Assembly (NCBI GenBank): GCA_023251455.1
Contig: JAHEYT010000030.1
Coordinates: 62,001-126,000, forward strand
Direction of reading: 5' to 3'
Origin: Bacteroidota bacterium
Lineage (GTDB): Bacteria > Bacteroidota > Bacteroidia > Bacteroidales > Prolixibacteraceae
Length of the DNA stretch: 64,000 nucleotides
The position numbers and the translations under genes were made by a program. Positions 1-64,000 of the stretch are shown here, one piece after another. Under the pieces are notes generated by a model. It was given only the letters and a program-made list of their open reading frames with translations, was not told the origin of the DNA and ran no database searches. Each line of letters begins with the position of its first letter. Position 1 is the stretch's first letter.

Positions 1-2304
1 AAGTCTCTCAGCTGGACCGACGACATCGAAGTTACACCGTCAGATCATATTATTGCTGCCCAGGGGGGCACAGGCTTGTTTTATAACGATGGTAAAAAAT
101 GGACAAGATTTACCACCCTCAACGGTCTGGCAAGCAATATGGTAACCAACCTTTTTGTAGAAAACGACACATCGATATATATTGCATCTGATAAGGGAAT
201 CACATTTTTCGACGGGAAACAATTTATCCCGCAAATCATTCATCCCGACCTGAACATTCAGCGGGAACGTGGCTTTCTGAACAAATCAGACGATGGCACA
301 CTGTGGATTAACCAGGCCACCCGCGAATGGTACTTATACGATTTCAAAAATACAGATGAAAGTCCAACTGTGTTTAAAACAACTTTCTACCGCAAGGAAA
401 ATAACCCACCAAAAACAAACATTTCATTCTCCGACCGCGAAATTTCGTCTTCCGGAAATGTAATTATCACTTACAATGGGATTGATTTCTGGAATCAGAC
501 ACCATCGGATAAGATTCAGTTTTCATATCGGCTGAATAATGGAGCATGGTCGCCTTTTTCTGAAGAAAAATCAAGCGTTTTTCTGGATTTAGATGCAGGT
601 GATTATTTCATTAATGTTCGTTCGCGTGATTTCGACAACAACATAGAACCAAATGCGGCACAAATTTCGTTTAAGATTTTACCTCCAGTCTATTTTCGAA
701 TCTGGTTTATCCTTACGATTCTTACTTTCCTCGGAATTATTGTTTGGCTGCTCATCCGTTTGTATGCACGAAACAGGCAGATTCACGAATTAGATCAGCT
801 AAAACTTCGGCTTTTCACCGACATTTCGCACGAACTAAAAACTCCGCTTACACTTATTTCGCTGCCACTCCAGAAGTTATTAGACAAAGCCAAAAGAAAG
901 AATGACAACATCGATAGTCTCGAGTTGATATATACAAACGTTCAGCGCCTCAACAACCTGGTAAATCAGGTAGTCGATTTTAGGCGACTGGAAGCTGGTA
1001 AAATTCAGCTTGAACTGAGTCCGGGCGACCTCATTTTGCAACTCCGGAATATATCAGGCTATTACACTCCGTTGGCTCACGAGAAAAATATCAGGTTTGA
1101 ATTTACCTGCAATGTTCAGGAAGTTTGGGCAAAATACGATGCCGACAAACTCGAAAAAATAGTGGTCAATCTGCTTTCAAATGCCTTCAAGTATACTCCT
1201 GAAAATGAAAAAGTGGAGTTAATCGTCCAGGTTGATCCGCCAAACGACAAGCTGCAGTTGTGGGTAAACGATTCAGGACCTGGCATTCCCGAAGAAATGC
1301 AGCAAAACATTTTCGACCGTTTTTATCGTTTGCGAAGTGAAAAATTCAACCGTATTCCGGGCAGCGGCATCGGGTTATCGCTTGTAAAAGAACTCATTAA
1401 CCTTCACCAGGGATCGATTGAAGTGATAAGCGATGGAATACACGGCACCAGTTTTTACGTAATTTTACCATTGGTTCAGGCCGAAAAGGTAACCGAACAA
1501 ACCATCAAACCCAAAGCTGACATCGACCTGGCTCAATTAAATTGGGGAGAAAAAGCATCAGTATTGCTGATTGAAGACGAAGAACTTATGCTTCGTTTTG
1601 TTGCTGACGAACTGAAAAATTATTTCAGGGTAAAAGGCGTTGGCACGGTCGAAAAAGCTTACGAATTGCTCAATACAGAGATGTTTGACCTGATAATTTC
1701 GGACGTGATGCTGCCCGGAATAACAGGTATGGATTTTTGCAAAAGGCTGAAATCTGATCCGGCAACCAGCCACTTACCAGTTATTTTGCTCACGGCACGC
1801 GATTCGGAAGAAGATATTGTGGAAGGACTGAGTACTGGGGCCGACGATTACATTACCAAGCCATTCAAAATGAATGAACTGATTGCGCGATGCTTCAATC
1901 TGATTGAAAACCGCCGTCGCATGAAAGACCGGTTTGCCGATCAGGAAGAGATTGAAGTGAACACTTTTGCCCAGAATCCCGCTGACCTTGAATTTCTGAA
2001 TAAAGCCATTGGGGTGGTATTCGAAAATATTGACAATTCGGAGTTCGATGTGCCGCAGTTCTGCAATTTGATGAACACCAGCAAAACATTATTGTATTCG
2101 AAACTGAAATCGCTGACCGGTCAGTCGGCAACCGAGTTTGTCCGGAACATCAGGCTGAAAGAAGCAAAGAAACTGCTCCTAAATAACGGACATCAACATA
2201 CCATTTCTGAAATCAGCTATCAGGTTGGCTTCAACGATCCGCTCTATTTCTCACGCTGTTTCCGGAAGTACTTTGGGGTTCCACCTTCGGAAATTGGGAA
2301 GTAA
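1..2304 (+). CDS. Hybrid two-component system sensor/regulator (HTCS), 5' truncated
   Basis: The reading frame is open from base 1, so the N-terminus (most of a beta-propeller sensor) lies outside the window. Visible domains in order: the last propeller repeats (WTRFTTLNGLASN, ASDKGITFFDG); a Y_Y_Y domain (about nt 400-680); one membrane helix (about nt 690-765); a HisKA domain with phospho-acceptor His in FTDISHELKTPLTLI (codon 829-831); an HATPase domain (NLLSNAFKYTPENE, DSGPGIP, GSGIGLSLVKEL); a receiver domain with phospho-Asp in IISDVMLPG (codon 1702-1704); and a C-terminal AraC-type helix-turn-helix (about nt 2130-2300). This order is diagnostic of Bacteroidota HTCS proteins, which sense an oligosaccharide in the periplasm and activate nearby polysaccharide-utilisation genes. 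The SusCD/GH36 genes downstream are the natural target, but that link is inferred from position only. Confidence 0.95.
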   Translation, partial: KSLSWTDDIEVTPSDHIIAAQGGTGLFYNDGKKWTRFTTLNGLASNMVTNLFVENDTSIYIASDKGITFFDGKQFIPQIIHPDLNIQRERGFLNKSDDGTLWINQATREWYLYDFKNTDESPTVFKTTFYRKENNPPKTNISFSDREISSSGNVIITYNGIDFWNQTPSDKIQFSYRLNNGAWSPFSEEKSSVFLDLDAGDYFINVRSRDFDNNIEPNAAQISFKILPPVYFRIWFILTILTFLGIIVWLLIRLYARNRQIHELDQLKLRLFTDISHELKTPLTLISLPLQKLLDKAKRKNDNIDSLELIYTNVQRLNNLVNQVVDFRRLEAGKIQLELSPGDLILQLRNISGYYTPLAHEKNIRFEFTCNVQEVWAKYDADKLEKIVVNLLSNAFKYTPENEKVELIVQVDPPNDKLQLWVNDSGPGIPEEMQQNIFDRFYRLRSEKFNRIPGSGIGLSLVKELINLHQGSIEVISDGIHGTSFYVILPLVQAEKVTEQTIKPKADIDLAQLNWGEKASVLLIEDEELMLRFVADELKNYFRVKGVGTVEKAYELLNTEMFDLIISDVMLPGITGMDFCKRLKSDPATSHLPVILLTARDSEEDIVEGLSTGADDYITKPFKMNELIARCFNLIENRRRMKDRFADQEEIEVNTFAQNPADLEFLNKAIGVVFENIDNSEFDVPQFCNLMNTSKTLLYSKLKSLTGQSATEFVRNIRLKEAKKLLLNNGHQHTISEISYQVGFNDPLYFSRCFRKYFGVPPSEIGK

Positions 2305-2329
2305 CCATTTTGACATACTCAATTCATGA

Positions 2330-2390
2330 AATAGCCATGATTTCGCAAACACCAATAGACATGAAGAATAAAGTTTCAATCATGGCTATT
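2330..2390 (+). terminator. Long inverted repeat after the HTCS gene
   Basis: AATAGCCATGATT (2330-2342) is exactly complementary to AATCATGGCTATT (2378-2390), with a 35-nt loop. It lies 25 nt after the HTCS stop and 33 nt before the next start. There is no clear T-run, so it could be a terminator, an mRNA-stabilising hairpin or a regulatory structure. Confidence 0.4.
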
Positions 2391-2423
2391 CCATCTGACT
2401 TTTAAAAAACAATTAATTTACAG

Positions 2424-4946
2424 ATGAAAAACATAATTCACATTTTCCTTTTTTCACTGCTGCTTACCGGATGTTTCAAACCTAAACTTCCAATTACCAC
2501 AGGCGTTTCACAAGAATTGGCTCAATATCGAAAATCCGTAATTTCAGACATTACCTATGACCTTAGCTTTCAGATTCCGGAGCAAAAAGATGAAAAAATT
2601 GAAGGAACAGTCGGTATCCGGTTTAATCTTAAAACTATAACCCAGGATTTACAACTCGACTTTAAAGGCGACACTACCATAAAATACACTGTTTCGTGCA
2701 ACGGAAAAGCCTCAGAAGTTGCAATTCGAAACGGGCATCTGGTCATCAGCAAATCAGATTTAAAAGTTGGAACGAACGAATTAAAACTCAATTTCACATG
2801 TCCCGATTGGTCGCTCAACCGGAATCCGGAGTTTTTATACACCCTGTTTGTTCCCGACCGCGCTTCAACAGCCTTCCCTTGTTTCGATCAACCGGATTTG
2901 AAAGCTCAGTTCAAATTGCAACTTAAGATTCCGCAGGCATGGAAAGCTGTTGCCAATGGATCTATTGAAAAAGAAGAAATTTTGGATTCGGCAAAAACGC
3001 TTAATTTCAAGCTTACCAAACCACTGCCAACCTACCTGTTTGCGTTTTCTGCCGGAAAGTTTGACACCATCAGCCGAACCAGAAACGGAAAAACTTGTGT
3101 ATTGCATCATCGGGAAAAGGAAGAGGAATTGCGAAACAATACCGATTCTATTTTTTCGCTGCTCTTCCATTCTATCGACTGGATTGAAAAATACACGGGT
3201 ATCCCCTACCCGTTCGAAAAATACGATCTGGTGGCCGTTCCATCGTTTCAATACAATGGCATGGAACATCCCGGAGCCACGCTTTACCGGGCATCAAGCC
3301 TGTTTCTGGACGCCAACCCCACTCAGCAGCAATTGCTGAAACGAGCAAACCTGATTGCCCACGAAACGGCACACATATGGTTTGGCGATATGGTAACCAT
3401 GCCCTGGTTCGACGAGGTGTGGCTGAAAGAAGTGTTTGCCAATTTTATTGCCGACAAAGTGGTTACACCAATGTTTCCTGAATTCAACTTCGATCTGCAA
3501 TTTTTGCTGGCTCATTACGATGTGGCTTATTCGGTCGATCGTACTTCGGGAGCCAACGCCATTGGGCAAAAGCTGGCCAACATGAAAGACGCCGGAAGTT
3601 TATACGGATCGATTATTTACCACAAAGCACCCATCGTGATGCGAATGCTGGAGCAAAAAACTGGCGAAGCTGCACTTCAGAAAGGACTTCAGCAATATTT
3701 GACGAAAAATGCCTATGGAAATGCCGGATGGAAAGAGTTGATCGGAATTCTGAATACCGCGCAAACAGATGATTTGCCCCGTTGGTCGGCAAGTTGGGTT
3801 GAAGAAGCTGGCCGACCGCATCTAAAAGCTGCAATTGTTGGAAAAGATCTCGCAATTGAGCAGCACGATTCCCATGAAAAGACCCGTATTTGGCCACAGG
3901 AACTGGATTTGGCTTTTTCTGAAAATGGAAAAATCACTCATCAAAAAATCGTGTTCAATTCAATAAAAACTGAACTTAAAAATGTGTTTTCAGGAGAAAA
4001 ACCTGAATGGATTTACCTCAATTCGAAAGGGAAAGTGTATGGATTTGTAGAACTGGATTCCGCTTCAGTTCATTATTTTCTGAATCATTTTTCGACCTTG
4101 ACTGATGATCTTTTACGGGCTTCTATATTAACCGATCTGACCGAAAACCTGTATGAAAATAAACTCAACACCACTGAATACCTAAATCTATTAATCAATC
4201 AACTGCCACTGGAAAGCAATTCTGTTATATTCGAACGAATGCTCAGTTATTTGGAATCCTGCTACTTATACAAGGCAACTCCCGAACAACAAAGAGCTAT
4301 TCAGGAAAATATGGAGGTGATACTTTGGAAAGAATATGCATCACGAAAAAATCAGCAAACGGCGATAATCAATAGTATCATACGATTATCTCGAACCGAC
4401 AATTCATTATCCAGGCTGGAAAGCTGCCTGAACAATCCATCGCATCATCCGGACATCAAACTGAGTGCCGATCAGCAAAATGAACTGGCTTTTCAACTAG
4501 CGCTGAAACTGCCCGAAAAAGCCAACGAAATTCTGGACAATCAGGAAAATCGAATCTCGAATCCGGATAAAAAGGTGCAGTTTCAGTTTGTGCGAAAAAG
4601 TTTGAATCCTGATAAAGCCGAACGCGACCGCTTCTTCGAATCCCTGCTTCTGGATGGAAATCGTGAACATGAGCCGTGGGTCGATCAGGCAATGGCATTT
4701 TTGAACCATCCAATCCGCGAAAAAGAAAGTCTGGAATACATTCGTCCGGCACTTGATGAGTTGCAGGAAATTCAGCGAACCGGCGATATATTCTTCCCAA
4801 AATCGTGGCTCGATAATTTACTGAAAGGACATAACAGCAAGGAAGCTGCCGCTATTGTGAAACAATTTCTGGCCGATCATCCGAATTATCCTGAAGATTT
4901 AAAGTTGAAGATTTTACAGTCTGCTGACCATTTGCTAAGAAAATAA
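2424..4946 (+). CDS. M1-family zinc aminopeptidase, lipoprotein
   Basis: A predicted 840-residue aminopeptidase that removes N-terminal residues from peptides, anchored in the envelope by a lipid. The signal peptide ends in the lipobox LLTGC (Cys17). The gluzincin signature HETAH is at residues 313-317 and the third zinc ligand Glu336 lies in VWLKEVF, giving the family's HEXXH-X18-E spacing. The substrate-binding GAMEN loop of classical M1 enzymes is replaced by NGMEHPG (about 278-284); Glu is kept. The C-terminal 400 residues are the expected helical region. The start is the only ATG compatible with the signal peptide. The flanking genes concern sugar use, so its placement here may be accidental. 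Family confident; substrate unknown. Confidence 0.9.
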   Translation: MKNIIHIFLFSLLLTGCFKPKLPITTGVSQELAQYRKSVISDITYDLSFQIPEQKDEKIEGTVGIRFNLKTITQDLQLDFKGDTTIKYTVSCNGKASEVAIRNGHLVISKSDLKVGTNELKLNFTCPDWSLNRNPEFLYTLFVPDRASTAFPCFDQPDLKAQFKLQLKIPQAWKAVANGSIEKEEILDSAKTLNFKLTKPLPTYLFAFSAGKFDTISRTRNGKTCVLHHREKEEELRNNTDSIFSLLFHSIDWIEKYTGIPYPFEKYDLVAVPSFQYNGMEHPGATLYRASSLFLDANPTQQQLLKRANLIAHETAHIWFGDMVTMPWFDEVWLKEVFANFIADKVVTPMFPEFNFDLQFLLAHYDVAYSVDRTSGANAIGQKLANMKDAGSLYGSIIYHKAPIVMRMLEQKTGEAALQKGLQQYLTKNAYGNAGWKELIGILNTAQTDDLPRWSASWVEEAGRPHLKAAIVGKDLAIEQHDSHEKTRIWPQELDLAFSENGKITHQKIVFNSIKTELKNVFSGEKPEWIYLNSKGKVYGFVELDSASVHYFLNHFSTLTDDLLRASILTDLTENLYENKLNTTEYLNLLINQLPLESNSVIFERMLSYLESCYLYKATPEQQRAIQENMEVILWKEYASRKNQQTAIINSIIRLSRTDNSLSRLESCLNNPSHHPDIKLSADQQNELAFQLALKLPEKANEILDNQENRISNPDKKVQFQFVRKSLNPDKAERDRFFESLLLDGNREHEPWVDQAMAFLNHPIREKESLEYIRPALDELQEIQRTGDIFFPKSWLDNLLKGHNSKEAAAIVKQFLADHPNYPEDLKLKILQSADHLLRK

Positions 4947-5009
4947 GGAAAAAGAAAGCTGTTGCAGGTTATCGGAAAACGACATTAGCAGAAAATCAAA
5001 TAAGGAAAA

Positions 5010-5044
5010 TACTCACGGGGAGATTTGAAGTCACCCCGTGAGTA
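5010..5044. terminator. Bidirectional terminator between convergent genes
   Basis: TACTCACGGGG (5010-5020) pairs perfectly with CCCCGTGAGTA (5034-5044). The GC-rich stem lies between the ends of the M1 peptidase (plus) and alpha-galactosidase (minus) genes. The right side continues AAAAG, which gives a T-run for minus-strand reading only inside the coding end. Confidence 0.7.
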
Positions 5045-5055
5045 AAAGTTTAAAA

Positions 5056-7224
5056 CTATTTTACTTCGGTAATCTCAATCACCGAACTTGAAAGTTCTGA
5101 GTTGTTTGGCAACGACAAACCAATTTTCATGAGATAATCGCCCGAGAAGGTTTTGCCATCAGCCCTGAATCTGCTGCGCGAATCAGGCATTTTATTGATT
5201 TCTTCAATCTTATAATTTTTCTTCGGATCCAACCCGTTCAATTTCACAGCGGTAAACTGATTAAATGCTCTAGGATGCAACGAATATGAAAACAGAATGG
5301 ATTTAGCCTGATCGACGCTCACATACATCAAAACAGCACGTTCCTGTTCGTATGGCGAAACCAAACGATACAAATCACCCTTCCAGATCAGCTCTTTTAG
5401 CCGTGCATAATTTTGAAGCGCCTGCTTACTGAATTTAAGCTCATCGGCGGTCATTTCGTTTACGCGGATGTCGTAACCCATTTTTCCCATCATCGCCACG
5501 TCAGTACGGTATTTGAGCGATTGTTTGCCCATGGTGGTAATGTGGTTGCACGAGGTAATGCTCGGGAAAAAGTATGAATACCCCCACTGAATAAATACCC
5601 GTTCGTAACCATCGGTATTGTCGCTTGGCCAAAACTCGGTGAAATATTTCAATGCGCCGTAATCGGTGCGTCCGCCACCGCCAGAGCAAAGCATGATTGG
5701 CAGTTTCGGATATTTTGCGCGCAAACGTTCCATCACACGGTAAAAACTGCGGACATATTCAATCTGAACATGCGACTGATTATCCTTCTGGTATGCCGAA
5801 TAAGTGTTGGTCATCATGCGGTTGCAATCCCATTTAATGAATCCAATCTTTGGATTTTTAGTCAGCATATCGTCAACAAGTTTATACACAAATTCCTGAA
5901 CTTCAGGATTAGTCAGGTCGAGTACCAACTGATTGCGGTAATAATGTTCGTCGCGGTTTGGCAGTTTCAGAACCCAGTCGGGATGTTTTTCATACAATTC
6001 GCTCTTTGGGTTCACCATTTCAGGCTCAATCCAGATACCGAATTTCACACCTTTGGCTTCGGCCTGTTCAACCAGATAACCCAATCCGTGTGGCAGTTTG
6101 GTTTTGGTTTCCTGCCAGTCACCCAGACCTGCACGGTCATTAGCACGTGGGTATTTATTTCCAAACCAGCCATCGTCCAGCAAGAAAAGGTCAACGCCCA
6201 AATCTTTGGCACCGCCAAACAGTTCGGTCAGCTTATTTTCATCGAAATCGAAATAAGTGGCTTCCCAGTTATTCAGTAAGGTTAAACGATTGCCATTTCC
6301 ATCCAATAAACCATAATTACGGGCCCAACTGTGGAAATTGCGGCTTGCAAGACCTTTGCCTTGAGCACTGTAAGTGAAAATAAATTCAGGAGTGACAAAA
6401 TTTTCATTGGGTTTCAGGTGATATTCCGAAGCAAACGGATTCATCCCTGAAATCATCCGCAGAGAATTGCTGTTATCAATTTCGAACAGCATCTGAAAAC
6501 TACCCGTCCAACCCAAAGTTCCGGCAATTACTTCTCCTGAATTTTCAGTGGGAGGAGTATTTTTAGCCAGGAAAAATACAGGCGTTTGGTACATATTTGC
6601 ACGTGTACCCAACTTACTGTCGATGGTTTTAATTCCGGCAGTTAGCTGACTTTCTTCCATCCGCATTTCCTGCGCCCAATCGCCATGAAACTGCGTCAGC
6701 CAGTATTTATCGGCATCCCAATGCAACATCGATGAGGCAAAATTGGTCACAGTCACCGGATTTTTTTCCTGATGTTCGATTTCTGTCCAGGTCTTGATGA
6801 TGTTTTCTTTCTGGAATGCAACAAAGTTGAGCCGGACTTCAACCGGATATTTGGAGTCTTTCAGCAAAATAGAAGTGGTGACCACATTTCCGTCGCGGGT
6901 CGTTTTGTCATCAGTCACCAACAATTCGAGCGAGGGGTTTCCATCGTTGTGCAGCATCTTAATGGCTGGTTCGAATAAATTATCGGTTCCCGATGGAACG
7001 TAGGCTTCGTGTTGATTGGGCAGTGTTTTATAATCTTCCGGATTCAACAGTTTTTCACCCAGATAAACCTGATACAACTTTTGATTTTTCCCAACAGAAA
7101 AGACCAAAGAGGTATTATTGGTTTCAATCAGGATTTGTTTTTGAGTCTCTGCCGCTGGCGGAAATTGTGCATAAAGATTTACGACCAATAAGAGCAAGGC
7201 CGAAATCAAAAAATTCTTTTTCAT
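5056..7224 (-). CDS. Alpha-galactosidase, glycoside hydrolase family 36
   Basis: A 722-residue exported enzyme expected to hydrolyse terminal alpha-1,6-galactose from raffinose-type oligosaccharides or galactomannan. A type I signal peptide ends near LYAQ (residue 20). An N-terminal beta-supersandwich precedes a TIM barrel. In the barrel, LLDDGWFG (348-355) and GIWIEPEMVNP are GH36 signatures; the nucleophile is Asp466 in KWDCNR (usually KWDMNR), and the acid/base is Asp535 in WPSDNTD. CSGGGGRTDYG is also a family hallmark. Length matches the family. It lies downstream of susD, separated by a strong terminator, so it probably has its own promoter; GAAAGGTA at 7261-7268 (minus-strand TACCTTTC) is a weak -7 candidate. 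Confidence 0.93.
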   Translation of the reverse strand: MKKNFLISALLLLVVNLYAQFPPAAETQKQILIETNNTSLVFSVGKNQKLYQVYLGEKLLNPEDYKTLPNQHEAYVPSGTDNLFEPAIKMLHNDGNPSLELLVTDDKTTRDGNVVTTSILLKDSKYPVEVRLNFVAFQKENIIKTWTEIEHQEKNPVTVTNFASSMLHWDADKYWLTQFHGDWAQEMRMEESQLTAGIKTIDSKLGTRANMYQTPVFFLAKNTPPTENSGEVIAGTLGWTGSFQMLFEIDNSNSLRMISGMNPFASEYHLKPNENFVTPEFIFTYSAQGKGLASRNFHSWARNYGLLDGNGNRLTLLNNWEATYFDFDENKLTELFGGAKDLGVDLFLLDDGWFGNKYPRANDRAGLGDWQETKTKLPHGLGYLVEQAEAKGVKFGIWIEPEMVNPKSELYEKHPDWVLKLPNRDEHYYRNQLVLDLTNPEVQEFVYKLVDDMLTKNPKIGFIKWDCNRMMTNTYSAYQKDNQSHVQIEYVRSFYRVMERLRAKYPKLPIMLCSGGGGRTDYGALKYFTEFWPSDNTDGYERVFIQWGYSYFFPSITSCNHITTMGKQSLKYRTDVAMMGKMGYDIRVNEMTADELKFSKQALQNYARLKELIWKGDLYRLVSPYEQERAVLMYVSVDQAKSILFSYSLHPRAFNQFTAVKLNGLDPKKNYKIEEINKMPDSRSRFRADGKTFSGDYLMKIGLSLPNNSELSSSVIEITEVK

Positions 7225-7346
7225 GATTTTGAGTAGTTTAATTAGACATAAATTGGCAGTCGAAAGGTATTAAAATTCATCCATAAATTAATTGAGTTTA
7301 TCAATTGATTATTCTATTACAATATCTGGCTAATGCAAAACAAAAA

Positions 7347-7377
7347 TCGCCGCTATTGCATAACACAATAGCGGCGA
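7347..7377 (-). terminator. Rho-independent terminator after susD
   Basis: TCGCCGCTATTG (7347-7358) pairs with CAATAGCGGCGA (7366-7377): a 12-bp perfect stem with a 7-nt loop. On the minus strand it is followed by TTTTTG then TTTTG, so it terminates the SusC/SusD transcript and separates it from the GH36 gene. Confidence 0.88.
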
Positions 7378-7404
7378 AATAATTATGAATAAACCAGATA
7401 ACTA

Positions 7405-9393
7405 CTAATAGTATCCTGGGTTTTGTACTGTTGACAATTCAGGTTTAGGCAACAAGCGGTCAATGAAAGTATTCGGAATTGGACGCAACTTATGGAAATC
7501 TTTAACCATAGGCGCTGCATCCGGATTGTAAAGTTTGGCACGGGCAACTAGGGTTCCAGTCCTTGCCAAATCTTCCCAACGATTTAATTCACCATAAAGT
7601 TCACGACCGCGTTCTTCCAACATCCAATCCACGAACGGATCAAATCCGGTACCTGAAGGAAGTACAGGGGCTTTTACCATAGCCTCGGTAACCAACATGG
7701 CACTAACTGTTGAAGTTGTATTTGGCACACCACCTTCAACCCGGTAAAGTTGGGTTGGTTTAGTTTCACCTTCGGCATAAGCTGCACGGGCACGAACCAC
7801 ATTAATGTATTTCACAGCATTCACAAAGTCACCTTTGCGTCCGTAAGCCTCAGCAGCAATAAGGTACGTTTCGGCTAAACGCATGCGGTGGAAATTCCGT
7901 GATCCTGCCTGGTAGTTCATATCCTGGCGTTGATCATCCATCCATTTCAACATATTCGGGAAGTTGTTGGTGTCGTATTTATCAGCCGGAATATACAAAT
8001 ATGGAGCCTTTGCAATATCAATCAACATTTTACGATAGGCGGCCTCATTAATTACCGTTTGTTTCGGATTTGTTGTTGAATAATCGGTAAGAGCGCCGTA
8101 ATATTTCGATGAAATGTAGATAGCGGTATCACCAGCTTTGAATTTAGGTTTTCCAACCAATTCGGCAGGCGTAGTATAAATTATATCCGTTTTTACTTCA
8201 GCATTTGTCAGAGGGTTAATGTAATAATACTCTTTAGCCCATTTAGGCGCAGTACCGGCATTGTTGCAATAGAAAGCCCATTTAAAGGTTTTGAAAACCC
8301 TTGAATCGACTTTGCGATCCCATAAAGAAGTAATAATCTTTGGATTTGGACGCATACGTTTCCATGGACGACCGTTTACAATATCGCGGGTCATACCTGG
8401 TTTCACATCATACTGGGTAACCCAATATAGGTGCAACTGGTTACCTCCATCAGAGCCTGAACTACCGGCGCCGCTAAAAAGTGCGTCTTTGGTATATTCA
8501 ACATCCCAGATAATTTCCTTCGAGGTTTTTTGATTATTCTGTTCAAAAACATTAGCGAAATTCGACTCCAAAGCAAATTTTCCGGAGTTGATAACTGCTT
8601 CGGAATAAACCGCAGCGCTATCCAAATCGGTAACTTTTCCACCACGAACCGATGCTTCAGAACTGATACGTGTGAGGTAAACTTTAGCCAGCAAATGCGA
8701 TGCTGACCATTTGGTTGCACGACCTCTTTCAGTTTGTTGATAAACATCAGGCAGAACAGCAATAGCAGCTTTTAAGTCGCTAATGATTTGTTTGTAAACC
8801 TCAGCAGCGGTAGCACGTTTGAAATCGGTTACAACTTCAGTCACATTACCTTCAACTATTAATGGTAATCCTCCGTAATGCTGAACCAAATCGAAATAGT
8901 AAAATGCACGCAAGAATTTAAGCTCTGCAATTCTCTGCGTTTTTTGGGCATCAGTCATGTCCGGAACATCGGGCATATACATCAATGCTGTATTGGCACG
9001 GGTAATCGCTTTGTAATTGTTGTTCCAGAATTTATTGATCACATCCTGCTGTGAATTTAACCCACTCAAATATTTGTTGAACGCATCTTTGTTTCCCCCG
9101 TCAGTACCTTCCCATGTAAAGTCGGTACCATACTCAGTCAAACAAAAATAGGCTTCCATGTTTCCCGCAGCAGTACTACCAAAAGCACCTGTTTGATTTC
9201 CTGATTGATTATATGCACCAGTGTACCATCTCATCGCCTGGTAAACACCAGTAACAGCCGATTCCATACCGACCTTAGTTTTAAAATAATCGTATCCTAC
9301 ATCGGTGTACCTTTCCTCTTTCAGGTAATCTTCGCAAGCCGAAAAAGAGAAGATCAGCAGAATTGTGAATATATAATTAGCTATTTTTTTCAT
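7405..9393 (-). CDS. SusD/RagB-family nutrient-binding outer-membrane lipoprotein
   Basis: A 662-residue surface glycan-binding lipoprotein that caps the SusC channel. The signal peptide ends in FSAC (Cys20). The mature part begins EDYLKEERYTD and contains SusD helical TPR-like segments (FLRAFYYFDLVQHYGG is a family hallmark), a late RMRLAETYLIAAEAY segment and the C-terminal ELNRWEDLARTG. It is the second gene of a pair with the SusC homologue 46 nt upstream and ends at a strong terminator. The glycan bound is unknown; alpha-galactosides are inferred from the neighbouring GH36. Confidence 0.95.
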   Translation of the reverse strand: MKKIANYIFTILLIFSFSACEDYLKEERYTDVGYDYFKTKVGMESAVTGVYQAMRWYTGAYNQSGNQTGAFGSTAAGNMEAYFCLTEYGTDFTWEGTDGGNKDAFNKYLSGLNSQQDVINKFWNNNYKAITRANTALMYMPDVPDMTDAQKTQRIAELKFLRAFYYFDLVQHYGGLPLIVEGNVTEVVTDFKRATAAEVYKQIISDLKAAIAVLPDVYQQTERGRATKWSASHLLAKVYLTRISSEASVRGGKVTDLDSAAVYSEAVINSGKFALESNFANVFEQNNQKTSKEIIWDVEYTKDALFSGAGSSGSDGGNQLHLYWVTQYDVKPGMTRDIVNGRPWKRMRPNPKIITSLWDRKVDSRVFKTFKWAFYCNNAGTAPKWAKEYYYINPLTNAEVKTDIIYTTPAELVGKPKFKAGDTAIYISSKYYGALTDYSTTNPKQTVINEAAYRKMLIDIAKAPYLYIPADKYDTNNFPNMLKWMDDQRQDMNYQAGSRNFHRMRLAETYLIAAEAYGRKGDFVNAVKYINVVRARAAYAEGETKPTQLYRVEGGVPNTTSTVSAMLVTEAMVKAPVLPSGTGFDPFVDWMLEERGRELYGELNRWEDLARTGTLVARAKLYNPDAAPMVKDFHKLRPIPNTFIDRLLPKPELSTVQNPGYY

Positions 9394-9439
9394 ATTCTTA
9401 ATAATTTACGTTGTAAATGCTTCTTAAAATGACTTTGTA

Positions 9440-12400
9440 TTATAAGCTCATATTAATACCAAACATGAATTTACGTGGCATAGGAGCATTAAAGTTTTCA
9501 CCACTTTCAGGGTCAGTACCAGGATACTTGGTAATACAGAAAGCATTCTGAACAGTTGTATAAAGCCTGAATTTGGAAATTTTCATCTTTGTTAAGACGC
9601 TTTTAGGTAAGTTATAACCTAAAGTTGCATTGCTTAAACGGAGGAATGAAGCATTAAAATAATTGAGTGAACTTCTGTAGTTAGGGTTTTCAATTCCGTT
9701 ATTTGGACGTGGAGCCTCGTTACTTCCGTTACTGGCAACAGCAACTCCATTAGCATCGTATTCGGTAACCCTCCAGTAATTCACTTTCAAGCTGTTATAA
9801 CGACCATTAAAGCTCATATTACGGTCGAACTGCAACATATTTCCGTAAGAAGCATTGATAAAGAAGTTTAAGTCGAAGCCTTTATAGGTAAAATAGTTGG
9901 ACATACTGGCCGTAAATTTTGGACGGGTAGAACCAATGATTTGTTGATCGGCTGCAGTGATTTTATAGTCGCCATTGGTGTCGGCCACTTTAATCATACC
10001 AGCCTTAAATTGGGTACCATATTTTGCCATTTCGGCTTCTTCGCCCAATTGCCAAATTCCCAACGATTTGTAATCGTAATAAACCTGAAGCGGTTGTCCG
10101 ATGAACCATTTGTTACCAATGTCATCATTCTTACCTCCGTAAAGTTCAACGATTTCTTCCTTATTTCGAGCCAAGATGAAATCGGTACTCCAGGTGAAAT
10201 TGGTCTTTTGAATATTCTGTGAGTTGATGGTTATCTCAATACCTTTGTTGCGGGTTTTACCAATGTTGTAAACTACACTATTGAAACCTGCAACTTGTGG
10301 CAATTGTCGGTCCATCAACAAATCAGATGTATTCTGAAGATAAACATCGATAACTCCATTAATTCTACCTTTCAAAATACCAAAATCAAGTCCTGCATTG
10401 TATTGTTTTGTTTTTTCCCATTTCAGATCTGGGTTAGGCATTTCGTTTTGGTAAAAAGCCATCATATTGGTTGTACCAAAGTTGTATCGGGCATATCCAA
10501 GGTTACCGGCAGTTTTATAAGGATCAATAGCCGAGTTACCGGTAATACCAAAACCAGCGCGAAGTTTCAGGTTACTGAAAATATTCGTGTTTTTCATAAA
10601 ACTTTCTTCGTTAATACGCCAGGCCAAAGCTGCCGATGGGAACATCACCCATTTCATTCCGGGAGCTAAACGTGAAGCGCCATCGTAACGGGCTGAAGCA
10701 GTCAAAAGGTATTTATCTTTATAGCTGTAATTGAAACGACCCATAAATGAGGCCAATTGCCATTTGGTGTAATTACTTGATACAGCTGAAATAGTAGGAG
10801 CACTACCCACATTGTACCACAATTGTGTTTCGTAAGGAAGATCCATTACGCTAATGCGAGATGATTCGAATTTTTCCTGTTGGATAGATTGAAGGAAAGT
10901 TGCTCCGAAAGAATGTTTCTGAATAATTTTATTCCAGTACAAAAGGTTCTCCCAGGTGTACATGGTACGGGTATCCCCACCGTTTTCAGCACGGGCTTTA
11001 CCACCCTGACGGTCGGAACTGCGTCCACCATAAAACCGCTGATCGGCATAAGGACCAAAATCCAAACCAAAATTTGAACGGAATTTAACATCGAATGGCA
11101 ATTTCGCTTCTACATAATAACTACCAAGGAAACGATCCTTTTTGTAGCGAACAATAGCTTCGGTCAGATTGAGTACCGGATTCCACAACTGTGGATCACC
11201 TCCCGGGCGGTTAAACAAAACACCTTCGGCATTGCGGATATTAGCCAATGGAGATAAGCTCTTTACACCATCATAAACGTTTGGTCCGTCATTACGGTCG
11301 AAATGCGAGAATTGAGTTTGTCCACCGATTTTCACGTAATCAGAAATATCCCAATCGAAATTGACACGTACTGAATAACGTGAATAATCCTGAGTTTTCA
11401 ACAATCCTTTTTCATTGTAATAAGTAGCAGAAGACAAAACCTTTAGTTTTTCGGTACCTCCACGAACACTAATTTCATGATTCTGCACCTCACCCTGACG
11501 CATGACTTCACCCATCCAGTCGGTTGAAACCAAACGTTCCGGATGCCAAGAACCATCAGTATCGTAGGCGTTTTGAATTTTAAAAGCAATACCCGTAGGG
11601 TCGCTTTCCTGACCAACTGGCATCATTTGTGTATCCATGGCATAGGTAGGTTTTGCAGGATATTTACCTGTTGTACGGTAAGCTTCACGTAAAAACTCAA
11701 CCCATTCAGGTCCATTGAAAAGTTCAAGTACTTTAGCTTGTTGCTGTATGCCATAATAACCATTGTAATCCACAACAGCTTTTCCTTCTTTACCTTTTTT
11801 AGTTGTGATGATGACTACTCCATTTGCACCTCTTGATCCATAAATAGCTGTTGCAGACGCATCTTTCAAAATGTCCATCGACTCAATATCCGATTGGCTG
11901 ATTTCGCTTAACCCAACTACCAATGGAACTCCGTCGACAACATACAATGGATCGTTGGTTGCTTTTAACGAACGGTTACCACGGATCATAACTTTCGCAT
12001 CAGCTCCGGGAGCCGAATTTTGTTGCTGTACCACAACACCAGCAGCTTTTCCCTGCATAGCCTGGGCAGCACTAAAACTTGAACGTTCGGCCAATTTGCC
12101 ACTGGTTACGGATGAAACAGAACCAGTCAGGTCTTTTTTGCGAACAGTTCCGTATCCAACGGCAACAACTTCTTCCAATCCAATGGTTTCCGACACAAGT
12201 ATCACATTGAACGAAGTTTTTGTACCAATCTGAAGTTCTTGTGATACCATCCCAACGAACGAAATAACAAGTGTTTTTGCACTTTCAGGAACTTTTAAGG
12301 TAAACTTTCCATCCATATCGGTAATAATTCCGATAGTAGTGCCTTTCACAACTACCGATGCTCCAGGAAGCGCCTGATTGGTATCATCAGTTACGGTACC

Positions 12401-12538
12401 AGTAATCGATTTAGTTTGCTGCTGCTCGGAAGTCAAGTTTTCCGGAACTGCACCAAACCCATTAAAAAGACCTGCAAAGCAGATCAAAATCAGTGTTAGT
12501 TTAGTCGCAAGTAAAAATTTCTTAAATCTTTTTTTCAT
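9440..12538 (-). CDS. SusC/RagA-family TonB-dependent outer-membrane transporter
   Basis: About 1032 residues; imports oligosaccharides across the outer membrane using TonB energy. Order: signal peptide; a carboxypeptidase-D-like domain (ITGTVTDDTNQALPGASVVV, about 43-115); the TonB-box-like EEVVAVGYGTVRKKDLTGSV typical of SusC; a plug with DPLYVVDGVP and DASATAIYGSRGANGVV; and a 22-strand barrel ending in an aromatic-rich strand (RKFMFGINMSL). An ATG at 12544 is two codons further upstream; the ATG at 12538 (MKKRFKK) gives the more usual signal peptide. First gene of the susCD pair. No obvious -7 box was found upstream, consistent with dependence on an activator such as the HTCS. Confidence 0.95.
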   Translation of the reverse strand: MKKRFKKFLLATKLTLILICFAGLFNGFGAVPENLTSEQQQTKSITGTVTDDTNQALPGASVVVKGTTIGIITDMDGKFTLKVPESAKTLVISFVGMVSQELQIGTKTSFNVILVSETIGLEEVVAVGYGTVRKKDLTGSVSSVTSGKLAERSSFSAAQAMQGKAAGVVVQQQNSAPGADAKVMIRGNRSLKATNDPLYVVDGVPLVVGLSEISQSDIESMDILKDASATAIYGSRGANGVVIITTKKGKEGKAVVDYNGYYGIQQQAKVLELFNGPEWVEFLREAYRTTGKYPAKPTYAMDTQMMPVGQESDPTGIAFKIQNAYDTDGSWHPERLVSTDWMGEVMRQGEVQNHEISVRGGTEKLKVLSSATYYNEKGLLKTQDYSRYSVRVNFDWDISDYVKIGGQTQFSHFDRNDGPNVYDGVKSLSPLANIRNAEGVLFNRPGGDPQLWNPVLNLTEAIVRYKKDRFLGSYYVEAKLPFDVKFRSNFGLDFGPYADQRFYGGRSSDRQGGKARAENGGDTRTMYTWENLLYWNKIIQKHSFGATFLQSIQQEKFESSRISVMDLPYETQLWYNVGSAPTISAVSSNYTKWQLASFMGRFNYSYKDKYLLTASARYDGASRLAPGMKWVMFPSAALAWRINEESFMKNTNIFSNLKLRAGFGITGNSAIDPYKTAGNLGYARYNFGTTNMMAFYQNEMPNPDLKWEKTKQYNAGLDFGILKGRINGVIDVYLQNTSDLLMDRQLPQVAGFNSVVYNIGKTRNKGIEITINSQNIQKTNFTWSTDFILARNKEEIVELYGGKNDDIGNKWFIGQPLQVYYDYKSLGIWQLGEEAEMAKYGTQFKAGMIKVADTNGDYKITAADQQIIGSTRPKFTASMSNYFTYKGFDLNFFINASYGNMLQFDRNMSFNGRYNSLKVNYWRVTEYDANGVAVASNGSNEAPRPNNGIENPNYRSSLNYFNASFLRLSNATLGYNLPKSVLTKMKISKFRLYTTVQNAFCITKYPGTDPESGENFNAPMPRKFMFGINMSL

Positions 12539-12544
12539 AGTCAT

Positions 12545-12984
12545 TTTTTGTTTTGTAGCAGCTGATCCATTCAGAGAGAAAATGAATTGGACATCAGATA
12601 CTACTGGTTAATTAGTTTAACACTCTCTTGTCACAGTCACAGCCACTTAAGCTTTTACTGTAAATTTCATTCCGCTTTGTTTAACTCATTGGCCAATAAA
12701 ATTTGATAAGTTTAAATATTTAATATTGTTATGCAATCGATTGATCAGCACATTCTGATCTATCCAATTAAGAACTTCAAATCCATTTCAGTTTCAATAT
12801 GAAAAATAGATTCTAAACTAGAAGATACAAGATTTCAATTTCTGTGTTAATAAATTGTTATTGTATTTGTAACAGAAATCGATTACGAAGATAGATGATA
12901 AAAAAAATACTAATAGATATAGGATTTGCAGACACATATACTATTTTTGCCTATAATATTAGACTAACGCAACCACAAATAAGG
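12545..12984. other. Divergent intergenic region between susC and the AraC-type gene
   Basis: About 440 AT-rich bases between divergent starts. It must hold the susC promoter (minus) and the AraC-gene promoter (plus). Only one clear promoter element was seen, the -7 box at 12942-12949. No RNA gene or repeat was recognised. An in-frame ATG at 12895 would add 30 residues to the AraC-type protein but lies upstream of that -7 box. Confidence 0.5.
12942..12949 (+). promoter_or_regulatory. Bacteroidota -7 promoter box (TATTTTTG) for the AraC-type gene
   Basis: Matches TAnnTTTG. It sits 36 nt upstream of the ATG at 12985, leaving a leader of roughly 30 nt. No well-spaced -33 TTG was found. It supports 12985 over 12895 as the start. 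Confidence 0.4.
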
Positions 12985-13857
12985 ATGAAACCGTTTAAAG
13001 AAGTTATAAACTATTTGGCTGGTAACTCTTTTGTTATTAAGTATAACGATTTCGAACATTTTTCGGTACCATATCATTACCATACTGAATTTGAACTCGC
13101 CTACATACTGCGCAGTACGGGGAAAAAATTCGTTGGCGATGTTATCGAAGATTTTGGTCCGGGAGATCTCGTGTTTTTTGGAAGTACGCTGCCTCACTTT
13201 TTCCTCAACGACAAACAATATTATTCCGGAAATCCAGAACTGCGGGTTAATGCTTACATTCTCCAGTTTCCTGCCGACTATTTCAGCGACAATCAATTAA
13301 AAAGGCCCGAGTTTGCAGCCATTACCCGATTATTGGCCAATTCGTCACGAGGGTTGAAGTTTCCGGAAAGCATTAAAAACAAGGCTGCCGCATTAATTCA
13401 GAAAATGTATCAGGACAATGGGCTGATTCGCTATTTCACACTCATTGAATTATTGAATCTACTTGGACAGTCCGACTTCATTCCAATTGCCAGTCAGGGA
13501 TACTCGAAAAATGCCTATTACAATTTCGACGAACGACTGGTTAAAGTGTATGAATATTCAATACAGAATTTTCATAAAAAAATTTCGTTGAATGAAGTTG
13601 CCTCTGTTGCCGGGATGAATTCCGCGGCTTTTTGTCGCTATTTCCGAAGTAAAATGCGGAAAACGTATGCTGAATTTGTCAATGAGCTAAGAATTAATAA
13701 CGCATGTAATCTGCTTCGAAACAGTAACGAAACCATTGCCTTTGTTTGTTTTGAAACAGGTTTCAACAACATATCCAACTTCAACCGTCAGTTTAAAGAA
13801 ATAATAGGGAAATCACCATCCGAATACAGAAAATTCCTGAATGTTGAAAATGATTGA
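12985..13857 (+). CDS. AraC-family transcriptional regulator with cupin sensor domain
   Basis: 290 residues from the chosen start (MKPFKEVINYLAG). The N-terminal half is a cupin-type ligand domain (HYHTEFELAYIL, then FGPGDLVFFGSTLPHFF); the C-terminal 100 residues form the double helix-turn-helix (ISLNEVASVAGMNSAAFCRYF and FVCFETGFNNISNFNRQFKE). Such proteins bind a small molecule, usually a sugar, and switch nearby genes. It is divergent from susC, so the SusCD/GH36 locus or itself is the likely target, giving this locus two flanking regulators together with the HTCS. The ATG at 12985 is preferred because a -7 box lies between it and the ATG at 12895. Confidence 0.9.
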   Translation: MKPFKEVINYLAGNSFVIKYNDFEHFSVPYHYHTEFELAYILRSTGKKFVGDVIEDFGPGDLVFFGSTLPHFFLNDKQYYSGNPELRVNAYILQFPADYFSDNQLKRPEFAAITRLLANSSRGLKFPESIKNKAAALIQKMYQDNGLIRYFTLIELLNLLGQSDFIPIASQGYSKNAYYNFDERLVKVYEYSIQNFHKKISLNEVASVAGMNSAAFCRYFRSKMRKTYAEFVNELRINNACNLLRNSNETIAFVCFETGFNNISNFNRQFKEIIGKSPSEYRKFLNVEND

Positions 13858-13868
13858 TTTTCATTTTC
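13846..13868 (+). terminator. Possible terminator overlapping the AraC-gene stop
   Basis: GAAAATGA (13846-13853) pairs with TCATTTTC (13861-13868) around a 7-nt loop. AT-rich and overlapping the stop codon, so only a weak candidate. Confidence 0.3.
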
Positions 13869-13969
13869 CATACTTCTTATTCGAGATTCATATTTAGGCT
13901 CTAAGCTGTCGCTTTTCAGTTCCTGAGAAAACTTCATTCGCGAACATCATTTAGTTCAAAACAATGAAC

Positions 13970-13977
13970 TAAATTTG
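13970..13977 (+). promoter_or_regulatory. -7 promoter box (TAAATTTG) for the flavin reductase-rubredoxin gene
   Basis: Exact match to TAnnTTTG, 32 nt upstream of the ATG at 14010. The -33 element is not clear. Confidence 0.45.
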
Positions 13978-14009
13978 ACTTTTAAAGTTATTTACAACAA
14001 ACTGTAATT

Positions 14010-14750
14010 ATGAAACTTAAAGCCTTCCACAAATTATCATACGGACTGTATTTGGTTGCTTCGGAATATAAAGGCAAAAAAGCCGGATACATTGCCAACA
14101 CTACCTTTCAGGTTACATCAGAGCCACCTCAAATTGCCATTTCGTGCCACAAAAATAACCAGACAACCCAGGTTATTCAGGATTCAGGCATTTTTTCAAT
14201 TTCAGTTCTGAAGAAAGAAGTAAACATGAAAATCATAGGCGACTTCGGGTTTATGTCGTCCAATGACATCAATAAATTCAGCGGAATCAGCACGATAACT
14301 GCCAAAACAGGAGCGCCTATTGTTCTCGACAGCTCGGTAGCATGGTTCGATTGCAAGGTGGTGAATTCGATTGATCTCGGGTCGCATTTTCTCATCATTG
14401 GCGAAGTGCTCGATTCGGATGAGATTTCTGATGAAGAACCGCTGACCTACCAGTATTACCGCGAAAAATACAAGATGTATTCGCCCAAAAATTCGCCAAC
14501 CTACATCGAAAAATCGCTACTGGATGCTGAAACGGCAACGCCTTCCCGTGAGATTAAAGAAGAGGAACCGGAACACGAACACATTTTTGATGGAAAAAGT
14601 TATGTTTGTGTGATTTGCGGATTCACATACAATCCGGAAGAAGGCGATCCATCAATGGGTATTGCTCCCGGAACGCCATTCGAAGAACTGCCGGAAGATT
14701 ACAAATGCCCAATTTGCAACGCCTCAAAAGATTATTTCAAAGCTGTATAA
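14010..14750 (+). CDS. Flavin reductase-like protein fused to rubredoxin (high-molecular-weight rubredoxin type)
   Basis: 246 residues in two domains. Residues 1-160 are an FMN-binding flavin-reductase-like domain ([20 protein letters not shown]). After an acidic linker (EEEPEHEH), residues 196-246 form a rubredoxin with Cys200, Cys203, Cys233 and Cys236 (CVICG and CPICN) binding one iron. Fused proteins of this design pass electrons from NAD(P)H or flavin to oxygen- or ROS-detoxifying partners such as flavodiiron proteins in anaerobes. No such partner is adjacent. Single gene with its own -7 box and terminator. Domain calls secure; physiological acceptor inferred. Confidence 0.9.
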
Positions 14751-14764
14751 TCCTCTATAAATAA

Positions 14765-14802
14765 TAAGACCGGACATTACAAATTCGCATTGTCCGGTCT
14801 TA
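14765..14802. terminator. Bidirectional terminator between convergent genes
   Basis: TAAGACCGGACA (14765-14776) pairs perfectly with TGTCCGGTCTTA (14791-14802), 14-nt loop, followed by CTTATTTTG. It lies between the ends of the rubredoxin-fusion gene (plus) and the OmpP1 gene (minus). Confidence 0.85.
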
Positions 14803-14831
14803 CTTATTTTGAAGTGACCTAATGAAGATAA

Positions 14832-16094
14832 TTAAAATGTATAGCCCAGTTCCAACTCAAACTGACTCATTTTCAATTCAATTGTTTGGGCTGTGTATAA
14901 GCTGTTAGGACCTGACAATGATGTTGCAGGCGAATACATGGCTGACAGGTTTATTCCATTTCCTCTTTTACTTAACTTACGTGTAAAACCTGCTGCCACA
15001 TGATTCTGCGATACTCCCGGAGCAAGAATATTAAACATGAGTTGGTTTTCAGGAAACTGCTGTCTGGCATACGAAACACCGGCACGATAAGTCCAAAAAC
15101 TGCGATATGGTGTATATTCCATCCCAAGTTTGAAAACCAGCTGATTTCCCCATGCAAACCCTGAACCTGAATCATCACCTAAAGGAGCATCAAGAGTAAG
15201 TGGATTTGAAACTGATTTTACATCGGTATACCTGATCTGTTTTGCATCCAGGGCAAGCGTAAATTCCTTCGAAAATTGATAAGCCAACCCAACCGTAATG
15301 TTGGATGGAATGTTAAACCCACCTTGTTCTGCAAATAAACCGGCATACTCTTTAAACTTGGTCATGAATATCTCGCTTTGGTATTTAACTCCAATGCTCA
15401 AATCGCTGGTAATTTTCCCCAGGTAACCAATTTTTGCACCATAGCCGTAACTATAATCAGCTCCATTGTCTGTCAATTTAAGAGGATCTGAACTCATTTG
15501 CATAAATGCCTGTAATCCATTCGCTTCAAACATCTGAAAAGCTCCAATTGCTGAAATTCCAACGCTGTGATTTTTACCTATTTTCACCGAATAGGTTATT
15601 TCTGAAAATAACTGCGAAAGATTAATCCCGGTTGGACTGGTTACCGGAGCTTGCGGATTATCAAAAGTTTTCGTTGGATAGCTTGTATTCATACCTCCAT
15701 TGCCATATATCGAAAAACCAACTGCCGAAGTCTTGTTTATCATCCAGTTACCACCGATAGAAGGAATAAAAAATACAGGCTTGTCACTTTTTACAGTTCC
15801 GGGTGTAAGCGGAAAAATCCCTGGCTGTCCTTCTGTATTTGCAGAAATGGTGTATTCGCGCATCGGAGCAAAAGCACCAATTCCAAAAGAGATTTGTTTC
15901 TTCAAAAAAACATTTCCAGCAGGATTTCCGCCAATAAGCGAATTTGAATACATTGCTACGCCAGCTCCGGCCATACCTTTACTTCTGGTACCATAACCAA
16001 TGCTGAAATATCCGTCGGTTGCAAAGCCGGGTTGCATGGTGCAAACCAATAAAATTAACAACGCGAATAGTTGATTAAGATAATTTCTGTTCAT
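14832..16094 (-). CDS. OmpP1/FadL-family outer-membrane transport protein
   Basis: 420 residues. The signal peptide ends at PGFA (about residue 25). The mature N-terminus TDGYFSIGYGTRSKGMAGAG with ...NPAG is the FadL/TodX hallmark: an N-terminal hatch followed by a 14-strand barrel. The C-terminus ends in an aromatic residue (LELGYTF) as expected for BAM insertion. The family moves hydrophobic compounds such as long-chain fatty acids or aromatics across the outer membrane; the substrate here cannot be told. Its only close same-strand neighbour is far away, so it is probably monocistronic. Confidence 0.88.
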   Translation of the reverse strand: MNRNYLNQLFALLILLVCTMQPGFATDGYFSIGYGTRSKGMAGAGVAMYSNSLIGGNPAGNVFLKKQISFGIGAFAPMREYTISANTEGQPGIFPLTPGTVKSDKPVFFIPSIGGNWMINKTSAVGFSIYGNGGMNTSYPTKTFDNPQAPVTSPTGINLSQLFSEITYSVKIGKNHSVGISAIGAFQMFEANGLQAFMQMSSDPLKLTDNGADYSYGYGAKIGYLGKITSDLSIGVKYQSEIFMTKFKEYAGLFAEQGGFNIPSNITVGLAYQFSKEFTLALDAKQIRYTDVKSVSNPLTLDAPLGDDSGSGFAWGNQLVFKLGMEYTPYRSFWTYRAGVSYARQQFPENQLMFNILAPGVSQNHVAAGFTRKLSKRGNGINLSAMYSPATSLSGPNSLYTAQTIELKMSQFELELGYTF

Positions 16095-16256
16095 AGTTGT
16101 GTTTTATGAATTTATGTAACGTAAAACTAATAAACCCTTTCTAAATATTATACATAAACATCTATGATTATAAACATTTAGATTCCTATTTCAGATAACA
16201 TCATGAATGTTGGTATCTTGAAATCTATTCAAGAGGAAGTATTTCTAAATAATATT

Positions 16257-16264
16257 TACTTTTG
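16257..16264 (+). promoter_or_regulatory. -7 promoter box (TACTTTTG) for aguB
   Basis: Exact TAnnTTTG match 21 nt before the ATG at 16286. Predicted leader is about 15-20 nt. No -33 TTG at ideal spacing. Confidence 0.4.
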
Positions 16265-16285
16265 TCTTCAGAAACAAATTACACC

Positions 16286-17173
16286 ATGAAGAATAAAAAC
16301 TATAACATCGCATTGACCCAAATTTCGTTGGATGCAACTCCGGAAGTGAACCTAAAGAAGTGTCTGGAATGGATACTCAAAGCCGCCAAACAGGGAGCCA
16401 ATGTGGTTTGTTTACCCGAATTATATAGTTCGTTCTATTTTTGCCAGAGCGAAAATCACGATTATTTCGATTTGGCAGAGCCGTTGCACAACGATTCGTA
16501 CAAAGCCTTCAGTGCTTTAGCTGCCGAATTGGGCGTGGTGCTGATTGTTCCTTTCTTCGAACGCCGCGCATCGGGCTTGTATCACAATTCGGCCTACATT
16601 ATTGATACTAACGGATCGCAAGCCGGTTTGTACCGAAAAATGCACATTCCAGATGATCCGAGCTATTACGAAAAATTTTACTTTACACCAGGCGACATCG
16701 GGTTCAAAGCATTCGATACCAAAGTGGGTAAGATTGGGACCCTGATTTGCTGGGACCAGTGGTATCCGGAAGGAGCACGGATTACTGCATTGCAAGGAGC
16801 CGAGGTACTCTTCTACCCCACCGCTATTGGCTGGCATCCGTCGGAAAAAGCTCAATACGGCGAAAAACAGCATGATGCCTGGCGCACCGTTCAGCGTGGA
16901 CATGCCGTTGCCAACGGTATTTTTGTGGCAGCCTGTAACCGCGTAGGTTTCGAAAAACCGGTTGAATCATCGGCAGGAATTGAATTCTGGGGCGCATCGT
17001 TTATTGCCGGTCCGCAAGGCGAAATACTGGCCGAAGCCTCGCACGACAAGGAAGAAATTATTATGGCCGAAATCGACCACACCCTGATGGAAGATGTTCG
17101 CCGCAACTGGCCTTTCCTGCGCGACCGCCGGATTGACGCCTATGGCGATATTACCAAGAGGTTTATTGACTAG
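16286..17173 (+). CDS. aguB: N-carbamoylputrescine amidohydrolase (carbon-nitrogen hydrolase)
   Basis: 295 residues, nitrilase superfamily. It cleaves N-carbamoylputrescine to putrescine, CO2 and ammonia in the cytoplasm. The catalytic triad is visible: Glu45 in CLPELY, Lys118 in YRKMHIPDDP and Cys155 in LICWDQWYPE. The C-terminal GIEFWGASFIAGPQGE and RNWPFLRDRRIDAY are typical of the AguB subgroup rather than generic nitrilases. A longer frame with TTG at 16262 is open, but the ATG at 16286 follows the -7 box and fits the family. aguA, for the preceding step, is 1.2 kb downstream on the same strand, which supports the assignment. Confidence 0.92.
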   Translation: MKNKNYNIALTQISLDATPEVNLKKCLEWILKAAKQGANVVCLPELYSSFYFCQSENHDYFDLAEPLHNDSYKAFSALAAELGVVLIVPFFERRASGLYHNSAYIIDTNGSQAGLYRKMHIPDDPSYYEKFYFTPGDIGFKAFDTKVGKIGTLICWDQWYPEGARITALQGAEVLFYPTAIGWHPSEKAQYGEKQHDAWRTVQRGHAVANGIFVAACNRVGFEKPVESSAGIEFWGASFIAGPQGEILAEASHDKEEIIMAEIDHTLMEDVRRNWPFLRDRRIDAYGDITKRFID

Positions 17174-17197
17174 ACGCACTGCATCCAAAATCAAGAC

Positions 17198-17476
17198 ATG
17201 TACTATATTTTATTCTACAAAACCGTTGACAACTATATTGAAAAACGGGCTCCATTTAGAGAGGAGCATTTAAGCCTTGCGCAACAAGCCTATCAAAATG
17301 GTTCGTTGATTATGGGTGGAGCATTTGATGATCCAGCCGACAGTGCCATGCTTGTTTTTAAAGGCGACAGTCCCGAAGTTGCAACTGAATTTGCACAAAA
17401 CGATCCGTATGTAAAAAACGGATTGATCCTTGAATGGCAAGTTCGTCCATGGCTTGTAGTTATAGGAAACAAATAG
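17198..17476 (+). CDS. YciI-like family protein
   Basis: 92 residues with the YciI/muconolactone-isomerase-like ferredoxin fold pattern: MYYILFYKTVDNY at the first strand, REEHL with a conserved His (about residue 24), GGAFDDPADSAMLVF, and NDPYVKNGL near the C-terminus. Family members are small dimeric enzymes or dehydrochlorinase-like proteins of mostly unknown role. It begins 24 nt after aguB and 37 nt before the next lipoprotein gene, so it is probably co-transcribed with aguB. Function not assignable. Confidence 0.85.
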   Translation: MYYILFYKTVDNYIEKRAPFREEHLSLAQQAYQNGSLIMGGAFDDPADSAMLVFKGDSPEVATEFAQNDPYVKNGLILEWQVRPWLVVIGNK

Positions 17477-17513
17477 ATTTTCATTCAAAGATCTCCAACC
17501 ACTTTCATTATAA

Positions 17514-18347
17514 ATGAAAAAAACACTAGCTATTTTACTGCTTCTTTCCCAATTTTCGTGCAGCACACCACCCAAGCCTGAAGGACTGATCCTGAAAGTT
17601 CAGTACCAGCCGGGAAAGACATACAACATTTCCACTATCAGAGGTACTGAAACAGTGATTACCTATTCGGGACAGGACATTGCCATGCGAAAACTGAAAA
17701 GCATGCGCATTAAAAACCCAACCATCTCGAAGGTAAAAACAAAGACCGACACGGAATTAGTAACCGGCAAAAGATCCGAAGACAATAGTTTTCCGGTAAG
17801 TTTGACTTACAAAAAAACAATGAGCCTCGACGGGAAAAATGAAATTCCTGAAGGTTCGGAGGTAAAAGGTGAAATAACAGGAGAAAAACTGCCAACCTTC
17901 AGCAAAGTTTCATCGGCCACACTTAGCATTGATCAAAAAAACCAGCTTCTGCAAACAGTTCAAAATACGTTCGAGCAATTCAAATTTCCGGAACAGCGTC
18001 TCAAAATCGGCGATCAGTTCTCAACAGATCGTCCGACTGAAATGGCTATGGAAGGCTCGAAAATCGATATAGTAGTTACTACCGCATACAAACTGATCAG
18101 TATCAAAAATGATATCGCGCAATTCGATCTCAGTCAAAGCTACCAAATGACCCCGAAAATAATGGACAATTCATTCACAGGCAATGGCAACGGAAAAGGT
18201 CAATTGACTTACGACATTGGGAATAGCCTGATTACCGACTATTCAATCAAAACAGAGCTTGGAATGAATAAAAAGCTCGATTATTACGAGTTCGACCTGA
18301 AAACCATCAACGAGTTCAGCCAGACAACACAAATAGGAAAACCATAG
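17514..18347 (+). CDS. Lipoprotein of unknown function
   Basis: 277 residues. The signal peptide ends in the lipobox QFSC (Cys16), so the mature protein is lipid-anchored in the envelope. The rest is beta-rich and hydrophilic with no transmembrane segment. Motifs such as LKVQYQPGKTYNISTIRGTE and the C-terminal YDIGNSLITDYSIKTELG resemble Bacteroidota lipoproteins of a DUF6263-like type; that match is from memory and tentative. It lies between aguB/yciI and aguA on the same strand. A separate -7 box precedes aguA, so the transcript may end or be reinforced there. Confidence 0.75.
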   Translation: MKKTLAILLLLSQFSCSTPPKPEGLILKVQYQPGKTYNISTIRGTETVITYSGQDIAMRKLKSMRIKNPTISKVKTKTDTELVTGKRSEDNSFPVSLTYKKTMSLDGKNEIPEGSEVKGEITGEKLPTFSKVSSATLSIDQKNQLLQTVQNTFEQFKFPEQRLKIGDQFSTDRPTEMAMEGSKIDIVVTTAYKLISIKNDIAQFDLSQSYQMTPKIMDNSFTGNGNGKGQLTYDIGNSLITDYSIKTELGMNKKLDYYEFDLKTINEFSQTTQIGKP

Positions 18348-18362
18348 AAAAGCAAATCATCT

Positions 18363-18370
18363 TATCTTTG
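18363..18370 (+). promoter_or_regulatory. -7 promoter box (TATCTTTG) for aguA
   Basis: Exact TAnnTTTG match 31 nt upstream of the aguA ATG, just after the lipoprotein stop. Suggests aguA has its own promoter besides read-through. Confidence 0.45.
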
Positions 18371-18401
18371 CCGGCATTTCATATTCAGAAAAAACAAATT
18401 T

Positions 18402-19445
18402 ATGAGCGCTATATCCCGTAGATTCCCCGCAGAATGGGAAAAACATCAGGCAACACTGTTGTCGTTTCCGGCTGAAGGCCGCGACTGGCCAGGAAAGTAC
18501 CATGCCATTAAATGGGCATTTGTGGAGATGATCAAAAAAGTGACCACTTACGAACCGGTTATCCTGATTATTAAGTCGGACGAAATGCGTGAGAAAGTGG
18601 CTGAGATGCTCGAACAGGCTCACGTCGATCCTTCGCAGGTGAGCTACATCATTAAGGATACCAACCGCAACTGGATGCGCGATTCGGGTCCGGCAATCGT
18701 TAAAACTGCCAATGGCGGCCTCGAAGCCATTCAATTCGGATTCACAGGCTGGGCCAAATACAAAAACCACAAGAAAGACCAAGGCATTCCGGCGGTAGTT
18801 GCCCAACATCTGGGAATGCCCGTTGTTCCTGCCATGTACAACAACAAACTGGTGGTTCTCGAAGGCGGCTCCATTGATGTAAATGGCTGCGGAACGCTGA
18901 TTACTACCGAAGAGTGTCTGATGGATCCGGTTCAGCAAATCAGGAATAAAGGATTCAGGAAAGAAGACTACGAAAATGTGTTTCGCGAATACATGGGCGT
19001 AACCAACACCATCTGGTTGGGAGAAGGCATTGAAGGCGACGATACGCACGGACATGTGGACGATATCTGCCGCTTTGTAAACCGAAATAGCGTGGTTGCC
19101 GTTCAAGAACCAAATACGAGCGACCCAAACCACCACAAACTCGAAGTCAACCTCGAAATACTCCGGAATGCCAAACTCGAAAATGGTGAAAAACTAAATG
19201 TGGTGACTATGCCGATGCCTGGCCGCCTCGACTTCGAAGACTTGCGTTTACCTGCCAGTTATGTGAATTTCCTGATGACTAATGGTTGTGTGCTGATGCC
19301 AACTTTCAATGATAAAAATGACTACAAAGCGCTTGGAATATTGACTGATCTATTTCCTGACCGCGATGTGATCGGGATTAATGCTGTCGATTTAGTTTGG
19401 GGATTGGGAACTTTGCATTGTTTGAGCCACGAAATTGCAGGATAA
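18402..19445 (+). CDS. aguA: Agmatine deiminase
   Basis: 347 residues, peptidyl-arginine-deiminase fold (Porphyromonas-type PAD/agmatine deiminase family). It converts agmatine to N-carbamoylputrescine and ammonia. Landmarks: FPAEWEKHQATLLSFP at the N-terminus, the substrate-binding Asp in NWMRDSGPAIV (Asp94), the catalytic His in DDTHGHVDDICRF, and the nucleophilic Cys340 in LGTLHCLSHEIAG eight residues from the C-terminus. No signal peptide, so it is cytoplasmic agmatine deiminase and not a secreted PAD. Works immediately before AguB in the arginine-agmatine-putrescine route. A long open frame on the opposite strand is an artefact of codon composition. Confidence 0.94.
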   Translation: MSAISRRFPAEWEKHQATLLSFPAEGRDWPGKYHAIKWAFVEMIKKVTTYEPVILIIKSDEMREKVAEMLEQAHVDPSQVSYIIKDTNRNWMRDSGPAIVKTANGGLEAIQFGFTGWAKYKNHKKDQGIPAVVAQHLGMPVVPAMYNNKLVVLEGGSIDVNGCGTLITTEECLMDPVQQIRNKGFRKEDYENVFREYMGVTNTIWLGEGIEGDDTHGHVDDICRFVNRNSVVAVQEPNTSDPNHHKLEVNLEILRNAKLENGEKLNVVTMPMPGRLDFEDLRLPASYVNFLMTNGCVLMPTFNDKNDYKALGILTDLFPDRDVIGINAVDLVWGLGTLHCLSHEIAG

Positions 19446-19450
19446 TAAAA

Positions 19451-19489
19451 ATAAGTCAGGGCTTCACTTTGAGTGAAACCCTGACTTAT
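19451..19489. terminator. Bidirectional terminator between aguA and the APC permease gene
   Basis: ATAAGTCAGGG (19451-19461) pairs with CCCTGACTTAT (19479-19489), and the inner TTCACT/AGTGAA also pairs around a TTG loop: an almost continuous 18-bp hairpin between convergent genes. Confidence 0.88.
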
Positions 19490-19491
19490 AA

Positions 19492-21219
19492 TTAGATTTC
19501 CTTTATCCGGCTATGTTTTGCCCCATAAGAAAAATAAATCAGCAAACCGATCAACAACCAAATACCAAATCGGAACCAGTTGGTTACCCCCAACTGGCTC
19601 ATTAAACCCAGATTGGTAAGTAGCCCGAGTACCGGAATGAGCGACCACCTTTTTGCCACCGCCTGAAAAGTGATGATAATTGAGACGATGCAAAAGATCA
19701 GGAATGGGAAATGATTCCGAATAATTTTGAACAGGTTAAAACCTTCTGAATGGTCTGATCTCAGAATGGATAATTCAACGCCGGAATTCAAGACCAAAAA
19801 CAAAAGTACTGCCCAAATTGGCAACAAGTACCTCCTACTGTCGGCATACGGAACCCGAAACCCTTTTCCATCATGTTTTTGTTGTCCGGTCGGATTCAAA
19901 ACAAGAATCCCTCCCGAAACGAGAATAAAAGCGAACAGAGTTCCGATACTGGTCAGGTCGGTTACTTCAGTCAGATTCATAAAAAGTGAAGGGATGGCAA
20001 CAACAAACCCGGTTACGATGGTAGCAAAAGCGGGAGTGCGGTATTTTGGGTGAAGCCGGGCAAAAATGGGAGGAAGAAGTCCGTCGCGGCTCATGCTCAT
20101 CCAGATACGCGGTTGCCCAAGCTGAAAAACCAACAGCACACTCGCCATCGCGATCACAGCACCGGCTGCAATCACTCCTGAAAGTTTGGTCAGGTGCAGC
20201 TTGGTAAATACATAAGCCATCGGGTCGGAAACTCCCAATTCGTTGTAAGGAACCATGCCGGTCAATACCAGACTGATCATCACATACAAAATCGTTGTAA
20301 TCAAGAGAGCATAGAACATCGACAAAGGCAAATCGCGCCTCGGATTTTTGCACTCCTCGGCAGTTGTCGAAATGGCATCGAACCCGATGTAGGCAAAGAA
20401 AACACCTGAAACGCCTTTCAAAACTCCGCCGATTCCGTTCGGGGCAAATGGGCTCCAGTTTTCAGGTTTCACGTAGAAAGCCCCCACACCAACTACAAGA
20501 AGCAAAATGGCAACTTTCAGCAAAACAAAAAAGTCGTTTGTTATTCGCGATTCCCTAATTCCACGATAACAAATCCAGGTAATCACGAAAACAATAAATA
20601 GCGCCGGAAGATCGGCTACAAAATGAAAATTACCAATAAGCGGAGCATTTGTCCATGCTGAATAGGCATCAGCCATTTCAGGACTTAAACCAGACAAAGG
20701 AGTACCGGTTTTCATGACATCAACTGACGCCTGATAACCCCTCGAAGCCGTTAAAAAATCGGTTGAGAGGTAACTTGGGATATGCATGCCCAACCCGTCC
20801 ATCAATCCGGTAAAATAACCCGACCACGAGATAGCCACAGCAATATTGCCAATGGCATATTCCATGATTAAATCCCAGCCAATAATCCAGGCAATCAGTT
20901 CACCAAAACTTACATAGGCATAAGTATAGGCGCTTCCACTGATTGGAATTGACGAGGCGAATTCGGCGTAACACATAGCAGACAATCCGCACGCAATGGC
21001 AGTAAACACAAATAGCAATGAAACGGCCGGACCACCACTGGCAGCCGCGTTTCCGATGGTGCTGAAAATTCCGGCACCGATTATGGCTGCAACACCAAGT
21101 GCCGTCAGGTCGAAGACTCGAAGGGTGCGCTTCATGCCACCAGTGCTTCCAGCCAATGAGTCGGCGTCGCTCAGGATGTGCGAAATGGATTTCTTCCGAA
21201 AGAGATTTTCTAAGTTCAC
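19492..21219 (-). CDS. APC-superfamily amino-acid permease (cationic amino-acid transporter type)
   Basis: 575 residues with about 14 hydrophobic helices. The first helix carries the APC signature GVAAIIGAGIFSTIG (IGAGIF at 47-52), and SGSAYTYAYVSFGELIAWIIGWDL is typical of the CAT/YfnA-like group. VFFAYIGFDAISTTAEECKNPRRDLP is the conserved TM6-7 region. Expected role: proton- or sodium-coupled uptake of amino acids across the inner membrane. It is convergent with aguA; arginine or related cationic amino acids as substrate would fit the polyamine genes, but that is inference. A -7 box on the minus strand (21245-21238) precedes the ATG. Confidence 0.92.
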   Translation of the reverse strand: MNLENLFRKKSISHILSDADSLAGSTGGMKRTLRVFDLTALGVAAIIGAGIFSTIGNAAASGGPAVSLLFVFTAIACGLSAMCYAEFASSIPISGSAYTYAYVSFGELIAWIIGWDLIMEYAIGNIAVAISWSGYFTGLMDGLGMHIPSYLSTDFLTASRGYQASVDVMKTGTPLSGLSPEMADAYSAWTNAPLIGNFHFVADLPALFIVFVITWICYRGIRESRITNDFFVLLKVAILLLVVGVGAFYVKPENWSPFAPNGIGGVLKGVSGVFFAYIGFDAISTTAEECKNPRRDLPLSMFYALLITTILYVMISLVLTGMVPYNELGVSDPMAYVFTKLHLTKLSGVIAAGAVIAMASVLLVFQLGQPRIWMSMSRDGLLPPIFARLHPKYRTPAFATIVTGFVVAIPSLFMNLTEVTDLTSIGTLFAFILVSGGILVLNPTGQQKHDGKGFRVPYADSRRYLLPIWAVLLFLVLNSGVELSILRSDHSEGFNLFKIIRNHFPFLIFCIVSIIITFQAVAKRWSLIPVLGLLTNLGLMSQLGVTNWFRFGIWLLIGLLIYFSYGAKHSRIKEI

Positions 21220-21237
21220 TGGACTTTATGTATTGGG

Positions 21238-21245
21238 CAAAAATA
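21238..21245 (-). promoter_or_regulatory. -7 promoter box (TATTTTTG) for the APC permease gene
   Basis: The plus strand reads CAAAAATA, so the minus strand is TAnnTTTG, 18 nt before the ATG. The short leader makes this a moderate candidate. Confidence 0.35.
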
Positions 21246-21457
21246 AAGAAAAAAAAACCAGATATATTAATCCGGCAGCATTTCAAACATTATGACATTT
21301 GACAAAGATAGCCTTTAAATAAAGCCGGAGGATAAATGAAGAATGAGCTAAAATTAAAATGGAGGGTTACCTTTTATAGGTTTCCGGAATATAGACTGGT
21401 TTTTATAACTAAACGACCCAAAAGAAAAACAAAATTAATTGACCATTTTCATAAAAA

Positions 21458-22000
21458 ATGATTAAAAAAGCTCAGCTAAAGATCGTAATGATCCTACTCT
21501 TAAGTGTTGTCCTCCATCTTTCCTCCCAATCTCAAAATCGTAAGTATTTTATTATTAGCGGAAAAATCATGTCTGAGTTGAATGATATGGGCAACAGTTC
21601 TGTTGAAATTATCAAAAATAACCAGAAAGGTGTTTCGTTACAAATATCCAAACTAGGCCGATTCAGACTTGAACTCGAATACAATACCAAGTATCAGCTC
21701 ACATTTAATAAAAAAGGTACTCAACAAAAAACCATCGTTGTAAATACCGAAGTCCCTGAAAAAGCAATCAATAGACCATCTAATTTTCCACATTTCTTAA
21801 TGGCCGTTCAACTTTTTTCAGGCAACGCCGATATGGTAAATCAGATTCAACACATTAGCTACTCTTCACAAAATGATTGTTTTACAAGAGTACCTACTTT
21901 GTTTGATCTAGAATATGTTGACAAAAGCATTTCGATCCAAAATCCAAATATCCAGTCTCAGGAAAACAAAGTCAAATTGCAGGCATATCATGTATTCTAA
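21458..22000 (+). CDS. Small secreted protein homologous to the N-terminus of the giant repeat protein
   Basis: 180 residues with a signal peptide (hydrophobic core IVMILLLSVVLHLSS). Residues 29-120 align with the first 120 residues of the following 1979-residue protein: RKYFIISGKI against KKFFVITGKI, GRFRLELEYN against GRFRFELEFF, and NFPHFLMAVQLF against DFPPFPMIVQLT. It therefore carries the same beta-rich N-terminal domain but none of the TPR-like repeats, and the C-terminal 60 residues are unrelated. Either a paralogue or a partial duplication that survived. Its base composition is as AT-rich as the surrounding spacers, and its sequence is more diverged, so it may be decaying. Function unknown. 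Confidence 0.7.
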   Translation: MIKKAQLKIVMILLLSVVLHLSSQSQNRKYFIISGKIMSELNDMGNSSVEIIKNNQKGVSLQISKLGRFRLELEYNTKYQLTFNKKGTQQKTIVVNTEVPEKAINRPSNFPHFLMAVQLFSGNADMVNQIQHISYSSQNDCFTRVPTLFDLEYVDKSISIQNPNIQSQENKVKLQAYHVF

Positions 22001-22242
22001 GATATAAAATCAGTTTTATATTGGAAATCTTTGTTCACAGTATAAAAAAAAACTCTCGAATATCTTCAATCCAATAAAATCCAATCTTAAACGTTATCAA
22101 TTGATCTGGTTTTATCGATAATAGCCTCAATAAACACGAGCACAATGCTTATCTTTTCGTTGATTTGGTTATTTTTACGAGGCGATTAAGTTGTTTTTAA
22201 ATCCAATTCGCTTTAATCATATTTCATCGAATTTAAACGCAT

Positions 22243-25200
22243 ATGCAAAAAATAGGTCGGATAGGTTTTCTGGGTTTTCTGATTCTTATTCTGTCAATTC
22301 AGATTCCAGCACTGGCACAAAGCAAGAAATTTTTTGTTATAACCGGAAAGATTGTACCGGAAACTGAGGGAACTGGTAATGGAAGTATCGAGGTTACCAA
22401 AAACGGGAAAGAAACTTCAAATATCGATATTCCCAAAAACGGCCGCTTCCGTTTCGAACTCGAATTCTTCAATGAATTTAGCTTAACCTTCAAATATCCC
22501 GGACACTTTAACAAAATCATCATTGTATCGACAGAAATTCCGCAGGAAGTATGGCAACGTGATAATGATTTTCCTCCCTTTCCAATGATCGTTCAATTGA
22601 CTAAAGAATTTGAAGGAATTGACAAAAGCTTTACCTTAAAACCATCGGGAAGAATATTTTATGGAAAAGACATTGATAACTTTGAGAAAGAAAGTTACAT
22701 ATCTGATTTACAATTTACCGAACAGATTGCAACAGCCAAATCACAGGCCAATCAAGTAGAAAAAGAAGCTGCATCAATCACAAAAGAAAATGCGCAGGAT
22801 TTAGCTGCTAAACAGAGAAATTTCGATCAGTTAATTAAAGAAGCCGATGCAAATTATCAAAGAGGCGAATACCAGATGGCTTTAATGAAATACCTGGAAG
22901 CTCACAAGCTATTTCCTGAAAAAGCCTATCCAAATGATCGTGTAGCCGAACTTCAGGATTTGGTGAAAGCGCTTGAAATTACCGAAAAACAAAAAACAGA
23001 ATTAGAACAAAAATACAAATCGGCTATTGCCAAAGCGAATGGCTTTTTCGATCAAAAGAGTTACAAAGATGCCAGACCCATATATGAAGAAGCCTTGCAA
23101 TACAAACCAGGCGATGTCTTTTCAAATGGACGAATCAACGAAATTGATCAGTTACTTGCCTTACTTGAAAAACAAAATCAGTTTAAAGACCTGATTGCCA
23201 ATGCTGATAACAATTACAAATCAAAAAATTTCGATCAGGCCATTACTTTATATAATCAGGCGAAACTGCTTGTTCCCGAAGATCAATACCCCCAGAATCA
23301 AATCAATTTGATTACTCAGGAAAAGCAACAACAGGCTCAGCTTGACCAGCGTGAGAAAGATTATAGCCAGGCTTTACAGACTGCCAACAATCTGGCTCAG
23401 CAGAAAGATTATCTCCAGGCTTTAAACACATATAAAAAAGCGCTTGGATTAAAACCCGACAGCCAGTTGGCAAAAGATAAAATAGCAGAAACAGAACTGG
23501 CAATGGTTGCTATTGAAAACGACAAAAAATATCTTCAGGCCATTCAACTTGCCGATCAGGCCCTGGCAAAAAATGATTTGCAAAATGCTAAAATGCAATA
23601 TCAGGAAGCCTTGAAACTGAAATCTGAAGCCTACCCGAAAACCAAACTTGCTGAAATTGCAGCTTCAGAATCAAAGGAGATTGATTTTAACAATTTGGTA
23701 GCCAAAGCCGAAAAAGCATTTGCCAACAACAACTTTGACGAAGCGCTGAACACATTTACGGAAGCGCTAAAGCTAAAACCATCGGATACTGCAATAAAAA
23801 AACGAATTGACGATATCCAGAACCTGAAGAATAAGGAATTAACTGAAAAAGAATACGCAGGACTGATTGCGCAGGCTGATCAGAGTTTTAACGAAAATCG
23901 ATTCGATGATGCGATAGCGGTTTACAACAAAGCCCTTCAGATCAAAAAATCAGAAACATATCCGAAAGATCAGCTCAAAAAAATAGATTCGTACCAATCG
24001 TTGCTAAAAAAAGCGGATAAGAGTTTTCTGGCCAAAGATTACCCAAATTCAATCCTTTTATTCAACAACATTCTTGAATTGAAGCCAAAAGACAATTATG
24101 CTGCAATCAAAATTGATGAAATCCAGAAAATCCAGTCAGATCAAAAACAACAGGAAGAAAAGGCTCAGTCCGAACTTCTGGCTTACAATGAGGCAATTAA
24201 AGTGGCCGACCAGCTATTTACAGCTCAAAGCTACCCTGAATCGCTGATTAAGTACAAGGACGCATTGACAATGAAAGCTGCCGAGACTTATCCGCAGAAA
24301 AGAATAAAAGAAATTGAAAGTATTCTGGACAAAGCCGAAAAAGAAAAAGCACGCATAGAAAAAGAATACCAGGCCGCAATCGCCCAGGCCGACAAAAGCT
24401 TCGGATCAAAAGATTATACCAGCTCACTTACTTCATACAATACTGCTCTTGGGTTAAAGGCAAATGACAGCTATTCGACTGGAAAAGTTGCTGAAATCCA
24501 GAAAATTCAAATAGAACTTAAACAACTTGAAGAAAAGTCAAAAGCCGAATTGCTGGCGTATACTAATGTGATTAAAATTGCTGATCAGTTGTTTACTGCA
24601 AAAAGCTACTCAGAATCACTGAATAAATACAAGGAAGCTTCTGCCATAAAAACAAATGAAACTTATCCGCAAAATAGGATTAAAGAAATTGAAAGCATCC
24701 TCGATGGAATTGAAAAAGATAAAGCACGGATAGAAAGCGAATATAAAGCCAGTATTGCGCAAGCCGATAATCTGTTTGAAAAGAAAGATTACGCCAATGC
24801 TCAGGCCGAATACCGGAAAGCATTGACGATAAAAGCTGATCAGGTATATCCAAAAGATCAGATCCGAAAAATTGACGAAACTCTTGCTGAGAATCGTCGC
24901 CGTGAAGAAGAAAACCTGAAGCAGCAGCAGGATAAACAGAATCTTGCATTTAATCAGGCCATGGCAAGCGGCGATAAATCGTTTAGTGAAAATGATTTTA
25001 ATTCTGCTAAAACTGGGTACGAAACCGCTTTAACTATTAAGCCAAACGATGCGGTTGCCAAAGAAAAATACGGACAAACCGAAGCTAAAATCGCCCAGAT
25101 TGCCCGAAATACCCAGGCATATAACAAAGCCATTACCGATGCTAACAATCGATTAACGGCGAAACAGTATCCGGAAGCCAGAGAAAAATACATGGAGGCA

Positions 25201-28182
25201 CTTCAGTATCTGCCAGACTCTGATTATCCGAAGCGTCAGGTGGCTAAAATTGATGAGTTACTGGCACTGCAGGAATCGGAAGCAAAAACCAGACGTGATT
25301 TTGACCAGGCACTTGCCGAAGGAGAGTCTTTATTTAAGATTAAAGATCTGTTGAAAGCTAAAGATGCTTTTATGAAGGCTTATAACTTAATCCCTTCAGA
25401 AGTTGTTCCGCCGAAAAGAATCAGCGAAATCAATAATTTAATTGCAGAACAGGAACGTAATGATGCTGCATTGAAAGCTATCCTGGAAGCCTATCAGAAA
25501 GTTATTCAGCGGGCTGATACTCATTTTGGCAATAAGGAATACAGCACGGCTCAGCTGGCTTACAGCGAAGCATTGCTGGTTAAATCTGATGAAAAATATC
25601 CGCAAGACCAGCTGGATTTGATTGCTAAACTTCTGAAAGAACAAAACGAACAGAATTACAAAACTGCGATTGCGAAAGCTGACAATTCGTTTAACTCAAA
25701 CCAATTTGACAATGCTATTACAAGTTATCAGGATGCTTTGAAGTATAAAAAAGATGATCCTTATGCAACGAAAAGGCTTAAAGATATTGAACAGAAAATA
25801 GCTGACATAGAAGCTGAAAATAATCGTTTGAAGAAGTTTGTAGATCAGTACAAAGCTTTAATTGCTGAGGCTGATAACGATTTTAGAAACAAAACTTATT
25901 TGATCGCGAAGGAAAAATACCAAAAGGCTTTAACCTTAAAACCAGCCGAAATTTATCCGAAAGATCAAATCACTAAAATTGACGGACTTTTGTATGAGCT
26001 TCAAAAAGCCGATGAAAAGGACAAGCAATACGCACAGTTTATTCAAGAGGCACAGGATGCATTTCAGGCAAATAAACTAAAGGAAGCCCGTGTTTTGTAC
26101 CAGAAAGGCTACAACCTGAAACCTTTTGAACCACTGCCACCAATGCGCATTGCCGAAATCGACCGGATGCTTGCCCAACTTGATGAAACGGCGAAACTGG
26201 CTGCCATGGAAGAAGCTCAGCGGCTGGCAAAAGAAAAAGCTGACCGAGAACAGTACAACAATGCCGTTGCTGCAGGCGATAAAGCATTTGCCGGAAAACT
26301 ATATAAAATTGCGAGGGTTCATTATACCGATGCACTGATTGCCCTGCCCAACGAGAAATATCCAAAAGACCAGATCGCTAAAATTGATGATTTGCTGGCT
26401 CAGGAAGCAATGGATAAGATGCTTGCAAGCCAAAAGGCTCAGCAAGATTCCATTCTGAATGCCAAAAATAAGTTGTTTGAGATGGCCATGTCGTCAGCAA
26501 AAGACCATGGACAGAATCAGCGCTACGAACAAGCCATTCAAAAATATAACGATGCCATCAGTATTAAACCCGATCAAAGAAGTGTTATCCAAAAGTATAT
26601 CAACGATATTGAAGATAAGATGAAACTTCTGGCCAGACAGGATGCAGAATACAAGCGATTGATCAAACTTGCTGACGGATATTATACTGAATCACAGCTC
26701 AATGAAGCATTAACAGAATATCAGAATGCCCTCAAAATTAAGCCTGAAGAAGAGTATCCAAAGAATCAGATCAAGGAAATACAATCGCAACTGGCCGCCC
26801 GCGAACAAAACTACACAAATGCGATAGCAAGAGCTGATAAAGCTTTTGACGCATCGGACTGGATCAGTGCGAAAACCGGTTATACCGAAGCTTTAGGCGT
26901 GAAACCCAATGAAACTTATCCGGCAAACCGGCTGAAAGAGGTTAATCAGAAAATTGCAGATGCAAATCTGGCCGCATTGAGCAATTCTGCCACTAATAAA
27001 GCATACGCTGAGACGATGGAAAAAGCAGAGAAAGCACTTAAAGAAGACCAGCTTTCTTCAGCCAAAATGCAATTTCAGATGGCACAATCCATTAAACCTG
27101 ACGAAAAATTACCTGCTCAGCGAATCAACGAAATTGATACACTGATCGATCAACGTAACAAGGATCGTCTGGCTAACGCACAACGCGAAATCGACGAAAA
27201 ATATCGTCAGGCCATTTCTGTTGCCGATAATTCTTATCGTGAAAAAACATACAACATTGCTAAGCTTCAATATCAGCAAGCATTACTAATTAAGCCTGAA
27301 GAATCTTACCCAAAAACGCAGATAGCTTTGATGGATAAGTTGATGAATGAAGTGAAACCCGTTGAAACTTACGTCATGAAGCTGCCGGAAGTTGAACCTG
27401 CTAAGCCAGCACCAAAGCCGATTTACAATCCGCAGGAATCGGCTCAGGCAACCGAAGCTCGTGCACAGATGTATAATACAATTACAGATTATGACGAAGC
27501 CATTAAAAAAGCTGATGATCTATTTGGCATCAAAGACTATTCAGTAGCACGATTCTATTACTATAAGGCTACCGAAATAAAACCATCAGAAGAATATCCG
27601 AAAAAACAGGTCGATCTAATTCGAAAACTGATCGATTCGCAACTATCAGCTGCTGATCTTTCAGAATACGACAAAGCTATAACCCAGGCTGACAATGCAT
27701 TTGCCAGCAAAAACTATCAGATTGCTAAATTCTTCTATTATAAAGCGCTCGGCATCAAATCGTGGGAAAAATATCCAAAAGACCGTATCAACGAAATTTT
27801 GGCCCTGACTAATTCACTGCTTTCAGAAAAAGAAGAAAAAGAGTACCGCGACTTTATAGCCAAAGCCGATGAAGCATATTTTAATAAAGACATGTCCATT
27901 TCACGCTTCTATTACAACAAAGCCTTAGCAATAAAGAAAGACGAAAACTATCCAAGGATAAAACTAAAGGATATCCAAAAACTGATTGATCAGGATTCGC
28001 ACGATCAGGAAAATGAGCAATACAGAAAACTGATAGAGCAAGGCGATGAGGCGTTGCAGCTCAAAAATTACAGTATTGCACGTTTCAATTACAACAAAGC
28101 GCTGACCATGAAACCGGATGAAAAATACCCGAAAGATCAGCTGAAAAAACTGAAAGAAGCATTACAAAATCAGAACAATTAA
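22243..28182 (+). CDS. Giant periplasmic TPR-like repeat protein (1979 residues)
   Basis: Residues 1-26 are a signal peptide ending in ALAQ. Residues 27-135 form a beta-rich domain shared with the preceding small protein. From residue 193 to the end there are about 29 degenerate repeats of 50-75 residues, each with the pattern (aromatic)xxAIxxADxxFxxKxYxxAxxxYxxALxxKPxExYPKxQIxxI followed by a charged coiled-coil-like linker rich in K, E and Q. The A/G/Y spacing is that of TPR helical pairs; the YPKDQI element recurs almost unchanged in most units. No catalytic domain, membrane anchor or sorting signal is visible. A long periplasmic superhelix or scaffold is the simplest reading; the partner is unknown. 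A hairpin follows the stop; the next gene, 72 nt on, may be in the same unit. Confidence 0.85.
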   Translation: MQKIGRIGFLGFLILILSIQIPALAQSKKFFVITGKIVPETEGTGNGSIEVTKNGKETSNIDIPKNGRFRFELEFFNEFSLTFKYPGHFNKIIIVSTEIPQEVWQRDNDFPPFPMIVQLTKEFEGIDKSFTLKPSGRIFYGKDIDNFEKESYISDLQFTEQIATAKSQANQVEKEAASITKENAQDLAAKQRNFDQLIKEADANYQRGEYQMALMKYLEAHKLFPEKAYPNDRVAELQDLVKALEITEKQKTELEQKYKSAIAKANGFFDQKSYKDARPIYEEALQYKPGDVFSNGRINEIDQLLALLEKQNQFKDLIANADNNYKSKNFDQAITLYNQAKLLVPEDQYPQNQINLITQEKQQQAQLDQREKDYSQALQTANNLAQQKDYLQALNTYKKALGLKPDSQLAKDKIAETELAMVAIENDKKYLQAIQLADQALAKNDLQNAKMQYQEALKLKSEAYPKTKLAEIAASESKEIDFNNLVAKAEKAFANNNFDEALNTFTEALKLKPSDTAIKKRIDDIQNLKNKELTEKEYAGLIAQADQSFNENRFDDAIAVYNKALQIKKSETYPKDQLKKIDSYQSLLKKADKSFLAKDYPNSILLFNNILELKPKDNYAAIKIDEIQKIQSDQKQQEEKAQSELLAYNEAIKVADQLFTAQSYPESLIKYKDALTMKAAETYPQKRIKEIESILDKAEKEKARIEKEYQAAIAQADKSFGSKDYTSSLTSYNTALGLKANDSYSTGKVAEIQKIQIELKQLEEKSKAELLAYTNVIKIADQLFTAKSYSESLNKYKEASAIKTNETYPQNRIKEIESILDGIEKDKARIESEYKASIAQADNLFEKKDYANAQAEYRKALTIKADQVYPKDQIRKIDETLAENRRREEENLKQQQDKQNLAFNQAMASGDKSFSENDFNSAKTGYETALTIKPNDAVAKEKYGQTEAKIAQIARNTQAYNKAITDANNRLTAKQYPEAREKYMEALQYLPDSDYPKRQVAKIDELLALQESEAKTRRDFDQALAEGESLFKIKDLLKAKDAFMKAYNLIPSEVVPPKRISEINNLIAEQERNDAALKAILEAYQKVIQRADTHFGNKEYSTAQLAYSEALLVKSDEKYPQDQLDLIAKLLKEQNEQNYKTAIAKADNSFNSNQFDNAITSYQDALKYKKDDPYATKRLKDIEQKIADIEAENNRLKKFVDQYKALIAEADNDFRNKTYLIAKEKYQKALTLKPAEIYPKDQITKIDGLLYELQKADEKDKQYAQFIQEAQDAFQANKLKEARVLYQKGYNLKPFEPLPPMRIAEIDRMLAQLDETAKLAAMEEAQRLAKEKADREQYNNAVAAGDKAFAGKLYKIARVHYTDALIALPNEKYPKDQIAKIDDLLAQEAMDKMLASQKAQQDSILNAKNKLFEMAMSSAKDHGQNQRYEQAIQKYNDAISIKPDQRSVIQKYINDIEDKMKLLARQDAEYKRLIKLADGYYTESQLNEALTEYQNALKIKPEEEYPKNQIKEIQSQLAAREQNYTNAIARADKAFDASDWISAKTGYTEALGVKPNETYPANRLKEVNQKIADANLAALSNSATNKAYAETMEKAEKALKEDQLSSAKMQFQMAQSIKPDEKLPAQRINEIDTLIDQRNKDRLANAQREIDEKYRQAISVADNSYREKTYNIAKLQYQQALLIKPEESYPKTQIALMDKLMNEVKPVETYVMKLPEVEPAKPAPKPIYNPQESAQATEARAQMYNTITDYDEAIKKADDLFGIKDYSVARFYYYKATEIKPSEEYPKKQVDLIRKLIDSQLSAADLSEYDKAITQADNAFASKNYQIAKFFYYKALGIKSWEKYPKDRINEILALTNSLLSEKEEKEYRDFIAKADEAYFNKDMSISRFYYNKALAIKKDENYPRIKLKDIQKLIDQDSHDQENEQYRKLIEQGDEALQLKNYSIARFNYNKALTMKPDEKYPKDQLKKLKEALQNQNN
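22819..28182 (+). repeat. About 29 tandem protein-coding repeats inside the giant gene
   Basis: Units begin at residues such as NFDQLIKEADANYQ, KYKSAIAKANGFF, EYQAAIAQADKSF and QYRKLIEQGDEAL. Unit length varies with the linker. Units 8-9 and 10-11 resemble each other as a two-unit block (AIKVADQLFTAQSY against VIKIADQLFTAKSY, RIKEIESILD in both), pointing to a more recent duplication. The last four units share an ARFYYxKA variant. Confidence 0.85.
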
Positions 28183-28190
28183 TTTTGACA

Positions 28191-28225
28191 AAGTGAGCGG
28201 GTGACTTAATGTCAACCGCTCACTT
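28191..28225 (+). terminator. Hairpin after the giant repeat gene
   Basis: AAGTGAGCGG (28191-28200) pairs with CCGCTCACTT (28216-28225), and GTGAC/GTCA pair inside. Followed by ATATAAAC, not a T-run, so it may attenuate and not fully terminate. Confidence 0.6.
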
Positions 28226-28254
28226 ATATAAACTAACAGAAAATACTATTCGAC

Positions 28255-29682
28255 TTGGAACTAAAGATAAAAGATCAGCTAATCAGTTTGTTTGAATCGC
28301 ATTTCAAAGAAGAAGTTACCTTCTTTGAACAATTGCCGGCATCAGGTTCGTACCGCGAATATGCCCGGATAAAAAGTATCAGTCATCAGGTAATTGGTGC
28401 GTACAATCAGGATGTGAAAGAAAATCAGGCTTTTCTGGAGTTTTCGGCCCATTTCCGAAACAAAAACATTCCGGTTCCCCATATCTATGCAGTAAACAGC
28501 AATATGGATTGCTATCTTCAGGAAGATTTGGGCAATACCACCCTGTTCGATTTCATCAGTATGACACGCGACAATGAGGGATTTTCAACCAAAATCGTCG
28601 ACGAATATAAAAAGGTTCTGCGCGAGCTCCCACGAATTCAGCTGGTTGCCGGAAAAGATATTGATTACAGTGTTTGCTACCCACGCGAGGCTTTCGACAA
28701 ACAATCCATGATGTGGGATTTGAATTATTTCAAGTATTATTTCCTGAAGCTGGCCAAAATACCTTTCGACGAACAAGCTTTGGAAGATGATTTTCAGGCA
28801 TTCAGCGATTACTTATTGGCTGTCGACAACAATGCATTTCTGTACCGCGACTTTCAGTCGAGAAACGTGATGTTGAAAAACGATAAAGTTTATTTCATCG
28901 ATTACCAGGGTGGAAGAAAAGGTGCGCTTCAATACGATCTGGCCTCACTTCTTTACGATGCAAAAGCCAACATTCCGGAGGCTGAGCGTGAAGAATTACT
29001 GGAGTTTTATTTGGACGAACTGAACCAATACAAGCAGGTTGACCGCGAAAAATTTAAATCATTATTTGGCGGTTATGTCCTTATAAGAATTATGCAGGCC
29101 ATGGGTGCCTATGGATTCCGCGGATTTTACGAAAAGAAAGAACATTTTCTGAAAAGTATTCCGTTTGCCCTTAAAAATCTCGAAACATTACTCGCCAAAA
29201 ATACTATCCAGGTAAAACTTCCTGAATTATTTAAAGTGCTGAAAGCCGTCACCGAATCGGTATTCCTGAAAACAATCAGTCCGTCGAATGACAGGCTAAC
29301 CGTGCGAATCAGCAGCTTTTCGTATAAAAAAGGTATTCCGCACGATCCTTCAGGAAATGGCGGCGGATTTGTCTTCGATTGCCGTGCCATTCACAATCCG
29401 GGTCGTTATGCTGAGTTCAAACACCTCACAGGGAAAGACCCGCAGGTTCAGGTGTTTTTAGAAGAAAAATCGACCATTGCCGGTTTTATGTCATCTGTAA
29501 TCAGTTTGGTATCGCAATCGGTTGAGGTTTATTCGTCCAGGGGGTTTTCGCATCTGTGTGTGAGCTTCGGATGCACTGGCGGACAACACCGCTCAGTATA
29601 TGCAGCCGAAAAATTAGCTGAGTACCTGAAAAACAATTATCCGGTTACGGTTGTTTTACAGCACGTCGAACAGGATAAATAA
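28255..29682 (+). CDS. Aminoglycoside/choline-kinase-like phosphotransferase fused to a RapZ C-terminal domain
   Basis: 475 residues. The N-terminal 330 form an APH/choline-kinase-like fold: QEDLGNTTLFDF, the catalytic loop FLYRDFQSRNVML (Brenner-like HxD replaced by YRD) and the metal site YFIDYQGGRKGALQYDLASLLYD. This subgroup resembles AmgK-type anomeric sugar kinases used in cell-wall sugar salvage. The C-terminal 130 residues are the RapZ C-terminal domain: SFSYKKGIP, GFVFDCRAIHNPGR and SFGCTGGQHRSVYAAEKLA. In RapZ this part binds a hexosamine metabolite and RNA; here the Walker A ATPase half is absent and a kinase sits instead. The first codon is TTG at 28255; no usable ATG was seen nearby. 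The following two genes are 6 and 14 nt apart, so an operon is likely. Confidence 0.88.
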   Translation: MELKIKDQLISLFESHFKEEVTFFEQLPASGSYREYARIKSISHQVIGAYNQDVKENQAFLEFSAHFRNKNIPVPHIYAVNSNMDCYLQEDLGNTTLFDFISMTRDNEGFSTKIVDEYKKVLRELPRIQLVAGKDIDYSVCYPREAFDKQSMMWDLNYFKYYFLKLAKIPFDEQALEDDFQAFSDYLLAVDNNAFLYRDFQSRNVMLKNDKVYFIDYQGGRKGALQYDLASLLYDAKANIPEAEREELLEFYLDELNQYKQVDREKFKSLFGGYVLIRIMQAMGAYGFRGFYEKKEHFLKSIPFALKNLETLLAKNTIQVKLPELFKVLKAVTESVFLKTISPSNDRLTVRISSFSYKKGIPHDPSGNGGGFVFDCRAIHNPGRYAEFKHLTGKDPQVQVFLEEKSTIAGFMSSVISLVSQSVEVYSSRGFSHLCVSFGCTGGQHRSVYAAEKLAEYLKNNYPVTVVLQHVEQDK

Positions 29683-29688
29683 CAGAAA

Positions 29689-29817
29689 ATGTCGAAAACA
29701 CAGTGTAAAAACGATGAATACAAGGAAAAAGATGATGTGAAATTCGTCTGTAAACGTTGCGAACGAAAAGCGAAAAAAGAAGACAAGCTCTGCAAACCGA
29801 AGAAAATAAAAGATTGA
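29689..29817 (+). CDS. 42-residue cysteine-rich small protein, possible zinc ribbon
   Basis: ATG at 29689, TGA at 29815-29817. The protein has cysteines in the arrangement C-X14-17-CKRC-X10-C (MSKTQCKNDEYK, VKFVCKRCERKAKKEDKLC) and is strongly basic, with a KPKKIKD tail. The CXXC plus two flanking cysteines could bind one zinc. It starts 6 nt after the kinase-RapZ gene and ends 14 nt before the TonB-receptor start, so it sits exactly between two well-supported genes without overlap. I recall similar short Lys-rich CKxC proteins in other Bacteroidota but cannot confirm it here. Function unknown. Confidence 0.6.
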   Translation: MSKTQCKNDEYKEKDDVKFVCKRCERKAKKEDKLCKPKKIKD

Positions 29818-29831
29818 CAATTAGCCAGAGC

Positions 29832-32102
29832 ATGGAACCACTCCAGAATCGATTATTTTCGCTCTTTTCCCTTTCGGTATTACTTTTCCTGATCTCATTT
29901 TCGACAAAAGCACAATTTCACATTGAGGGTAAGGTTTACGATGCTGAAACCGGATTATCGGTCCAGACTTTTGTGATTGAAACCGATTCAACAAAAACGC
30001 AGTTTAGTGGCGGGATTTTCCTGATTCAATCCAACTCTATCCCCCAACAACTGATTGTAAAAGCTGAGGGTTATCAAGTCTTTCGGCTTTCAGATTTTCC
30101 GAAGAAAATGGAGTTGAACATTTACCTGATTCCTGAAAATGTAAATGTTCAGGAAGTGGTTGTAAAGGCATTTCAGTCAGACAAAAGGCTAAAAGACACC
30201 CCCGGATCAATCAGCCTGATCACCAACCGGCAACTGCTTCGTGAGCCATCATTCACGCTGGCACCATCGGTAAATAAAATGCCGGGAGTCTGGATGCAAA
30301 GCGGATCGATAAACACCAACCGGCTCACCATTCGCGGAATCGGCACCCGATCGCCATACGGCAGCAACAAAATCAGAGCCTATTACGGCGACATCCCTTT
30401 AACCAACGGAGTTGGTGAAACTACGCTCGAAGATCTGGATATGGAACAGATTGCCGACATCGAAATCGTTAAGGGGCCAGCCTCCGGATTTTACGGATCA
30501 GGCCTTGGCGGATTGTTGCTGTTTAATCCGGCAAAACCATCGAAAGATCAATTTTCGCAGCAGGTTTCCATTGGTTCGTTCCAAACCATTAAATACACCG
30601 GAAAGTTGTCTGTTTCGGGCCAAAATGCCGGACATTCGTTGGTTTACTCACATCTTCATTCGAATGGGTACCGCGAAAACAACGAAACCAACCGGCACAA
30701 CCTGACCTGGACTTCAGCCATTACCCGAAATCGCACAAAAATTGACCTGCTGGCTGCTTTCATCAAAATGGATGCTTTTATTCCAAGTTCCATCGACCTG
30801 AAAACCTTTCAGGAAACTCCGGAAAAAGCTGCAGCGAACTGGGCGGCAGCGCGCGGTTACGAAGATTACGGCCGGGCATTTGGAGGTATTTCTGTTCAGC
30901 AAAACCTGAATAAAAACTGGCAGACCAAAATCAGCACATTCGGACAATTCAACAAAAACAACGAGTTGCGGCCGTTCAATATCCTTCAGGAAAAGAATCA
31001 TTACCTGGGATTCCGGTCGGTTCTGGAGAAGAAATACCAAACAGCTAACACGACCTCTCGAATCATGGCAGGCAATGAGTTTTTTACTGAAAACTATCAA
31101 TGGCAAACGCTTCAGAATAAAAACCGGGTGGCCGGAAATCTTCTGTCCGACAACAAGGAAATCCGTTGGTACAACAATTTCTTCTTTCTGGCTGACCTGA
31201 ATTTTCAGGAAAAGCTGATCGTTTCGGCCAGCCTGAACCGAAACCAAACCAGCTACAATTACAAGGATCATTTTCTCACGGATGGTAATCAAAGCGGGAA
31301 ACATCAATTTAATCCGGTCGTTTCTCCGCGATTGGCCGCAAGCTGGATTGTTTCTGAAAAAATTCGAATATTTTCCGTAGTCAGCCACGGGTTCTCCCCT
31401 CCTACTTTGGAAGAAACGCTGATGCCCAACGGCCAGCGCAACACTTCGATCAAACCTGAAACCGGATGGAATTTCGAACTGGGAACCAAAGCATCGGTTG
31501 GGAAGTCGCTTTACCTGGAACTTTCGGCTTATTATATGAAAGTGAAGAATTTACTGGTGGCCCGCCGAACTGCCGAGGATGCTTATATGGGAATTAACGC
31601 CGGAGCAACCAATCATCCGGGCCTGGAATTCAGGTTAGATTATAAATTAATTGACAGGCCGATGTGGTCAACTTATTTTAGAATGAATACCAACCTGACC
31701 CGATACCGGTTTGCCGAATTTGTGGATAACGGAAGCGATTATTCAGGAAACAAACTAACCGGAACTCCGGCTACAACCACCAACTGGATGCTTGAAACCA
31801 CCAATTCCAAAGGATTTTTTGCGAACCTGCACTACCAAACAGTTGGTGAAATGCCCATTCGCGATGATAACTCGATTTACTCAAATGCATACCAATTAGC
31901 GAACCTGATGGCCGGATACGAAAAGACATTTAAGAACCTTTCGGTCAGCCTTTCAGGCGGAATCCAGAATTTGCTAAACGTTCGTTACGCTTCCATGATT
32001 CTGATCAACGCCTCAGCTGTTGGGAACCAGTCTCCACGCTATTATTATCCCGGATTACCCCGAAATTTTAAATCTACTGTTAGTTTGAAGTATTCGTTTT
32101 GA
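29832..32102 (+). CDS. TonB-dependent receptor (FecA/siderophore-type)
   Basis: 756 residues from the ATG at 29832 (MEPLQNRLFSLF); the frame is open further upstream but overlaps the 42-residue gene. Signal peptide to STKAQ (about residue 27); a carboxypeptidase-D-like regulatory domain (FHIEGKVYDAETGLSVQTFV); a TonB box-like EVVVKAF; a plug (RLTIRGIGTRSPYGSNKIRA, ADIEIVKGPASGFYGSGLGG); and a 22-strand barrel ending in KSTVSLKYSF. It lacks the SusC signature and has no SusD partner, so it more likely transports an iron chelate, cofactor or similar ligand than a glycan. Ligand unknown. A 21-bp tandem repeat follows directly after the stop codon. Confidence 0.9.
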   Translation: MEPLQNRLFSLFSLSVLLFLISFSTKAQFHIEGKVYDAETGLSVQTFVIETDSTKTQFSGGIFLIQSNSIPQQLIVKAEGYQVFRLSDFPKKMELNIYLIPENVNVQEVVVKAFQSDKRLKDTPGSISLITNRQLLREPSFTLAPSVNKMPGVWMQSGSINTNRLTIRGIGTRSPYGSNKIRAYYGDIPLTNGVGETTLEDLDMEQIADIEIVKGPASGFYGSGLGGLLLFNPAKPSKDQFSQQVSIGSFQTIKYTGKLSVSGQNAGHSLVYSHLHSNGYRENNETNRHNLTWTSAITRNRTKIDLLAAFIKMDAFIPSSIDLKTFQETPEKAAANWAAARGYEDYGRAFGGISVQQNLNKNWQTKISTFGQFNKNNELRPFNILQEKNHYLGFRSVLEKKYQTANTTSRIMAGNEFFTENYQWQTLQNKNRVAGNLLSDNKEIRWYNNFFFLADLNFQEKLIVSASLNRNQTSYNYKDHFLTDGNQSGKHQFNPVVSPRLAASWIVSEKIRIFSVVSHGFSPPTLEETLMPNGQRNTSIKPETGWNFELGTKASVGKSLYLELSAYYMKVKNLLVARRTAEDAYMGINAGATNHPGLEFRLDYKLIDRPMWSTYFRMNTNLTRYRFAEFVDNGSDYSGNKLTGTPATTTNWMLETTNSKGFFANLHYQTVGEMPIRDDNSIYSNAYQLANLMAGYEKTFKNLSVSLSGGIQNLLNVRYASMILINASAVGNQSPRYYYPGLPRNFKSTVSLKYSF

Positions 32103-32106
32103 GGCT

Positions 32107-32243
32107 TTAGTCAACTCGGCTGCCCATATTCTTAACTCGTGCGCCATATCTTCTACTCGTGCGGCAAAATATTTAACTCGGACGCCGAAATTCTTAACTC
32201 GTTCGGCCAAATACTTAACTCGTGCACCTAAACCTTTAACTCG
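32107..32243. repeat. Tandem array of about seven degenerate 21-bp units
   Basis: The core TTAACTCG recurs with its ACTCG at 32114, 32135, 32155, 32176, 32197, 32218 and 32239: steps of 21, 20, 21, 21, 21 and 21 nt. Between cores the sequence is of the type TGCGCCAAATATTC and degenerate. Frames through it contain stops and one unit is a base short, so it is not coding. The array starts within 10 nt of the TonB-receptor stop. Confidence 0.85.
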
Positions 32244-32368
32244 TATATCATATCGACTAACAGGACGTCGAAAACATACATTTTGGGCATGGCGTTATCG
32301 TTAAATTGGGAACATAATGCCAATTAGTATGAACGAAACGGTTCTTGTTTTATGCTGTTACAAAAAAA

Positions 32369-32401
32369 AGAGTCCATCACCACTTCAGGTAATGGACTCT
32401 T
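32369..32401. terminator. Terminator after CcsBA gene / TonB-receptor gene
   Basis: AAGAGTCCATCACC (32368-32381) pairs with GGTAATGGACTCTT (32388-32401) with one C-A mismatch. An A-run (32362-32369) supplies the T-run for minus-strand transcripts. Confidence 0.85.
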
Positions 32402-32427
32402 CCGGCATATACGATTATATCTGATTC

Positions 32428-35400
32428 TTATTCCTGAACATCATCAGGATCGGTAATATTTCCATTCTTTTCCTCGGCATACCAGGCACCCACAACAAGG
32501 CCAACAATAACCACAATAGCCACATACAAACCACTTGGAATTGGTGGAGGATCGCCTGCTCCATACGAGTGCATTCCGGAGAGATAATAATTCACCCCGA
32601 AAAAAGTCATCAACACCGAACTCAAACCTACCAAAGCAAGGCTATTCAAAGCGAAAGTGCTTTTTAATCCGGGAACTTTCCGAAGATGCAGAATGATTGT
32701 GTAAACCAGAACAGTTACCAATGCCCAGGTTTCTTTGGGATCCCAGCCCCAATAACGCCCCCACGATTCGTTGGCCCAAACTCCGCCAATGAATGAGCCA
32801 ATGGTGAGCATAAAAAGTCCAATGATCAGGGCCATTTCAACGATATAAGAAACTTCGAGAATGGTAAAACTGATGGATTGATTGTTCTTTTTGTTTCGCA
32901 AAATCATGAGTACCAGATTGAGCATTCCGAGCAAAGCTCCCATGCCCAAAAAGCCATAACTGGCAGTTATAATGGCAACATGAACTACCAGCCAATACGA
33001 TTTCAGAACAGGAACCAAATTGGTTATTTCCGGATTCATCCAGCTCATGCCGGCAACAAAAAGGATAATTGATGCCAGAAGCGTAGTTACTGCCAAAGTA
33101 ATCGGTGATCGTTTCAGAAAAATAAATCCTGAAAGACTGGTTGCCCAACCCACATAAATCATGGTTTCGTAACCATTACTCCACGGAGCATGTCCCGAAA
33201 TATACCACCGAGCAATTAACCCAAACGTATAACAAAGAAATGCCACAGCTATCAATATGGTTCCGATATTAACGTATTTCAAAAGTCCTTTGCCTGGTTT
33301 GAATATTAGCATAAAATGAACAACGAGCAGAACAAAACCCAGCAAGGCATATATTTTAGCCATTTTTCCAAAAATATTCCATTCGTTGTAGAAAATCTCC
33401 ATGCTAATTTTAGTGGAAGAAGGAATAATATCGGCTCCATAAGTGCGCTGGAATTTTTTGATATAACCCAAATTCTCGTCAGGTTTCGACCAGTTTCCGG
33501 AGGCTTCAGCCTGAAAATAACTTTCATAATATACGTTCAGAATATTAGCAGCAAAATCAACTTCTTCCTTCTTCTTGGTTTGTGGGAAAGTTGTGGATGT
33601 TACCCAAGTTTTGCGTTCGTCGTTTGGAACCGGGAAAATCTTTAGAAAATCGCCGTTAAAAATCTGGTAGCAGATATTTACGCGTTCATCAACATTCATA
33701 ATTTCCTTGTCCAGCTTATTCCGCAGCGTCTGCTTTTTATTGTAGGCTTCCTGAACCATATCATTCAAGCGGTATTTTCCTGACTCATCAAACATCTGCC
33801 GGAATGAAATAAATCCGCCCGATGCACCTAAAGTTTTTGCTAATTCAGGATTGCCAACTTTTACCAAAGGCACGACCTTCCATTTTTCAGGATTGGCGCT
33901 CATTTCAAGGAAGAATTCGACGGCTGACATACCATCCCAATTATCCGTTTTGGCAATTTTTCGCAATAAATCGGATGCAAGCGTGCTGATTGGTTCAATT
34001 CGGCCCTGGTGATCCTGAACCAACAATTCGCTAAAAGCATCAATATGTTTATTTTTTGCTGCTGAATTACTAGCTGCAAATGCTGAATTACCAAGTAAAC
34101 TCAGTCCGGTTACAAGCACACCAATCGTTAGTATTTTGACTGCATGACGCTGTGCCTGAAGCTTTGAGCTTAATCGAATAAGTTTCTGGAATCGGCTGCT
34201 TTTGCTAAAAACCGTGAACACCATACCTAAAGCCATGAAAAAATATCCGAGATATGAAATCATTGTTCCCCAATAATCCTGATTTACAGAAAGTACGGTT
34301 CCCTTTTCATCCTGATCGAATGAAGACTGAAAGAAGCGATATCCCTGATACTTCAGGATATTATTCATAAAAATACGGAACGGACGTTCAACAGAAGCTA
34401 CCGGATCTTTAAGCGTAATCTCGCTGGCATATGATGACGGACTCATTGAACCAGGATATCTTTCAAGCTGAAAATCGCGAAGGAAAATGCTAAAAGGCAA
34501 TTCGCGGGTAACAGCTCCATATGAAATGCTAAGGTTAATACCATTAACGGTGCAGGTTGCCGGGTCGGTAATTTCACCGTCTTTCTCAAAAACATTAACC
34601 CGACGAACCTCATTTCCTGAAGTTATTTTGGCCGTAAAAGCATTCATTCCACCCATCTGACTTTGATCGGGCGACTGAACCAAAGCAGGCGTTGCTTTAG
34701 CCATATAACTTTTAAAGACAAAACCTGACTGCCCCATCTGATATAAAATATTCTCGTTTACCGGGTATGAAACTGAGGGTAGCAACTTTTCTCCGGTTGG
34801 TCCAGTCATTGAGGTTACAGCAACCGTATCAGCGCAAATCATACTTAAACCATTATTGGTCCGGTTGAAAACCACTTTAGCAGAACCGTCACCAGTTTCA
34901 AATCCAAAACTAGCTAATGGCATTTGCTTCTTTTGGTTTGGACTTATATAGAATTCTATATGCTGATTGATGCCATCACTATAAATCAAGGAAAGGATTG
35001 GGCTTCCGTTTGCATCTGGAACAATTGTTTCGGATGCGCCAGTCACAAACAATTCATTTTCGACGGTTACCTCTTTCCCATCAACCTGAAGAGTCTTTTT
35101 ATAGTTATTATTGGTATTTGGAGTGAATGCGACCTGAGTCATGCTGTTGACTTCACTGCTATTGGCAATAGCTTTTAAAGTGATATAACTGGTCCCTGAA
35201 ACGACCTGATTAGTCGATTCTCCTTCACGTATATGCATACTGCCTTCAAATCCGAAATATCGGGTAACTCCTGCCCCGATGATAATCAGGATAAAAGCCA
35301 GATGGAACATCAGAATGGCCCATTTTTTCCGGTTAACCAATTTATATCTGAATATACTTCCTGACAGATTAATAACTCCTACCAAAAGCAGTAATTCGAA

Positions 35401-35547
35401 CCACCAGGCCTGGTATATCAAAACCTGAGCAGTAGAGGTTCCGTAATCATTTTCAATGAAAGTGGCATATGCTATCGAAATGGCAAACATGATCAACAGC
35501 AAAACCGTGAAAAACATGGAGAATAGAAAAGATACTATTTTTTTCAT
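32428..35547 (-). CDS. ccsBA: Cytochrome c synthase CcsBA (ResB-CcsA fusion)
   Basis: 1039 residues; system II cytochrome c biogenesis. It exports heme and ligates it to CXXCH motifs in the periplasm. The N-terminal part is ResB/CcsB-like: membrane helices at the start (FTVLLLIMFAISIAYATFI), HLAFILIIIGAGVTRY, a large periplasmic domain, and another helix near 430. A second helix-periplasmic stretch contains a lone signal-like segment (VTGLSLLGNSAFAAS). The C-terminal 350 residues are CcsA-like with conserved His (HVAIITASYGFLGMG) and the Trp-rich heme-handling WWD motif GRYWGWDPKETWAL (about 930-943). Fused CcsBA is common in Bacteroidota and epsilonproteobacteria. Next to six multiheme cytochrome genes it is the obvious maturation factor. 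It lies downstream of the tetraheme gene, separated by a terminator. Confidence 0.95.
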   Translation of the reverse strand: MKKIVSFLFSMFFTVLLLIMFAISIAYATFIENDYGTSTAQVLIYQAWWFELLLLVGVINLSGSIFRYKLVNRKKWAILMFHLAFILIIIGAGVTRYFGFEGSMHIREGESTNQVVSGTSYITLKAIANSSEVNSMTQVAFTPNTNNNYKKTLQVDGKEVTVENELFVTGASETIVPDANGSPILSLIYSDGINQHIEFYISPNQKKQMPLASFGFETGDGSAKVVFNRTNNGLSMICADTVAVTSMTGPTGEKLLPSVSYPVNENILYQMGQSGFVFKSYMAKATPALVQSPDQSQMGGMNAFTAKITSGNEVRRVNVFEKDGEITDPATCTVNGINLSISYGAVTRELPFSIFLRDFQLERYPGSMSPSSYASEITLKDPVASVERPFRIFMNNILKYQGYRFFQSSFDQDEKGTVLSVNQDYWGTMISYLGYFFMALGMVFTVFSKSSRFQKLIRLSSKLQAQRHAVKILTIGVLVTGLSLLGNSAFAASNSAAKNKHIDAFSELLVQDHQGRIEPISTLASDLLRKIAKTDNWDGMSAVEFFLEMSANPEKWKVVPLVKVGNPELAKTLGASGGFISFRQMFDESGKYRLNDMVQEAYNKKQTLRNKLDKEIMNVDERVNICYQIFNGDFLKIFPVPNDERKTWVTSTTFPQTKKKEEVDFAANILNVYYESYFQAEASGNWSKPDENLGYIKKFQRTYGADIIPSSTKISMEIFYNEWNIFGKMAKIYALLGFVLLVVHFMLIFKPGKGLLKYVNIGTILIAVAFLCYTFGLIARWYISGHAPWSNGYETMIYVGWATSLSGFIFLKRSPITLAVTTLLASIILFVAGMSWMNPEITNLVPVLKSYWLVVHVAIITASYGFLGMGALLGMLNLVLMILRNKKNNQSISFTILEVSYIVEMALIIGLFMLTIGSFIGGVWANESWGRYWGWDPKETWALVTVLVYTIILHLRKVPGLKSTFALNSLALVGLSSVLMTFFGVNYYLSGMHSYGAGDPPPIPSGLYVAIVVIVGLVVGAWYAEEKNGNITDPDDVQE

Positions 35548-35636
35548 GATTCTAAAATCTACAAAATTTCAATAAAAAACATTCAACAACTGATGAATTT
35601 AAACTTGAGTAACGAATGGGTTATATTTAAAAAAAA

Positions 35637-35663
35637 TCCTTTGTTTTAAATTAAAACAAAGGA
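35637..35663 (-). terminator. Terminator after the tetraheme cytochrome gene
   Basis: TCCTTTGTTTTAA (35637-35649) and TTAAAACAAAGGA (35651-35663) are perfect complements, with flanking A- and T-runs on both sides (minus strand ends in TTTTTTT). Lies between the tetraheme gene and ccsBA. Confidence 0.8.
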
Positions 35664-35691
35664 ATTTTTCCAATTCAGATTGAATCTGAGT

Positions 35692-36183
35692 TTATTTTGT
35701 TGTTGGATCGTCGTGAGCGATTTTAGCCGAATATTCTTTGAAGTTAAATCCTTTGTAATTTGGACTTTCTTCATTGTGGCATTTTTTACACACTTTTTCG
35801 TCTGGCATGATCATACCTTTTGACATCGCTAAGGTTTTATCTTTCATTACGGTAGCAACTTTATAAGCACTACCTGGGCCGTGGCATGATTCACATGAAA
35901 CTCCTTCAGCAACAGTAATTGTAGCAACTAGCGCCTGATTTACACCAGCAGCAGTAGAGTGGCATTTCAAACATTTTGGATTAGTGGCATCAGCACCTTT
36001 AAGGCTTTGCATAGCTTTTGCATGAACACTGGAAGCCCATTTGTTGTATTGCTCGCCTTTATCGGCCTTGTTGTGACACATTTTACATTTAGCAGCACCA
36101 ATATATTTAAAATCCTCAGCGCTTACCATGCCAATGGTAAGAATTACCATTCCAAGTAAAAAAATAATTTTTTTGTAGTTCAT
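35692..36183 (-). CDS. Periplasmic tetraheme cytochrome c (cytochrome c554-like)
   Basis: 163 residues with a cleavable signal peptide (MVSA, about residue 22). Four CXXCH motifs: CKMCH, CLKCH, CESCH and CKKCH. Spacing and the motif EGVSCESCHGPGSAY match the small cytochrome c554/c-family tetrahemes that shuttle electrons in the periplasm. Adjacent genes encode a NapC/NirT-type quinol-oxidising cytochrome upstream and the heme-attachment enzyme downstream, so it is a likely electron carrier of this chain. An FNR-like palindrome (36304-36317) and a half-site (TTGAC at 36254) lie in its upstream spacer. Confidence 0.92.
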   Translation of the reverse strand: MNYKKIIFLLGMVILTIGMVSAEDFKYIGAAKCKMCHNKADKGEQYNKWASSVHAKAMQSLKGADATNPKCLKCHSTAAGVNQALVATITVAEGVSCESCHGPGSAYKVATVMKDKTLAMSKGMIMPDEKVCKKCHNEESPNYKGFNFKEYSAKIAHDDPTTK

Positions 36184-36303
36184 AGTTGCAAGTGTTTTTA
36201 ATGATTAGAAATATTTTGTTATTATTTAAATCAAATTATATACCATAAATTTCTTGACCTAACAAAAATGCAGTTAATTTTCTTCAACGCAAAAAAATAT
36301 TAC

Positions 36304-36317
36304 TTAATATTTGTCAA
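36304..36317 (-). promoter_or_regulatory. FNR-type palindrome (TTAATATTTGTCAA)
   Basis: Matches TTGAY-N4-RTCAA with one mismatch in the left half. Centre about 127 nt upstream of the tetraheme start. A second half-match, TTGAC at 36254-36258, lies closer (77 nt). Confidence 0.4.
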
Positions 36318-36327
36318 TAGTACGTGT

Positions 36328-37830
36328 CTAATATAATTGTGTATGGCAGCTTGAACAAAGCTCAGTCTTCCAGGCCTCATCGATATCAACTGGATGCTTA
36401 AATTCTAGAGGTTCAAATGCTTTGGAATATTCCAAGCTATCGGGAGTCCCTTGAGCTAGAATATTATGACATAAATTGCAATCTCTCGAAATCACTTTTC
36501 CCGACTGGCTGGCATGTCTATCATTGTGACATCTGAAACAACCATCGTATTCCATGTGTCCGATGTTGTTTGGATAGGATTTCCAGCTGGCTTTCATATA
36601 AGGGAAAATATTTTTGGCATAACCATTTTGTATTTCAACTATGGCAGTTGCAATATCCGCTTTTTTACTTGTTGCCAAATCAGGATAATTTGAACTGTAA
36701 AAAGCAGAAACTTTCTCGGAGATGGATAAAAAAGCACTGTCTTTGGTGGAATATTCAGGATACAAAACTTCCATGGCAACTTTTTTGATACCTGGCAGTG
36801 TTTTCGAAATTTTTCCTGAACTGATCATCTTATCAACAAAATTCTGAGGTGTATTGTAGTTGTGCGATGGACGGTTGTGGCAATCAAGACAATCCATAAC
36901 ACGGATTTCGAGTGAATCGAGTTTTGCCTGACTGACCTGATTTTCGCTGTCGGTATAAACTTCACTTTCGCCGGTTTTCAAATTGGTGTATTTAACCCAG
37001 GGAATCACCTGCCGGTTTTTTGTAGTGGTTTTGTATTCAATCCTGACATCCGGATTGATATGCTGGTGGATTCCTTTTTCCAATCCTGCAGCAGTCATCT
37101 TCGAACTGGTTTTCATTTGCAGGTGAATAATTTGCTCTGTATTTGAATCGTCAGCCAGGAACGATTCCTCCACTTTTATTTTCCGGTCATAGAATTTTTC
37201 GGGCCAATGACATTTTTCACAGGTTTCCCTTGCCGGGCGAAGGTTTTCAATTGGTGTTGGAATTGGTGTTGGATATTTATGAGCAATGACTGAATAAACC
37301 TGATACATACCTGATAATTTACTCTTTACGTACCAACCTGCGCCTGCTCCAACATGACATTCGACACAAGCAACACGCTCATGTGATGATCCCTGGTAAG
37401 TCGTATATTCAGGCTCCATAACCTGATGACAAAGTTTGCCGCAAAACTCAACCGATTCGGTCATGTGAAATGCTTCATAACTTCCAATTGAGGAAATTAT
37501 TACAAGGAAGATTGTACCAAAAACAAAGATTATGGAAGCATTCCTTGTAGCAATATTATTGAAATCAAGTATTGGCCAGTTTGTGGGCTTACCTGCAGCA
37601 TCAGCCAGTCTGGCACGTTTTCGGTTTAACCTCATGCCTATCGGGATCAGCAATAAGCCGCCAACCATAAAGACCGGGAGAACCATATAAATAAACAGAC
37701 CAATGTAGGAGCCTCCAAAATTAAAGAATGTACTTAATATGAGGAGTGAAAGGATTGCAGCCAGGTTAAAAACGGCCAGAACTGCCCCGATTATTGAAAC
37801 GTAATTTTTAATTGAAGAAGGAAGTTTCAT
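36328..37830 (-). CDS. NapC/NirT-type membrane-anchored heptaheme cytochrome c
   Basis: 500 residues. Three N-terminal helices (about 12-35, 42-65, 97-117) anchor it; the rest is periplasmic. Seven heme motifs: CGKLCH, which has three residues between the cysteines, then CVECH, CEKCH, CLDCH, CFRCH, CNLCH and CSSCH. The stretch CGKLCHQVMEPEYTTYQ with a following SSHERVACVECHVG is the NapC/NirT/NrfH first-heme signature, where a Met may ligate heme 1. Such proteins oxidise menaquinol and pass electrons to periplasmic or outer-membrane partners. The last three hemes extend beyond the usual four-heme NapC core. An FNR-like palindrome lies about 80 nt upstream. No terminal reductase such as NrfA is next to it, so it likely feeds the other cytochromes here. 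Confidence 0.93.
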   Translation of the reverse strand: MKLPSSIKNYVSIIGAVLAVFNLAAILSLLILSTFFNFGGSYIGLFIYMVLPVFMVGGLLLIPIGMRLNRKRARLADAAGKPTNWPILDFNNIATRNASIIFVFGTIFLVIISSIGSYEAFHMTESVEFCGKLCHQVMEPEYTTYQGSSHERVACVECHVGAGAGWYVKSKLSGMYQVYSVIAHKYPTPIPTPIENLRPARETCEKCHWPEKFYDRKIKVEESFLADDSNTEQIIHLQMKTSSKMTAAGLEKGIHQHINPDVRIEYKTTTKNRQVIPWVKYTNLKTGESEVYTDSENQVSQAKLDSLEIRVMDCLDCHNRPSHNYNTPQNFVDKMISSGKISKTLPGIKKVAMEVLYPEYSTKDSAFLSISEKVSAFYSSNYPDLATSKKADIATAIVEIQNGYAKNIFPYMKASWKSYPNNIGHMEYDGCFRCHNDRHASQSGKVISRDCNLCHNILAQGTPDSLEYSKAFEPLEFKHPVDIDEAWKTELCSSCHTQLY

Positions 37831-37904
37831 AATTTACTTTTAGCCAGTTGGACTTTGTGAATATTCTGCAAGTTGGTTAAAAGCAGGCAATATTTCAACA
37901 GGTA

Positions 37905-37918
37905 TTGACAAGTGTCAT
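37905..37918 (-). promoter_or_regulatory. FNR-type palindrome (TTGACAAGTGTCAT)
   Basis: Fits TTGAC-N4-GTCAA with one mismatch at the last base. Centre about 81 nt before the start of the heptaheme gene. Confidence 0.5.
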
Positions 37919-37925
37919 CCCAACT

Positions 37926-37990
37926 ATCTATTTACAGGCGTAACCGTAAATAGATGAACCTTATCGAAGTATTTTTTGATAAGGTTCATC
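37926..37990 (-). terminator. Two overlapping perfect hairpins after the 19-heme gene
   Basis: Hairpin A: GATGAACCTTATC (37953-37965) with GATAAGGTTCATC (37978-37990), 13 bp, 12-nt loop. Hairpin B: ATCTATTTAC (37926-37935) with GTAAATAGAT (37946-37955), 10 bp. They share GAT at 37953-37955 and cannot both form fully. Hairpin A is the likely end of the 19-heme transcript. Confidence 0.75.
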
Positions 37991-38015
37991 TCCACATTAA
38001 TCGGTGTTGTTTATT

Positions 38016-40811
38016 CTAATGAAATAGTAATGAATAAATTATAAGAAGAACCAGAACGATTCCGGTGAAAAGGAAAACATATCCAAAGAACTTCACTGTT
38101 TTCATTCGTTTTGAAGGAAACTCGTTCCTCGAAGTTACTTCCTGCAATTTTCCTGACTTTTCAAGTTCTTCAAATTCACGCGGACGGTCTTCCTTGTATT
38201 CATCCATTCGAACTTTTCCGGTAAAAATAACTGTATCCATGGGGAATGCTTCGGGGCGAAGGTGTGTATTAAAGAAATGGATCGTGAAAATAAATCCAAC
38301 AGCCAGAAGCGCTTCGTCACTGTGAATGATTTGTGCTACGTTGATCAACCATCCCGGTAAGAATTTGGTAAAGAAAACCGGGAACCAAAGCACCAAACCG
38401 GTTGAACCGATTACAACAACTCCCCAGAAAACAGCCATATAGTCGAATTTTTCCCAGTAAGTCCATCTTCCGTAAGATGGCCGAGGCCCCCTTCCTACGA
38501 ACCATTTCACAGAAGCAAGGAAATCTTTAATATCCTGACCATTAAACATCAGGGAGTTTTTACCAAAAATAAAGTCTTTCATGCTGAGCCGCTTTTCAGC
38601 TTTCATTTTGAACAAAGAATACACATGGTAAGTAAAATACCCAAAAGTTATTACTGCGGCAAAACGATGTACAATACCAGCAGCATAGGCGCCTCCAATA
38701 AGCTTCACTAAGAATTTTGCCCAATCCATGTAAGCAAACTTCAGTAACATACCAGTAAACGCCAGCGACAAGAAACTGATAATTACAAAAATGTGGGTGA
38801 TACTCTGACTCCGTGTAAATCGCCTTACGTAAATCTTTTCGCCCACTTCTTTTGCATGAACTTTCTTTTTTCTCATGGCATCAATCGACCTTGGAAGCCA
38901 TAAAAGCGTATGTATTCCGAAGAAAAGGAAAACACTGACCAATAAACCGGTCATGGCCCAGAATGTATAATACAGCCACGGGAATTTCGTTTTATTGTTG
39001 TGAGTGGCATGAGTTAAATATCCGGTAAACTTCTTACTCGCATCGGCATGACACTGCTGACAGGTTGCAACAATATTTTCAGGACCTACCATTGATTTTG
39101 GGTTTTCGATCTTATAAATATTGTGAGCTCCATGGCAATCGGAACAACGGGCAGCCTGAAGATAACCCAATTGGTATACTTTCCCGTGGTAAGTTTCCAA
39201 ATATGATTCGGCTAACTCAGAGTGGCATTTACCGCATTGTGTGGTAATCTCGCCCATAAACTTATCCTTATGTACTTCCGACATATTGTGTGCGGTATGG
39301 CAGGTAGCACAGGTTGGATATTTTATTTCACCTTTTTCTTCACGGTATGCATGATCGCTGGCTATATACTCATTGTAAATCCCCTTGTGACAGCTTCCAC
39401 AGGTAGCAGCCACATTTTTCGGATGTACCGATGAACGTGGATCGGATTCTTTTAATTCAAAATGCGAAGTATGGCAATCGGTGCAAACTGCTGCCGAAAG
39501 TAGTCCTTTCTCCGAAAGACTTCTTCCATGTACGCTTTGTGAATAATCGTGAAATGCATCTTTTTCTTTAAGATTAGTTCCTTCAACAGCTTTTCCTCCG
39601 GTTTTATGACACTCGCCACAAAGCTTCGGAATTGAAGCCCTGTAAACAGGAGAAGTCTCATCTTTCTTGTATTTCACAAGATGTGTCCCATGACAATCGG
39701 TACAATACGGAGCATTTTCCTTTTTGTTGAAATAGGCCTGACCGTGACCGCTCGCAAAATAAATATCAGATTCCTCGGCATGACAAGCTGAGCAATCCAC
39801 CTTTCCTGACGTTTCACAAGGACGTGCAAGGTGAATAGATACATCAGAGTGGCATTTTACACAGGTAATGTTCTTGTGGCTTGAAGCAGCCAAATCGCCA
39901 ACCTCAACTTTTAAAGAAACAGCCTTATTGTCAACCATTTTATGTGTGTCTGAGTTCGCGTGGCATTTCAGACAAGTATTATCAGATATAGTTGAAATCA
40001 GATTCTTTAGTTCAACTTTATGAGGTGGGTGACACGAAGTACAAGCTGGTATTGCTCCTGGTTTTGACTCCCACAGTTCTTTATTAATAACCTTTGTATG
40101 AACATCTTCTATTCGCGCATGACATTGCATACAGGTTGCAGCAATATTTTTTGGAGAAGTGCTTGATGAAACATTGGTATGTGGTAATATAAGGTGATTC
40201 CCATGACAATTATTACAAGTTGCCGATACGATCAATCCCTTTTTGTACAACCCCTGTCCATGAATACCTTCGCTGTAATTCTCCAGAATATTGTGTTCCC
40301 CAATATTGTAGGCTCTCGCTACCGGGGCGCCTTCTTTATGGCATGAACCACACAATATCGGAATATTCATCTTGTAGGTTCGGGATTTAGGATCATCCGA
40401 TTTCAGGATATCATGAGTTCCATGACATTCTTTACACGTTGGAGCATACTTCTCGTTGTTGAGAAATGCACGTCCGTGAATTCCTCTAAAATATTTGTCT
40501 TTGGCATCGGTATGGCAAGTTCCGCAATCAACCGGCTTAAGTGTTTCAGGATGTGGAAATTCTGCTACTGCCGCATCAGTGTGACATGATGCACACAAAA
40601 CACTTTTATGTACTGAATGATCAAGCGAAGTTGGCTTCATGTACAAGGAAACCTTTTTCCCAGCCCGTTCCTTCGTCAACGTAGGATCATCGTGACAAGT
40701 AAAACAATCATCGTTCGTTTGAGCCGATAATTTAGGAGCAACCTGTAGTAACAGAATTGCAAGGAAAAGTAACTTACCGGAATTTCTGAAATAAAAAAGA
40801 ATCTCTCTCAT
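38016..40811 (-). CDS. 19-heme cytochrome c fused to a cytochrome b561-like membrane domain
   Basis: 931 residues from the ATG at 40811; a TTG frame starts at 40838 but would push the signal peptide inward. The signal peptide ends in KLSAQ. The periplasmic part has 19 CXXCH motifs from CFTCH (about residue 36) to CQQCH, many followed by GTH or GAH. Hemes 2-8 and 10-16 repeat as a block: VDCGTCH against [19 protein letters not shown] against [12 protein letters not shown], and [13 protein letters not shown] against [13 protein letters not shown]. The C-terminal 320 residues hold about five helices of a FdhI/NiFe-hydrogenase-type cytochrome b ([61 protein letters not shown]). This suggests direct quinone-to-multiheme transfer in one polypeptide. 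An FNR-like palindrome lies 73 nt upstream. Confidence 0.93.
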
Positions 40812-41110
40812 TTTTCTCTTCACTTTTATAATCCTCAAAAGTCCTCAAAATCCTTGCTCTATCCTATAACTAACCCAATGATATTTGTCAATTTACAGCA
40901 TCAGAGATAGGTATCATCTATTTAAAATATCAAAACCTATCAAATAGATCAATTCATTAGGATTGAAGAGCGAACTTGGCTCTTTGCCCAAAGATTAACA
41001 GAAGTCAAAAAAAGGAAAAAGTTGAACACAATCCTGTTACAGATCAGAGCTCAACCTTTTCAATGATATCCATTATTAAAATAAAGTCAACTGATATTCA
41101 TCTCTTCTTT
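40812..41110. other. Spacer between the b561-like and 19-heme genes
   Basis: 299 nt, AT-rich. Contains the FNR-like palindrome at 40878-40891 and a weak 6-bp hairpin AAGAGC/GCTCTT at 40966-40984. No coding sequence is supported. Confidence 0.5.
40878..40891 (-). promoter_or_regulatory. FNR-type palindrome (ATGATATTTGTCAA)
   Basis: Fits TTGAT-N4-GTCAA with one mismatch at the first base. Centre 73 nt upstream of the ATG of the 19-heme gene, a distance compatible with class II activation at about -41. Confidence 0.5.
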
Positions 41111-41734
41111 TTAATGAACCTGATGCCAACCATTAATAATACTTTTGAAATTTTCAAGCGGAGATTTCCCAATAGAGGCAATATATATGTGTATTACCAA
41201 AAAGATAGAAATAAAGAATCCCATAGCGGAATGAAAAATTGCAGTCACAAACACACCACTAAAAGTGTAAACTTTATCAATAATTATTTCAGGAAATAAA
41301 AGAGCCAAGCCAGTAACTATAACAACAGGAACAGCCATATACATAACTATGATGTATATATATTTCTGAAGCGGGTTAAATTTTCTTTTTGCCGACAGCG
41401 GGAACGGGGCAGGCATACCGTGAAACATTCCCCAAGCATAGTAAATCGCCTGTTTTATTGGTTTTTTCAAGAACCCTTGCGGTTTAATAAGGTAGTATTT
41501 GCCATTCGGAGTAACAATATTCCCAATGAAATAAACAAAATAGCTAAGGGTTACCACAATACCGGCAATATTATGAAGGTTTACAATCATCTTAAAGCCC
41601 ACGACTTGAGATGATTCGATACTCGACTGCATGGAGATACCAGTAATAATTAGCGCAAGTATACCCAATGCGTTAAATCCATGCCAGATTCTCAACCAGG
41701 CTGGATAAAAATATAGTTTTTCAGGAGCTGTCAT
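41111..41734 (-). CDS. Cytochrome b561-like integral membrane protein
   Basis: 207 residues, four hydrophobic helices, no heme c motif. Conserved histidines for b-type heme are in the helices: RIWHGFNALGILALIITG, NLHNIAGIVVTLSY, FHSAMGFFISIFLVIHIYIA. This is the pattern of the prokaryotic b561/thiosulfate-reductase cytochrome b subunit. Its start overlaps the end of the preceding heptaheme gene by 1 nt spacing only, so the two are one transcript and probably one complex: a quinol-oxidising b subunit delivering electrons to the heptaheme protein. Ends with a 299-nt spacer before the 19-heme gene in which no strong terminator is visible. Confidence 0.88.
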   Translation of the reverse strand: MTAPEKLYFYPAWLRIWHGFNALGILALIITGISMQSSIESSQVVGFKMIVNLHNIAGIVVTLSYFVYFIGNIVTPNGKYYLIKPQGFLKKPIKQAIYYAWGMFHGMPAPFPLSAKRKFNPLQKYIYIIVMYMAVPVVIVTGLALLFPEIIIDKVYTFSGVFVTAIFHSAMGFFISIFLVIHIYIASIGKSPLENFKSIINGWHQVH

Positions 41735-41735
41735 T

Positions 41736-42674
41736 TTATTTCTTCTTTAAAATTCTGAAAATGCTATGTATTATAATCCCACAAAGTGTGAGAAGAAAAA
41801 TTATGATACTTGCAATTTTAAGATGTGGAATTTGATGTGAACCAATAATATACGATTCATTTGCCAATACTGTATTTAGGCCGGTGCTTTCGGCCCGCTT
41901 CTGCAAATTCTGGTACTTGTATAACGAAGCTTTCAGGCGGGAGTTTGCGGAATGGCATTCAACACATTTCCGTAACGCTTTATCCTTGGGAAGAATATCG
42001 TGCGAAACCATCAAACTATCAACAACTTCGGTATGACATTCAATACAACGAACATGCTGAAAATGTAGTTCCTGATTTGGTAACCATTCATGAACCTGAA
42101 CTAATTTAGGATTTTCGTGGCCCGAGACTAATTTGTATTTTTTCATATCGTTATGGCACGAAAGACACATTTTATTGCTGTAATCAACTATTTCAAGAAC
42201 ATTACTGCTTGTTCGGGCTGTGGCCACATAAGTATGTTGACTATGACATTTGGTACATGAAAAATTATCGCCACTTATTTTGTAATGAACGCTTTTCTTA
42301 AACTCTTCATCAATCTTTTCAAATTGATAGGTTGCAAACGACTCATCACCACCATGACAATCAAGACAAGTACTTAAAGGTTCCAGTTTTAAGTTGGCCT
42401 GGTGAGGGTAAGTTCCATATTCTGAAGAATGACAATCGGTACAATCAAACTGTTTGTGTACGCCCGCTGTCATGGCCACAGTGTCAAGAATGTAATACGG
42501 ATTCATCAATCTTTTCATCTCCTTATCGGTAACCGAATTATGGAAAGAATAAGATTGACTAGAATGACATTTTAAACACGGATGATGCTCTGCATTTTGA
42601 TATGATTGAGCATTTAAATTAAGCGAAATACAATATATAAATATTGAGATTAATAGTACCAACCGATATTTCAT
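41736..42674 (-). CDS. Membrane-anchored heptaheme cytochrome c
   Basis: 312 residues. Signal peptide to about residue 22 (LNLNAQ); seven CXXCH motifs (CLKCH, CTDCH, CLDCH, CTKCH, CLSCH, CIECH, CVECH); and a C-terminal membrane helix (IASIIIFLLTLCGIIIHSIF) with a basic tail, so the heme domain is periplasmic and anchored at its C-terminus. It directly precedes the b561-like gene with one nucleotide between, which suggests a two-subunit quinol:cytochrome module. Its ATG lies inside the first copy of a 28-bp repeat, the second copy being 88 nt upstream. Confidence 0.92.
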   Translation of the reverse strand: MKYRLVLLISIFIYCISLNLNAQSYQNAEHHPCLKCHSSQSYSFHNSVTDKEMKRLMNPYYILDTVAMTAGVHKQFDCTDCHSSEYGTYPHQANLKLEPLSTCLDCHGGDESFATYQFEKIDEEFKKSVHYKISGDNFSCTKCHSQHTYVATARTSSNVLEIVDYSNKMCLSCHNDMKKYKLVSGHENPKLVQVHEWLPNQELHFQHVRCIECHTEVVDSLMVSHDILPKDKALRKCVECHSANSRLKASLYKYQNLQKRAESTGLNTVLANESYIIGSHQIPHLKIASIIIFLLTLCGIIIHSIFRILKKK

Positions 42675-42696
42675 CTGTCTATAATTTGTTTTTTAA
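42669..42696 (-). repeat. 28-bp direct repeat, copy 1, spanning the heptaheme start codon
   Basis: 26 of 28 bases match the copy at 42757-42784 (offset 88 nt), ending TATAATTTGTTTTTTAA in plus-strand reading. It includes the ATG (42672-42674) of the heptaheme gene. Confidence 0.8.
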
Positions 42697-42756
42697 TTGT
42701 CAGATGGAACTCCCAAACAATCATTTCTCTGCGTGAGAAAGATTTTCCACTGGTCG

Positions 42757-42784
42757 TTTCATCCGTTTATAATTTGTTTTTTAA
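42757..42784 (-). repeat. 28-bp direct repeat, copy 2
   Basis: Second copy of the repeat at 42669-42696. It also carries an ATG on the minus strand, but no long frame follows it, so it looks like a relic of a local duplication of the gene's 5' end. Confidence 0.8.
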
Positions 42785-42906
42785 AACATCTCGAACACTA
42801 CTGTTCCTATTTTTTCGACTTTCAAAATAACTCTTCAGTATTTCAGAAATACGAAAATACTCATTTAACAATAGGTCATTAAACTACTTCAGATTATTAT
42901 TAAAAA

Positions 42907-42941
42907 AATGGTAATATCCTCAAATAAAGAATATTACCATT
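42907..42941 (-). terminator. Terminator after the beta-barrel gene
   Basis: AATGGTAATAT (42907-42917) pairs with ATATTACCATT (42931-42941), 13-nt loop, with an A-run at 42902-42908 that gives a T-run on the minus strand. Confidence 0.8.
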
Positions 42942-42976
42942 CTATAAATTAAAAATCTAAACAAATTTCCTATAAA

Positions 42977-43897
42977 TTAAAAACCCCAAAGTCTGGTGAT
43001 AACAAATCCAATTGCAAAACCAGTTTTATCCATTTCATTTTGGTTCCACATGATATTATCCTGTGGCAATAATGAAGATGTTGAAGCCATGAAAACCTGG
43101 AAAGCATGTGTTCCGGTTGAAACTTCATAACCAAAAGCAACACTTGGTTTTGGGTGATTTGTCCACTCGCGTTGTTCCGAAATATCTTTAATCTTTAAAG
43201 GATTGTCATAATTGAAGATAATTGATCCTTGAGGCGATACTTTAATACGGCCACTGGCGTGAACACCAACTTTATCGTGATCATACAATACACCCACAGC
43301 ATTGTAATGTGTAAAACTAACAGCTGCCTGAAGTGATAACCATTCATTAAATTTGCGTGCGACCACCAATTGTGAAAAATAACTCAGGCGATCATTAAAT
43401 TTAAAGTGATAAGTTGGTCCTGAATAAGCTTCTCTTACAATACCTGACTCAAATGCACTAACTGCTCTTCCGTCAATTCCAACATTACCATATAACATTA
43501 CTGAAACTGGCATTGTATTTTTACGGGTTTGTTGCAGAACAGTCCATTTTAAATTTGCGTCGGTAGTCATATACCGTTTGGTAATTCCAGCTCCAATCTG
43601 AACGTTTTTACAAGGTACATAATTCAGGCCTATCCTGATGTTGGCAGAACCGTAAATTCCCCAAAGATTAGAATGTCCATTTTCAATGGTTCCAAATTTA
43701 TGCTGCATAACCATTTCCAGCGTTTTTTTATCTGGAATAACTACGGTTTGCGCATCAATCAGATAACCACTTTCAAAAGTAGCGCTTACCGGATAGTCCT
43801 TTTCTTTTGTCCCTGCTGCCTCAGTTGTCACATCTTGCGCAAATGATAACATTGAACTAAAAGAAAGAAGTATTATAAATATGATATTTTTTTTCAT
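42977..43897 (-). CDS. Outer-membrane beta-barrel protein (DUF5777-like)
   Basis: 306 residues with a signal peptide ending in SFAQ (about residue 21). The mature sequence alternates polar and hydrophobic residues and ends in GFVITRLWGF, a C-terminal aromatic expected for barrel insertion. It contains MVMQHKFGTIENGHSNLWGIYGSANIRIG, split here as MVMQHKFGTIENG and NLWGIYGSANIRIG, typical of the DUF5777 barrel family in Bacteroidota (family name from memory). It follows a monoheme lipoprotein gene by 24 nt and lies inside the cytochrome locus. A role as the outer-membrane barrel of an electron conduit is a hypothesis from context. Confidence 0.8.
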   Translation of the reverse strand: MKKNIIFIILLSFSSMLSFAQDVTTEAAGTKEKDYPVSATFESGYLIDAQTVVIPDKKTLEMVMQHKFGTIENGHSNLWGIYGSANIRIGLNYVPCKNVQIGAGITKRYMTTDANLKWTVLQQTRKNTMPVSVMLYGNVGIDGRAVSAFESGIVREAYSGPTYHFKFNDRLSYFSQLVVARKFNEWLSLQAAVSFTHYNAVGVLYDHDKVGVHASGRIKVSPQGSIIFNYDNPLKIKDISEQREWTNHPKPSVAFGYEVSTGTHAFQVFMASTSSLLPQDNIMWNQNEMDKTGFAIGFVITRLWGF

Positions 43898-43921
43898 TTC
43901 AGCGAATATTAAATGTTATCA

Positions 43922-44287
43922 CTAATTATTTTTAGCTCCTTCGGTTATCCATTGAAGAATTAATGCACCTTGTGTTGCAGAAAAAGTTGCACCATGAGTT
44001 CCTGAAGTTGGAATAGTATAAAGTTTACTGCTTGCAGGACTTGCTGTATTGACGTATTTAGGTACTAGCTGAGCATAGGCTACGGCCGCTCCCATCGTTG
44101 GAGCCTGAGTGCTATGGCATAAAATGCATTTATCTGTTAGAATGGGAAGAACCTGAGTTGAAAAGCTAACCGGTTCACCTCCTGGGTTTACCACTGGAAC
44201 CTCAACTGGCAATACAAAATCATATTTGCAGCCATTCAGAAACAGTGACAACAAAACTAAAATAAGGAATATGCTATGTTTTTTCAT
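43922..44287 (-). CDS. Small monoheme lipoprotein cytochrome c
   Basis: 121 residues from ATG 44287 (MKKHSIF); an ATG three codons upstream is less likely. The lipobox is FLNGC (Cys20). The mature protein has one heme motif, CILCH, in SFSTQVLPILTDKCILCHS, the arrangement seen in planctomycete-type cytochrome c domains, and ends in LILQWITEGAKNN. It is lipid-anchored, probably in the outer membrane, and is in an operon with the beta-barrel gene 24 nt downstream. A His or Met sixth ligand is not obvious. Likely an electron carrier paired with the barrel. Confidence 0.85.
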   Translation of the reverse strand: MKKHSIFLILVLLSLFLNGCKYDFVLPVEVPVVNPGGEPVSFSTQVLPILTDKCILCHSTQAPTMGAAVAYAQLVPKYVNTASPASSKLYTIPTSGTHGATFSATQGALILQWITEGAKNN

Positions 44288-44311
44288 AATATTCATTTTA
44301 AAAGTTGATAC

Positions 44312-44350
44312 AAAAAAAGGCTTCTCTTCCTAAAAAAAGAAGCCTTTTTT
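44312..44350 (-). terminator. Terminator after the collagen-like heme lipoprotein gene
   Basis: AAAAAAAGGCTTCT (44312-44325) pairs with AGAAGCCTTTTTT (44338-44350). GC-rich core with A/T arms on both sides. Confidence 0.88.
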
Positions 44351-44370
44351 ACATCTGACACCAAGATTTA

Positions 44371-45720
44371 TTATGGAAGTACTGCAATTGAATTCTTCAA
44401 TAATGTCGTAGTATAGGCTGTATTATGAATACCCAAACTATAATCTCTTAATACTAATTGGAAGTTTAGAATAGCACCATATTGAGCATTTGTCAAACTC
44501 AATTTTGGCAAAGCCAAGTTGTCTGCTTTTTGTTCGGCTGTCCAAGTTGCAGCAGGCGCTGGGTTTTGGAAAGGGCCAGTAGCATTTGCATATGTAGCCA
44601 AACCTAATTTAGGATTATTAAGGCTAGGATCATAAACATTCAAATAACCGTCATAATTTTTCGTTGTTAAGCCATACCACAAATTAGCTTCAGAATCATT
44701 GCTTCTGTTCATTATTTCAACTCCGTCAACAGTAAGTTTTGCAGCTAACTGGGTAAGAAGCAATTTCACGTCATCCCTGGTTTGTTTCCAATATTTTGTA
44801 GTTGTTGCTGCACTAATCGGTGCTGTTGAATGGCACCCAGTAACATTACAGCCATCAAATTTACCAACTGCATTAAATGTATGTCCACCGGCACGTCCAA
44901 CCATAGCACCCATATGACAATCCATACAAGAAGCAACTTCAGTGTGTTTTGAATTTGTATATCCTGTACCAAATTCCACACCACCCATACCTGCATAAAC
45001 TGCACCTACGGAACCATAATGAACATGCATGCGGTAACTTGGTCTAATAATATTTGTTGTAGCACTATTGTTATTTGCATCATAAGCTATTCCAGTTGGA
45101 TTCTTAGCAATCGCGTCATAATCCTGAACATTACCTGTCTGAAGATTAGACTGAGGACGAGGTTGGTGACATTTTACACAAAGGTTACTCTTTCCACCGT
45201 CTGCTTTCAGGTCAATAGTTTTCTTTCCACCCCACATCACCATTGGAACTGGTTTAACGGTGGTAAAGGCCAAATCGGCAGTACCATAAGTGGTATGTAA
45301 TGAACTGTGGCAAGTTGAACAGCCAATTTCACCATAAGCAGTACTGGCTAATGTATTGTATTGTAAAGAATATTTACCATTCGAACCAAGTGTGAAAACA
45401 GGTTGTACATCACGTGCAACAATGTCTTTAAATGCTTCCTGTGCATGACAAGGAGTACAACCGACGTTACCCGCTTCTTCAAAAGCAGCTTCTCCATACT
45501 CATGTTTCGAGAATTGGAATTGAGTAGAAATTAAATCTACCTTACCTGAAGCGTGACATACCTTACAGGTTTCATTTGCGTCTTTACCATTGGTACCATC
45601 TTTACCATTAGCACCAGCAGGTCCAGTCAATCCCATAGGGCCTTCTTTTACACATGATGAAGCTATACTCATGACTACAAATGCAGAAAGTAAAAGCTTG
45701 GAAAAATTGTTAAGTTTCAT
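44371..45720 (-). CDS. Multiheme outer-membrane lipoprotein with a collagen-like stalk
   Basis: 449 residues. The lipobox is IASSC (Cys23). Directly after it come seven Gly-X-Y triplets (GPMGLTGPAGANGKDGTNGKD), a short collagen-like spacer. Heme motifs follow: CKVCH, CTPCH, CSTCH, CVKCH, CMDCH, and CNVTGCH with four residues between the cysteines, so five canonical plus one non-canonical. The C-terminal 170 residues have no heme and contain a YGLTTKNYDGYLNVYDP segment. A lipid anchor plus stalk would hold the heme domain away from the membrane, as expected for a surface or periplasmic redox protein. First cytochrome gene after the FNR-like regulator; a perfect FNR palindrome and a -7 box lie upstream. 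Confidence 0.9.
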   Translation of the reverse strand: MKLNNFSKLLLSAFVVMSIASSCVKEGPMGLTGPAGANGKDGTNGKDANETCKVCHASGKVDLISTQFQFSKHEYGEAAFEEAGNVGCTPCHAQEAFKDIVARDVQPVFTLGSNGKYSLQYNTLASTAYGEIGCSTCHSSLHTTYGTADLAFTTVKPVPMVMWGGKKTIDLKADGGKSNLCVKCHQPRPQSNLQTGNVQDYDAIAKNPTGIAYDANNNSATTNIIRPSYRMHVHYGSVGAVYAGMGGVEFGTGYTNSKHTEVASCMDCHMGAMVGRAGGHTFNAVGKFDGCNVTGCHSTAPISAATTTKYWKQTRDDVKLLLTQLAAKLTVDGVEIMNRSNDSEANLWYGLTTKNYDGYLNVYDPSLNNPKLGLATYANATGPFQNPAPAATWTAEQKADNLALPKLSLTNAQYGAILNFQLVLRDYSLGIHNTAYTTTLLKNSIAVLP

Positions 45721-45770
45721 AAAATAAGTATGTTAAGGTTACTATTATTATCCTCACGTTGCATGTATGG

Positions 45771-45778
45771 CAAACGTA
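45771..45778 (-). promoter_or_regulatory. -7 promoter box (TACGTTTG) for the multiheme lipoprotein gene
   Basis: The minus strand reads TACGTTTG, exact TAnnTTTG, 51 nt upstream of the ATG. The FNR palindrome lies about 100 nt further upstream. Confidence 0.45.
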
Positions 45779-45874
45779 TTTATACATGGCTAAAATAGAA
45801 ACCTAAACTGATTATTTTAAAAACGGTCAATTGATGTTTAGAAGCGATTGCGATGATTAAAGACAAAATAAATA

Positions 45875-45888
45875 TTGATATATATCAA
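45875..45888. promoter_or_regulatory. Perfect FNR box (TTGATATATATCAA)
   Basis: Exact TTGAT-N4-ATCAA palindrome, between the regulator gene's stop and the multiheme lipoprotein gene. Its centre is about 161 nt from the lipoprotein ATG and about 103 nt from the -7 box, further than a classical class II site, so either another promoter exists or it acts from a distance. Confidence 0.65.
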
Positions 45889-45908
45889 TCCAATAAAGCA
45901 AAAAAAAA

Positions 45909-46634
45909 TTAACCTTTTCGACTGATCAACTGTAGCGCATCTTCATCGAGAATATGAATATTGGTTCCATCAACAGCAATTATGGCAGAAGATTTAAATT
46001 CTTTCAAAATTCGGATGAAGCTTTCCATAGTCATTCCGGTCATATCAGCTAATTCCTGCCTCGAGAGTCTGGTATCGAAAGGATTACAAAGGAAAATTTC
46101 GTTTTTAAGATATAGCAACAAGTCGGATACTCTTCCCGGCATGTATTTCTGAGTAATTCCGACCAGATTATCCAACATCTGTATATTTTGTTGGTTATTC
46201 AGCTTTAGTAGTTCAAAGGCAAATTGACTATTATTTGACACCAACTCATAAATCTTTTCAGAGTCGATAAAACAACACTCCACTTGCGTAACGGCCTGAA
46301 CCGTAAAATGCCTGATTTCATCAATAAAAATACCTCCACCAGTTAGGATAGAGTGGGTAGCGACCAAACGTAGAATTAATTTCTTATCACCTTCACCTTC
46401 AGCTATAATTTTAGCAAGTCCCCTTTTGATACAAACAACGTGACTTGCTGATGTATTTTGCTTTAAAATGGTTTCGCCCGCATTAAAAGTGACATGTCGC
46501 TTTTCTTTCACAAGCATTTCCAGTTCTTCTTTTGTAAGGCAATTGAAAATGTTATCTTCTCCTTCATCAAAACAACGTGCACAGCAACGATCTTTGCATT
46601 TCAAGCACGCCTCTTCTATTCTTCTAGGCTCCAT
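45909..46634 (-). CDS. CRP/FNR-family transcriptional regulator with N-terminal cysteine cluster
   Basis: 241 residues. N-terminal cysteines at 10, 13, 17, 18, 21 and 32 (CLKCKDRCCARC) precede a cyclic-nucleotide-binding-type beta-roll (about 45-140), a dimerisation helix and a winged helix-turn-helix (about 188-215). In the recognition helix, ESFIR places Glu204 and Arg208 where FNR has its Glu209 and Arg213; the FNR Ser212 position is Ile. The cysteine cluster suggests an iron-sulfur or redox sensor. It stands at the head of the cytochrome locus on the same strand, and FNR-type palindromes lie upstream of several cytochrome genes, so it is the likely oxygen or redox regulator of this locus. 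Confidence 0.9.
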   Translation of the reverse strand: MEPRRIEEACLKCKDRCCARCFDEGEDNIFNCLTKEELEMLVKEKRHVTFNAGETILKQNTSASHVVCIKRGLAKIIAEGEGDKKLILRLVATHSILTGGGIFIDEIRHFTVQAVTQVECCFIDSEKIYELVSNNSQFAFELLKLNNQQNIQMLDNLVGITQKYMPGRVSDLLLYLKNEIFLCNPFDTRLSRQELADMTGMTMESFIRILKEFKSSAIIAVDGTNIHILDEDALQLISRKG

Positions 46635-46881
46635 AAGTTACATCTTTTCAAGTAAATAGATGAGATAGTATATTGATTCAAATTTTAAATTTCAAGCTGC
46701 TTAAGATACTTAATCTATTTAAATATTCAAATGACTACATATTTAGTAAAATATGCTGTAAAACTAATTCAAACCTTGGTTATCCCAAATCAATTTCTGA
46801 AAAACATCAAAAAAAGGAGGTTATTCTATCTTGTCAGCAATCATTAGAATTGAAAGATAAATCAACTATGGGATTAATAAT

Positions 46882-46915
46882 AAAGATCCTGTAAAAACTA
46901 ATTTACAGGATCTTT
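46882..46915 (+). terminator. Strong hairpin in the gap
   Basis: AAAGATCCTGTAAA (46882-46895) pairs perfectly with TTTACAGGATCTTT (46902-46915), followed by TATTTTTTCG: a typical plus-strand intrinsic terminator although no plus-strand gene is recognised before it. Confidence 0.75.
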
Positions 46916-46927
46916 TATTTTTTCGAG

Positions 46928-46952
46928 TGGAGCTGGCGGGAACAGAACCCAT
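46928..46952 (-). pseudogene. Degenerate tRNA/tmRNA 3' end (possible attachment-site remnant)
   Basis: The minus strand reads ATGGGTTCTGTTCCCGCC followed by AGCTCCA. The part CCCGCCAGCTCCA looks like the 3' T-stem and acceptor arm of a tmRNA or tRNA, but the T-loop is TTCTGTT where TTCGA or TTCAA is expected, and the 5' stem is broken. No rest of a tRNA is found upstream on that strand. Reads as a fragment, such as the copy left by integration into a tRNA-like gene. Confidence 0.35.
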
Positions 46953-47198
46953 CAGCTATCCAGCTAAATATCAACTGTTTAATTTTTCAAAATTCTTCAA
47001 ACTCCCGAATTACCACCTCAAAACCGCACTGTTTTGAGTATCAGGCTGCTTCCATTTGCATAACAAAACTACCAAAAAATTCGGAATAAAAGTCCCTGCC
47101 TAATACCCAACGTCCAATCCAATGCATTTAAACTTTTCATTCCAATCTAAATCACGACTTTTATTTCTGTATCCTTTTTTTGAGTGTGGAACTGCATT

Positions 47199-48305
47199 TC
47201 AATCAAAATTCAGTTGATAGCGTACTGATCTACCGCCTCCATCACGAGTAAATACGCCCAAATCGTATAATTGCTGTAAATCTCTTGTCGCCGTCGCTTT
47301 GGATGCCTTGGTTATACTCATATATTTTCTCGCTGTCATTCCCCCTTCAAAACCATCAACTCCTTGTTCCATTATTTTGAGGACGGCTTTCGACTGACGC
47401 TCATTTAACTCGTCCTTGTAACGGTCAAAAAACTGGGCTTTTTTTAATGTGAACTGAACCATGGATTTGGCATCCCTTTGGGCATCAAGTATAACCAGGG
47501 TAAAATAAGTTATCCACGAAGTAATATTCAAAGACCGTTGTGCTTCCTTCAGTGCATTATAATAGTCTTTTTTGTTCTTTTCGATGGTTTTTGACAAGCT
47601 CAACATGACAGGACGATTGAGTGACTGCGACAACGCTTTTTCAGCAACCGCGCGGCCTATGCGACCATTTCCGTCTTCAAAAGGATGAATCGATTCAAAA
47701 TACAGGTGTGCTATGGCCGACTTTAGTACCCCTTCGGCAATTTCCCCTTTTAATGGGAAGATAGCTGAATTATACCACTCAATAAAAGCTTTCATTTCTG
47801 CTAGTACCTTCTCCGATGGCGGCGCTTCATAGTGTACCACTTCACGTCCAACAGCACCTGAAATCACCTGCATGGGGACGTTTCCCTTTCTCCAATCGCC
47901 CGGATTTATATTCCGTGTACCAGCCATTAACAGACCATGCCAAGTCTTAAGTGTATTTATTGTCAGTGGTTCCTGAAAGCTTTTTCGGACTTCAGTCATC
48001 AGTTGGGCTATCCCAGTGGCTCTTCGGTCTTTTACAGGAATAGGCATGTCGTTTAGTCCAAGGTTGTTCCTCAATGAGGAAAGCACATCTTCACGACTGA
48101 TATATTCTCCTTCTATTTCCGAGGTTTTCAAGGCTTCAGACATCATTAATTGTAAAAGCGTTTCCTGCTTCAGATGGTTTGGCAACCCCTGGATTATGCC
48201 GTTTATCTCACCTGTTTCTTTTGCAAATTCGAGGATAAGAGGCTGAACATCTGTGGTCTCAAAGGAAAACATAGGCCATTCAGGCAACTGCCAGTTATAC
48301 TTCAT
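47199..48305 (-). CDS. Fic-family protein (predicted AMP transferase) with N-terminal inhibitory motif and C-terminal winged helix
   Basis: 368 residues from the ATG at 48305 (MKYNWQLPEWP, a DUF4172-type start); upstream ATGs at 48323 and 48362 are possible. The inhibitory motif TSEIEG is at about 61-66 (class II Fic, Glu blocks ATP). The active site HPFEDGNGRIGR is at about 207-218 with catalytic His207, so it is predicted to AMPylate or otherwise modify a hydroxyl group of a target protein. The C-terminus (SITKASKATATRDLQQLYDLGVF) is a winged helix able to bind DNA. The promoter is embedded in inverted repeats with GGCTC, which suggests self-regulation. It is isolated between unrelated genes, next to a tRNA-like remnant, as mobile Fic genes often are. 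Confidence 0.9.
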   Translation of the reverse strand: MKYNWQLPEWPMFSFETTDVQPLILEFAKETGEINGIIQGLPNHLKQETLLQLMMSEALKTSEIEGEYISREDVLSSLRNNLGLNDMPIPVKDRRATGIAQLMTEVRKSFQEPLTINTLKTWHGLLMAGTRNINPGDWRKGNVPMQVISGAVGREVVHYEAPPSEKVLAEMKAFIEWYNSAIFPLKGEIAEGVLKSAIAHLYFESIHPFEDGNGRIGRAVAEKALSQSLNRPVMLSLSKTIEKNKKDYYNALKEAQRSLNITSWITYFTLVILDAQRDAKSMVQFTLKKAQFFDRYKDELNERQSKAVLKIMEQGVDGFEGGMTARKYMSITKASKATATRDLQQLYDLGVFTRDGGGRSVRYQLNFD

Positions 48306-48324
48306 GAGCCGATTATTTTTCATA

Positions 48325-48376
48325 TTCGGCTCAAATATAATAAAATTACGAGCCGAATACAACTAATATTTGGCTC
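48325..48376 (-). promoter_or_regulatory. Fic gene promoter overlapped by two GGCTC inverted repeats
   Basis: On the minus strand: -33 TTG at 48362-48360, 20-nt spacer, -7 TATATTTG at 48339-48332, ideal for Bacteroidota. One inverted repeat (GAGCC near 48371-48375 with GGCTC at 48350-48354) covers the -33; another (CGGCTC with GAGCCG, 48326-48355) covers the -7. A further CGGCTC occurs at about 48306-48311 at the start codon. The layout suits an operator for the protein's own winged helix. Confidence 0.65.
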
Positions 48377-48643
48377 ACTCGATCCTGAAAATTGGTGGTC
48401 GAGAGAGTCAAAACCAGATTGAACGGAACAATCGTCTCAATTCCTCAAAGTTAGTGTCAATACTGGTTAGGTTTCTTGAACAAAATGGAGGAACGAACCA
48501 GCGTAGGTAATTTTTAAAGGCAGTTGAGATTTCATCTCCACTGAGGCCGTTAACAATTAATAATCTTTTTGAATCAGACCCATAATTGAGTCAGATAACA
48601 TATTTATTTTGCACCATTGTCTTAAGAATACTTACAATTGGAG
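48377..48643. other. Spacer between the FucP-like and Fic genes
   Basis: 267 nt of AT-rich sequence with no coding support, repeat or hairpin that I can defend. Confidence 0.5.
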
Positions 48644-49942
48644 CTACTTACCCTTTTTCATACTGTATATCCCAAAGAATGACACAAAGGCAAAACAACC
48701 TAACGGAATCAGGAACCCAATTGCCATATTAAACGAATCTGCTATAAAACCCATCAAAGGAGGACAGAAAGCACCTCCGGCAACTGCCATTACCAGGAAA
48801 GATGATCCTTTCTTAGTGAGCGTCCCTAAATCGCGAATCCCCAATGCAAAAATGGTAGGAAACATTACCGACATGAAAAAATAACAACTAAACAGAGCCA
48901 CTACGGAAACAGTACCCAAACCCATAACGACAAATAGAATCAGAATAGCATTAATAAATCCGTATAATGTGAGCAATTTCCCGGGAGATACAAATCCCAG
49001 AAGCCAAGAACCGGATAGTCTGCCAATCCAAAAAAGACCCATACCTCCGAATGCTAAGATCAATGATGCAGCTTGTTCCGGATTTTTAGGCATGAAAACC
49101 GCTCCGAACTTTCCTAAATTCTGCATAATCTGAATTATTGGATTTTGAATGTCAGGCAACTCTTCGGTGACATAATTGATGAAAAATGAGTTAACTCCTG
49201 TTTGTGCTGCCACATAAGCGAACTGGGCAGCCACTGCTATGATGAAAAGTGGATGTTTCAACAATAAGCGCATAGACGGATTTTCCTCTTGTTCCTGAGT
49301 CGTTTTTTCTTTGATTTCAGGCAATGATGTGAAGATAAAGGCAACCGCAACGACCAAAACTACACTGCCAATCAGCATATAAGGTGTTAAAAGTGAATCG
49401 AATTTTGTTGCACCTTCGCTACTACCGCCACCAAAAATAAGCAACCCACCAATTAGCGGACCTAGAATCCACCCCAAACCGTTAAACGACTGTGATAAAT
49501 TGATGCGTTGCGAGGCCGACTCTTTTGGTCCCAGAACTGTAGTATAAGGGTTAGCAGCTGTTTCAAGGCAGGTTAAACCGCAAGCAATGACAAACAAGGC
49601 GATCAAAAATGGCCAGAAAGAACCAAGCTTTGCAACAGGATAAAACATGAATGCGCCTGTGGCAAAAAGAAGGAGCCCGAAAATAATGCCTCGCTTGTAC
49701 CCGAAACGTTTCATGATCAGCCCGGCAGGGACTGCCATGACCAAATAGCCAATGTATAGTGAAAATTGCACAAAACCAGACTGGGCTTTCGATACGTGCA
49801 GAATATTTTGAAAATGCTTATTCAGGACATCCAACAAACCGTGAGCAAATCCCCACAGCAAAAACAAGCTTGTAATCAAAATAAACGGAATCAGGTATGA
49901 TACACCGTTAGGACTTTTAATAAGTGATATCTTTTTTTTCAC
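48644..49942 (-). CDS. MFS sugar transporter, FucP (L-fucose/glucose-galactose:H+ symporter) family
   Basis: 432 residues, 12 hydrophobic helices. FILITSLFLLWGFAHGLLDVLNKHFQ at helix 1 (split in two motifs LFLLWGFAHGLLDVLN and KHFQ) is the FucP-family signature, as are YLVMAVPAGLIMKRFGYKRGI and CGLTCLETAANPYTTVLGP. Expected to import a hexose or deoxyhexose across the inner membrane. It is the last gene of the minus-strand carbohydrate cluster, about 180 nt from the DUF6786-like gene with a hairpin between. The transported sugar is probably released by the two GH172-type enzymes or the GH88-like enzyme, but this is context only. Confidence 0.88.
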   Translation of the reverse strand: MKKKISLIKSPNGVSYLIPFILITSLFLLWGFAHGLLDVLNKHFQNILHVSKAQSGFVQFSLYIGYLVMAVPAGLIMKRFGYKRGIIFGLLLFATGAFMFYPVAKLGSFWPFLIALFVIACGLTCLETAANPYTTVLGPKESASQRINLSQSFNGLGWILGPLIGGLLIFGGGSSEGATKFDSLLTPYMLIGSVVLVVAVAFIFTSLPEIKEKTTQEQEENPSMRLLLKHPLFIIAVAAQFAYVAAQTGVNSFFINYVTEELPDIQNPIIQIMQNLGKFGAVFMPKNPEQAASLILAFGGMGLFWIGRLSGSWLLGFVSPGKLLTLYGFINAILILFVVMGLGTVSVVALFSCYFFMSVMFPTIFALGIRDLGTLTKKGSSFLVMAVAGGAFCPPLMGFIADSFNMAIGFLIPLGCFAFVSFFGIYSMKKGK

Positions 49943-49989
49943 TCGGAATGGTATTTTGGGTTATTGTTTTAATTGTATGTCTTACATCG

Positions 49990-50026
49990 TGTGAATCTCT
50001 CTTCTTTAGCCGAAGAGAGATTCACA
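49990..50026. terminator. Perfect 15-bp hairpin between the lipoprotein and FucP-like genes
   Basis: TGTGAATCTCTCTTC (49990-50004) pairs with GAAGAGAGATTCACA (50012-50026), 7-nt loop. The T-run (ATTTTTG) is on the plus-strand side, opposite to the direction of the flanking genes, so it may attenuate or stabilise mRNA instead of terminating. Confidence 0.6.
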
Positions 50027-50128
50027 ATTTTTGAGCAATAAACAACCTCGCAGCAGAGCTGTCGAGGTATCACTTAGAAGTCAGTTTTTAGTACGTAGCA
50101 GAACTTCTGGGAACTAACCCCAAAGAGA

Positions 50129-51385
50129 TTAGAATGCTTGTTTGATATCAGAAATAGAGATGTTGAACAACTTTTCAGTAATTAAACTTAACTGGGTTTC
50201 ATCTCCTGAAATGTGAAAAATCATTTGTTTATGCGTGATCCTATCTCCCGGAGCAAGCAAAGCTGCCGGAGATGAACTTTCAATTTCATAGAATGGACCC
50301 ATCACAGACCCGTCTGCAACTGGTCCATCGTTATACGAATTGACAGCATCGCCGCTCAACGGATCATCTTGTTTACCCCATTTCGAGTTCACATACTTCA
50401 TCCGATTTTCTGGTTTTGAGAACCAAAGCAAGGTCAAAACCCGATTTTCAGGATCATAACTTCCACACCAAGGTAAAGACCGTAGAGGTGAAAGTCCAAT
50501 TTTACTCCGGCATTTTCCATCGGTCTTGAAAAACAGCACTCCATCTTTCACCAATAATCGATCAGACGGAACTTTTCCAAAATAATCATCGGTTACAATT
50601 TTTTCCAGATCGGTTTCGCTACCTTTTTTGAACGGGACAAATACCACTCCTGATTCAGATGGATTAAACATAGATAATAGCCAAATAGATAAGAATCCGG
50701 ATTCTTTAGTCCATGCTGACTTTCCCTTGTTGGTCAGTATGTTTTCCGATTCGTAAGCCACGTAGTTTAACGATGTATCGAGCGAAAGCTGTAACGCACT
50801 TTCAGCTTCGGAACGGGCAAGCAATTTTACATTTCGCTCCACTCCTACTTCCATGTTCGTTCCGGAAGCGTTGGCTAAAGTAAACTCTTTCCTGAAATTA
50901 ACACTAACCGGAGTTTGGGCAACCACTTCAAACGGCTTGGTATCAATCTCTTTTGGGACCAGCCAATTGGCAAAGACCTGTTCTTTCCCTTTCTGGAAAT
51001 AAATCGAGAATGGACCTCCTTCGGGGCCAAACCACAATCGTTCTTCTCCGCCATAAGGATTGAACTGATTGCTAACCGCTCCGGATTTGATCAGTTTGTA
51101 GTTGATCCAGCCAAAGCTTCTGCCCGATTCCCCGTTGGCTGTGCTGGTCATTACACGGCCTTGAAGCGCTGGAGAAATCATTAAACAGGATTTTCCCTTT
51201 TCGTCACGAAGCTGAACAAAATCCATTTTCTGTTCCTTCATAAAAGCCAAATCATATCCGTAAGTTCCTGTTTTTGAATCTATCTTTTGATCCATCGCTT
51301 TTGTTTTTTTTGAAATGGATGTGCTGCAAGCACTTAGTAGTGCTATCAAAAACACGCCAGAAGTGAATAAAGATATCTTTCGCAT
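50129..51385 (-). CDS. Lipoprotein of unknown function in the carbohydrate cluster (DUF6786-like)
   Basis: 418 residues from the ATG at 51385 (MRKISLFTSG); a longer frame from 51421 overlaps the preceding gene. Lipobox LLSAC (about residue 20). The rest is beta-rich, with WFGPEGGPFSIYF, NPYGGEERLW and LTLLWFSKPENRMKYVNSKWG; this resembles a Bacteroidota domain of unknown function (DUF6786, from memory) with a galactose-mutarotase-like beta-sandwich look. It begins 11 nt after the GH172 gene and is probably co-transcribed. A sugar-binding or epimerase-like role is possible but unproven. Confidence 0.78.
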   Translation of the reverse strand: MRKISLFTSGVFLIALLSACSTSISKKTKAMDQKIDSKTGTYGYDLAFMKEQKMDFVQLRDEKGKSCLMISPALQGRVMTSTANGESGRSFGWINYKLIKSGAVSNQFNPYGGEERLWFGPEGGPFSIYFQKGKEQVFANWLVPKEIDTKPFEVVAQTPVSVNFRKEFTLANASGTNMEVGVERNVKLLARSEAESALQLSLDTSLNYVAYESENILTNKGKSAWTKESGFLSIWLLSMFNPSESGVVFVPFKKGSETDLEKIVTDDYFGKVPSDRLLVKDGVLFFKTDGKCRSKIGLSPLRSLPWCGSYDPENRVLTLLWFSKPENRMKYVNSKWGKQDDPLSGDAVNSYNDGPVADGSVMGPFYEIESSSPAALLAPGDRITHKQMIFHISGDETQLSLITEKLFNISISDIKQAF

Positions 51386-51396
51386 GCCTGAGATAA

Positions 51397-52584
51397 CTAA
51401 TTGATTTCGAAGCCTTGCCAACCCGGAAGTTTTGGATATTTGGTATGTGGATCAGTCTGATACCAAAAACAAACTGATGAAATATCAGAATGCTGAGCCA
51501 GATATCTGCCGTCTTTGTGCCAACCTAAATCCTGAATCGTAATTTTCAAGTCCTTTTCAAAACGGATTGGATCCATAATATGCCAGCGATATAAGCCAAA
51601 GCGTTGCATAACATTGTAATGCCCGTCGCCACGGATTACCTGATTCAGCCCACTATAAGGAGTACAAAACTCGGTATACTCAGTTGCATCCTCGTTAGCT
51701 GAATTTTTCACATGGGTATCAAAATCATACGATCCGCAGAAATAATCCTCGGTTCCTGTTCCACAAATGGTTGGAAATTTCGAATCACCATCGATGTAAA
51801 ATTTAATCTCGCCTTCACCCCACCAACCGTTATTATTCACGCCCCAAGCCATGTACACGCCTACAAATTGGCCTTTACCTTTAATGTTGTCGGCAATTGT
51901 ATACACTGAAGTTTCATCAGGATTCTGCCGACGATACTGAGCATGAAAATATGCAGCATCAGCTGGCACATCAGTAAGGGTATAGTCAACCTGATAATAC
52001 AAAGTCATCAGATCTTTATCGTTGATATTTTCCATCGTAATCCGGCATTTTTTCCGAAAGGGCATTGACCAATAGCAGTTAAATGCACTACCCGGGTTAA
52101 CGCATACCGCAAGCGAGTTAACAGGTGCATATTTATTCCAGCCCATGCAAAAGAAATCGCCGACCGGACATTCAACCGATGGTTCGGCTTCGTCATCCCA
52201 ATAAATACGAAGTATAGAAAAACGCCAGTTGCCTGTCGGTGTCATCCAAATGTGTTGAATGGCACCAGATCCGTTGATTTCAGCCATTGTAAATATTTCT
52301 CCTGGCTTAATTTTAACATACGGATTCACTTTCCAACCCCGACCAAGATCGCGTGCCGCATAACTGGCATTAGCCACATTTGATTTATCCTTATCTTCCA
52401 AACTTGCCATACCACCTTTGCCCTTTTCACCTGTAAGGTTTTCAGGACTGATAGAACGAGTCTGGGCATTTGACAAGCGGGATAAATTACCTAGATTCAT
52501 GTCGAGACCGTTAAACGAAGATTGAGAATTAGCATTACAAATAATTAGTAAACTAAACAAAAGGCAGACAATGCTTCTTTTCAT
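51397..52584 (-). CDS. GH172/DUF2961 family glycoside hydrolase
   Basis: 395 residues with a signal peptide ending in NANSQ. DUF2961 hallmarks: GSGAIQHIWMT, a jelly-roll with WDDEAEPSVECPVGDFF, CYWSMPFRKKCRITMEN, WWGEGEIKFYIDGD, FPTICGTGTEDYFCGSY. Characterised GH172 enzymes act on fructofuranosyl and arabinofuranosyl linkages. A second, more divergent member is encoded 9 kb upstream in the same cluster. Secreted to the periplasm or outside. Followed closely by the DUF6786-like gene. Substrate class uncertain. Confidence 0.9.
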   Translation of the reverse strand: MKRSIVCLLFSLLIICNANSQSSFNGLDMNLGNLSRLSNAQTRSISPENLTGEKGKGGMASLEDKDKSNVANASYAARDLGRGWKVNPYVKIKPGEIFTMAEINGSGAIQHIWMTPTGNWRFSILRIYWDDEAEPSVECPVGDFFCMGWNKYAPVNSLAVCVNPGSAFNCYWSMPFRKKCRITMENINDKDLMTLYYQVDYTLTDVPADAAYFHAQYRRQNPDETSVYTIADNIKGKGQFVGVYMAWGVNNNGWWGEGEIKFYIDGDSKFPTICGTGTEDYFCGSYDFDTHVKNSANEDATEYTEFCTPYSGLNQVIRGDGHYNVMQRFGLYRWHIMDPIRFEKDLKITIQDLGWHKDGRYLAQHSDISSVCFWYQTDPHTKYPKLPGWQGFEIN

Positions 52585-52728
52585 AACTATTTAATTTTAA
52601 TGATTGTTATTTAATCGATTAAGCTTATAATGAAAAATTACAGATATGATTGTCGTTTTATTAAAGTGGAAGGAAGAGTTATATGGGCGATTTTAGTCGA
52701 TCCTTGCTTCGTTTTAAAATCTATTTTC

Positions 52729-53442
52729 CTACAACAACTTAGTTAGCTCGTCTAATTGTTTTATTTCAAAAGTAGGCACACTTTCATGTATTAAGCCTGC
52801 CGGGTTAAAAAAGACAGTATCAATTCCAAAATTCTTAGCCCCTTCAATATCACTTTCCAAATCGTCACCTATCATTAAACAATCGTTTTTTTCTGCTTTT
52901 ACAATTTGAAGTGCAAACTCAAATATTTTTTCATGTGGCTTTTGGTATCCGGCTTCTTCAGAGGTTATCATGGTCTCAAAATAGGGTTCCAGATTGCTGT
53001 CTCTGATTTTAACTTTTTGGACTTCAACAAAACCATTGGTTAACAGGAACATTCTATAACCAGCATTTTTTAAATATTTGAGAGTCTCGATCGTTTTGGG
53101 AAATAACTTGGTTTTATTAGGACTTTCTGTGATATAATCATTGCTGAATTCCTCAGCAAAAGGTTCAGCGTCGACTCCTAATCGATTAAATGAATCAATA
53201 AAACGTTGAGTACTCAATTTATCTTTAGAGAGCCTGCCATTTCTGTATTCCAACCATAAACTCTCATTTACATCGTAAAATGTAGCCAGAAACTTATCAA
53301 ACCTTTCAACCAATTCTGGAGTATGTTTTGTGACCAGGTCCTTCAATGTTTGCTCCGAATTTGCTCTGTAATCCCATAAAGTCCGGTCCAGATCAAAGAA
53401 GAGGACTTTATATTTCTTAGATCTACTTTCTGAAGTACTCAT
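52729..53442 (-). CDS. HAD-superfamily hydrolase, YjjG-type nucleotidase
   Basis: 237 residues, cytoplasmic, no signal. Catalytic motif I FFDLDRTLWD with Asp17 and Asp19; motif II FLLTNGF; motif III Lys in YQKPHEKIFE; motif IV IGDDLESDIEGA. The cap type and sequence are those of the YjjG subgroup (noncanonical pyrimidine nucleotide phosphatase, house-cleaning). It lies between the nine-heme cytochrome and the GH172 gene on the same strand with gaps over 140 nt on each side, so it is probably a separate unit with an unrelated task; a sugar-phosphate phosphatase role cannot be excluded. Confidence 0.85.
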   Translation of the reverse strand: MSTSESRSKKYKVLFFDLDRTLWDYRANSEQTLKDLVTKHTPELVERFDKFLATFYDVNESLWLEYRNGRLSKDKLSTQRFIDSFNRLGVDAEPFAEEFSNDYITESPNKTKLFPKTIETLKYLKNAGYRMFLLTNGFVEVQKVKIRDSNLEPYFETMITSEEAGYQKPHEKIFEFALQIVKAEKNDCLMIGDDLESDIEGAKNFGIDTVFFNPAGLIHESVPTFEIKQLDELTKLL

Positions 53443-53609
53443 ATTTAGAATTTAATTATTCGTTCAATTACTTATTGCAATCACTTAGAGATTTCAAAAT
53501 TAGATAAATTGCTTCTAACCAGGGAACTTATTGAAAGTTCAATCACTTTGCGTATTTGTTTGGATGGCACAATTCAATTATATTCAAAAACGATAATTTT
53601 TCGATGTGC

Positions 53610-54692
53610 CTATTTTGTTTTTTGTTTTTCTGGCCTACCTTCCCGATGACAATCAATACAAGCAACCCAATGAATGTTGTTTGGACTTTTGGAATCAAAA
53701 TAGCTGGTATTCATTTTGGTGATATCCAAATTGCAATTCGAAACAGCCGGATGACAATTGCTGCAACTTCGCCTGGCATTGTTCGAGTGCAATTCGTGAC
53801 AATCCATACACGAAAGACCTTCATGAACACCGCGGGGTGTCCGATCATCGCTGGTTCCGGCCTGATGGCGGGCATTTGGCGCATGGCACTGAACACAATT
53901 CCTCATCTGAACATCGTCTGACACTTCTACCGGCCGATCTCCTTCCCACACTTGCAATTTCGGAAGATCTTCCGCAGGTACCTTTACCCTGTCCTGACGG
54001 TTGTAAAAACTTACTTTGGAGTTGCTTACCTTTCGATTGTAAAAAGTATTCTTTGGATTGGAATAATCTGGGCTTACACGTGGCAAGCCTTCGATATGAA
54101 CTTGATGGCAGGCTAAGCATGGAATTACCGGATTTCTGGCCATCAGACTGTCTTTCAACTTCCAGGGTCCCTTTGTGTCAAGTGGCTCAACCAGATCTTT
54201 AATGTTTACATCAGCAAACATGCCATGGCAACGCAGACAATCGAAGTTCAACTGTTCAGTATGATTATGCTTTTCGTTCAGGAAAATATCGCGGTATCTG
54301 GCCGAATGACCACCCGAAGTCCATTTGGCTTTCTCGTCAGCATGGCACCGCGTACAATTATCCATCACCGCCAAAACCTGTTCTTCGTTCAGTTTAATAT
54401 TCTCAGTAATGTCATTCTTCGCGTGATTGACAACCATCATTCCTTTTTCCTTCAAACTATGCATGCCATTGCTAATGGCTGTTCCATGACATTCGGTACA
54501 GCGCAGATTGCGGTGATAGGATTGAGCAAGCATGTTAACCGAACCTTCAATTTCGTGGCAGGATGCGCAGGTTTTTGAAGGTGATGCAGAATTCCAATAG
54601 GTATAAAATGATCCAAAAGCGATCAAAACCAAAAGCATCAGTAAAGGTATAATTATCAATATTTTGCGGAATATTTTCATTTTTACTTTCAT
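53610..54692 (-). CDS. Membrane-anchored nine-heme cytochrome c
   Basis: 360 residues from ATG 54692 (MKVKMKIFRK); the frame continues upstream into the GMC gene. One N-terminal helix (ILIIIPLLMLLVLIAFGSF) anchors it. Nine CXXCH motifs: CASCH, CTECH, CTRCH, CLRCH, CLACH, CVQCH, CMDCH, CSNCH and CIDCH. The first, CASCHEIEGSV, resembles the NapC/NrfH type. It starts 4 nt after the stop of the GMC oxidoreductase gene, in the position held by a three-heme cytochrome subunit in gluconate or FAD-glucose dehydrogenases. Likely electron acceptor for that enzyme, passing electrons onward in the periplasm. It may join the cytochrome network of the 35-46 kb locus, but no sequence link proves it. Confidence 0.9.
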   Translation of the reverse strand: MKVKMKIFRKILIIIPLLMLLVLIAFGSFYTYWNSASPSKTCASCHEIEGSVNMLAQSYHRNLRCTECHGTAISNGMHSLKEKGMMVVNHAKNDITENIKLNEEQVLAVMDNCTRCHADEKAKWTSGGHSARYRDIFLNEKHNHTEQLNFDCLRCHGMFADVNIKDLVEPLDTKGPWKLKDSLMARNPVIPCLACHQVHIEGLPRVSPDYSNPKNTFYNRKVSNSKVSFYNRQDRVKVPAEDLPKLQVWEGDRPVEVSDDVQMRNCVQCHAPNARHQAGTSDDRTPRGVHEGLSCMDCHELHSNNARRSCSNCHPAVSNCNLDITKMNTSYFDSKSPNNIHWVACIDCHREGRPEKQKTK

Positions 54693-54696
54693 GATC

Positions 54697-56358
54697 CTAT
54701 GATTTAAACCGGTTTCCTTTGTTCCATTCCGAAGCGATATGACCACCTACCCAATAGCCAAGCGCCATAATCGTCAGAGCGGGATTAAATCCACCATTGG
54801 TTACATGAAGGCTACCATCGGCAACAAAAAGATTCGGAACGGAATGAATCCGGCCAAATTTGTCAGTAACAGAAGTTTTGGGGTCGTTGCCCATACGGCA
54901 GGTTCCGGCCTGATGCTGCCCTGCGCTCACGCTGTTGGCAATGCCGAAACCTTTCCATGTTTTAACTGCACCTGCCTCTTTGAGCCATAACTCAGCTTTA
55001 TTAGCCAAAAAAGAACATCCTTTAATATCATCTTCATGTGCTTTCCCTGAAAGTCGTGGAACCGGAATTCCCCAATAATCTTTTACCGATGGATCAACTT
55101 CAACGCGCTGGTCAAAATTGGGAATTTCCTGGTATGGCCCATGTATTTCAGCCATTTTTTTGAAATTGTTTCGCTGAAATTCTTTGTGTTGCTTTCCCCA
55201 CATCTTTTCTCCCGGAGGCCGGACTCCAGAGAAACTGTAAGGCATCCGAATAAACGAGTTGGCAAGGTAACCACCTCCGATAATTCCTGAATTGTGATGG
55301 TTAAAATCACAGATTCCAACTGAGGATCCCGGACCAAAGTCATCGTAAATTTCTTCGTCGAACAAACCATACGCATGCGGATAGGCATGTCCCTGAAGAT
55401 TCCGGCCCACCCAGTCGTTTTCGTTTCCGATTCCGTTGGGAAAGAATTTTGATTTTGAATTCAGTATTAAACGGGCAGTTTCAATGGCTGATGCAGATAG
55501 TATAACAATGTCGGCGAGTTGTGTTTTCTTGCGGTTATTCCGATCAAAATAACTGACACCGGTAATTTTTCCATTATTATCAACCATGATTTCGGAAACG
55601 ATACAATTCGTACGAAGCTCGCAATTTCCTGATTTCAGCGCAACAGGAATCACTGTGTTGTGAGTTCCTGCTTTTGCACTCACCGGACAGGCATACCCGA
55701 TACAGGTACGCATCCGATAGCAGGCAGGACGGCCGTCATAAGGAATCGAATTGCGCAGCATGGGCATCGAAAATGGATGATAACCCAAGCGAAGCGCTGC
55801 CTCCTTTAATATTTCAGCCTCTTTGTTGTGTGAAAACGGAGGCATTGGCCGGGGTTTATTTCGTGGAGCGGCAAACGGGTTCAGCGTATCGTCGCCCGAA
55901 ACACCAATTTCCCATTCAGCTTTCTCGTAAAAAGGTTCAAGGTCATCGTAACTGATTGGCCAATCGTCGAGTGTTGATCCCGCAACATGCCCATAAGTGC
56001 TTTTCATTTTGAAATCTTCGCGCATGTACCGCCAGGCTAAAGCGCCATAAGTTACAGTCCCGGAACCGACACAAGCCGAAATATTGTTATAATCACCTTC
56101 GCTTGGAAGAACAATATGCTGACTGCCATCCGGAAAAACATTAACCCGTCGGTACCGGTTGTCGTCCGGGCCACAGGCATTTCCCAAAACAGGGTTTCGT
56201 TCCGAATGCAATTCGTCGTTGGTATGATCGTCATATGAAATCCAGTCGCCTTGCTCGAATAACACCACCGACATTCCGGCAGTACTCAGCTCTTTGGCCA
56301 CCACCCCACCTCCGGCACCGGCACCAACAATCAGCGCATTTACTTTTTGATTGGCCAT
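54697..56358 (-). CDS. GMC-family FAD-dependent sugar/alcohol dehydrogenase, large subunit
   Basis: 553 residues. FAD-binding Rossmann motif VGAGAGGGVVAKEL (12-25); a middle substrate domain; and a C-terminal GMC signature AGTCRMGNDP with the catalytic His in GQHQAGTC, plus NPALTIMAL with the catalytic Asn. No signal peptide of its own. Together with the downstream Tat small subunit gene (start 4 nt away on the operon side) and nine-heme cytochrome, it forms the classic three-component membrane dehydrogenase (gluconate/glucose/sorbitol type). In known homologues the large subunit is carried across the membrane by the small subunit. Substrate unknown; a sugar or uronate from this cluster is the best guess. 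Confidence 0.92.
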   Translation of the reverse strand: MANQKVNALIVGAGAGGGVVAKELSTAGMSVVLFEQGDWISYDDHTNDELHSERNPVLGNACGPDDNRYRRVNVFPDGSQHIVLPSEGDYNNISACVGSGTVTYGALAWRYMREDFKMKSTYGHVAGSTLDDWPISYDDLEPFYEKAEWEIGVSGDDTLNPFAAPRNKPRPMPPFSHNKEAEILKEAALRLGYHPFSMPMLRNSIPYDGRPACYRMRTCIGYACPVSAKAGTHNTVIPVALKSGNCELRTNCIVSEIMVDNNGKITGVSYFDRNNRKKTQLADIVILSASAIETARLILNSKSKFFPNGIGNENDWVGRNLQGHAYPHAYGLFDEEIYDDFGPGSSVGICDFNHHNSGIIGGGYLANSFIRMPYSFSGVRPPGEKMWGKQHKEFQRNNFKKMAEIHGPYQEIPNFDQRVEVDPSVKDYWGIPVPRLSGKAHEDDIKGCSFLANKAELWLKEAGAVKTWKGFGIANSVSAGQHQAGTCRMGNDPKTSVTDKFGRIHSVPNLFVADGSLHVTNGGFNPALTIMALGYWVGGHIASEWNKGNRFKS

Positions 56359-56361
56359 GAT

Positions 56362-56922
56362 TTAGCTTTTATAACGGTTTTGACCAATAATCAAAGGATA
56401 GTCAAGCTTCAGCATTTTGTAACTGACATTGTCTTTGTTCCCTCCATGTCGTGAACTACCATAAAAGGCCTGCATCGAATGAGTTCGAATAAGATCAAAA
56501 AACTCCCGGTCAAAACCATCAGCCCAATCAGTACCTTTCATCTTTCCGGCTTCCATTTGTTCCAAAAAAGCAGTTTGTTCAGTCCATGCCATTTTCTCAA
56601 ATTTCCGTTGAAATTCGGTTTCACAATTGGACTGAATTGCCTGCAAACCTTTTCTGTATTTTGCCTGAAATCGCTGATACGGCCCAACCAATTGCTTGTC
56701 AATGTAATTCGTGACACCCGATTCGCGACCTCCCGGCCATTCGTCAGGAGGAATAATCTGATCGGCCAAAGCATCCATCAACTGTGCTTCAGCATTGGAG
56801 AAAAAGCGCCAGGATGAAGCCGAACTATTGCATTTCGCAAACAGTAATATTCCTCCTGAACCCATAATTGCCAGTTGAAGGAATTTCCTTCTGGATAGTT
56901 TATACTGATTTCTTATTTCCAT
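56362..56922 (-). CDS. Gluconate 2-dehydrogenase subunit 3-type small subunit, Tat-exported
   Basis: 186 residues. A frame open further upstream runs through the end of the MFS gene, but ATG 56922 gives a clean twin-arginine signal, LSRRKFLQLAIMGSGGI. The body contains FFSNAEAQLMDALADQIIPP and a C-terminal NKDNVSYKMLKLDYP, typical of Gluconate_2-dh3 proteins. These small subunits are needed for maturation and Tat export of the FAD subunit. It sits 3 nt from the GMC gene and starts 1 nt before the MFS stop, so co-translation is likely. Confidence 0.9.
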   Translation of the reverse strand: MEIRNQYKLSRRKFLQLAIMGSGGILLFAKCNSSASSWRFFSNAEAQLMDALADQIIPPDEWPGGRESGVTNYIDKQLVGPYQRFQAKYRKGLQAIQSNCETEFQRKFEKMAWTEQTAFLEQMEAGKMKGTDWADGFDREFFDLIRTHSMQAFYGSSRHGGNKDNVSYKMLKLDYPLIIGQNRYKS

Positions 56923-56923
56923 A

Positions 56924-58132
56924 TTAATGCTTGTCTGTAATTGTGTTCCTTTTCCCGGGTAACATGGCAACGGTCGCAATTCCGATGATTCCCAGAAACA
57001 TAAGGGCAGCAAAACCATTGGCATAACTTCCGCCCCGATCGCGTAACCAACCAACCAGCATTGGAGAAAAAGCCTCGGCCAAACCATCGAAGGTCAATAT
57101 TATTCCCATGACCCTACCCATTACATTTACTCCAAATAACTCGGCAGCCATCAACGGAATAATCATATAGTCGCCACCCAACCCAATTCCAAAGATGAAC
57201 GCAAAAAGGTAAACGATTCCCGGAGTGGAAGCCAGATACAGCAGTGGAATTGATCCGGCAATCAGCGCATAAATCAGCATCATCACATACTTTTTCTGAA
57301 TTTTGTCTGCCAGCCAGCCCATCAGCAAACGTCCCAGAATACTTGCTCCAAGAACCATCGAAAGCACATTTGCCGATTCCTGCTGTGTATATTTCAAATC
57401 AATACTGAAAAACAACTTTAGGTTCTGACCTGTACCGCTGACCGCACCAATTGAACACATACTACCGATGAGCAGCAGATAAAAAGGCCAGCCTCTAACA
57501 ATTTCACCAATTGGTATTTTTGGCGGTTCCGTTTTAACCGTTTCTGTTGAATTCTCCGGATTGTCTCTGATAAACCAGATCATCGGGAAAGCAATGCATA
57601 TCATCAGAATTCCGAGAATCATTAACGACATGTGCCAGTCGAGTTGTATATTGAGTCGTTTGGCTATCTGCGGAACAAGCATTCCGCCAAAGCCAATTCC
57701 GAGATAGGCAATGCCCATTGCTTTTCCGCGTGTTGTGGTAAACCATCTTGAAATAAGTACCTGGTTCGGAAGCGGCCCTCCTAAAATATACCCCATCGCG
57801 ATGATCAGATAAAAGAAGTAGAATTGCCAGAGCGAATGCACCATGCTTAAGCCGATCAAAGCCGAACCTCCCAGTACAACACCAAACATCATGACCCGGC
57901 GTGGGCCAAGTTTATCGATAACCCAACCGGCAAAAAATGCAAACATGCCAATGATAATTTTCCCGAAGGCATTTCCTGAAGTGACTGTTGTTCGCGACCA
58001 GCCGTAATCCTGTACCCAGAAATCATAGAAGAACGGCAGTCCGTAAAATGAAATTCCGACAATTGAGAACAGGCTCAAAAAACCAGTTGCAGTAACTTTA
58101 ATCTGTCCGGAGTTAGGTTTCTTAAATTCCAT
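56924..58132 (-). CDS. MFS transporter, OFA/monocarboxylate type
   Basis: 402 residues, 12 hydrophobic helices. Features of the oxalate:formate antiporter/MCT group: FYDFWVQDYGWSRTTVTSG near helix 1, LGPRRVMMFGVVLGG, NQVLISRWFTTTRGKAMGIAYLGIGFGGM. It probably moves an organic or sugar acid across the inner membrane. Being next to a periplasmic sugar dehydrogenase, uptake of the oxidised sugar acid is plausible. Stop and the next start are 1 nt apart. It begins 76 nt after a TIM-barrel gene. Confidence 0.88.
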   Translation of the reverse strand: MEFKKPNSGQIKVTATGFLSLFSIVGISFYGLPFFYDFWVQDYGWSRTTVTSGNAFGKIIIGMFAFFAGWVIDKLGPRRVMMFGVVLGGSALIGLSMVHSLWQFYFFYLIIAMGYILGGPLPNQVLISRWFTTTRGKAMGIAYLGIGFGGMLVPQIAKRLNIQLDWHMSLMILGILMICIAFPMIWFIRDNPENSTETVKTEPPKIPIGEIVRGWPFYLLLIGSMCSIGAVSGTGQNLKLFFSIDLKYTQQESANVLSMVLGASILGRLLMGWLADKIQKKYVMMLIYALIAGSIPLLYLASTPGIVYLFAFIFGIGLGGDYMIIPLMAAELFGVNVMGRVMGIILTFDGLAEAFSPMLVGWLRDRGGSYANGFAALMFLGIIGIATVAMLPGKRNTITDKH

Positions 58133-58208
58133 TTGACACTTCAGGTTAGGTTGAAATCACACAATTTATGTCGCTTTTGTAGCGTTTGAAAAATCTACAT
58201 CTTCTTAT

Positions 58209-59219
58209 TTATATCAGGTTGGCCTCTTTAAACATTCGCTTCACAGTTGCCAAATCCTTACCAATGGCCTCAATCACTTCATTTTTATTTAAAGGAATTT
58301 CATGCTTTCCAAGTTCTGCTCCTCCCAACGAATATTCGTAATGAATCGAGACCGGACACTTGATTTGGTATTGTTTCAACAAATCAAAATATCTTGAGAA
58401 ATTCACCATTCCTTCACCCAATGGAACAACTTCAGGCGCCCATTTATCCCGATTCTTTTTCCAAATAAAATCTTTTATTGCTAAAGAATATACGAATAGA
58501 TTCAATATCTTGAAACCCACATCCCAGGAATAGGCACCCTCCACCATGGCATGCATAATGTCATATTGCGATCCAAGCCAAGGAGAATTAATGTTTTTCA
58601 AAACAGCATGTAAATCCCAGATGGAGGACCCAAAATAAGGTTCGGGCTTAAACCTACCTGAATGGTTCTGATATTCACCACGGATCTTGTATTTCTCATT
58701 CAGCATGGCGAGTTTTCTCATAAGTGATTCTATTGAAATCAAATTTTCCTCAATCGTTTTGTCCTCGTTGTAGCAGAGCCAATCCATGCGGTAATGACTA
58801 ATGCCCAGTGAACTGGCCGTTTTCAGTATTTTTTCCGTGATCGGATCGTCAGCATTATTGATGAAAGTAACAATCGAATATATGTTTATCCCTGCCATTT
58901 TTGCGGCTTCTACTGCTTTGGGCAGATCTTCCTCCACTCTTTCAGGCAAAACATGACCATCCGCTCTTACGGTCAGGTCAATGCCGTCAAATCCCAGCTC
59001 AGCCACAAATTTGGCCATTTCCGAATAATTTAGCCATTGCAATGTTTTTGAAAAAATGCTGAATTTAAATCCTTCCTGATCTCTTATTTCAGGAATCAAA
59101 CTTTCACTGGCTCTGTTAAAAACAGAATTACCCGCCTGCAAATTCAGTCTTGCTGCAACCGGAATGCCAGCCGCTGCCATGGAGGTTTTCAGAATAAAAT
59201 TTCGTCGCGAAAAATTCAT
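58209..59219 (-). CDS. Sugar phosphate isomerase/epimerase-like TIM barrel, Tat-exported
   Basis: 336 residues from the ATG at 59219 (MNFSRRNFILK); longer frames start upstream. A twin-arginine signal, SRRNFILKTSMAAAGIPVA, means it works in the periplasm, unlike cytoplasmic xylose-isomerase-like enzymes. AP-endonuclease-2 fold: ELGFDGIDLTVR, a metal-binding Glu and His pattern (GEYQNHSGR, YDIMHAMVEGAYSW, VSIHYEYSL). In other Bacteroidota such proteins lie near GMC/Gluconate_2-dh3 genes and act on 3-keto-glycosides, so a keto-sugar hydrolase or epimerase step is a reasonable hypothesis. Starts 10 nt after the SDR gene. Confidence 0.85.
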   Translation of the reverse strand: MNFSRRNFILKTSMAAAGIPVAARLNLQAGNSVFNRASESLIPEIRDQEGFKFSIFSKTLQWLNYSEMAKFVAELGFDGIDLTVRADGHVLPERVEEDLPKAVEAAKMAGINIYSIVTFINNADDPITEKILKTASSLGISHYRMDWLCYNEDKTIEENLISIESLMRKLAMLNEKYKIRGEYQNHSGRFKPEPYFGSSIWDLHAVLKNINSPWLGSQYDIMHAMVEGAYSWDVGFKILNLFVYSLAIKDFIWKKNRDKWAPEVVPLGEGMVNFSRYFDLLKQYQIKCPVSIHYEYSLGGAELGKHEIPLNKNEVIEAIGKDLATVKRMFKEANLI

Positions 59220-59229
59220 TTCTTGTCGT

Positions 59230-60000
59230 TTATAAGCGTGGAATTGTAAGTCCGCCATCAATCATGATGACCTGACCTGTAGAATAAGGAAAACTCCGTT
59301 GCGCTAAAGCACTCACCACTTTGCCAACATCTTCGGGTTGACCCCATCTTTTTTGCACACAAAGTCCTTCACCAATCAATTTATCGTATTTTTCCTTTAC
59401 GCCTGAAGTCATATCGGTATCAATCACGCCGGGGCGAACTTCATAAACCGGAATATCGAATTCACCCAATCTCACTGCAAAAAGCTGTGTAGCCATGCTG
59501 ACGCCTACTTTTGAGAGACAATATTCACCCCGATTTACTGAAACTACAGTTGCTGAAATTGAAGAAACATTCACGATGCAAGCTGTATAATCAGGGTCAG
59601 ATTGTTTTTGATTGATCATCCAGTTGGCGACTTCCTGGGTGAGGAAATACGGTCCTTTCAGATTTGTATTCATCACTTCATCGAAACTCTCTTCAGTGGC
59701 CGTCAATACATCGCGTCTTTCATGCGGAGCAATACCTGCATTGTTCACCAATACATTAAGTCTTTTAAAATGATTTTTTACCTGTCCGATAATTCGGTTG
59801 CGATCGGCTTTCAAGGAAATATCTCCCTGGCAATAAATCACATCTGCTCCAAGTGCGCGGATTTGATCCAAAACGTCAACCACAGCTTCGGCAGAACGAA
59901 CGCCATTGATGGCCACATCAAACCCTGAACGGGCAAGCGATTGAACGATACCCAGACCAATTCCCCGGCTTCCGCCGGTAACTAAAGCGACTTCTTTCAT
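59230..60000 (-). CDS. Short-chain dehydrogenase/reductase
   Basis: 256 residues, cytoplasmic. NAD(P) motif TGGSRGIGLGI, LVNNAGIAPHERRD, catalytic Ser in NVSSISA and Tyr-Lys in GEYCLSKVG, C-terminal GQVIMIDGG. These are classical SDR landmarks; annotation tools often call this group 3-ketoacyl-ACP reductase, but here, between a Gfo/Idh/MocA oxidoreductase and a sugar isomerase-like protein, a sugar or sugar-acid dehydrogenase is more likely. Gaps to both neighbours are about 10 nt, so it is in the operon. Confidence 0.9.
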   Translation of the reverse strand: MKEVALVTGGSRGIGLGIVQSLARSGFDVAINGVRSAEAVVDVLDQIRALGADVIYCQGDISLKADRNRIIGQVKNHFKRLNVLVNNAGIAPHERRDVLTATEESFDEVMNTNLKGPYFLTQEVANWMINQKQSDPDYTACIVNVSSISATVVSVNRGEYCLSKVGVSMATQLFAVRLGEFDIPVYEVRPGVIDTDMTSGVKEKYDKLIGEGLCVQKRWGQPEDVGKVVSALAQRSFPYSTGQVIMIDGGLTIPRL

Positions 60001-60011
60001 TTTCGAAAATT

Positions 60012-61157
60012 TTAGATTTCAGGAATATCCATCCAACACCGTTTTGCCCAGCTTTCCAAACCTTTTTCAGCAAGCTGAACTCCTTTTGCTCCTTCGAGAA
60101 GTGTCCATGGAAATGGTTCATCTTTTACCACATGCTTCAGGAAAAGTTCCCATTGAACTTTGAATGCATTGTCGTAAACCTCCTGCTCCGGTACTTTTGA
60201 CCATCCTTCGAAGAAATTGATTGGTTGAGCAATATCCGGATTCCAAACAGGTTTAGGGGTATTTCCATAGTGCTGTGTGTAACACTCGCGCAGACCGGCA
60301 ACAGCAGAACCTTTTGTTCCATCAACCTGCAAAGTCAGCAAATCATCGCGCCTGACTCTCACTGTCCACGATGAATTAAAATGCGCAATAATTCCGCCCT
60401 CCAGCTCAAACGTAGCATATGCTGCATCGTCAGCTGTACATTTATATGGATTACCATTTTCGTCAACCCGGTTTTTAATATGAGTTGCACCCAGGCACGA
60501 TACGGCTTTCACTTTTCCGAATACATTATCGAGCACATATCGCCAGTGACAAAGCATATCCACAATAATTCCACCGTCGTCTTCCTTGCGGTAATTCCAC
60601 GATGGACGCTGTGCAGGGATTGAATCGCCTTCGAATACCCAATATCCGAATTCGCCTCTGACCGAAAGAATCTCACCAAAAAATCCTTGCTGAATCAGCC
60701 GCTTGAGTTTGATAATTCCGGGAAGCCAAAGTTTATCCTGAACCACGCCGTTTTTCAGACCGGCTTTGGTGCAGATTTCGTATAATTCCAATGCGACGGC
60801 AGTACTTGCCGCAATTGGTTTTTCGCAGTAGATGTGCTTTCCTGCTTTCACCGATTTGCGAACAGCATCGGCACGTCGCCCAGTGGTTTGTGCATCGAAA
60901 TAGATTGAATAGTCAGGATTTTTAAGTACTTCATCCAAATCGGTGCTCATTTTAGTAATTCCAGTGAGTTCGCAAAGCTTTTTCAGCTTGTTCACATCCC
61001 GACCAATCAAAATCGGATCGGGCATGATGGTTTCACCGGAACCGATCTTCACGCCACCTTGTTTCATGATTTCAGCAATTGACCGGAGCAGATGCTGGTT
61101 GGTTCCCATTCGACCAGTTACTCCATTCATAATTATTCCTACGGTATGTTGTTTCAT
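60012..61157 (-). CDS. Gfo/Idh/MocA-family oxidoreductase
   Basis: 381 residues, cytoplasmic, no Tat signal. N-terminal Rossmann fold with an unusual glycine motif (IIMNGVTGRMGTNQHL), then IYFDAQTTGRRA and the family's EKPIA (YCEKPIAAST), and a C-terminal substrate domain with HIKNRVDENGNPY and WTVRVRRDDLL. These NAD(P)-dependent enzymes oxidise or reduce sugars and inositols. It is one of two dehydrogenases (with the SDR) in the cluster, upstream of the SDR by 11 nt and 23 nt after the GH172-like gene. Confidence 0.9.
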   Translation of the reverse strand: MKQHTVGIIMNGVTGRMGTNQHLLRSIAEIMKQGGVKIGSGETIMPDPILIGRDVNKLKKLCELTGITKMSTDLDEVLKNPDYSIYFDAQTTGRRADAVRKSVKAGKHIYCEKPIAASTAVALELYEICTKAGLKNGVVQDKLWLPGIIKLKRLIQQGFFGEILSVRGEFGYWVFEGDSIPAQRPSWNYRKEDDGGIIVDMLCHWRYVLDNVFGKVKAVSCLGATHIKNRVDENGNPYKCTADDAAYATFELEGGIIAHFNSSWTVRVRRDDLLTLQVDGTKGSAVAGLRECYTQHYGNTPKPVWNPDIAQPINFFEGWSKVPEQEVYDNAFKVQWELFLKHVVKDEPFPWTLLEGAKGVQLAEKGLESWAKRCWMDIPEI

Positions 61158-61180
61158 AGATTATAAATTTTCTGATTTCT

Positions 61181-62437
61181 TTAACGTAAATTTTTAGTTC
61201 GGATATCAACCGGCTGAATTGATGGTAAATTGTTGGAAGGTTTATCCAGATAAAAGTAAGCCGTAGCCGAAACATCATCGGAACGATAAAAATTTGTCCA
61301 ACCTTTTCCCATGATATTCTGATCTATTTTTTCAATCTTTCCTTTGGTATAGAAGCGTTTAAGAGAACCTTCATCATCAACTGTGACTGGGATTAAAGGA
61401 GTTCCTTCCTGCTGAAATCCTGCAACAGCTGGCAAATCGTCACCACCGATTTGCTGAATGGTTGTGCGAATATTTTCTTTAAAAAATACCGGATCAGGAA
61501 TATGGAACCGGTAAAAAGCCCATTCCTTGTGCAATGTATCTGCGACTGTACAACCGGTGAAATCAGTGATATACTTTCCCTGTCCCCAGGCAGTTCCGAT
61601 ATAATCCTCGGTTCCGGTTCCAACCAGAGTTGGGAAATCGGTATCTCCATCCATGTACATTTTCACCTCACCCTCGCCAAACCACGATTTTTGATACCGA
61701 AGGTCGGCGCTTACTCCAATATTTGAACCCAGGAATCTTCCCTTTCCAGTTACATTTGGCAGCATTTCAAAATCTTCGGCCAGTTTTGTTGCCAAATCGC
61801 GGTGCCAATAGGCATGGAAATACAGATTGTCCTCGTTCCATATTTTCGTCAAACTGTAATCTACATCGAAAAAAATATAGTTCAGTTTTTTTGTGCTTTC
61901 GTTGGTCACAACGATTTTTGCGCCCTTTCTGAAAGGCATCGGAATAAAGCAATTAAAAGACCGGCCTTCGGCATTTGCAAACAGCGCGTTCTGAAAAGTA
62001 GTTGTTTTGCCCAGCCCCACACTAAAAAAATCACCAAAAGGCACTGATACTGCAGGTTTTGATTCACTGTCCCAGAACATTTCGATTTTTAGTGATCTAA
62101 GCATTTCAGGAGAACGATCCTGAATGGTAATCCAAATCCGGTTAATGATGCCTTGATCCTGAATATCCAGTAAAACACAGGACTGACCGGCATCTATTTC
62201 ATCGAAAGCATGACCTTTGGCTCCATTGTTTTCCTTTCCACCTCCACCTTTCACCCCGTTTCGGTTTTCGGGACTGCTCCAACGTGTTTCCTGATTACTA
62301 TCGTATTCAAAAAGTTTTGAACCGGATTTGATTTTGGGTTCTTTACATGAGGTGAATACGATCATCAAAAAGATGAAAATTACAGACAAGGTAAAAGTCG
62401 CCTTTCGGAAAAGGTCAATGTGGTTTTTAACGCTCAT
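61181..62437 (-). CDS. GH172/DUF2961 family lipoprotein
   Basis: 418 residues. The N-terminus is a lipoprotein signal with FTSC (Cys31). DUF2961 motifs: GQSCVLLDIQDQGIINRIWI, WDSESKPAVSVPFGDFFSVG, SWFGEGEVKMYMDGD, FPTLVGTGTEDYIGTAWG. It differs from the other cluster member mainly in loops (WGQ in place of CGS after GTGTEDY) and has a C-terminal extension. Being lipid-anchored it could sit on the outer membrane. 20 nt after the TIM-barrel gene upstream; in the operon. Likely acts on a furanoside linkage. Confidence 0.88.
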   Translation of the reverse strand: MSVKNHIDLFRKATFTLSVIFIFLMIVFTSCKEPKIKSGSKLFEYDSNQETRWSSPENRNGVKGGGGKENNGAKGHAFDEIDAGQSCVLLDIQDQGIINRIWITIQDRSPEMLRSLKIEMFWDSESKPAVSVPFGDFFSVGLGKTTTFQNALFANAEGRSFNCFIPMPFRKGAKIVVTNESTKKLNYIFFDVDYSLTKIWNEDNLYFHAYWHRDLATKLAEDFEMLPNVTGKGRFLGSNIGVSADLRYQKSWFGEGEVKMYMDGDTDFPTLVGTGTEDYIGTAWGQGKYITDFTGCTVADTLHKEWAFYRFHIPDPVFFKENIRTTIQQIGGDDLPAVAGFQQEGTPLIPVTVDDEGSLKRFYTKGKIEKIDQNIMGKGWTNFYRSDDVSATAYFYLDKPSNNLPSIQPVDIRTKNLR

Positions 62438-62457
62438 GATTATTCAGATTATAATTT

Positions 62458-63276
62458 TCAAACATGCTCCTGATATACTTTTATGATTTTTTTCAAAAAC
62501 TCGGACTGATCTTCTTTCCAGTATTCGGTTGAAAATATTTCCACTTCATTAAATCCATTAAACCCAGCAGCTTCCACCCATGACCGAATTTTCCGGATTG
62601 GAATACAGCCTTCACCCATCAAACCGCGGTCGTTCAGAATGTCGGTAGTTGGCGTTTTCCAATCGCAAACGTGGAAAGCCAGCAAAGCATTATTTTTTCC
62701 GCAACGTGCAATTTCCTTTTCCAGATTTGGGTCCCACCACAAATGGTAAACATCTACCGCAACGCCAACCCAGGGCGAATTCAAAGCTTCGGTCATGTCA
62801 TTGGCTTGTGACAGCGTGTTGATGGCTGAGCGCGAATCAGCATAGATCGGGTGAAGTGGTTCAATAGCCAGTTTTATTCCGGCTGCTGAAGCTTCCGGGA
62901 TAATCGCGGCAATTCCATCCTGGATTTGTTTCCGAGAATCTTCGAGCGATTGCGAAGGATCGGCCCCACAGACCAAAACGATTAGCTTTGTTCCTAATTC
63001 GGAAGCTTCAACAATGGCTTTCCTGTTATCGTCCAGCGCAAGTTTCCGTTTTGCCTTATCCGAGTTCGGGAAAAAACCTCCGCGGCACAATGAAACAATT
63101 GAAAGATCTTGGTCACGAAGCATTTGCCCGGTCTGACTGATGTTTCTTCCATCCAACGCATCGCGCCAAACGGTAATTCCCTTGACGCCATTGGCTGCAT
63201 AATTCTGGGCAGCTTCTTCAATGCTCCAGGGTTTTGTAGTTATGGTATGGATACAAAGTTTTGAAAGTTCGTTCAT
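62458..63276 (-). CDS. Sugar phosphate isomerase/epimerase (TIM barrel)
   Basis: 272 residues, cytoplasmic, no signal. AP-endonuclease-2/xylose-isomerase-like barrel: VKGITVWRDALDG, LVCGADPSQSLEDSRKQI, IKLAIEPLHP with the metal Glu, VAVDVYHLWWD with Asp-His, LAFHVCDW, FNGFNEVEIFSTEYW with a final Glu. Probably interconverts keto and aldo sugars. Its ATG overlaps the stop of the GH88-like gene by 4 nt (ATGA), the tightest coupling in the cluster. Confidence 0.9.
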   Translation of the reverse strand: MNELSKLCIHTITTKPWSIEEAAQNYAANGVKGITVWRDALDGRNISQTGQMLRDQDLSIVSLCRGGFFPNSDKAKRKLALDDNRKAIVEASELGTKLIVLVCGADPSQSLEDSRKQIQDGIAAIIPEASAAGIKLAIEPLHPIYADSRSAINTLSQANDMTEALNSPWVGVAVDVYHLWWDPNLEKEIARCGKNNALLAFHVCDWKTPTTDILNDRGLMGEGCIPIRKIRSWVEAAGFNGFNEVEIFSTEYWKEDQSEFLKKIIKVYQEHV

Positions 63277-64000
63277 CGCACGCAGTTGAAATAGGTGTAA
63301 TAAGCTTCATTGTTGATCATCCGCTGAAGGTAAAGTCCTGCTTCGCGAATGTGATAATCGCCCCACATGCTCGATTCGCCGTTAGGGATTTTACTTCCTT
63401 CCGGAATAAAATCCCAGCCGTTTGGACGATGATAAATGGAGTGCAGTAAAAGCCCCTGATGCTTTTCGGAAGTACTTAAATATGGTTCGTCCAACAAGGT
63501 GTTCATCACAGTAAGGCCTGCCTGAAAGTATTTTGATCCGGCTTCCAATTCTCCCTTTCCGGTAAGGTATTTTCCCAGACGCAACAATCCCTGAACAGCA
63601 ATTGCCGCTGCAGAACTGTCGACAGGTTCAAAGTCATTAAACGGGCTTGCAGGTTTGTTCAGGTAATTGTCTAATTTGTATCGATTTGGTGCACCAGTAT
63701 CCCAATACGGAATCCCATCGGTTGGTGTATTTTCGATGTAAAAATCGCAGGTTGCCCGGGCAGCTTTCAGCATCATTGAGGATAGTGTTTCTTTTCCACC
63801 AAAACCAGCCAGTTCATCTTCACTGATAAAATCCAACGTTTCAAGCTGTTCAGCAAAACCGCACATGGCCCATGCCAATCCTCTGGTCCACGTTGTAAAT
63901 CCGGAATAACCTTGCTGCGAATTAGGGCATCTGAACTTCCCGTCATTCACATTGAAAATGCTCTCGTGAGCCGTTCTTCCCCAAACATCGTAACTGTCTC
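63273..64000 (-). CDS. GH88/unsaturated-uronyl-hydrolase-like protein, truncated by the window
   Basis: The frame is open to base 64000, so the N-terminus is missing; about 242 C-terminal residues are present. Family landmarks: GYSGFTTWTRGLAWAMCGF, YWDTGAPN, DSSAAAIAVQGLLRLG and SIYHRPNGWDFIP. These match the alpha6/alpha6-barrel C-terminal region of GH88/GH105 enzymes that remove unsaturated uronic acid from oligosaccharides made by polysaccharide lyases. It opens the visible part of the catabolic operon and suggests that the substrate contains uronic acid. The catalytic Asp residues cannot be verified in the visible part. Confidence 0.8.
   Translation of the reverse strand, partial: DSYDVWGRTAHESIFNVNDGKFRCPNSQQGYSGFTTWTRGLAWAMCGFAEQLETLDFISEDELAGFGGKETLSSMMLKAARATCDFYIENTPTDGIPYWDTGAPNRYKLDNYLNKPASPFNDFEPVDSSAAAIAVQGLLRLGKYLTGKGELEAGSKYFQAGLTVMNTLLDEPYLSTSEKHQGLLLHSIYHRPNGWDFIPEGSKIPNGESSMWGDYHIREAGLYLQRMINNEAYYTYFNCVR

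Follow-up and report, generated by a model that had tools for sequence, protein, structure and literature searches.

The locus at positions 35692-46634 of the window, by which we mean the whole 64-kb stretch analysed, probably encodes a respiratory unit that spans the envelope, is under anaerobic control and joins known inner-membrane components to an outer-membrane module. On balance we favour an anaerobically switched respiratory chain in which menaquinol would be the electron source and the acceptor would lie at the outer membrane or outside it. The gene block is conserved in many sediment-dwelling Bacteroidota. The first-pass annotation had placed six cytochrome genes with 44 heme motifs here, and both positions and count were confirmed. 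All six are on the minus strand, as are the other genes of the locus. From position 35692 upward the cytochrome genes carry 4, 7 (six CxxCH and one CX3CH), 19, 7, 1 and 6 (five CxxCH and one CX4CH) motifs. Strict CxxCH motifs number 42, and 44 is the right total because the sixth motif of the hexaheme protein, as CX4CH or CxxCH, is found in 46 of 47 relatives. Shuffled proteins had a mean of 0 to 0.08 heme motifs, with a maximum of 2. The b561-type cytochrome, the barrel, the CRP/FNR-type regulator and the cytochrome c assembly protein CcsBA (32428-35547, PF01578 and PF05140), also named in that annotation, are each backed by Pfam.

Three kinds of putative quinol-oxidising cytochrome are encoded; in Geobacter, the counterparts work with acceptors of different potential. 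The ImcH homologue (36328-37830; PF03264, 3.4e-9) has 500 aa with a CX3CH at 130 followed by six CxxCH. Clusters in its hydropathy profile (13-31, 43-61 and 98-116, windows overlapping in between) agree with the three N-terminal helices expected of ImcH. According to PMC6295460, the ImcH signature comprises about 495-519 aa, an atypical CX3CH beside the membrane domain and six CxxCH, and it is by this signature that the protein is likened to Geobacter ImcH; it differs in that a CbcL-like gene and an outer-membrane cassette are part of its locus. A Melioribacteraceae locus encodes a protein 53% identical to it. Sequence searches of the PDB found no relative, and a search of plasmids for a Geobacter ImcH yielded a single short NapC/NirT match, from Selenomonas.

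The 19-heme protein (38016-40838; 19 CxxCH, PF14522 and PF01292) combines a multiheme c domain and a b-type membrane domain in one chain, as do CbcL, MtrH and MtoC. The published range for this group is 3-23 hemes (PMC6295460), into which 19 fit, while CbcL of G. sulfurreducens has nine (PMC9129911). The PF01292 match at 604-755 scores 28.0 bits, slightly below the cut-off of 30.1, and a formate-DH-gamma-like match at 671-893 is also below cut-off. By simple hydropathy the b domain shows four clear helices, where the CbcL type would have six helices and two hemes b; His 682, 724, 738, 839, 854 and 859 are conserved in 33 sequences. The b561-type gene (41111-41734; PF01292, 5.1e-23) starts 1 bp after that of the heptaheme cytochrome c7 (41736-42674), which ends in a C-terminal hydrophobic anchor. 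All seven c7 heme motifs are invariant in 30 aligned sequences, and H18, H54, H168 and H182 of the b561 protein are conserved in at least 97% of 58. By gene layout alone, the pair resembles CbcBA of Geobacter Cbc5, likewise a c-type and b-type inner-membrane gene pair (PMC11434368); compared by arrangement only, it differs in its link with a barrel and lipoproteins of the outer membrane. The small tetraheme c4 (35692-36183; PF13435, 1.4e-13) is a probable periplasmic carrier. PDB sequence searches with the 19-heme protein, c7 and the monoheme lipoprotein gave only weak, short matches. Domains, heme counts and the ImcH signature thus support the NapC/NirT and b-type components that had been proposed to oxidise quinol. 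The same annotation regarded the set as an independent Bacteroidota version of an electron conduit. For the outer-membrane part this could be correct; it is not for the inner-membrane part, whose families are known from Geobacter.

The outer-membrane cassette occurs as a block. Among 53 ImcH loci that have room upstream, the genes for the hexaheme lipoprotein (Coll6), the monoheme lipoprotein, the barrel, c7 and b561 are all present in 45 and all absent from the other 8. Other genes vary more: a CcsBA relative occurs in 31 of the 53 (29 at 70% coverage or more), a c4 relative in 30, and the CbcL-like gene is optional (22 loci at a coverage of at least 70%). The cassette is also found away from ImcH; 15 of 18 genomes without a barrel at the ImcH locus have one elsewhere. 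Across 149 genomes of the order, 19 have both ImcH and c7, 4 ImcH only (4 of 23 ImcH-bearing genomes), 11 c7 only and 115 neither (Fisher 7e-13), and a DUF5777 barrel lies within 6 kb of 28 of 31 strong c7 loci. In the family of an Ancylomarina genome the barrel was found in 20/56 genomes, and the monoheme lipoprotein, c7 and b561 accompany it in five of six contexts examined. Co-conservation of the barrel with the cytochromes had been set beforehand as a test of the proposal, and it was borne out by these counts. Chance co-location is ruled out by the all-or-none pattern (45 against 8 of 53) and by the order-wide co-occurrence.

The barrel (42977-43897) belongs to DUF5777 (PF19089, E 3.5e-68; 230 bits against a family cut-off of 23.1), and its gene is indeed paired with that of the monoheme lipoprotein (43922-44296, by heme motif count), which lies 24 bp before it. 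Structure prediction gives 12 strands (pLDDT 88.3), whereas the MtrB barrel has 26 (PMC12133095). A barrel of 12 predicted strands would leave too little space inside it for an MtrA-like wire, and so the conduit mechanism needs revision. As in MtrCAB and Pcc systems, a barrel and a multiheme lipoprotein are combined with putative quinol oxidation at the inner membrane, but the locus lacks the 26 strands, the barrel's neighbour is monoheme, and no MtrA-like periplasmic gene adjoins the barrel. The barrel-plus-multiheme conduit of MtrAB or Pcc type that had been suggested is therefore not supported, and the predicted strand number rules out an MtrAB-like conduit as a family assignment. The genes beside the barrel paralogues examined carry only one to three heme motifs. 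Barrel relatives occur beside monoheme lipoproteins and YceI-like proteins, and since they work with such partners the role of the barrel need not be electron transfer. The YceI-linked sisters have the same barrel family and monoheme lipoproteins alongside, while the barrel of the window is paired with c7-b561 and a hexaheme protein. The porins KdgM and NanC are among the nearest folds in the matches listed. By a crude assignment from hydrophobic periodicity, the lumen is polar (K+R 8 versus D+E 4). The barrel profile has no PDB relative by sequence, no relatives were confirmed in viral contigs, and a literature search found no mention of DUF5777.

Coll6 (44371-45720) is a lipoprotein with a collagen-like G-X-Y stretch (45580-45642) shortly after the lipobox cysteine; 6-12 consecutive triplets are present in 49/49 relatives from ImcH loci. 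Its family profile matched 6qvm (1.7e-13), OcwA (1.3e-12) and NrfA (from 5.6e-12) in the PDB, over the heme domain and the C-terminal part, while the c7 family profile, used as a control, was far weaker (OcwA 0.74). The relation is visible with the family profile only, a single-sequence search giving no match. Judged by this profile, the nearest solved relatives of Coll6 include the cell-surface terminal reductase OcwA. Direct fold likeness to OcwA is weak (Foldseek, best E 0.02; AF2 model pLDDT 78.8). OcwA of Thermincola potens has nine hemes, two of them five-coordinate, whereas Coll6 has six hemes, none evidently five-coordinate, plus a lipid anchor and the collagen-like stalk. The catalytic heme motif of NrfA is CxxCK, which is absent from all 47 members of the Coll6 family. 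Six conserved non-motif His for six hemes, together with the lack of CxxCK, suggest all-bis-His electron transfer. NrfA-type nitrite reduction by Coll6 is not favoured, given the missing CxxCK and an NrfA elsewhere in the genome. The statement that NrfA was not seen holds for the 64-kb window and fails for the genome, where NrfA (PF02335, 3.2e-183) is encoded on another contig, immediately preceded by a four-heme NrfH-like gene.

The regulator gene fnr (45909-46634; PF13545 and PF00027) has a relative in 39/53 ImcH loci, and Cys18, Cys21 and Cys121 of its product are retained in 95-100% of 43 aligned sequences. The FNR box has the consensus TTGAT-N4-ATCAA. The sequence TTGATATATATCAA (45875-45888, no strand assigned), 168 nt before the hexaheme gene, is the sole exact FNR-type match in the 64 kb, where 0.36 would be expected by chance. 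Allowing one mismatch at most, a box was found at the same place in 35/49 relatives, against 28 of 800 random 300-bp windows, and in 10/16 other cassette promoters. It was present in 1/12 YceI-type sister modules and, in the Ancylomarina family, in 1/5 cassette promoters and neither of two hexaheme promoters examined. Putative FNR-type regulation, judged from these sequences, fits the window and most relatives and is weak or absent in four of the five Ancylomarina-family cassettes.

In the proposed chain, quinol would be oxidised in the inner membrane by the CbcBA-like b561-heptaheme pair, the optional 19-heme CbcL-like protein and the ImcH homologue. Electrons may then be carried through the periplasm by c4 and, in some relatives, also by a small monoheme cytochrome. 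The outer membrane would contain the monoheme lipoprotein and the 12-strand barrel, the latter a presumed polar channel or docking partner and no sheath round a heme wire. Coll6, as an NrfA/OcwA-superfamily cytochrome lifted off the membrane by its stalk, would be the terminal member, most likely reducing metal oxides, humics or small extracellular shuttles. The gene set shows no route by which electrons would cross the outer membrane. We tentatively suggest, with rather less confidence than for the chain itself, that the cassette forms a new class of modules for electron transfer at the outer membrane, unrelated to Mtr/Pcc, in which a small channel barrel and a trimeric, collagen-stalked NrfA/OcwA-type cytochrome together export or recycle a redox shuttle, or use an undescribed route.

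Other readings of the same genes were weighed. Coll6 might face the periplasm, with the barrel as its own porin admitting a soluble and probably anionic acceptor that Coll6 reduces, no electrons crossing the outer membrane. The kinship of Coll6 with NrfA as well as OcwA, the porin-like folds and the polar lumen with its excess of K+R are consistent with this, and so is an incomplete surface export signal, C-[VT]-K-E-G in 45/49 as against a C. canimorsus minimum of K-(D/E)2. We consider it unlikely: the hemes suggest all-bis-His electron transfer, the collagen-like stalk and the ImcH/CbcL partners would be expected for an extracellular acceptor, and NrfA with its NrfH-like partner is encoded elsewhere in the genome. 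Still less probable is a direct wire, in which the lumen would hold the monoheme lipoprotein or a bound heme and conduct through the membrane to Coll6 as in Mtr. Although these two genes are adjacent and co-conserved, and H66 and H264 are invariant in 55 aligned barrels, a 12-strand lumen would be too narrow for a cytochrome domain; both histidines face the lipid by simple periodicity assignment and are equally invariant in the YceI-linked sisters of that alignment. The chain might also run backwards and feed the quinone pool from a donor outside the cell (reduced metal, corroding iron or a partner cell), since CbcL/MtoC/MtrH homologues occur in Fe(III) reducers and Fe(II) oxidisers alike; however, ImcH homologues are reported, in the available text of the same source, from Fe(III) reducers only (PMC6295460), and the FNR-type box points to anaerobic respiration, which makes electron uptake very improbable.

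Outward electron transfer, the reading that we prefer, could explain how oxides of iron and manganese, among other acceptors, are reduced at the cell surface by some sediment Bacteroidota. Many anoxic sediments are rich in Bacteroidota. Labilibaculum, of the Marinifilaceae, can reduce Fe(III)/Mn(IV) (PMC5760507, PMC9765461), for which the describing paper, in its available text, offered only NrfHA and a predicted ferric reductase (PMC5760507). The outer-membrane cassette was not found in the listed titles and abstract openings of the literature on Bacteroidota/Prolixibacteraceae cytochromes, ImcH and extracellular electron transfer, and a search for multiheme extracellular electron transfer in Prolixibacteraceae found nothing. 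For metal reduction in Bacteroidota the locus is a candidate that is well delimited, conserved and equipped with an FNR-type box. As cultured genera carry it (Draconibacterium, Maribellus, Mangrovibacterium, Sunxiuqinia, Mariniphaga and Ancylomarina), the route of Fe(III)/Mn(IV) reduction in the phylum becomes testable. If the proposal is true, electron transfer at the outer membrane is possible with a barrel much smaller than MtrB and with a stalked NrfA-type cytochrome.

Minor features were also recorded. No Rfam match at the gathering threshold was obtained for RNA elements in 32000-48500. A consensus scan gave candidate terminator-like hairpins on the minus strand between c4 and ccsBA (35637-35663) and after ccsBA (32366-32403). 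A further gene with nine heme motifs is present in the window at 53610-54746.

The first-pass annotation had described, at 35692..46634, six cytochrome genes with 44 heme motifs, a b561-like protein, an outer-membrane barrel and an FNR-like regulator, with ccsBA next to them, and had proposed a candidate trans-envelope electron conduit. All of these genes lie where it placed them, on the minus strand, and the 44 motifs comprise 42 strict CxxCH plus two atypical ones, CX3CH in the NapC/NirT protein and CX4CH in the lipoprotein; shuffled versions of the locus proteins, used as a chance control, contained at most 2. The assembly is 5.56 Mb in size (listed completeness 100%, contamination 5.09%) and the window lies on its contig 87; the closest relatives of its ImcH protein, among the best 80 of 401, belong to Prolixibacteraceae.

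The inner-membrane parts are members of known families. The 500-aa product of 36328-37830 has N-terminal hydropathy peaks for three helices, then CX3CH and six CxxCH, the layout published for ImcH (PMC6295460), and shares 53% identity with a Melioribacteraceae locus found in the genome contig scan. A 940-aa protein with 19 hemes ends in a b-type domain, the layout of CbcL/MtrH/MtoC; the Pfam and NCBIfam matches of this domain fall below curated cut-offs. The heptaheme protein (c7), with a C-terminal anchor, and b561, 1 bp downstream, resemble CbcA/CbcB by layout only. Geobacter ImcH, CbcL and CbcBA are each suited to different acceptor potentials (PMC12307469, PMC9129911). Since Zhong and Shi counted five CbcL-type proteins and one ImcH homolog in Bacteroidetes (PMC6295460), these parts were already known in the phylum, and the consecutive protein accessions of D. 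acetexigens ImcH and CbcL (PMC12133095) indicate that the two genes may be neighbors in other groups too. Literature searches found no published account of the outer-membrane cassette.

A contig scan with ImcH confirmed 401 relatives, and the window proteins were blasted against all ORFs of the best 80 loci. Any match was found in 57 for c7 and for b561, 53 for the barrel, 48 each for the monoheme lipoprotein (c1lip) and the hexaheme lipoprotein, 43 each for the tetraheme c4 and ccsBA, 42 for fnr and 36 for the CbcL-like protein. All 53 barrel-bearing loci have c7; where c7 occurs without the barrel (L043, L049, L051 and L100), it lies no more than about 320 bases from where the sequence read ends. 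The conserved synteny of cytochromes and barrel proposed earlier as a check was borne out: in 53 loci the sequence extends more than 8 kb upstream of ImcH, and of these 45 have hexaheme, c1lip, barrel, c7 and b561 complete, while the other 8 have none of the five. Under a 70% coverage rule the hexaheme gene drops to 40 and the other four stay at 45, with CbcL in 22 (24 with any match, including one remnant and one weak match), c4 in 30 and ccsBA in 29. The all-or-none cassette, against the patchy CbcL, identifies the five genes as the stable unit and CbcL as optional. CbcL presence requires 10 changes on the ImcH tree (81 rows), any match being scored as present and cut-off contigs as absent.

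In the Draconibacterium orientale type strain (L063 9204-9749 and 11578-12083) no more of CbcL was found than a 181-aa remnant, and c4 is split over two frames; close relatives keep full CbcL. The DNA identity of the CbcL-ImcH block (window ~36500-41000) to locus L029 is mostly 82-96%, with one 300-bp intergenic stretch at 46%; the remaining locus genes are mostly 62-83% identical to L029, and for most of these L035 is closer. These identities suggest that the block was exchanged as a whole.

The cassette also occurs apart from ImcH. The barrel is missing from 27 of the best 80 of 401 ImcH loci, and the genomes of 18 of these, several with the locus on a contig under 10 kb, were searched together with six cassette-bearing controls. 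A window-type barrel (35-54% identity) was found elsewhere in 15 of the 18; two had none and one only weak fragments. Around these 15, c1lip, barrel, c7 and b561 are all present in 12 stretches (in one, c7-b561 lies ~5 kb off on the opposite strand), while of the other three, c1lip is missing from one, c7 from another, and the third holds c1lip and barrel only; 8 of the 15 include a hexaheme relative. Across 149 genomes of the order, 30 carry c7 and 23 carry ImcH, with 19 having the two together (Fisher 7e-13), and a DUF5777 barrel lies within 6 kb of c7 in 28 of 31 c7 loci. This count left out weak rows for ImcH (12/35 genomes, partial NapC-type matches), c7 (2/32), CbcL (1/13) and the 12 weakest barrel rows. 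A CbcL match occurs in 13/149 genomes of the order and 1/149 in the class, the window's own. Outside the order c7 is rare: of 37 matches in a phylum sample of 395 genomes, only the window's genome and one other (38%) have it near full length, 7 are partial in longer frames (one other family) and 28 are weak.

An extra monoheme cytochrome gene (~135 aa) follows the barrel, usually right before c7, in L123, L184 (two copies), L188, L190 and L237-L241; the one tested, from L188, is of CBB3/Cytochrom_C type. The window's genome has two more DUF5777 barrels beside monoheme-motif genes (contigs C101 and C26; L119, L120), with YceI-like proteins nearby as judged by eye and no multiheme genes in the stretches read.

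An exact TTGAT-N4-ATCAA box is located between fnr and the hexaheme gene; a single occurrence of this kind is compatible with chance (0.36 expected, 30/100 shuffles). With at most one mismatch, the box precedes the hexaheme gene in 35/49 loci (14 exact), and is found in 28/800 random windows of the same loci and upstream of other locus genes in 0/43 (ccsBA) to 11/44 (fnr). Five loci begin with c1lip, and ahead of it the box is exact in three and has one and two mismatches in the others. Further cassette promoters carry it, at the one-mismatch limit, in 10/16 cases, and sister modules (YceI-linked barrels beside low-heme genes) in 1/12. Cys18, Cys21 and Cys121 of the regulator are conserved in 95-100% of 43 sequences. 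These features point to anaerobic control in the window's own lineage. The generality of the box is weakened by the Ancylomarina family, in which it was present, at this limit, in 1/5 c1lip and 0/2 hexaheme promoters read.

In the proposed mechanism, menaquinol would be oxidized by b561-c7, plus CbcL and ImcH where present, c4 would act as electron carrier, and electrons would pass to the outer-membrane monoheme lipoprotein and stalked hexaheme protein, with an acceptor at the outer membrane or beyond. We regard such a chain as somewhat probable, the negative box result in the Ancylomarina family lowering our confidence slightly. The strongest rival, a periplasmic reductase supplied via the barrel, appears unlikely. 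A cytochrome would not be expected to fit inside a barrel of the predicted 12 strands, so we favor a role as channel or docking partner for it.

Labilibaculum (Marinifilaceae) strains reduce Fe(III) oxide, and one strain was shown to reduce Mn(IV) oxides, during glucose fermentation (PMC5760507; restated in PMC9765461); as candidates the authors could name no more than NrfHA and a predicted ferric reductase. Ancylomarina belongs to the same family (PMC9765461), and two Ancylomarina have the cassette among the best 80 of 401 ImcH loci. At family level, 20/56 genomes in the family of one of them contain a window-type barrel (at least 37% identity); in five of six contexts read, a divergent fnr adjoins the set c1lip, barrel, monoheme, c7 and b561, and the remaining one, a short contig, shows c1lip and barrel only. 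The genome of Mariniphaga sp. KA03 (L066) also has the cassette; we take it to be bin KA3 of a mud-volcano study, whose table lists coxA and Fe-hydrogenase only (PMC8470020).

Elsewhere in the window, a gene for a 9-heme cytochrome that is NapC/NirT-like at its N-terminus (53610-54746) and a GMC oxidoreductase gene (54697-56358) overlap at the end of the latter, possibly forming a cytochrome-linked sugar dehydrogenase; a paralogous pair lies on another contig of the genome (L146 4066-6883; cytochrome 51% identical). Contig 50 of the same genome (L145 4450-8132) has adjoining cytochrome genes with 28 and 20 CxxCH, next to an Fe-S/FAD pyridine-nucleotide oxidoreductase gene. In the window itself, 22243-28182 encodes a protein of 1979 aa that contains many TPR repeats, and a TonB-dependent receptor gene lies beyond it at 29757-32102.
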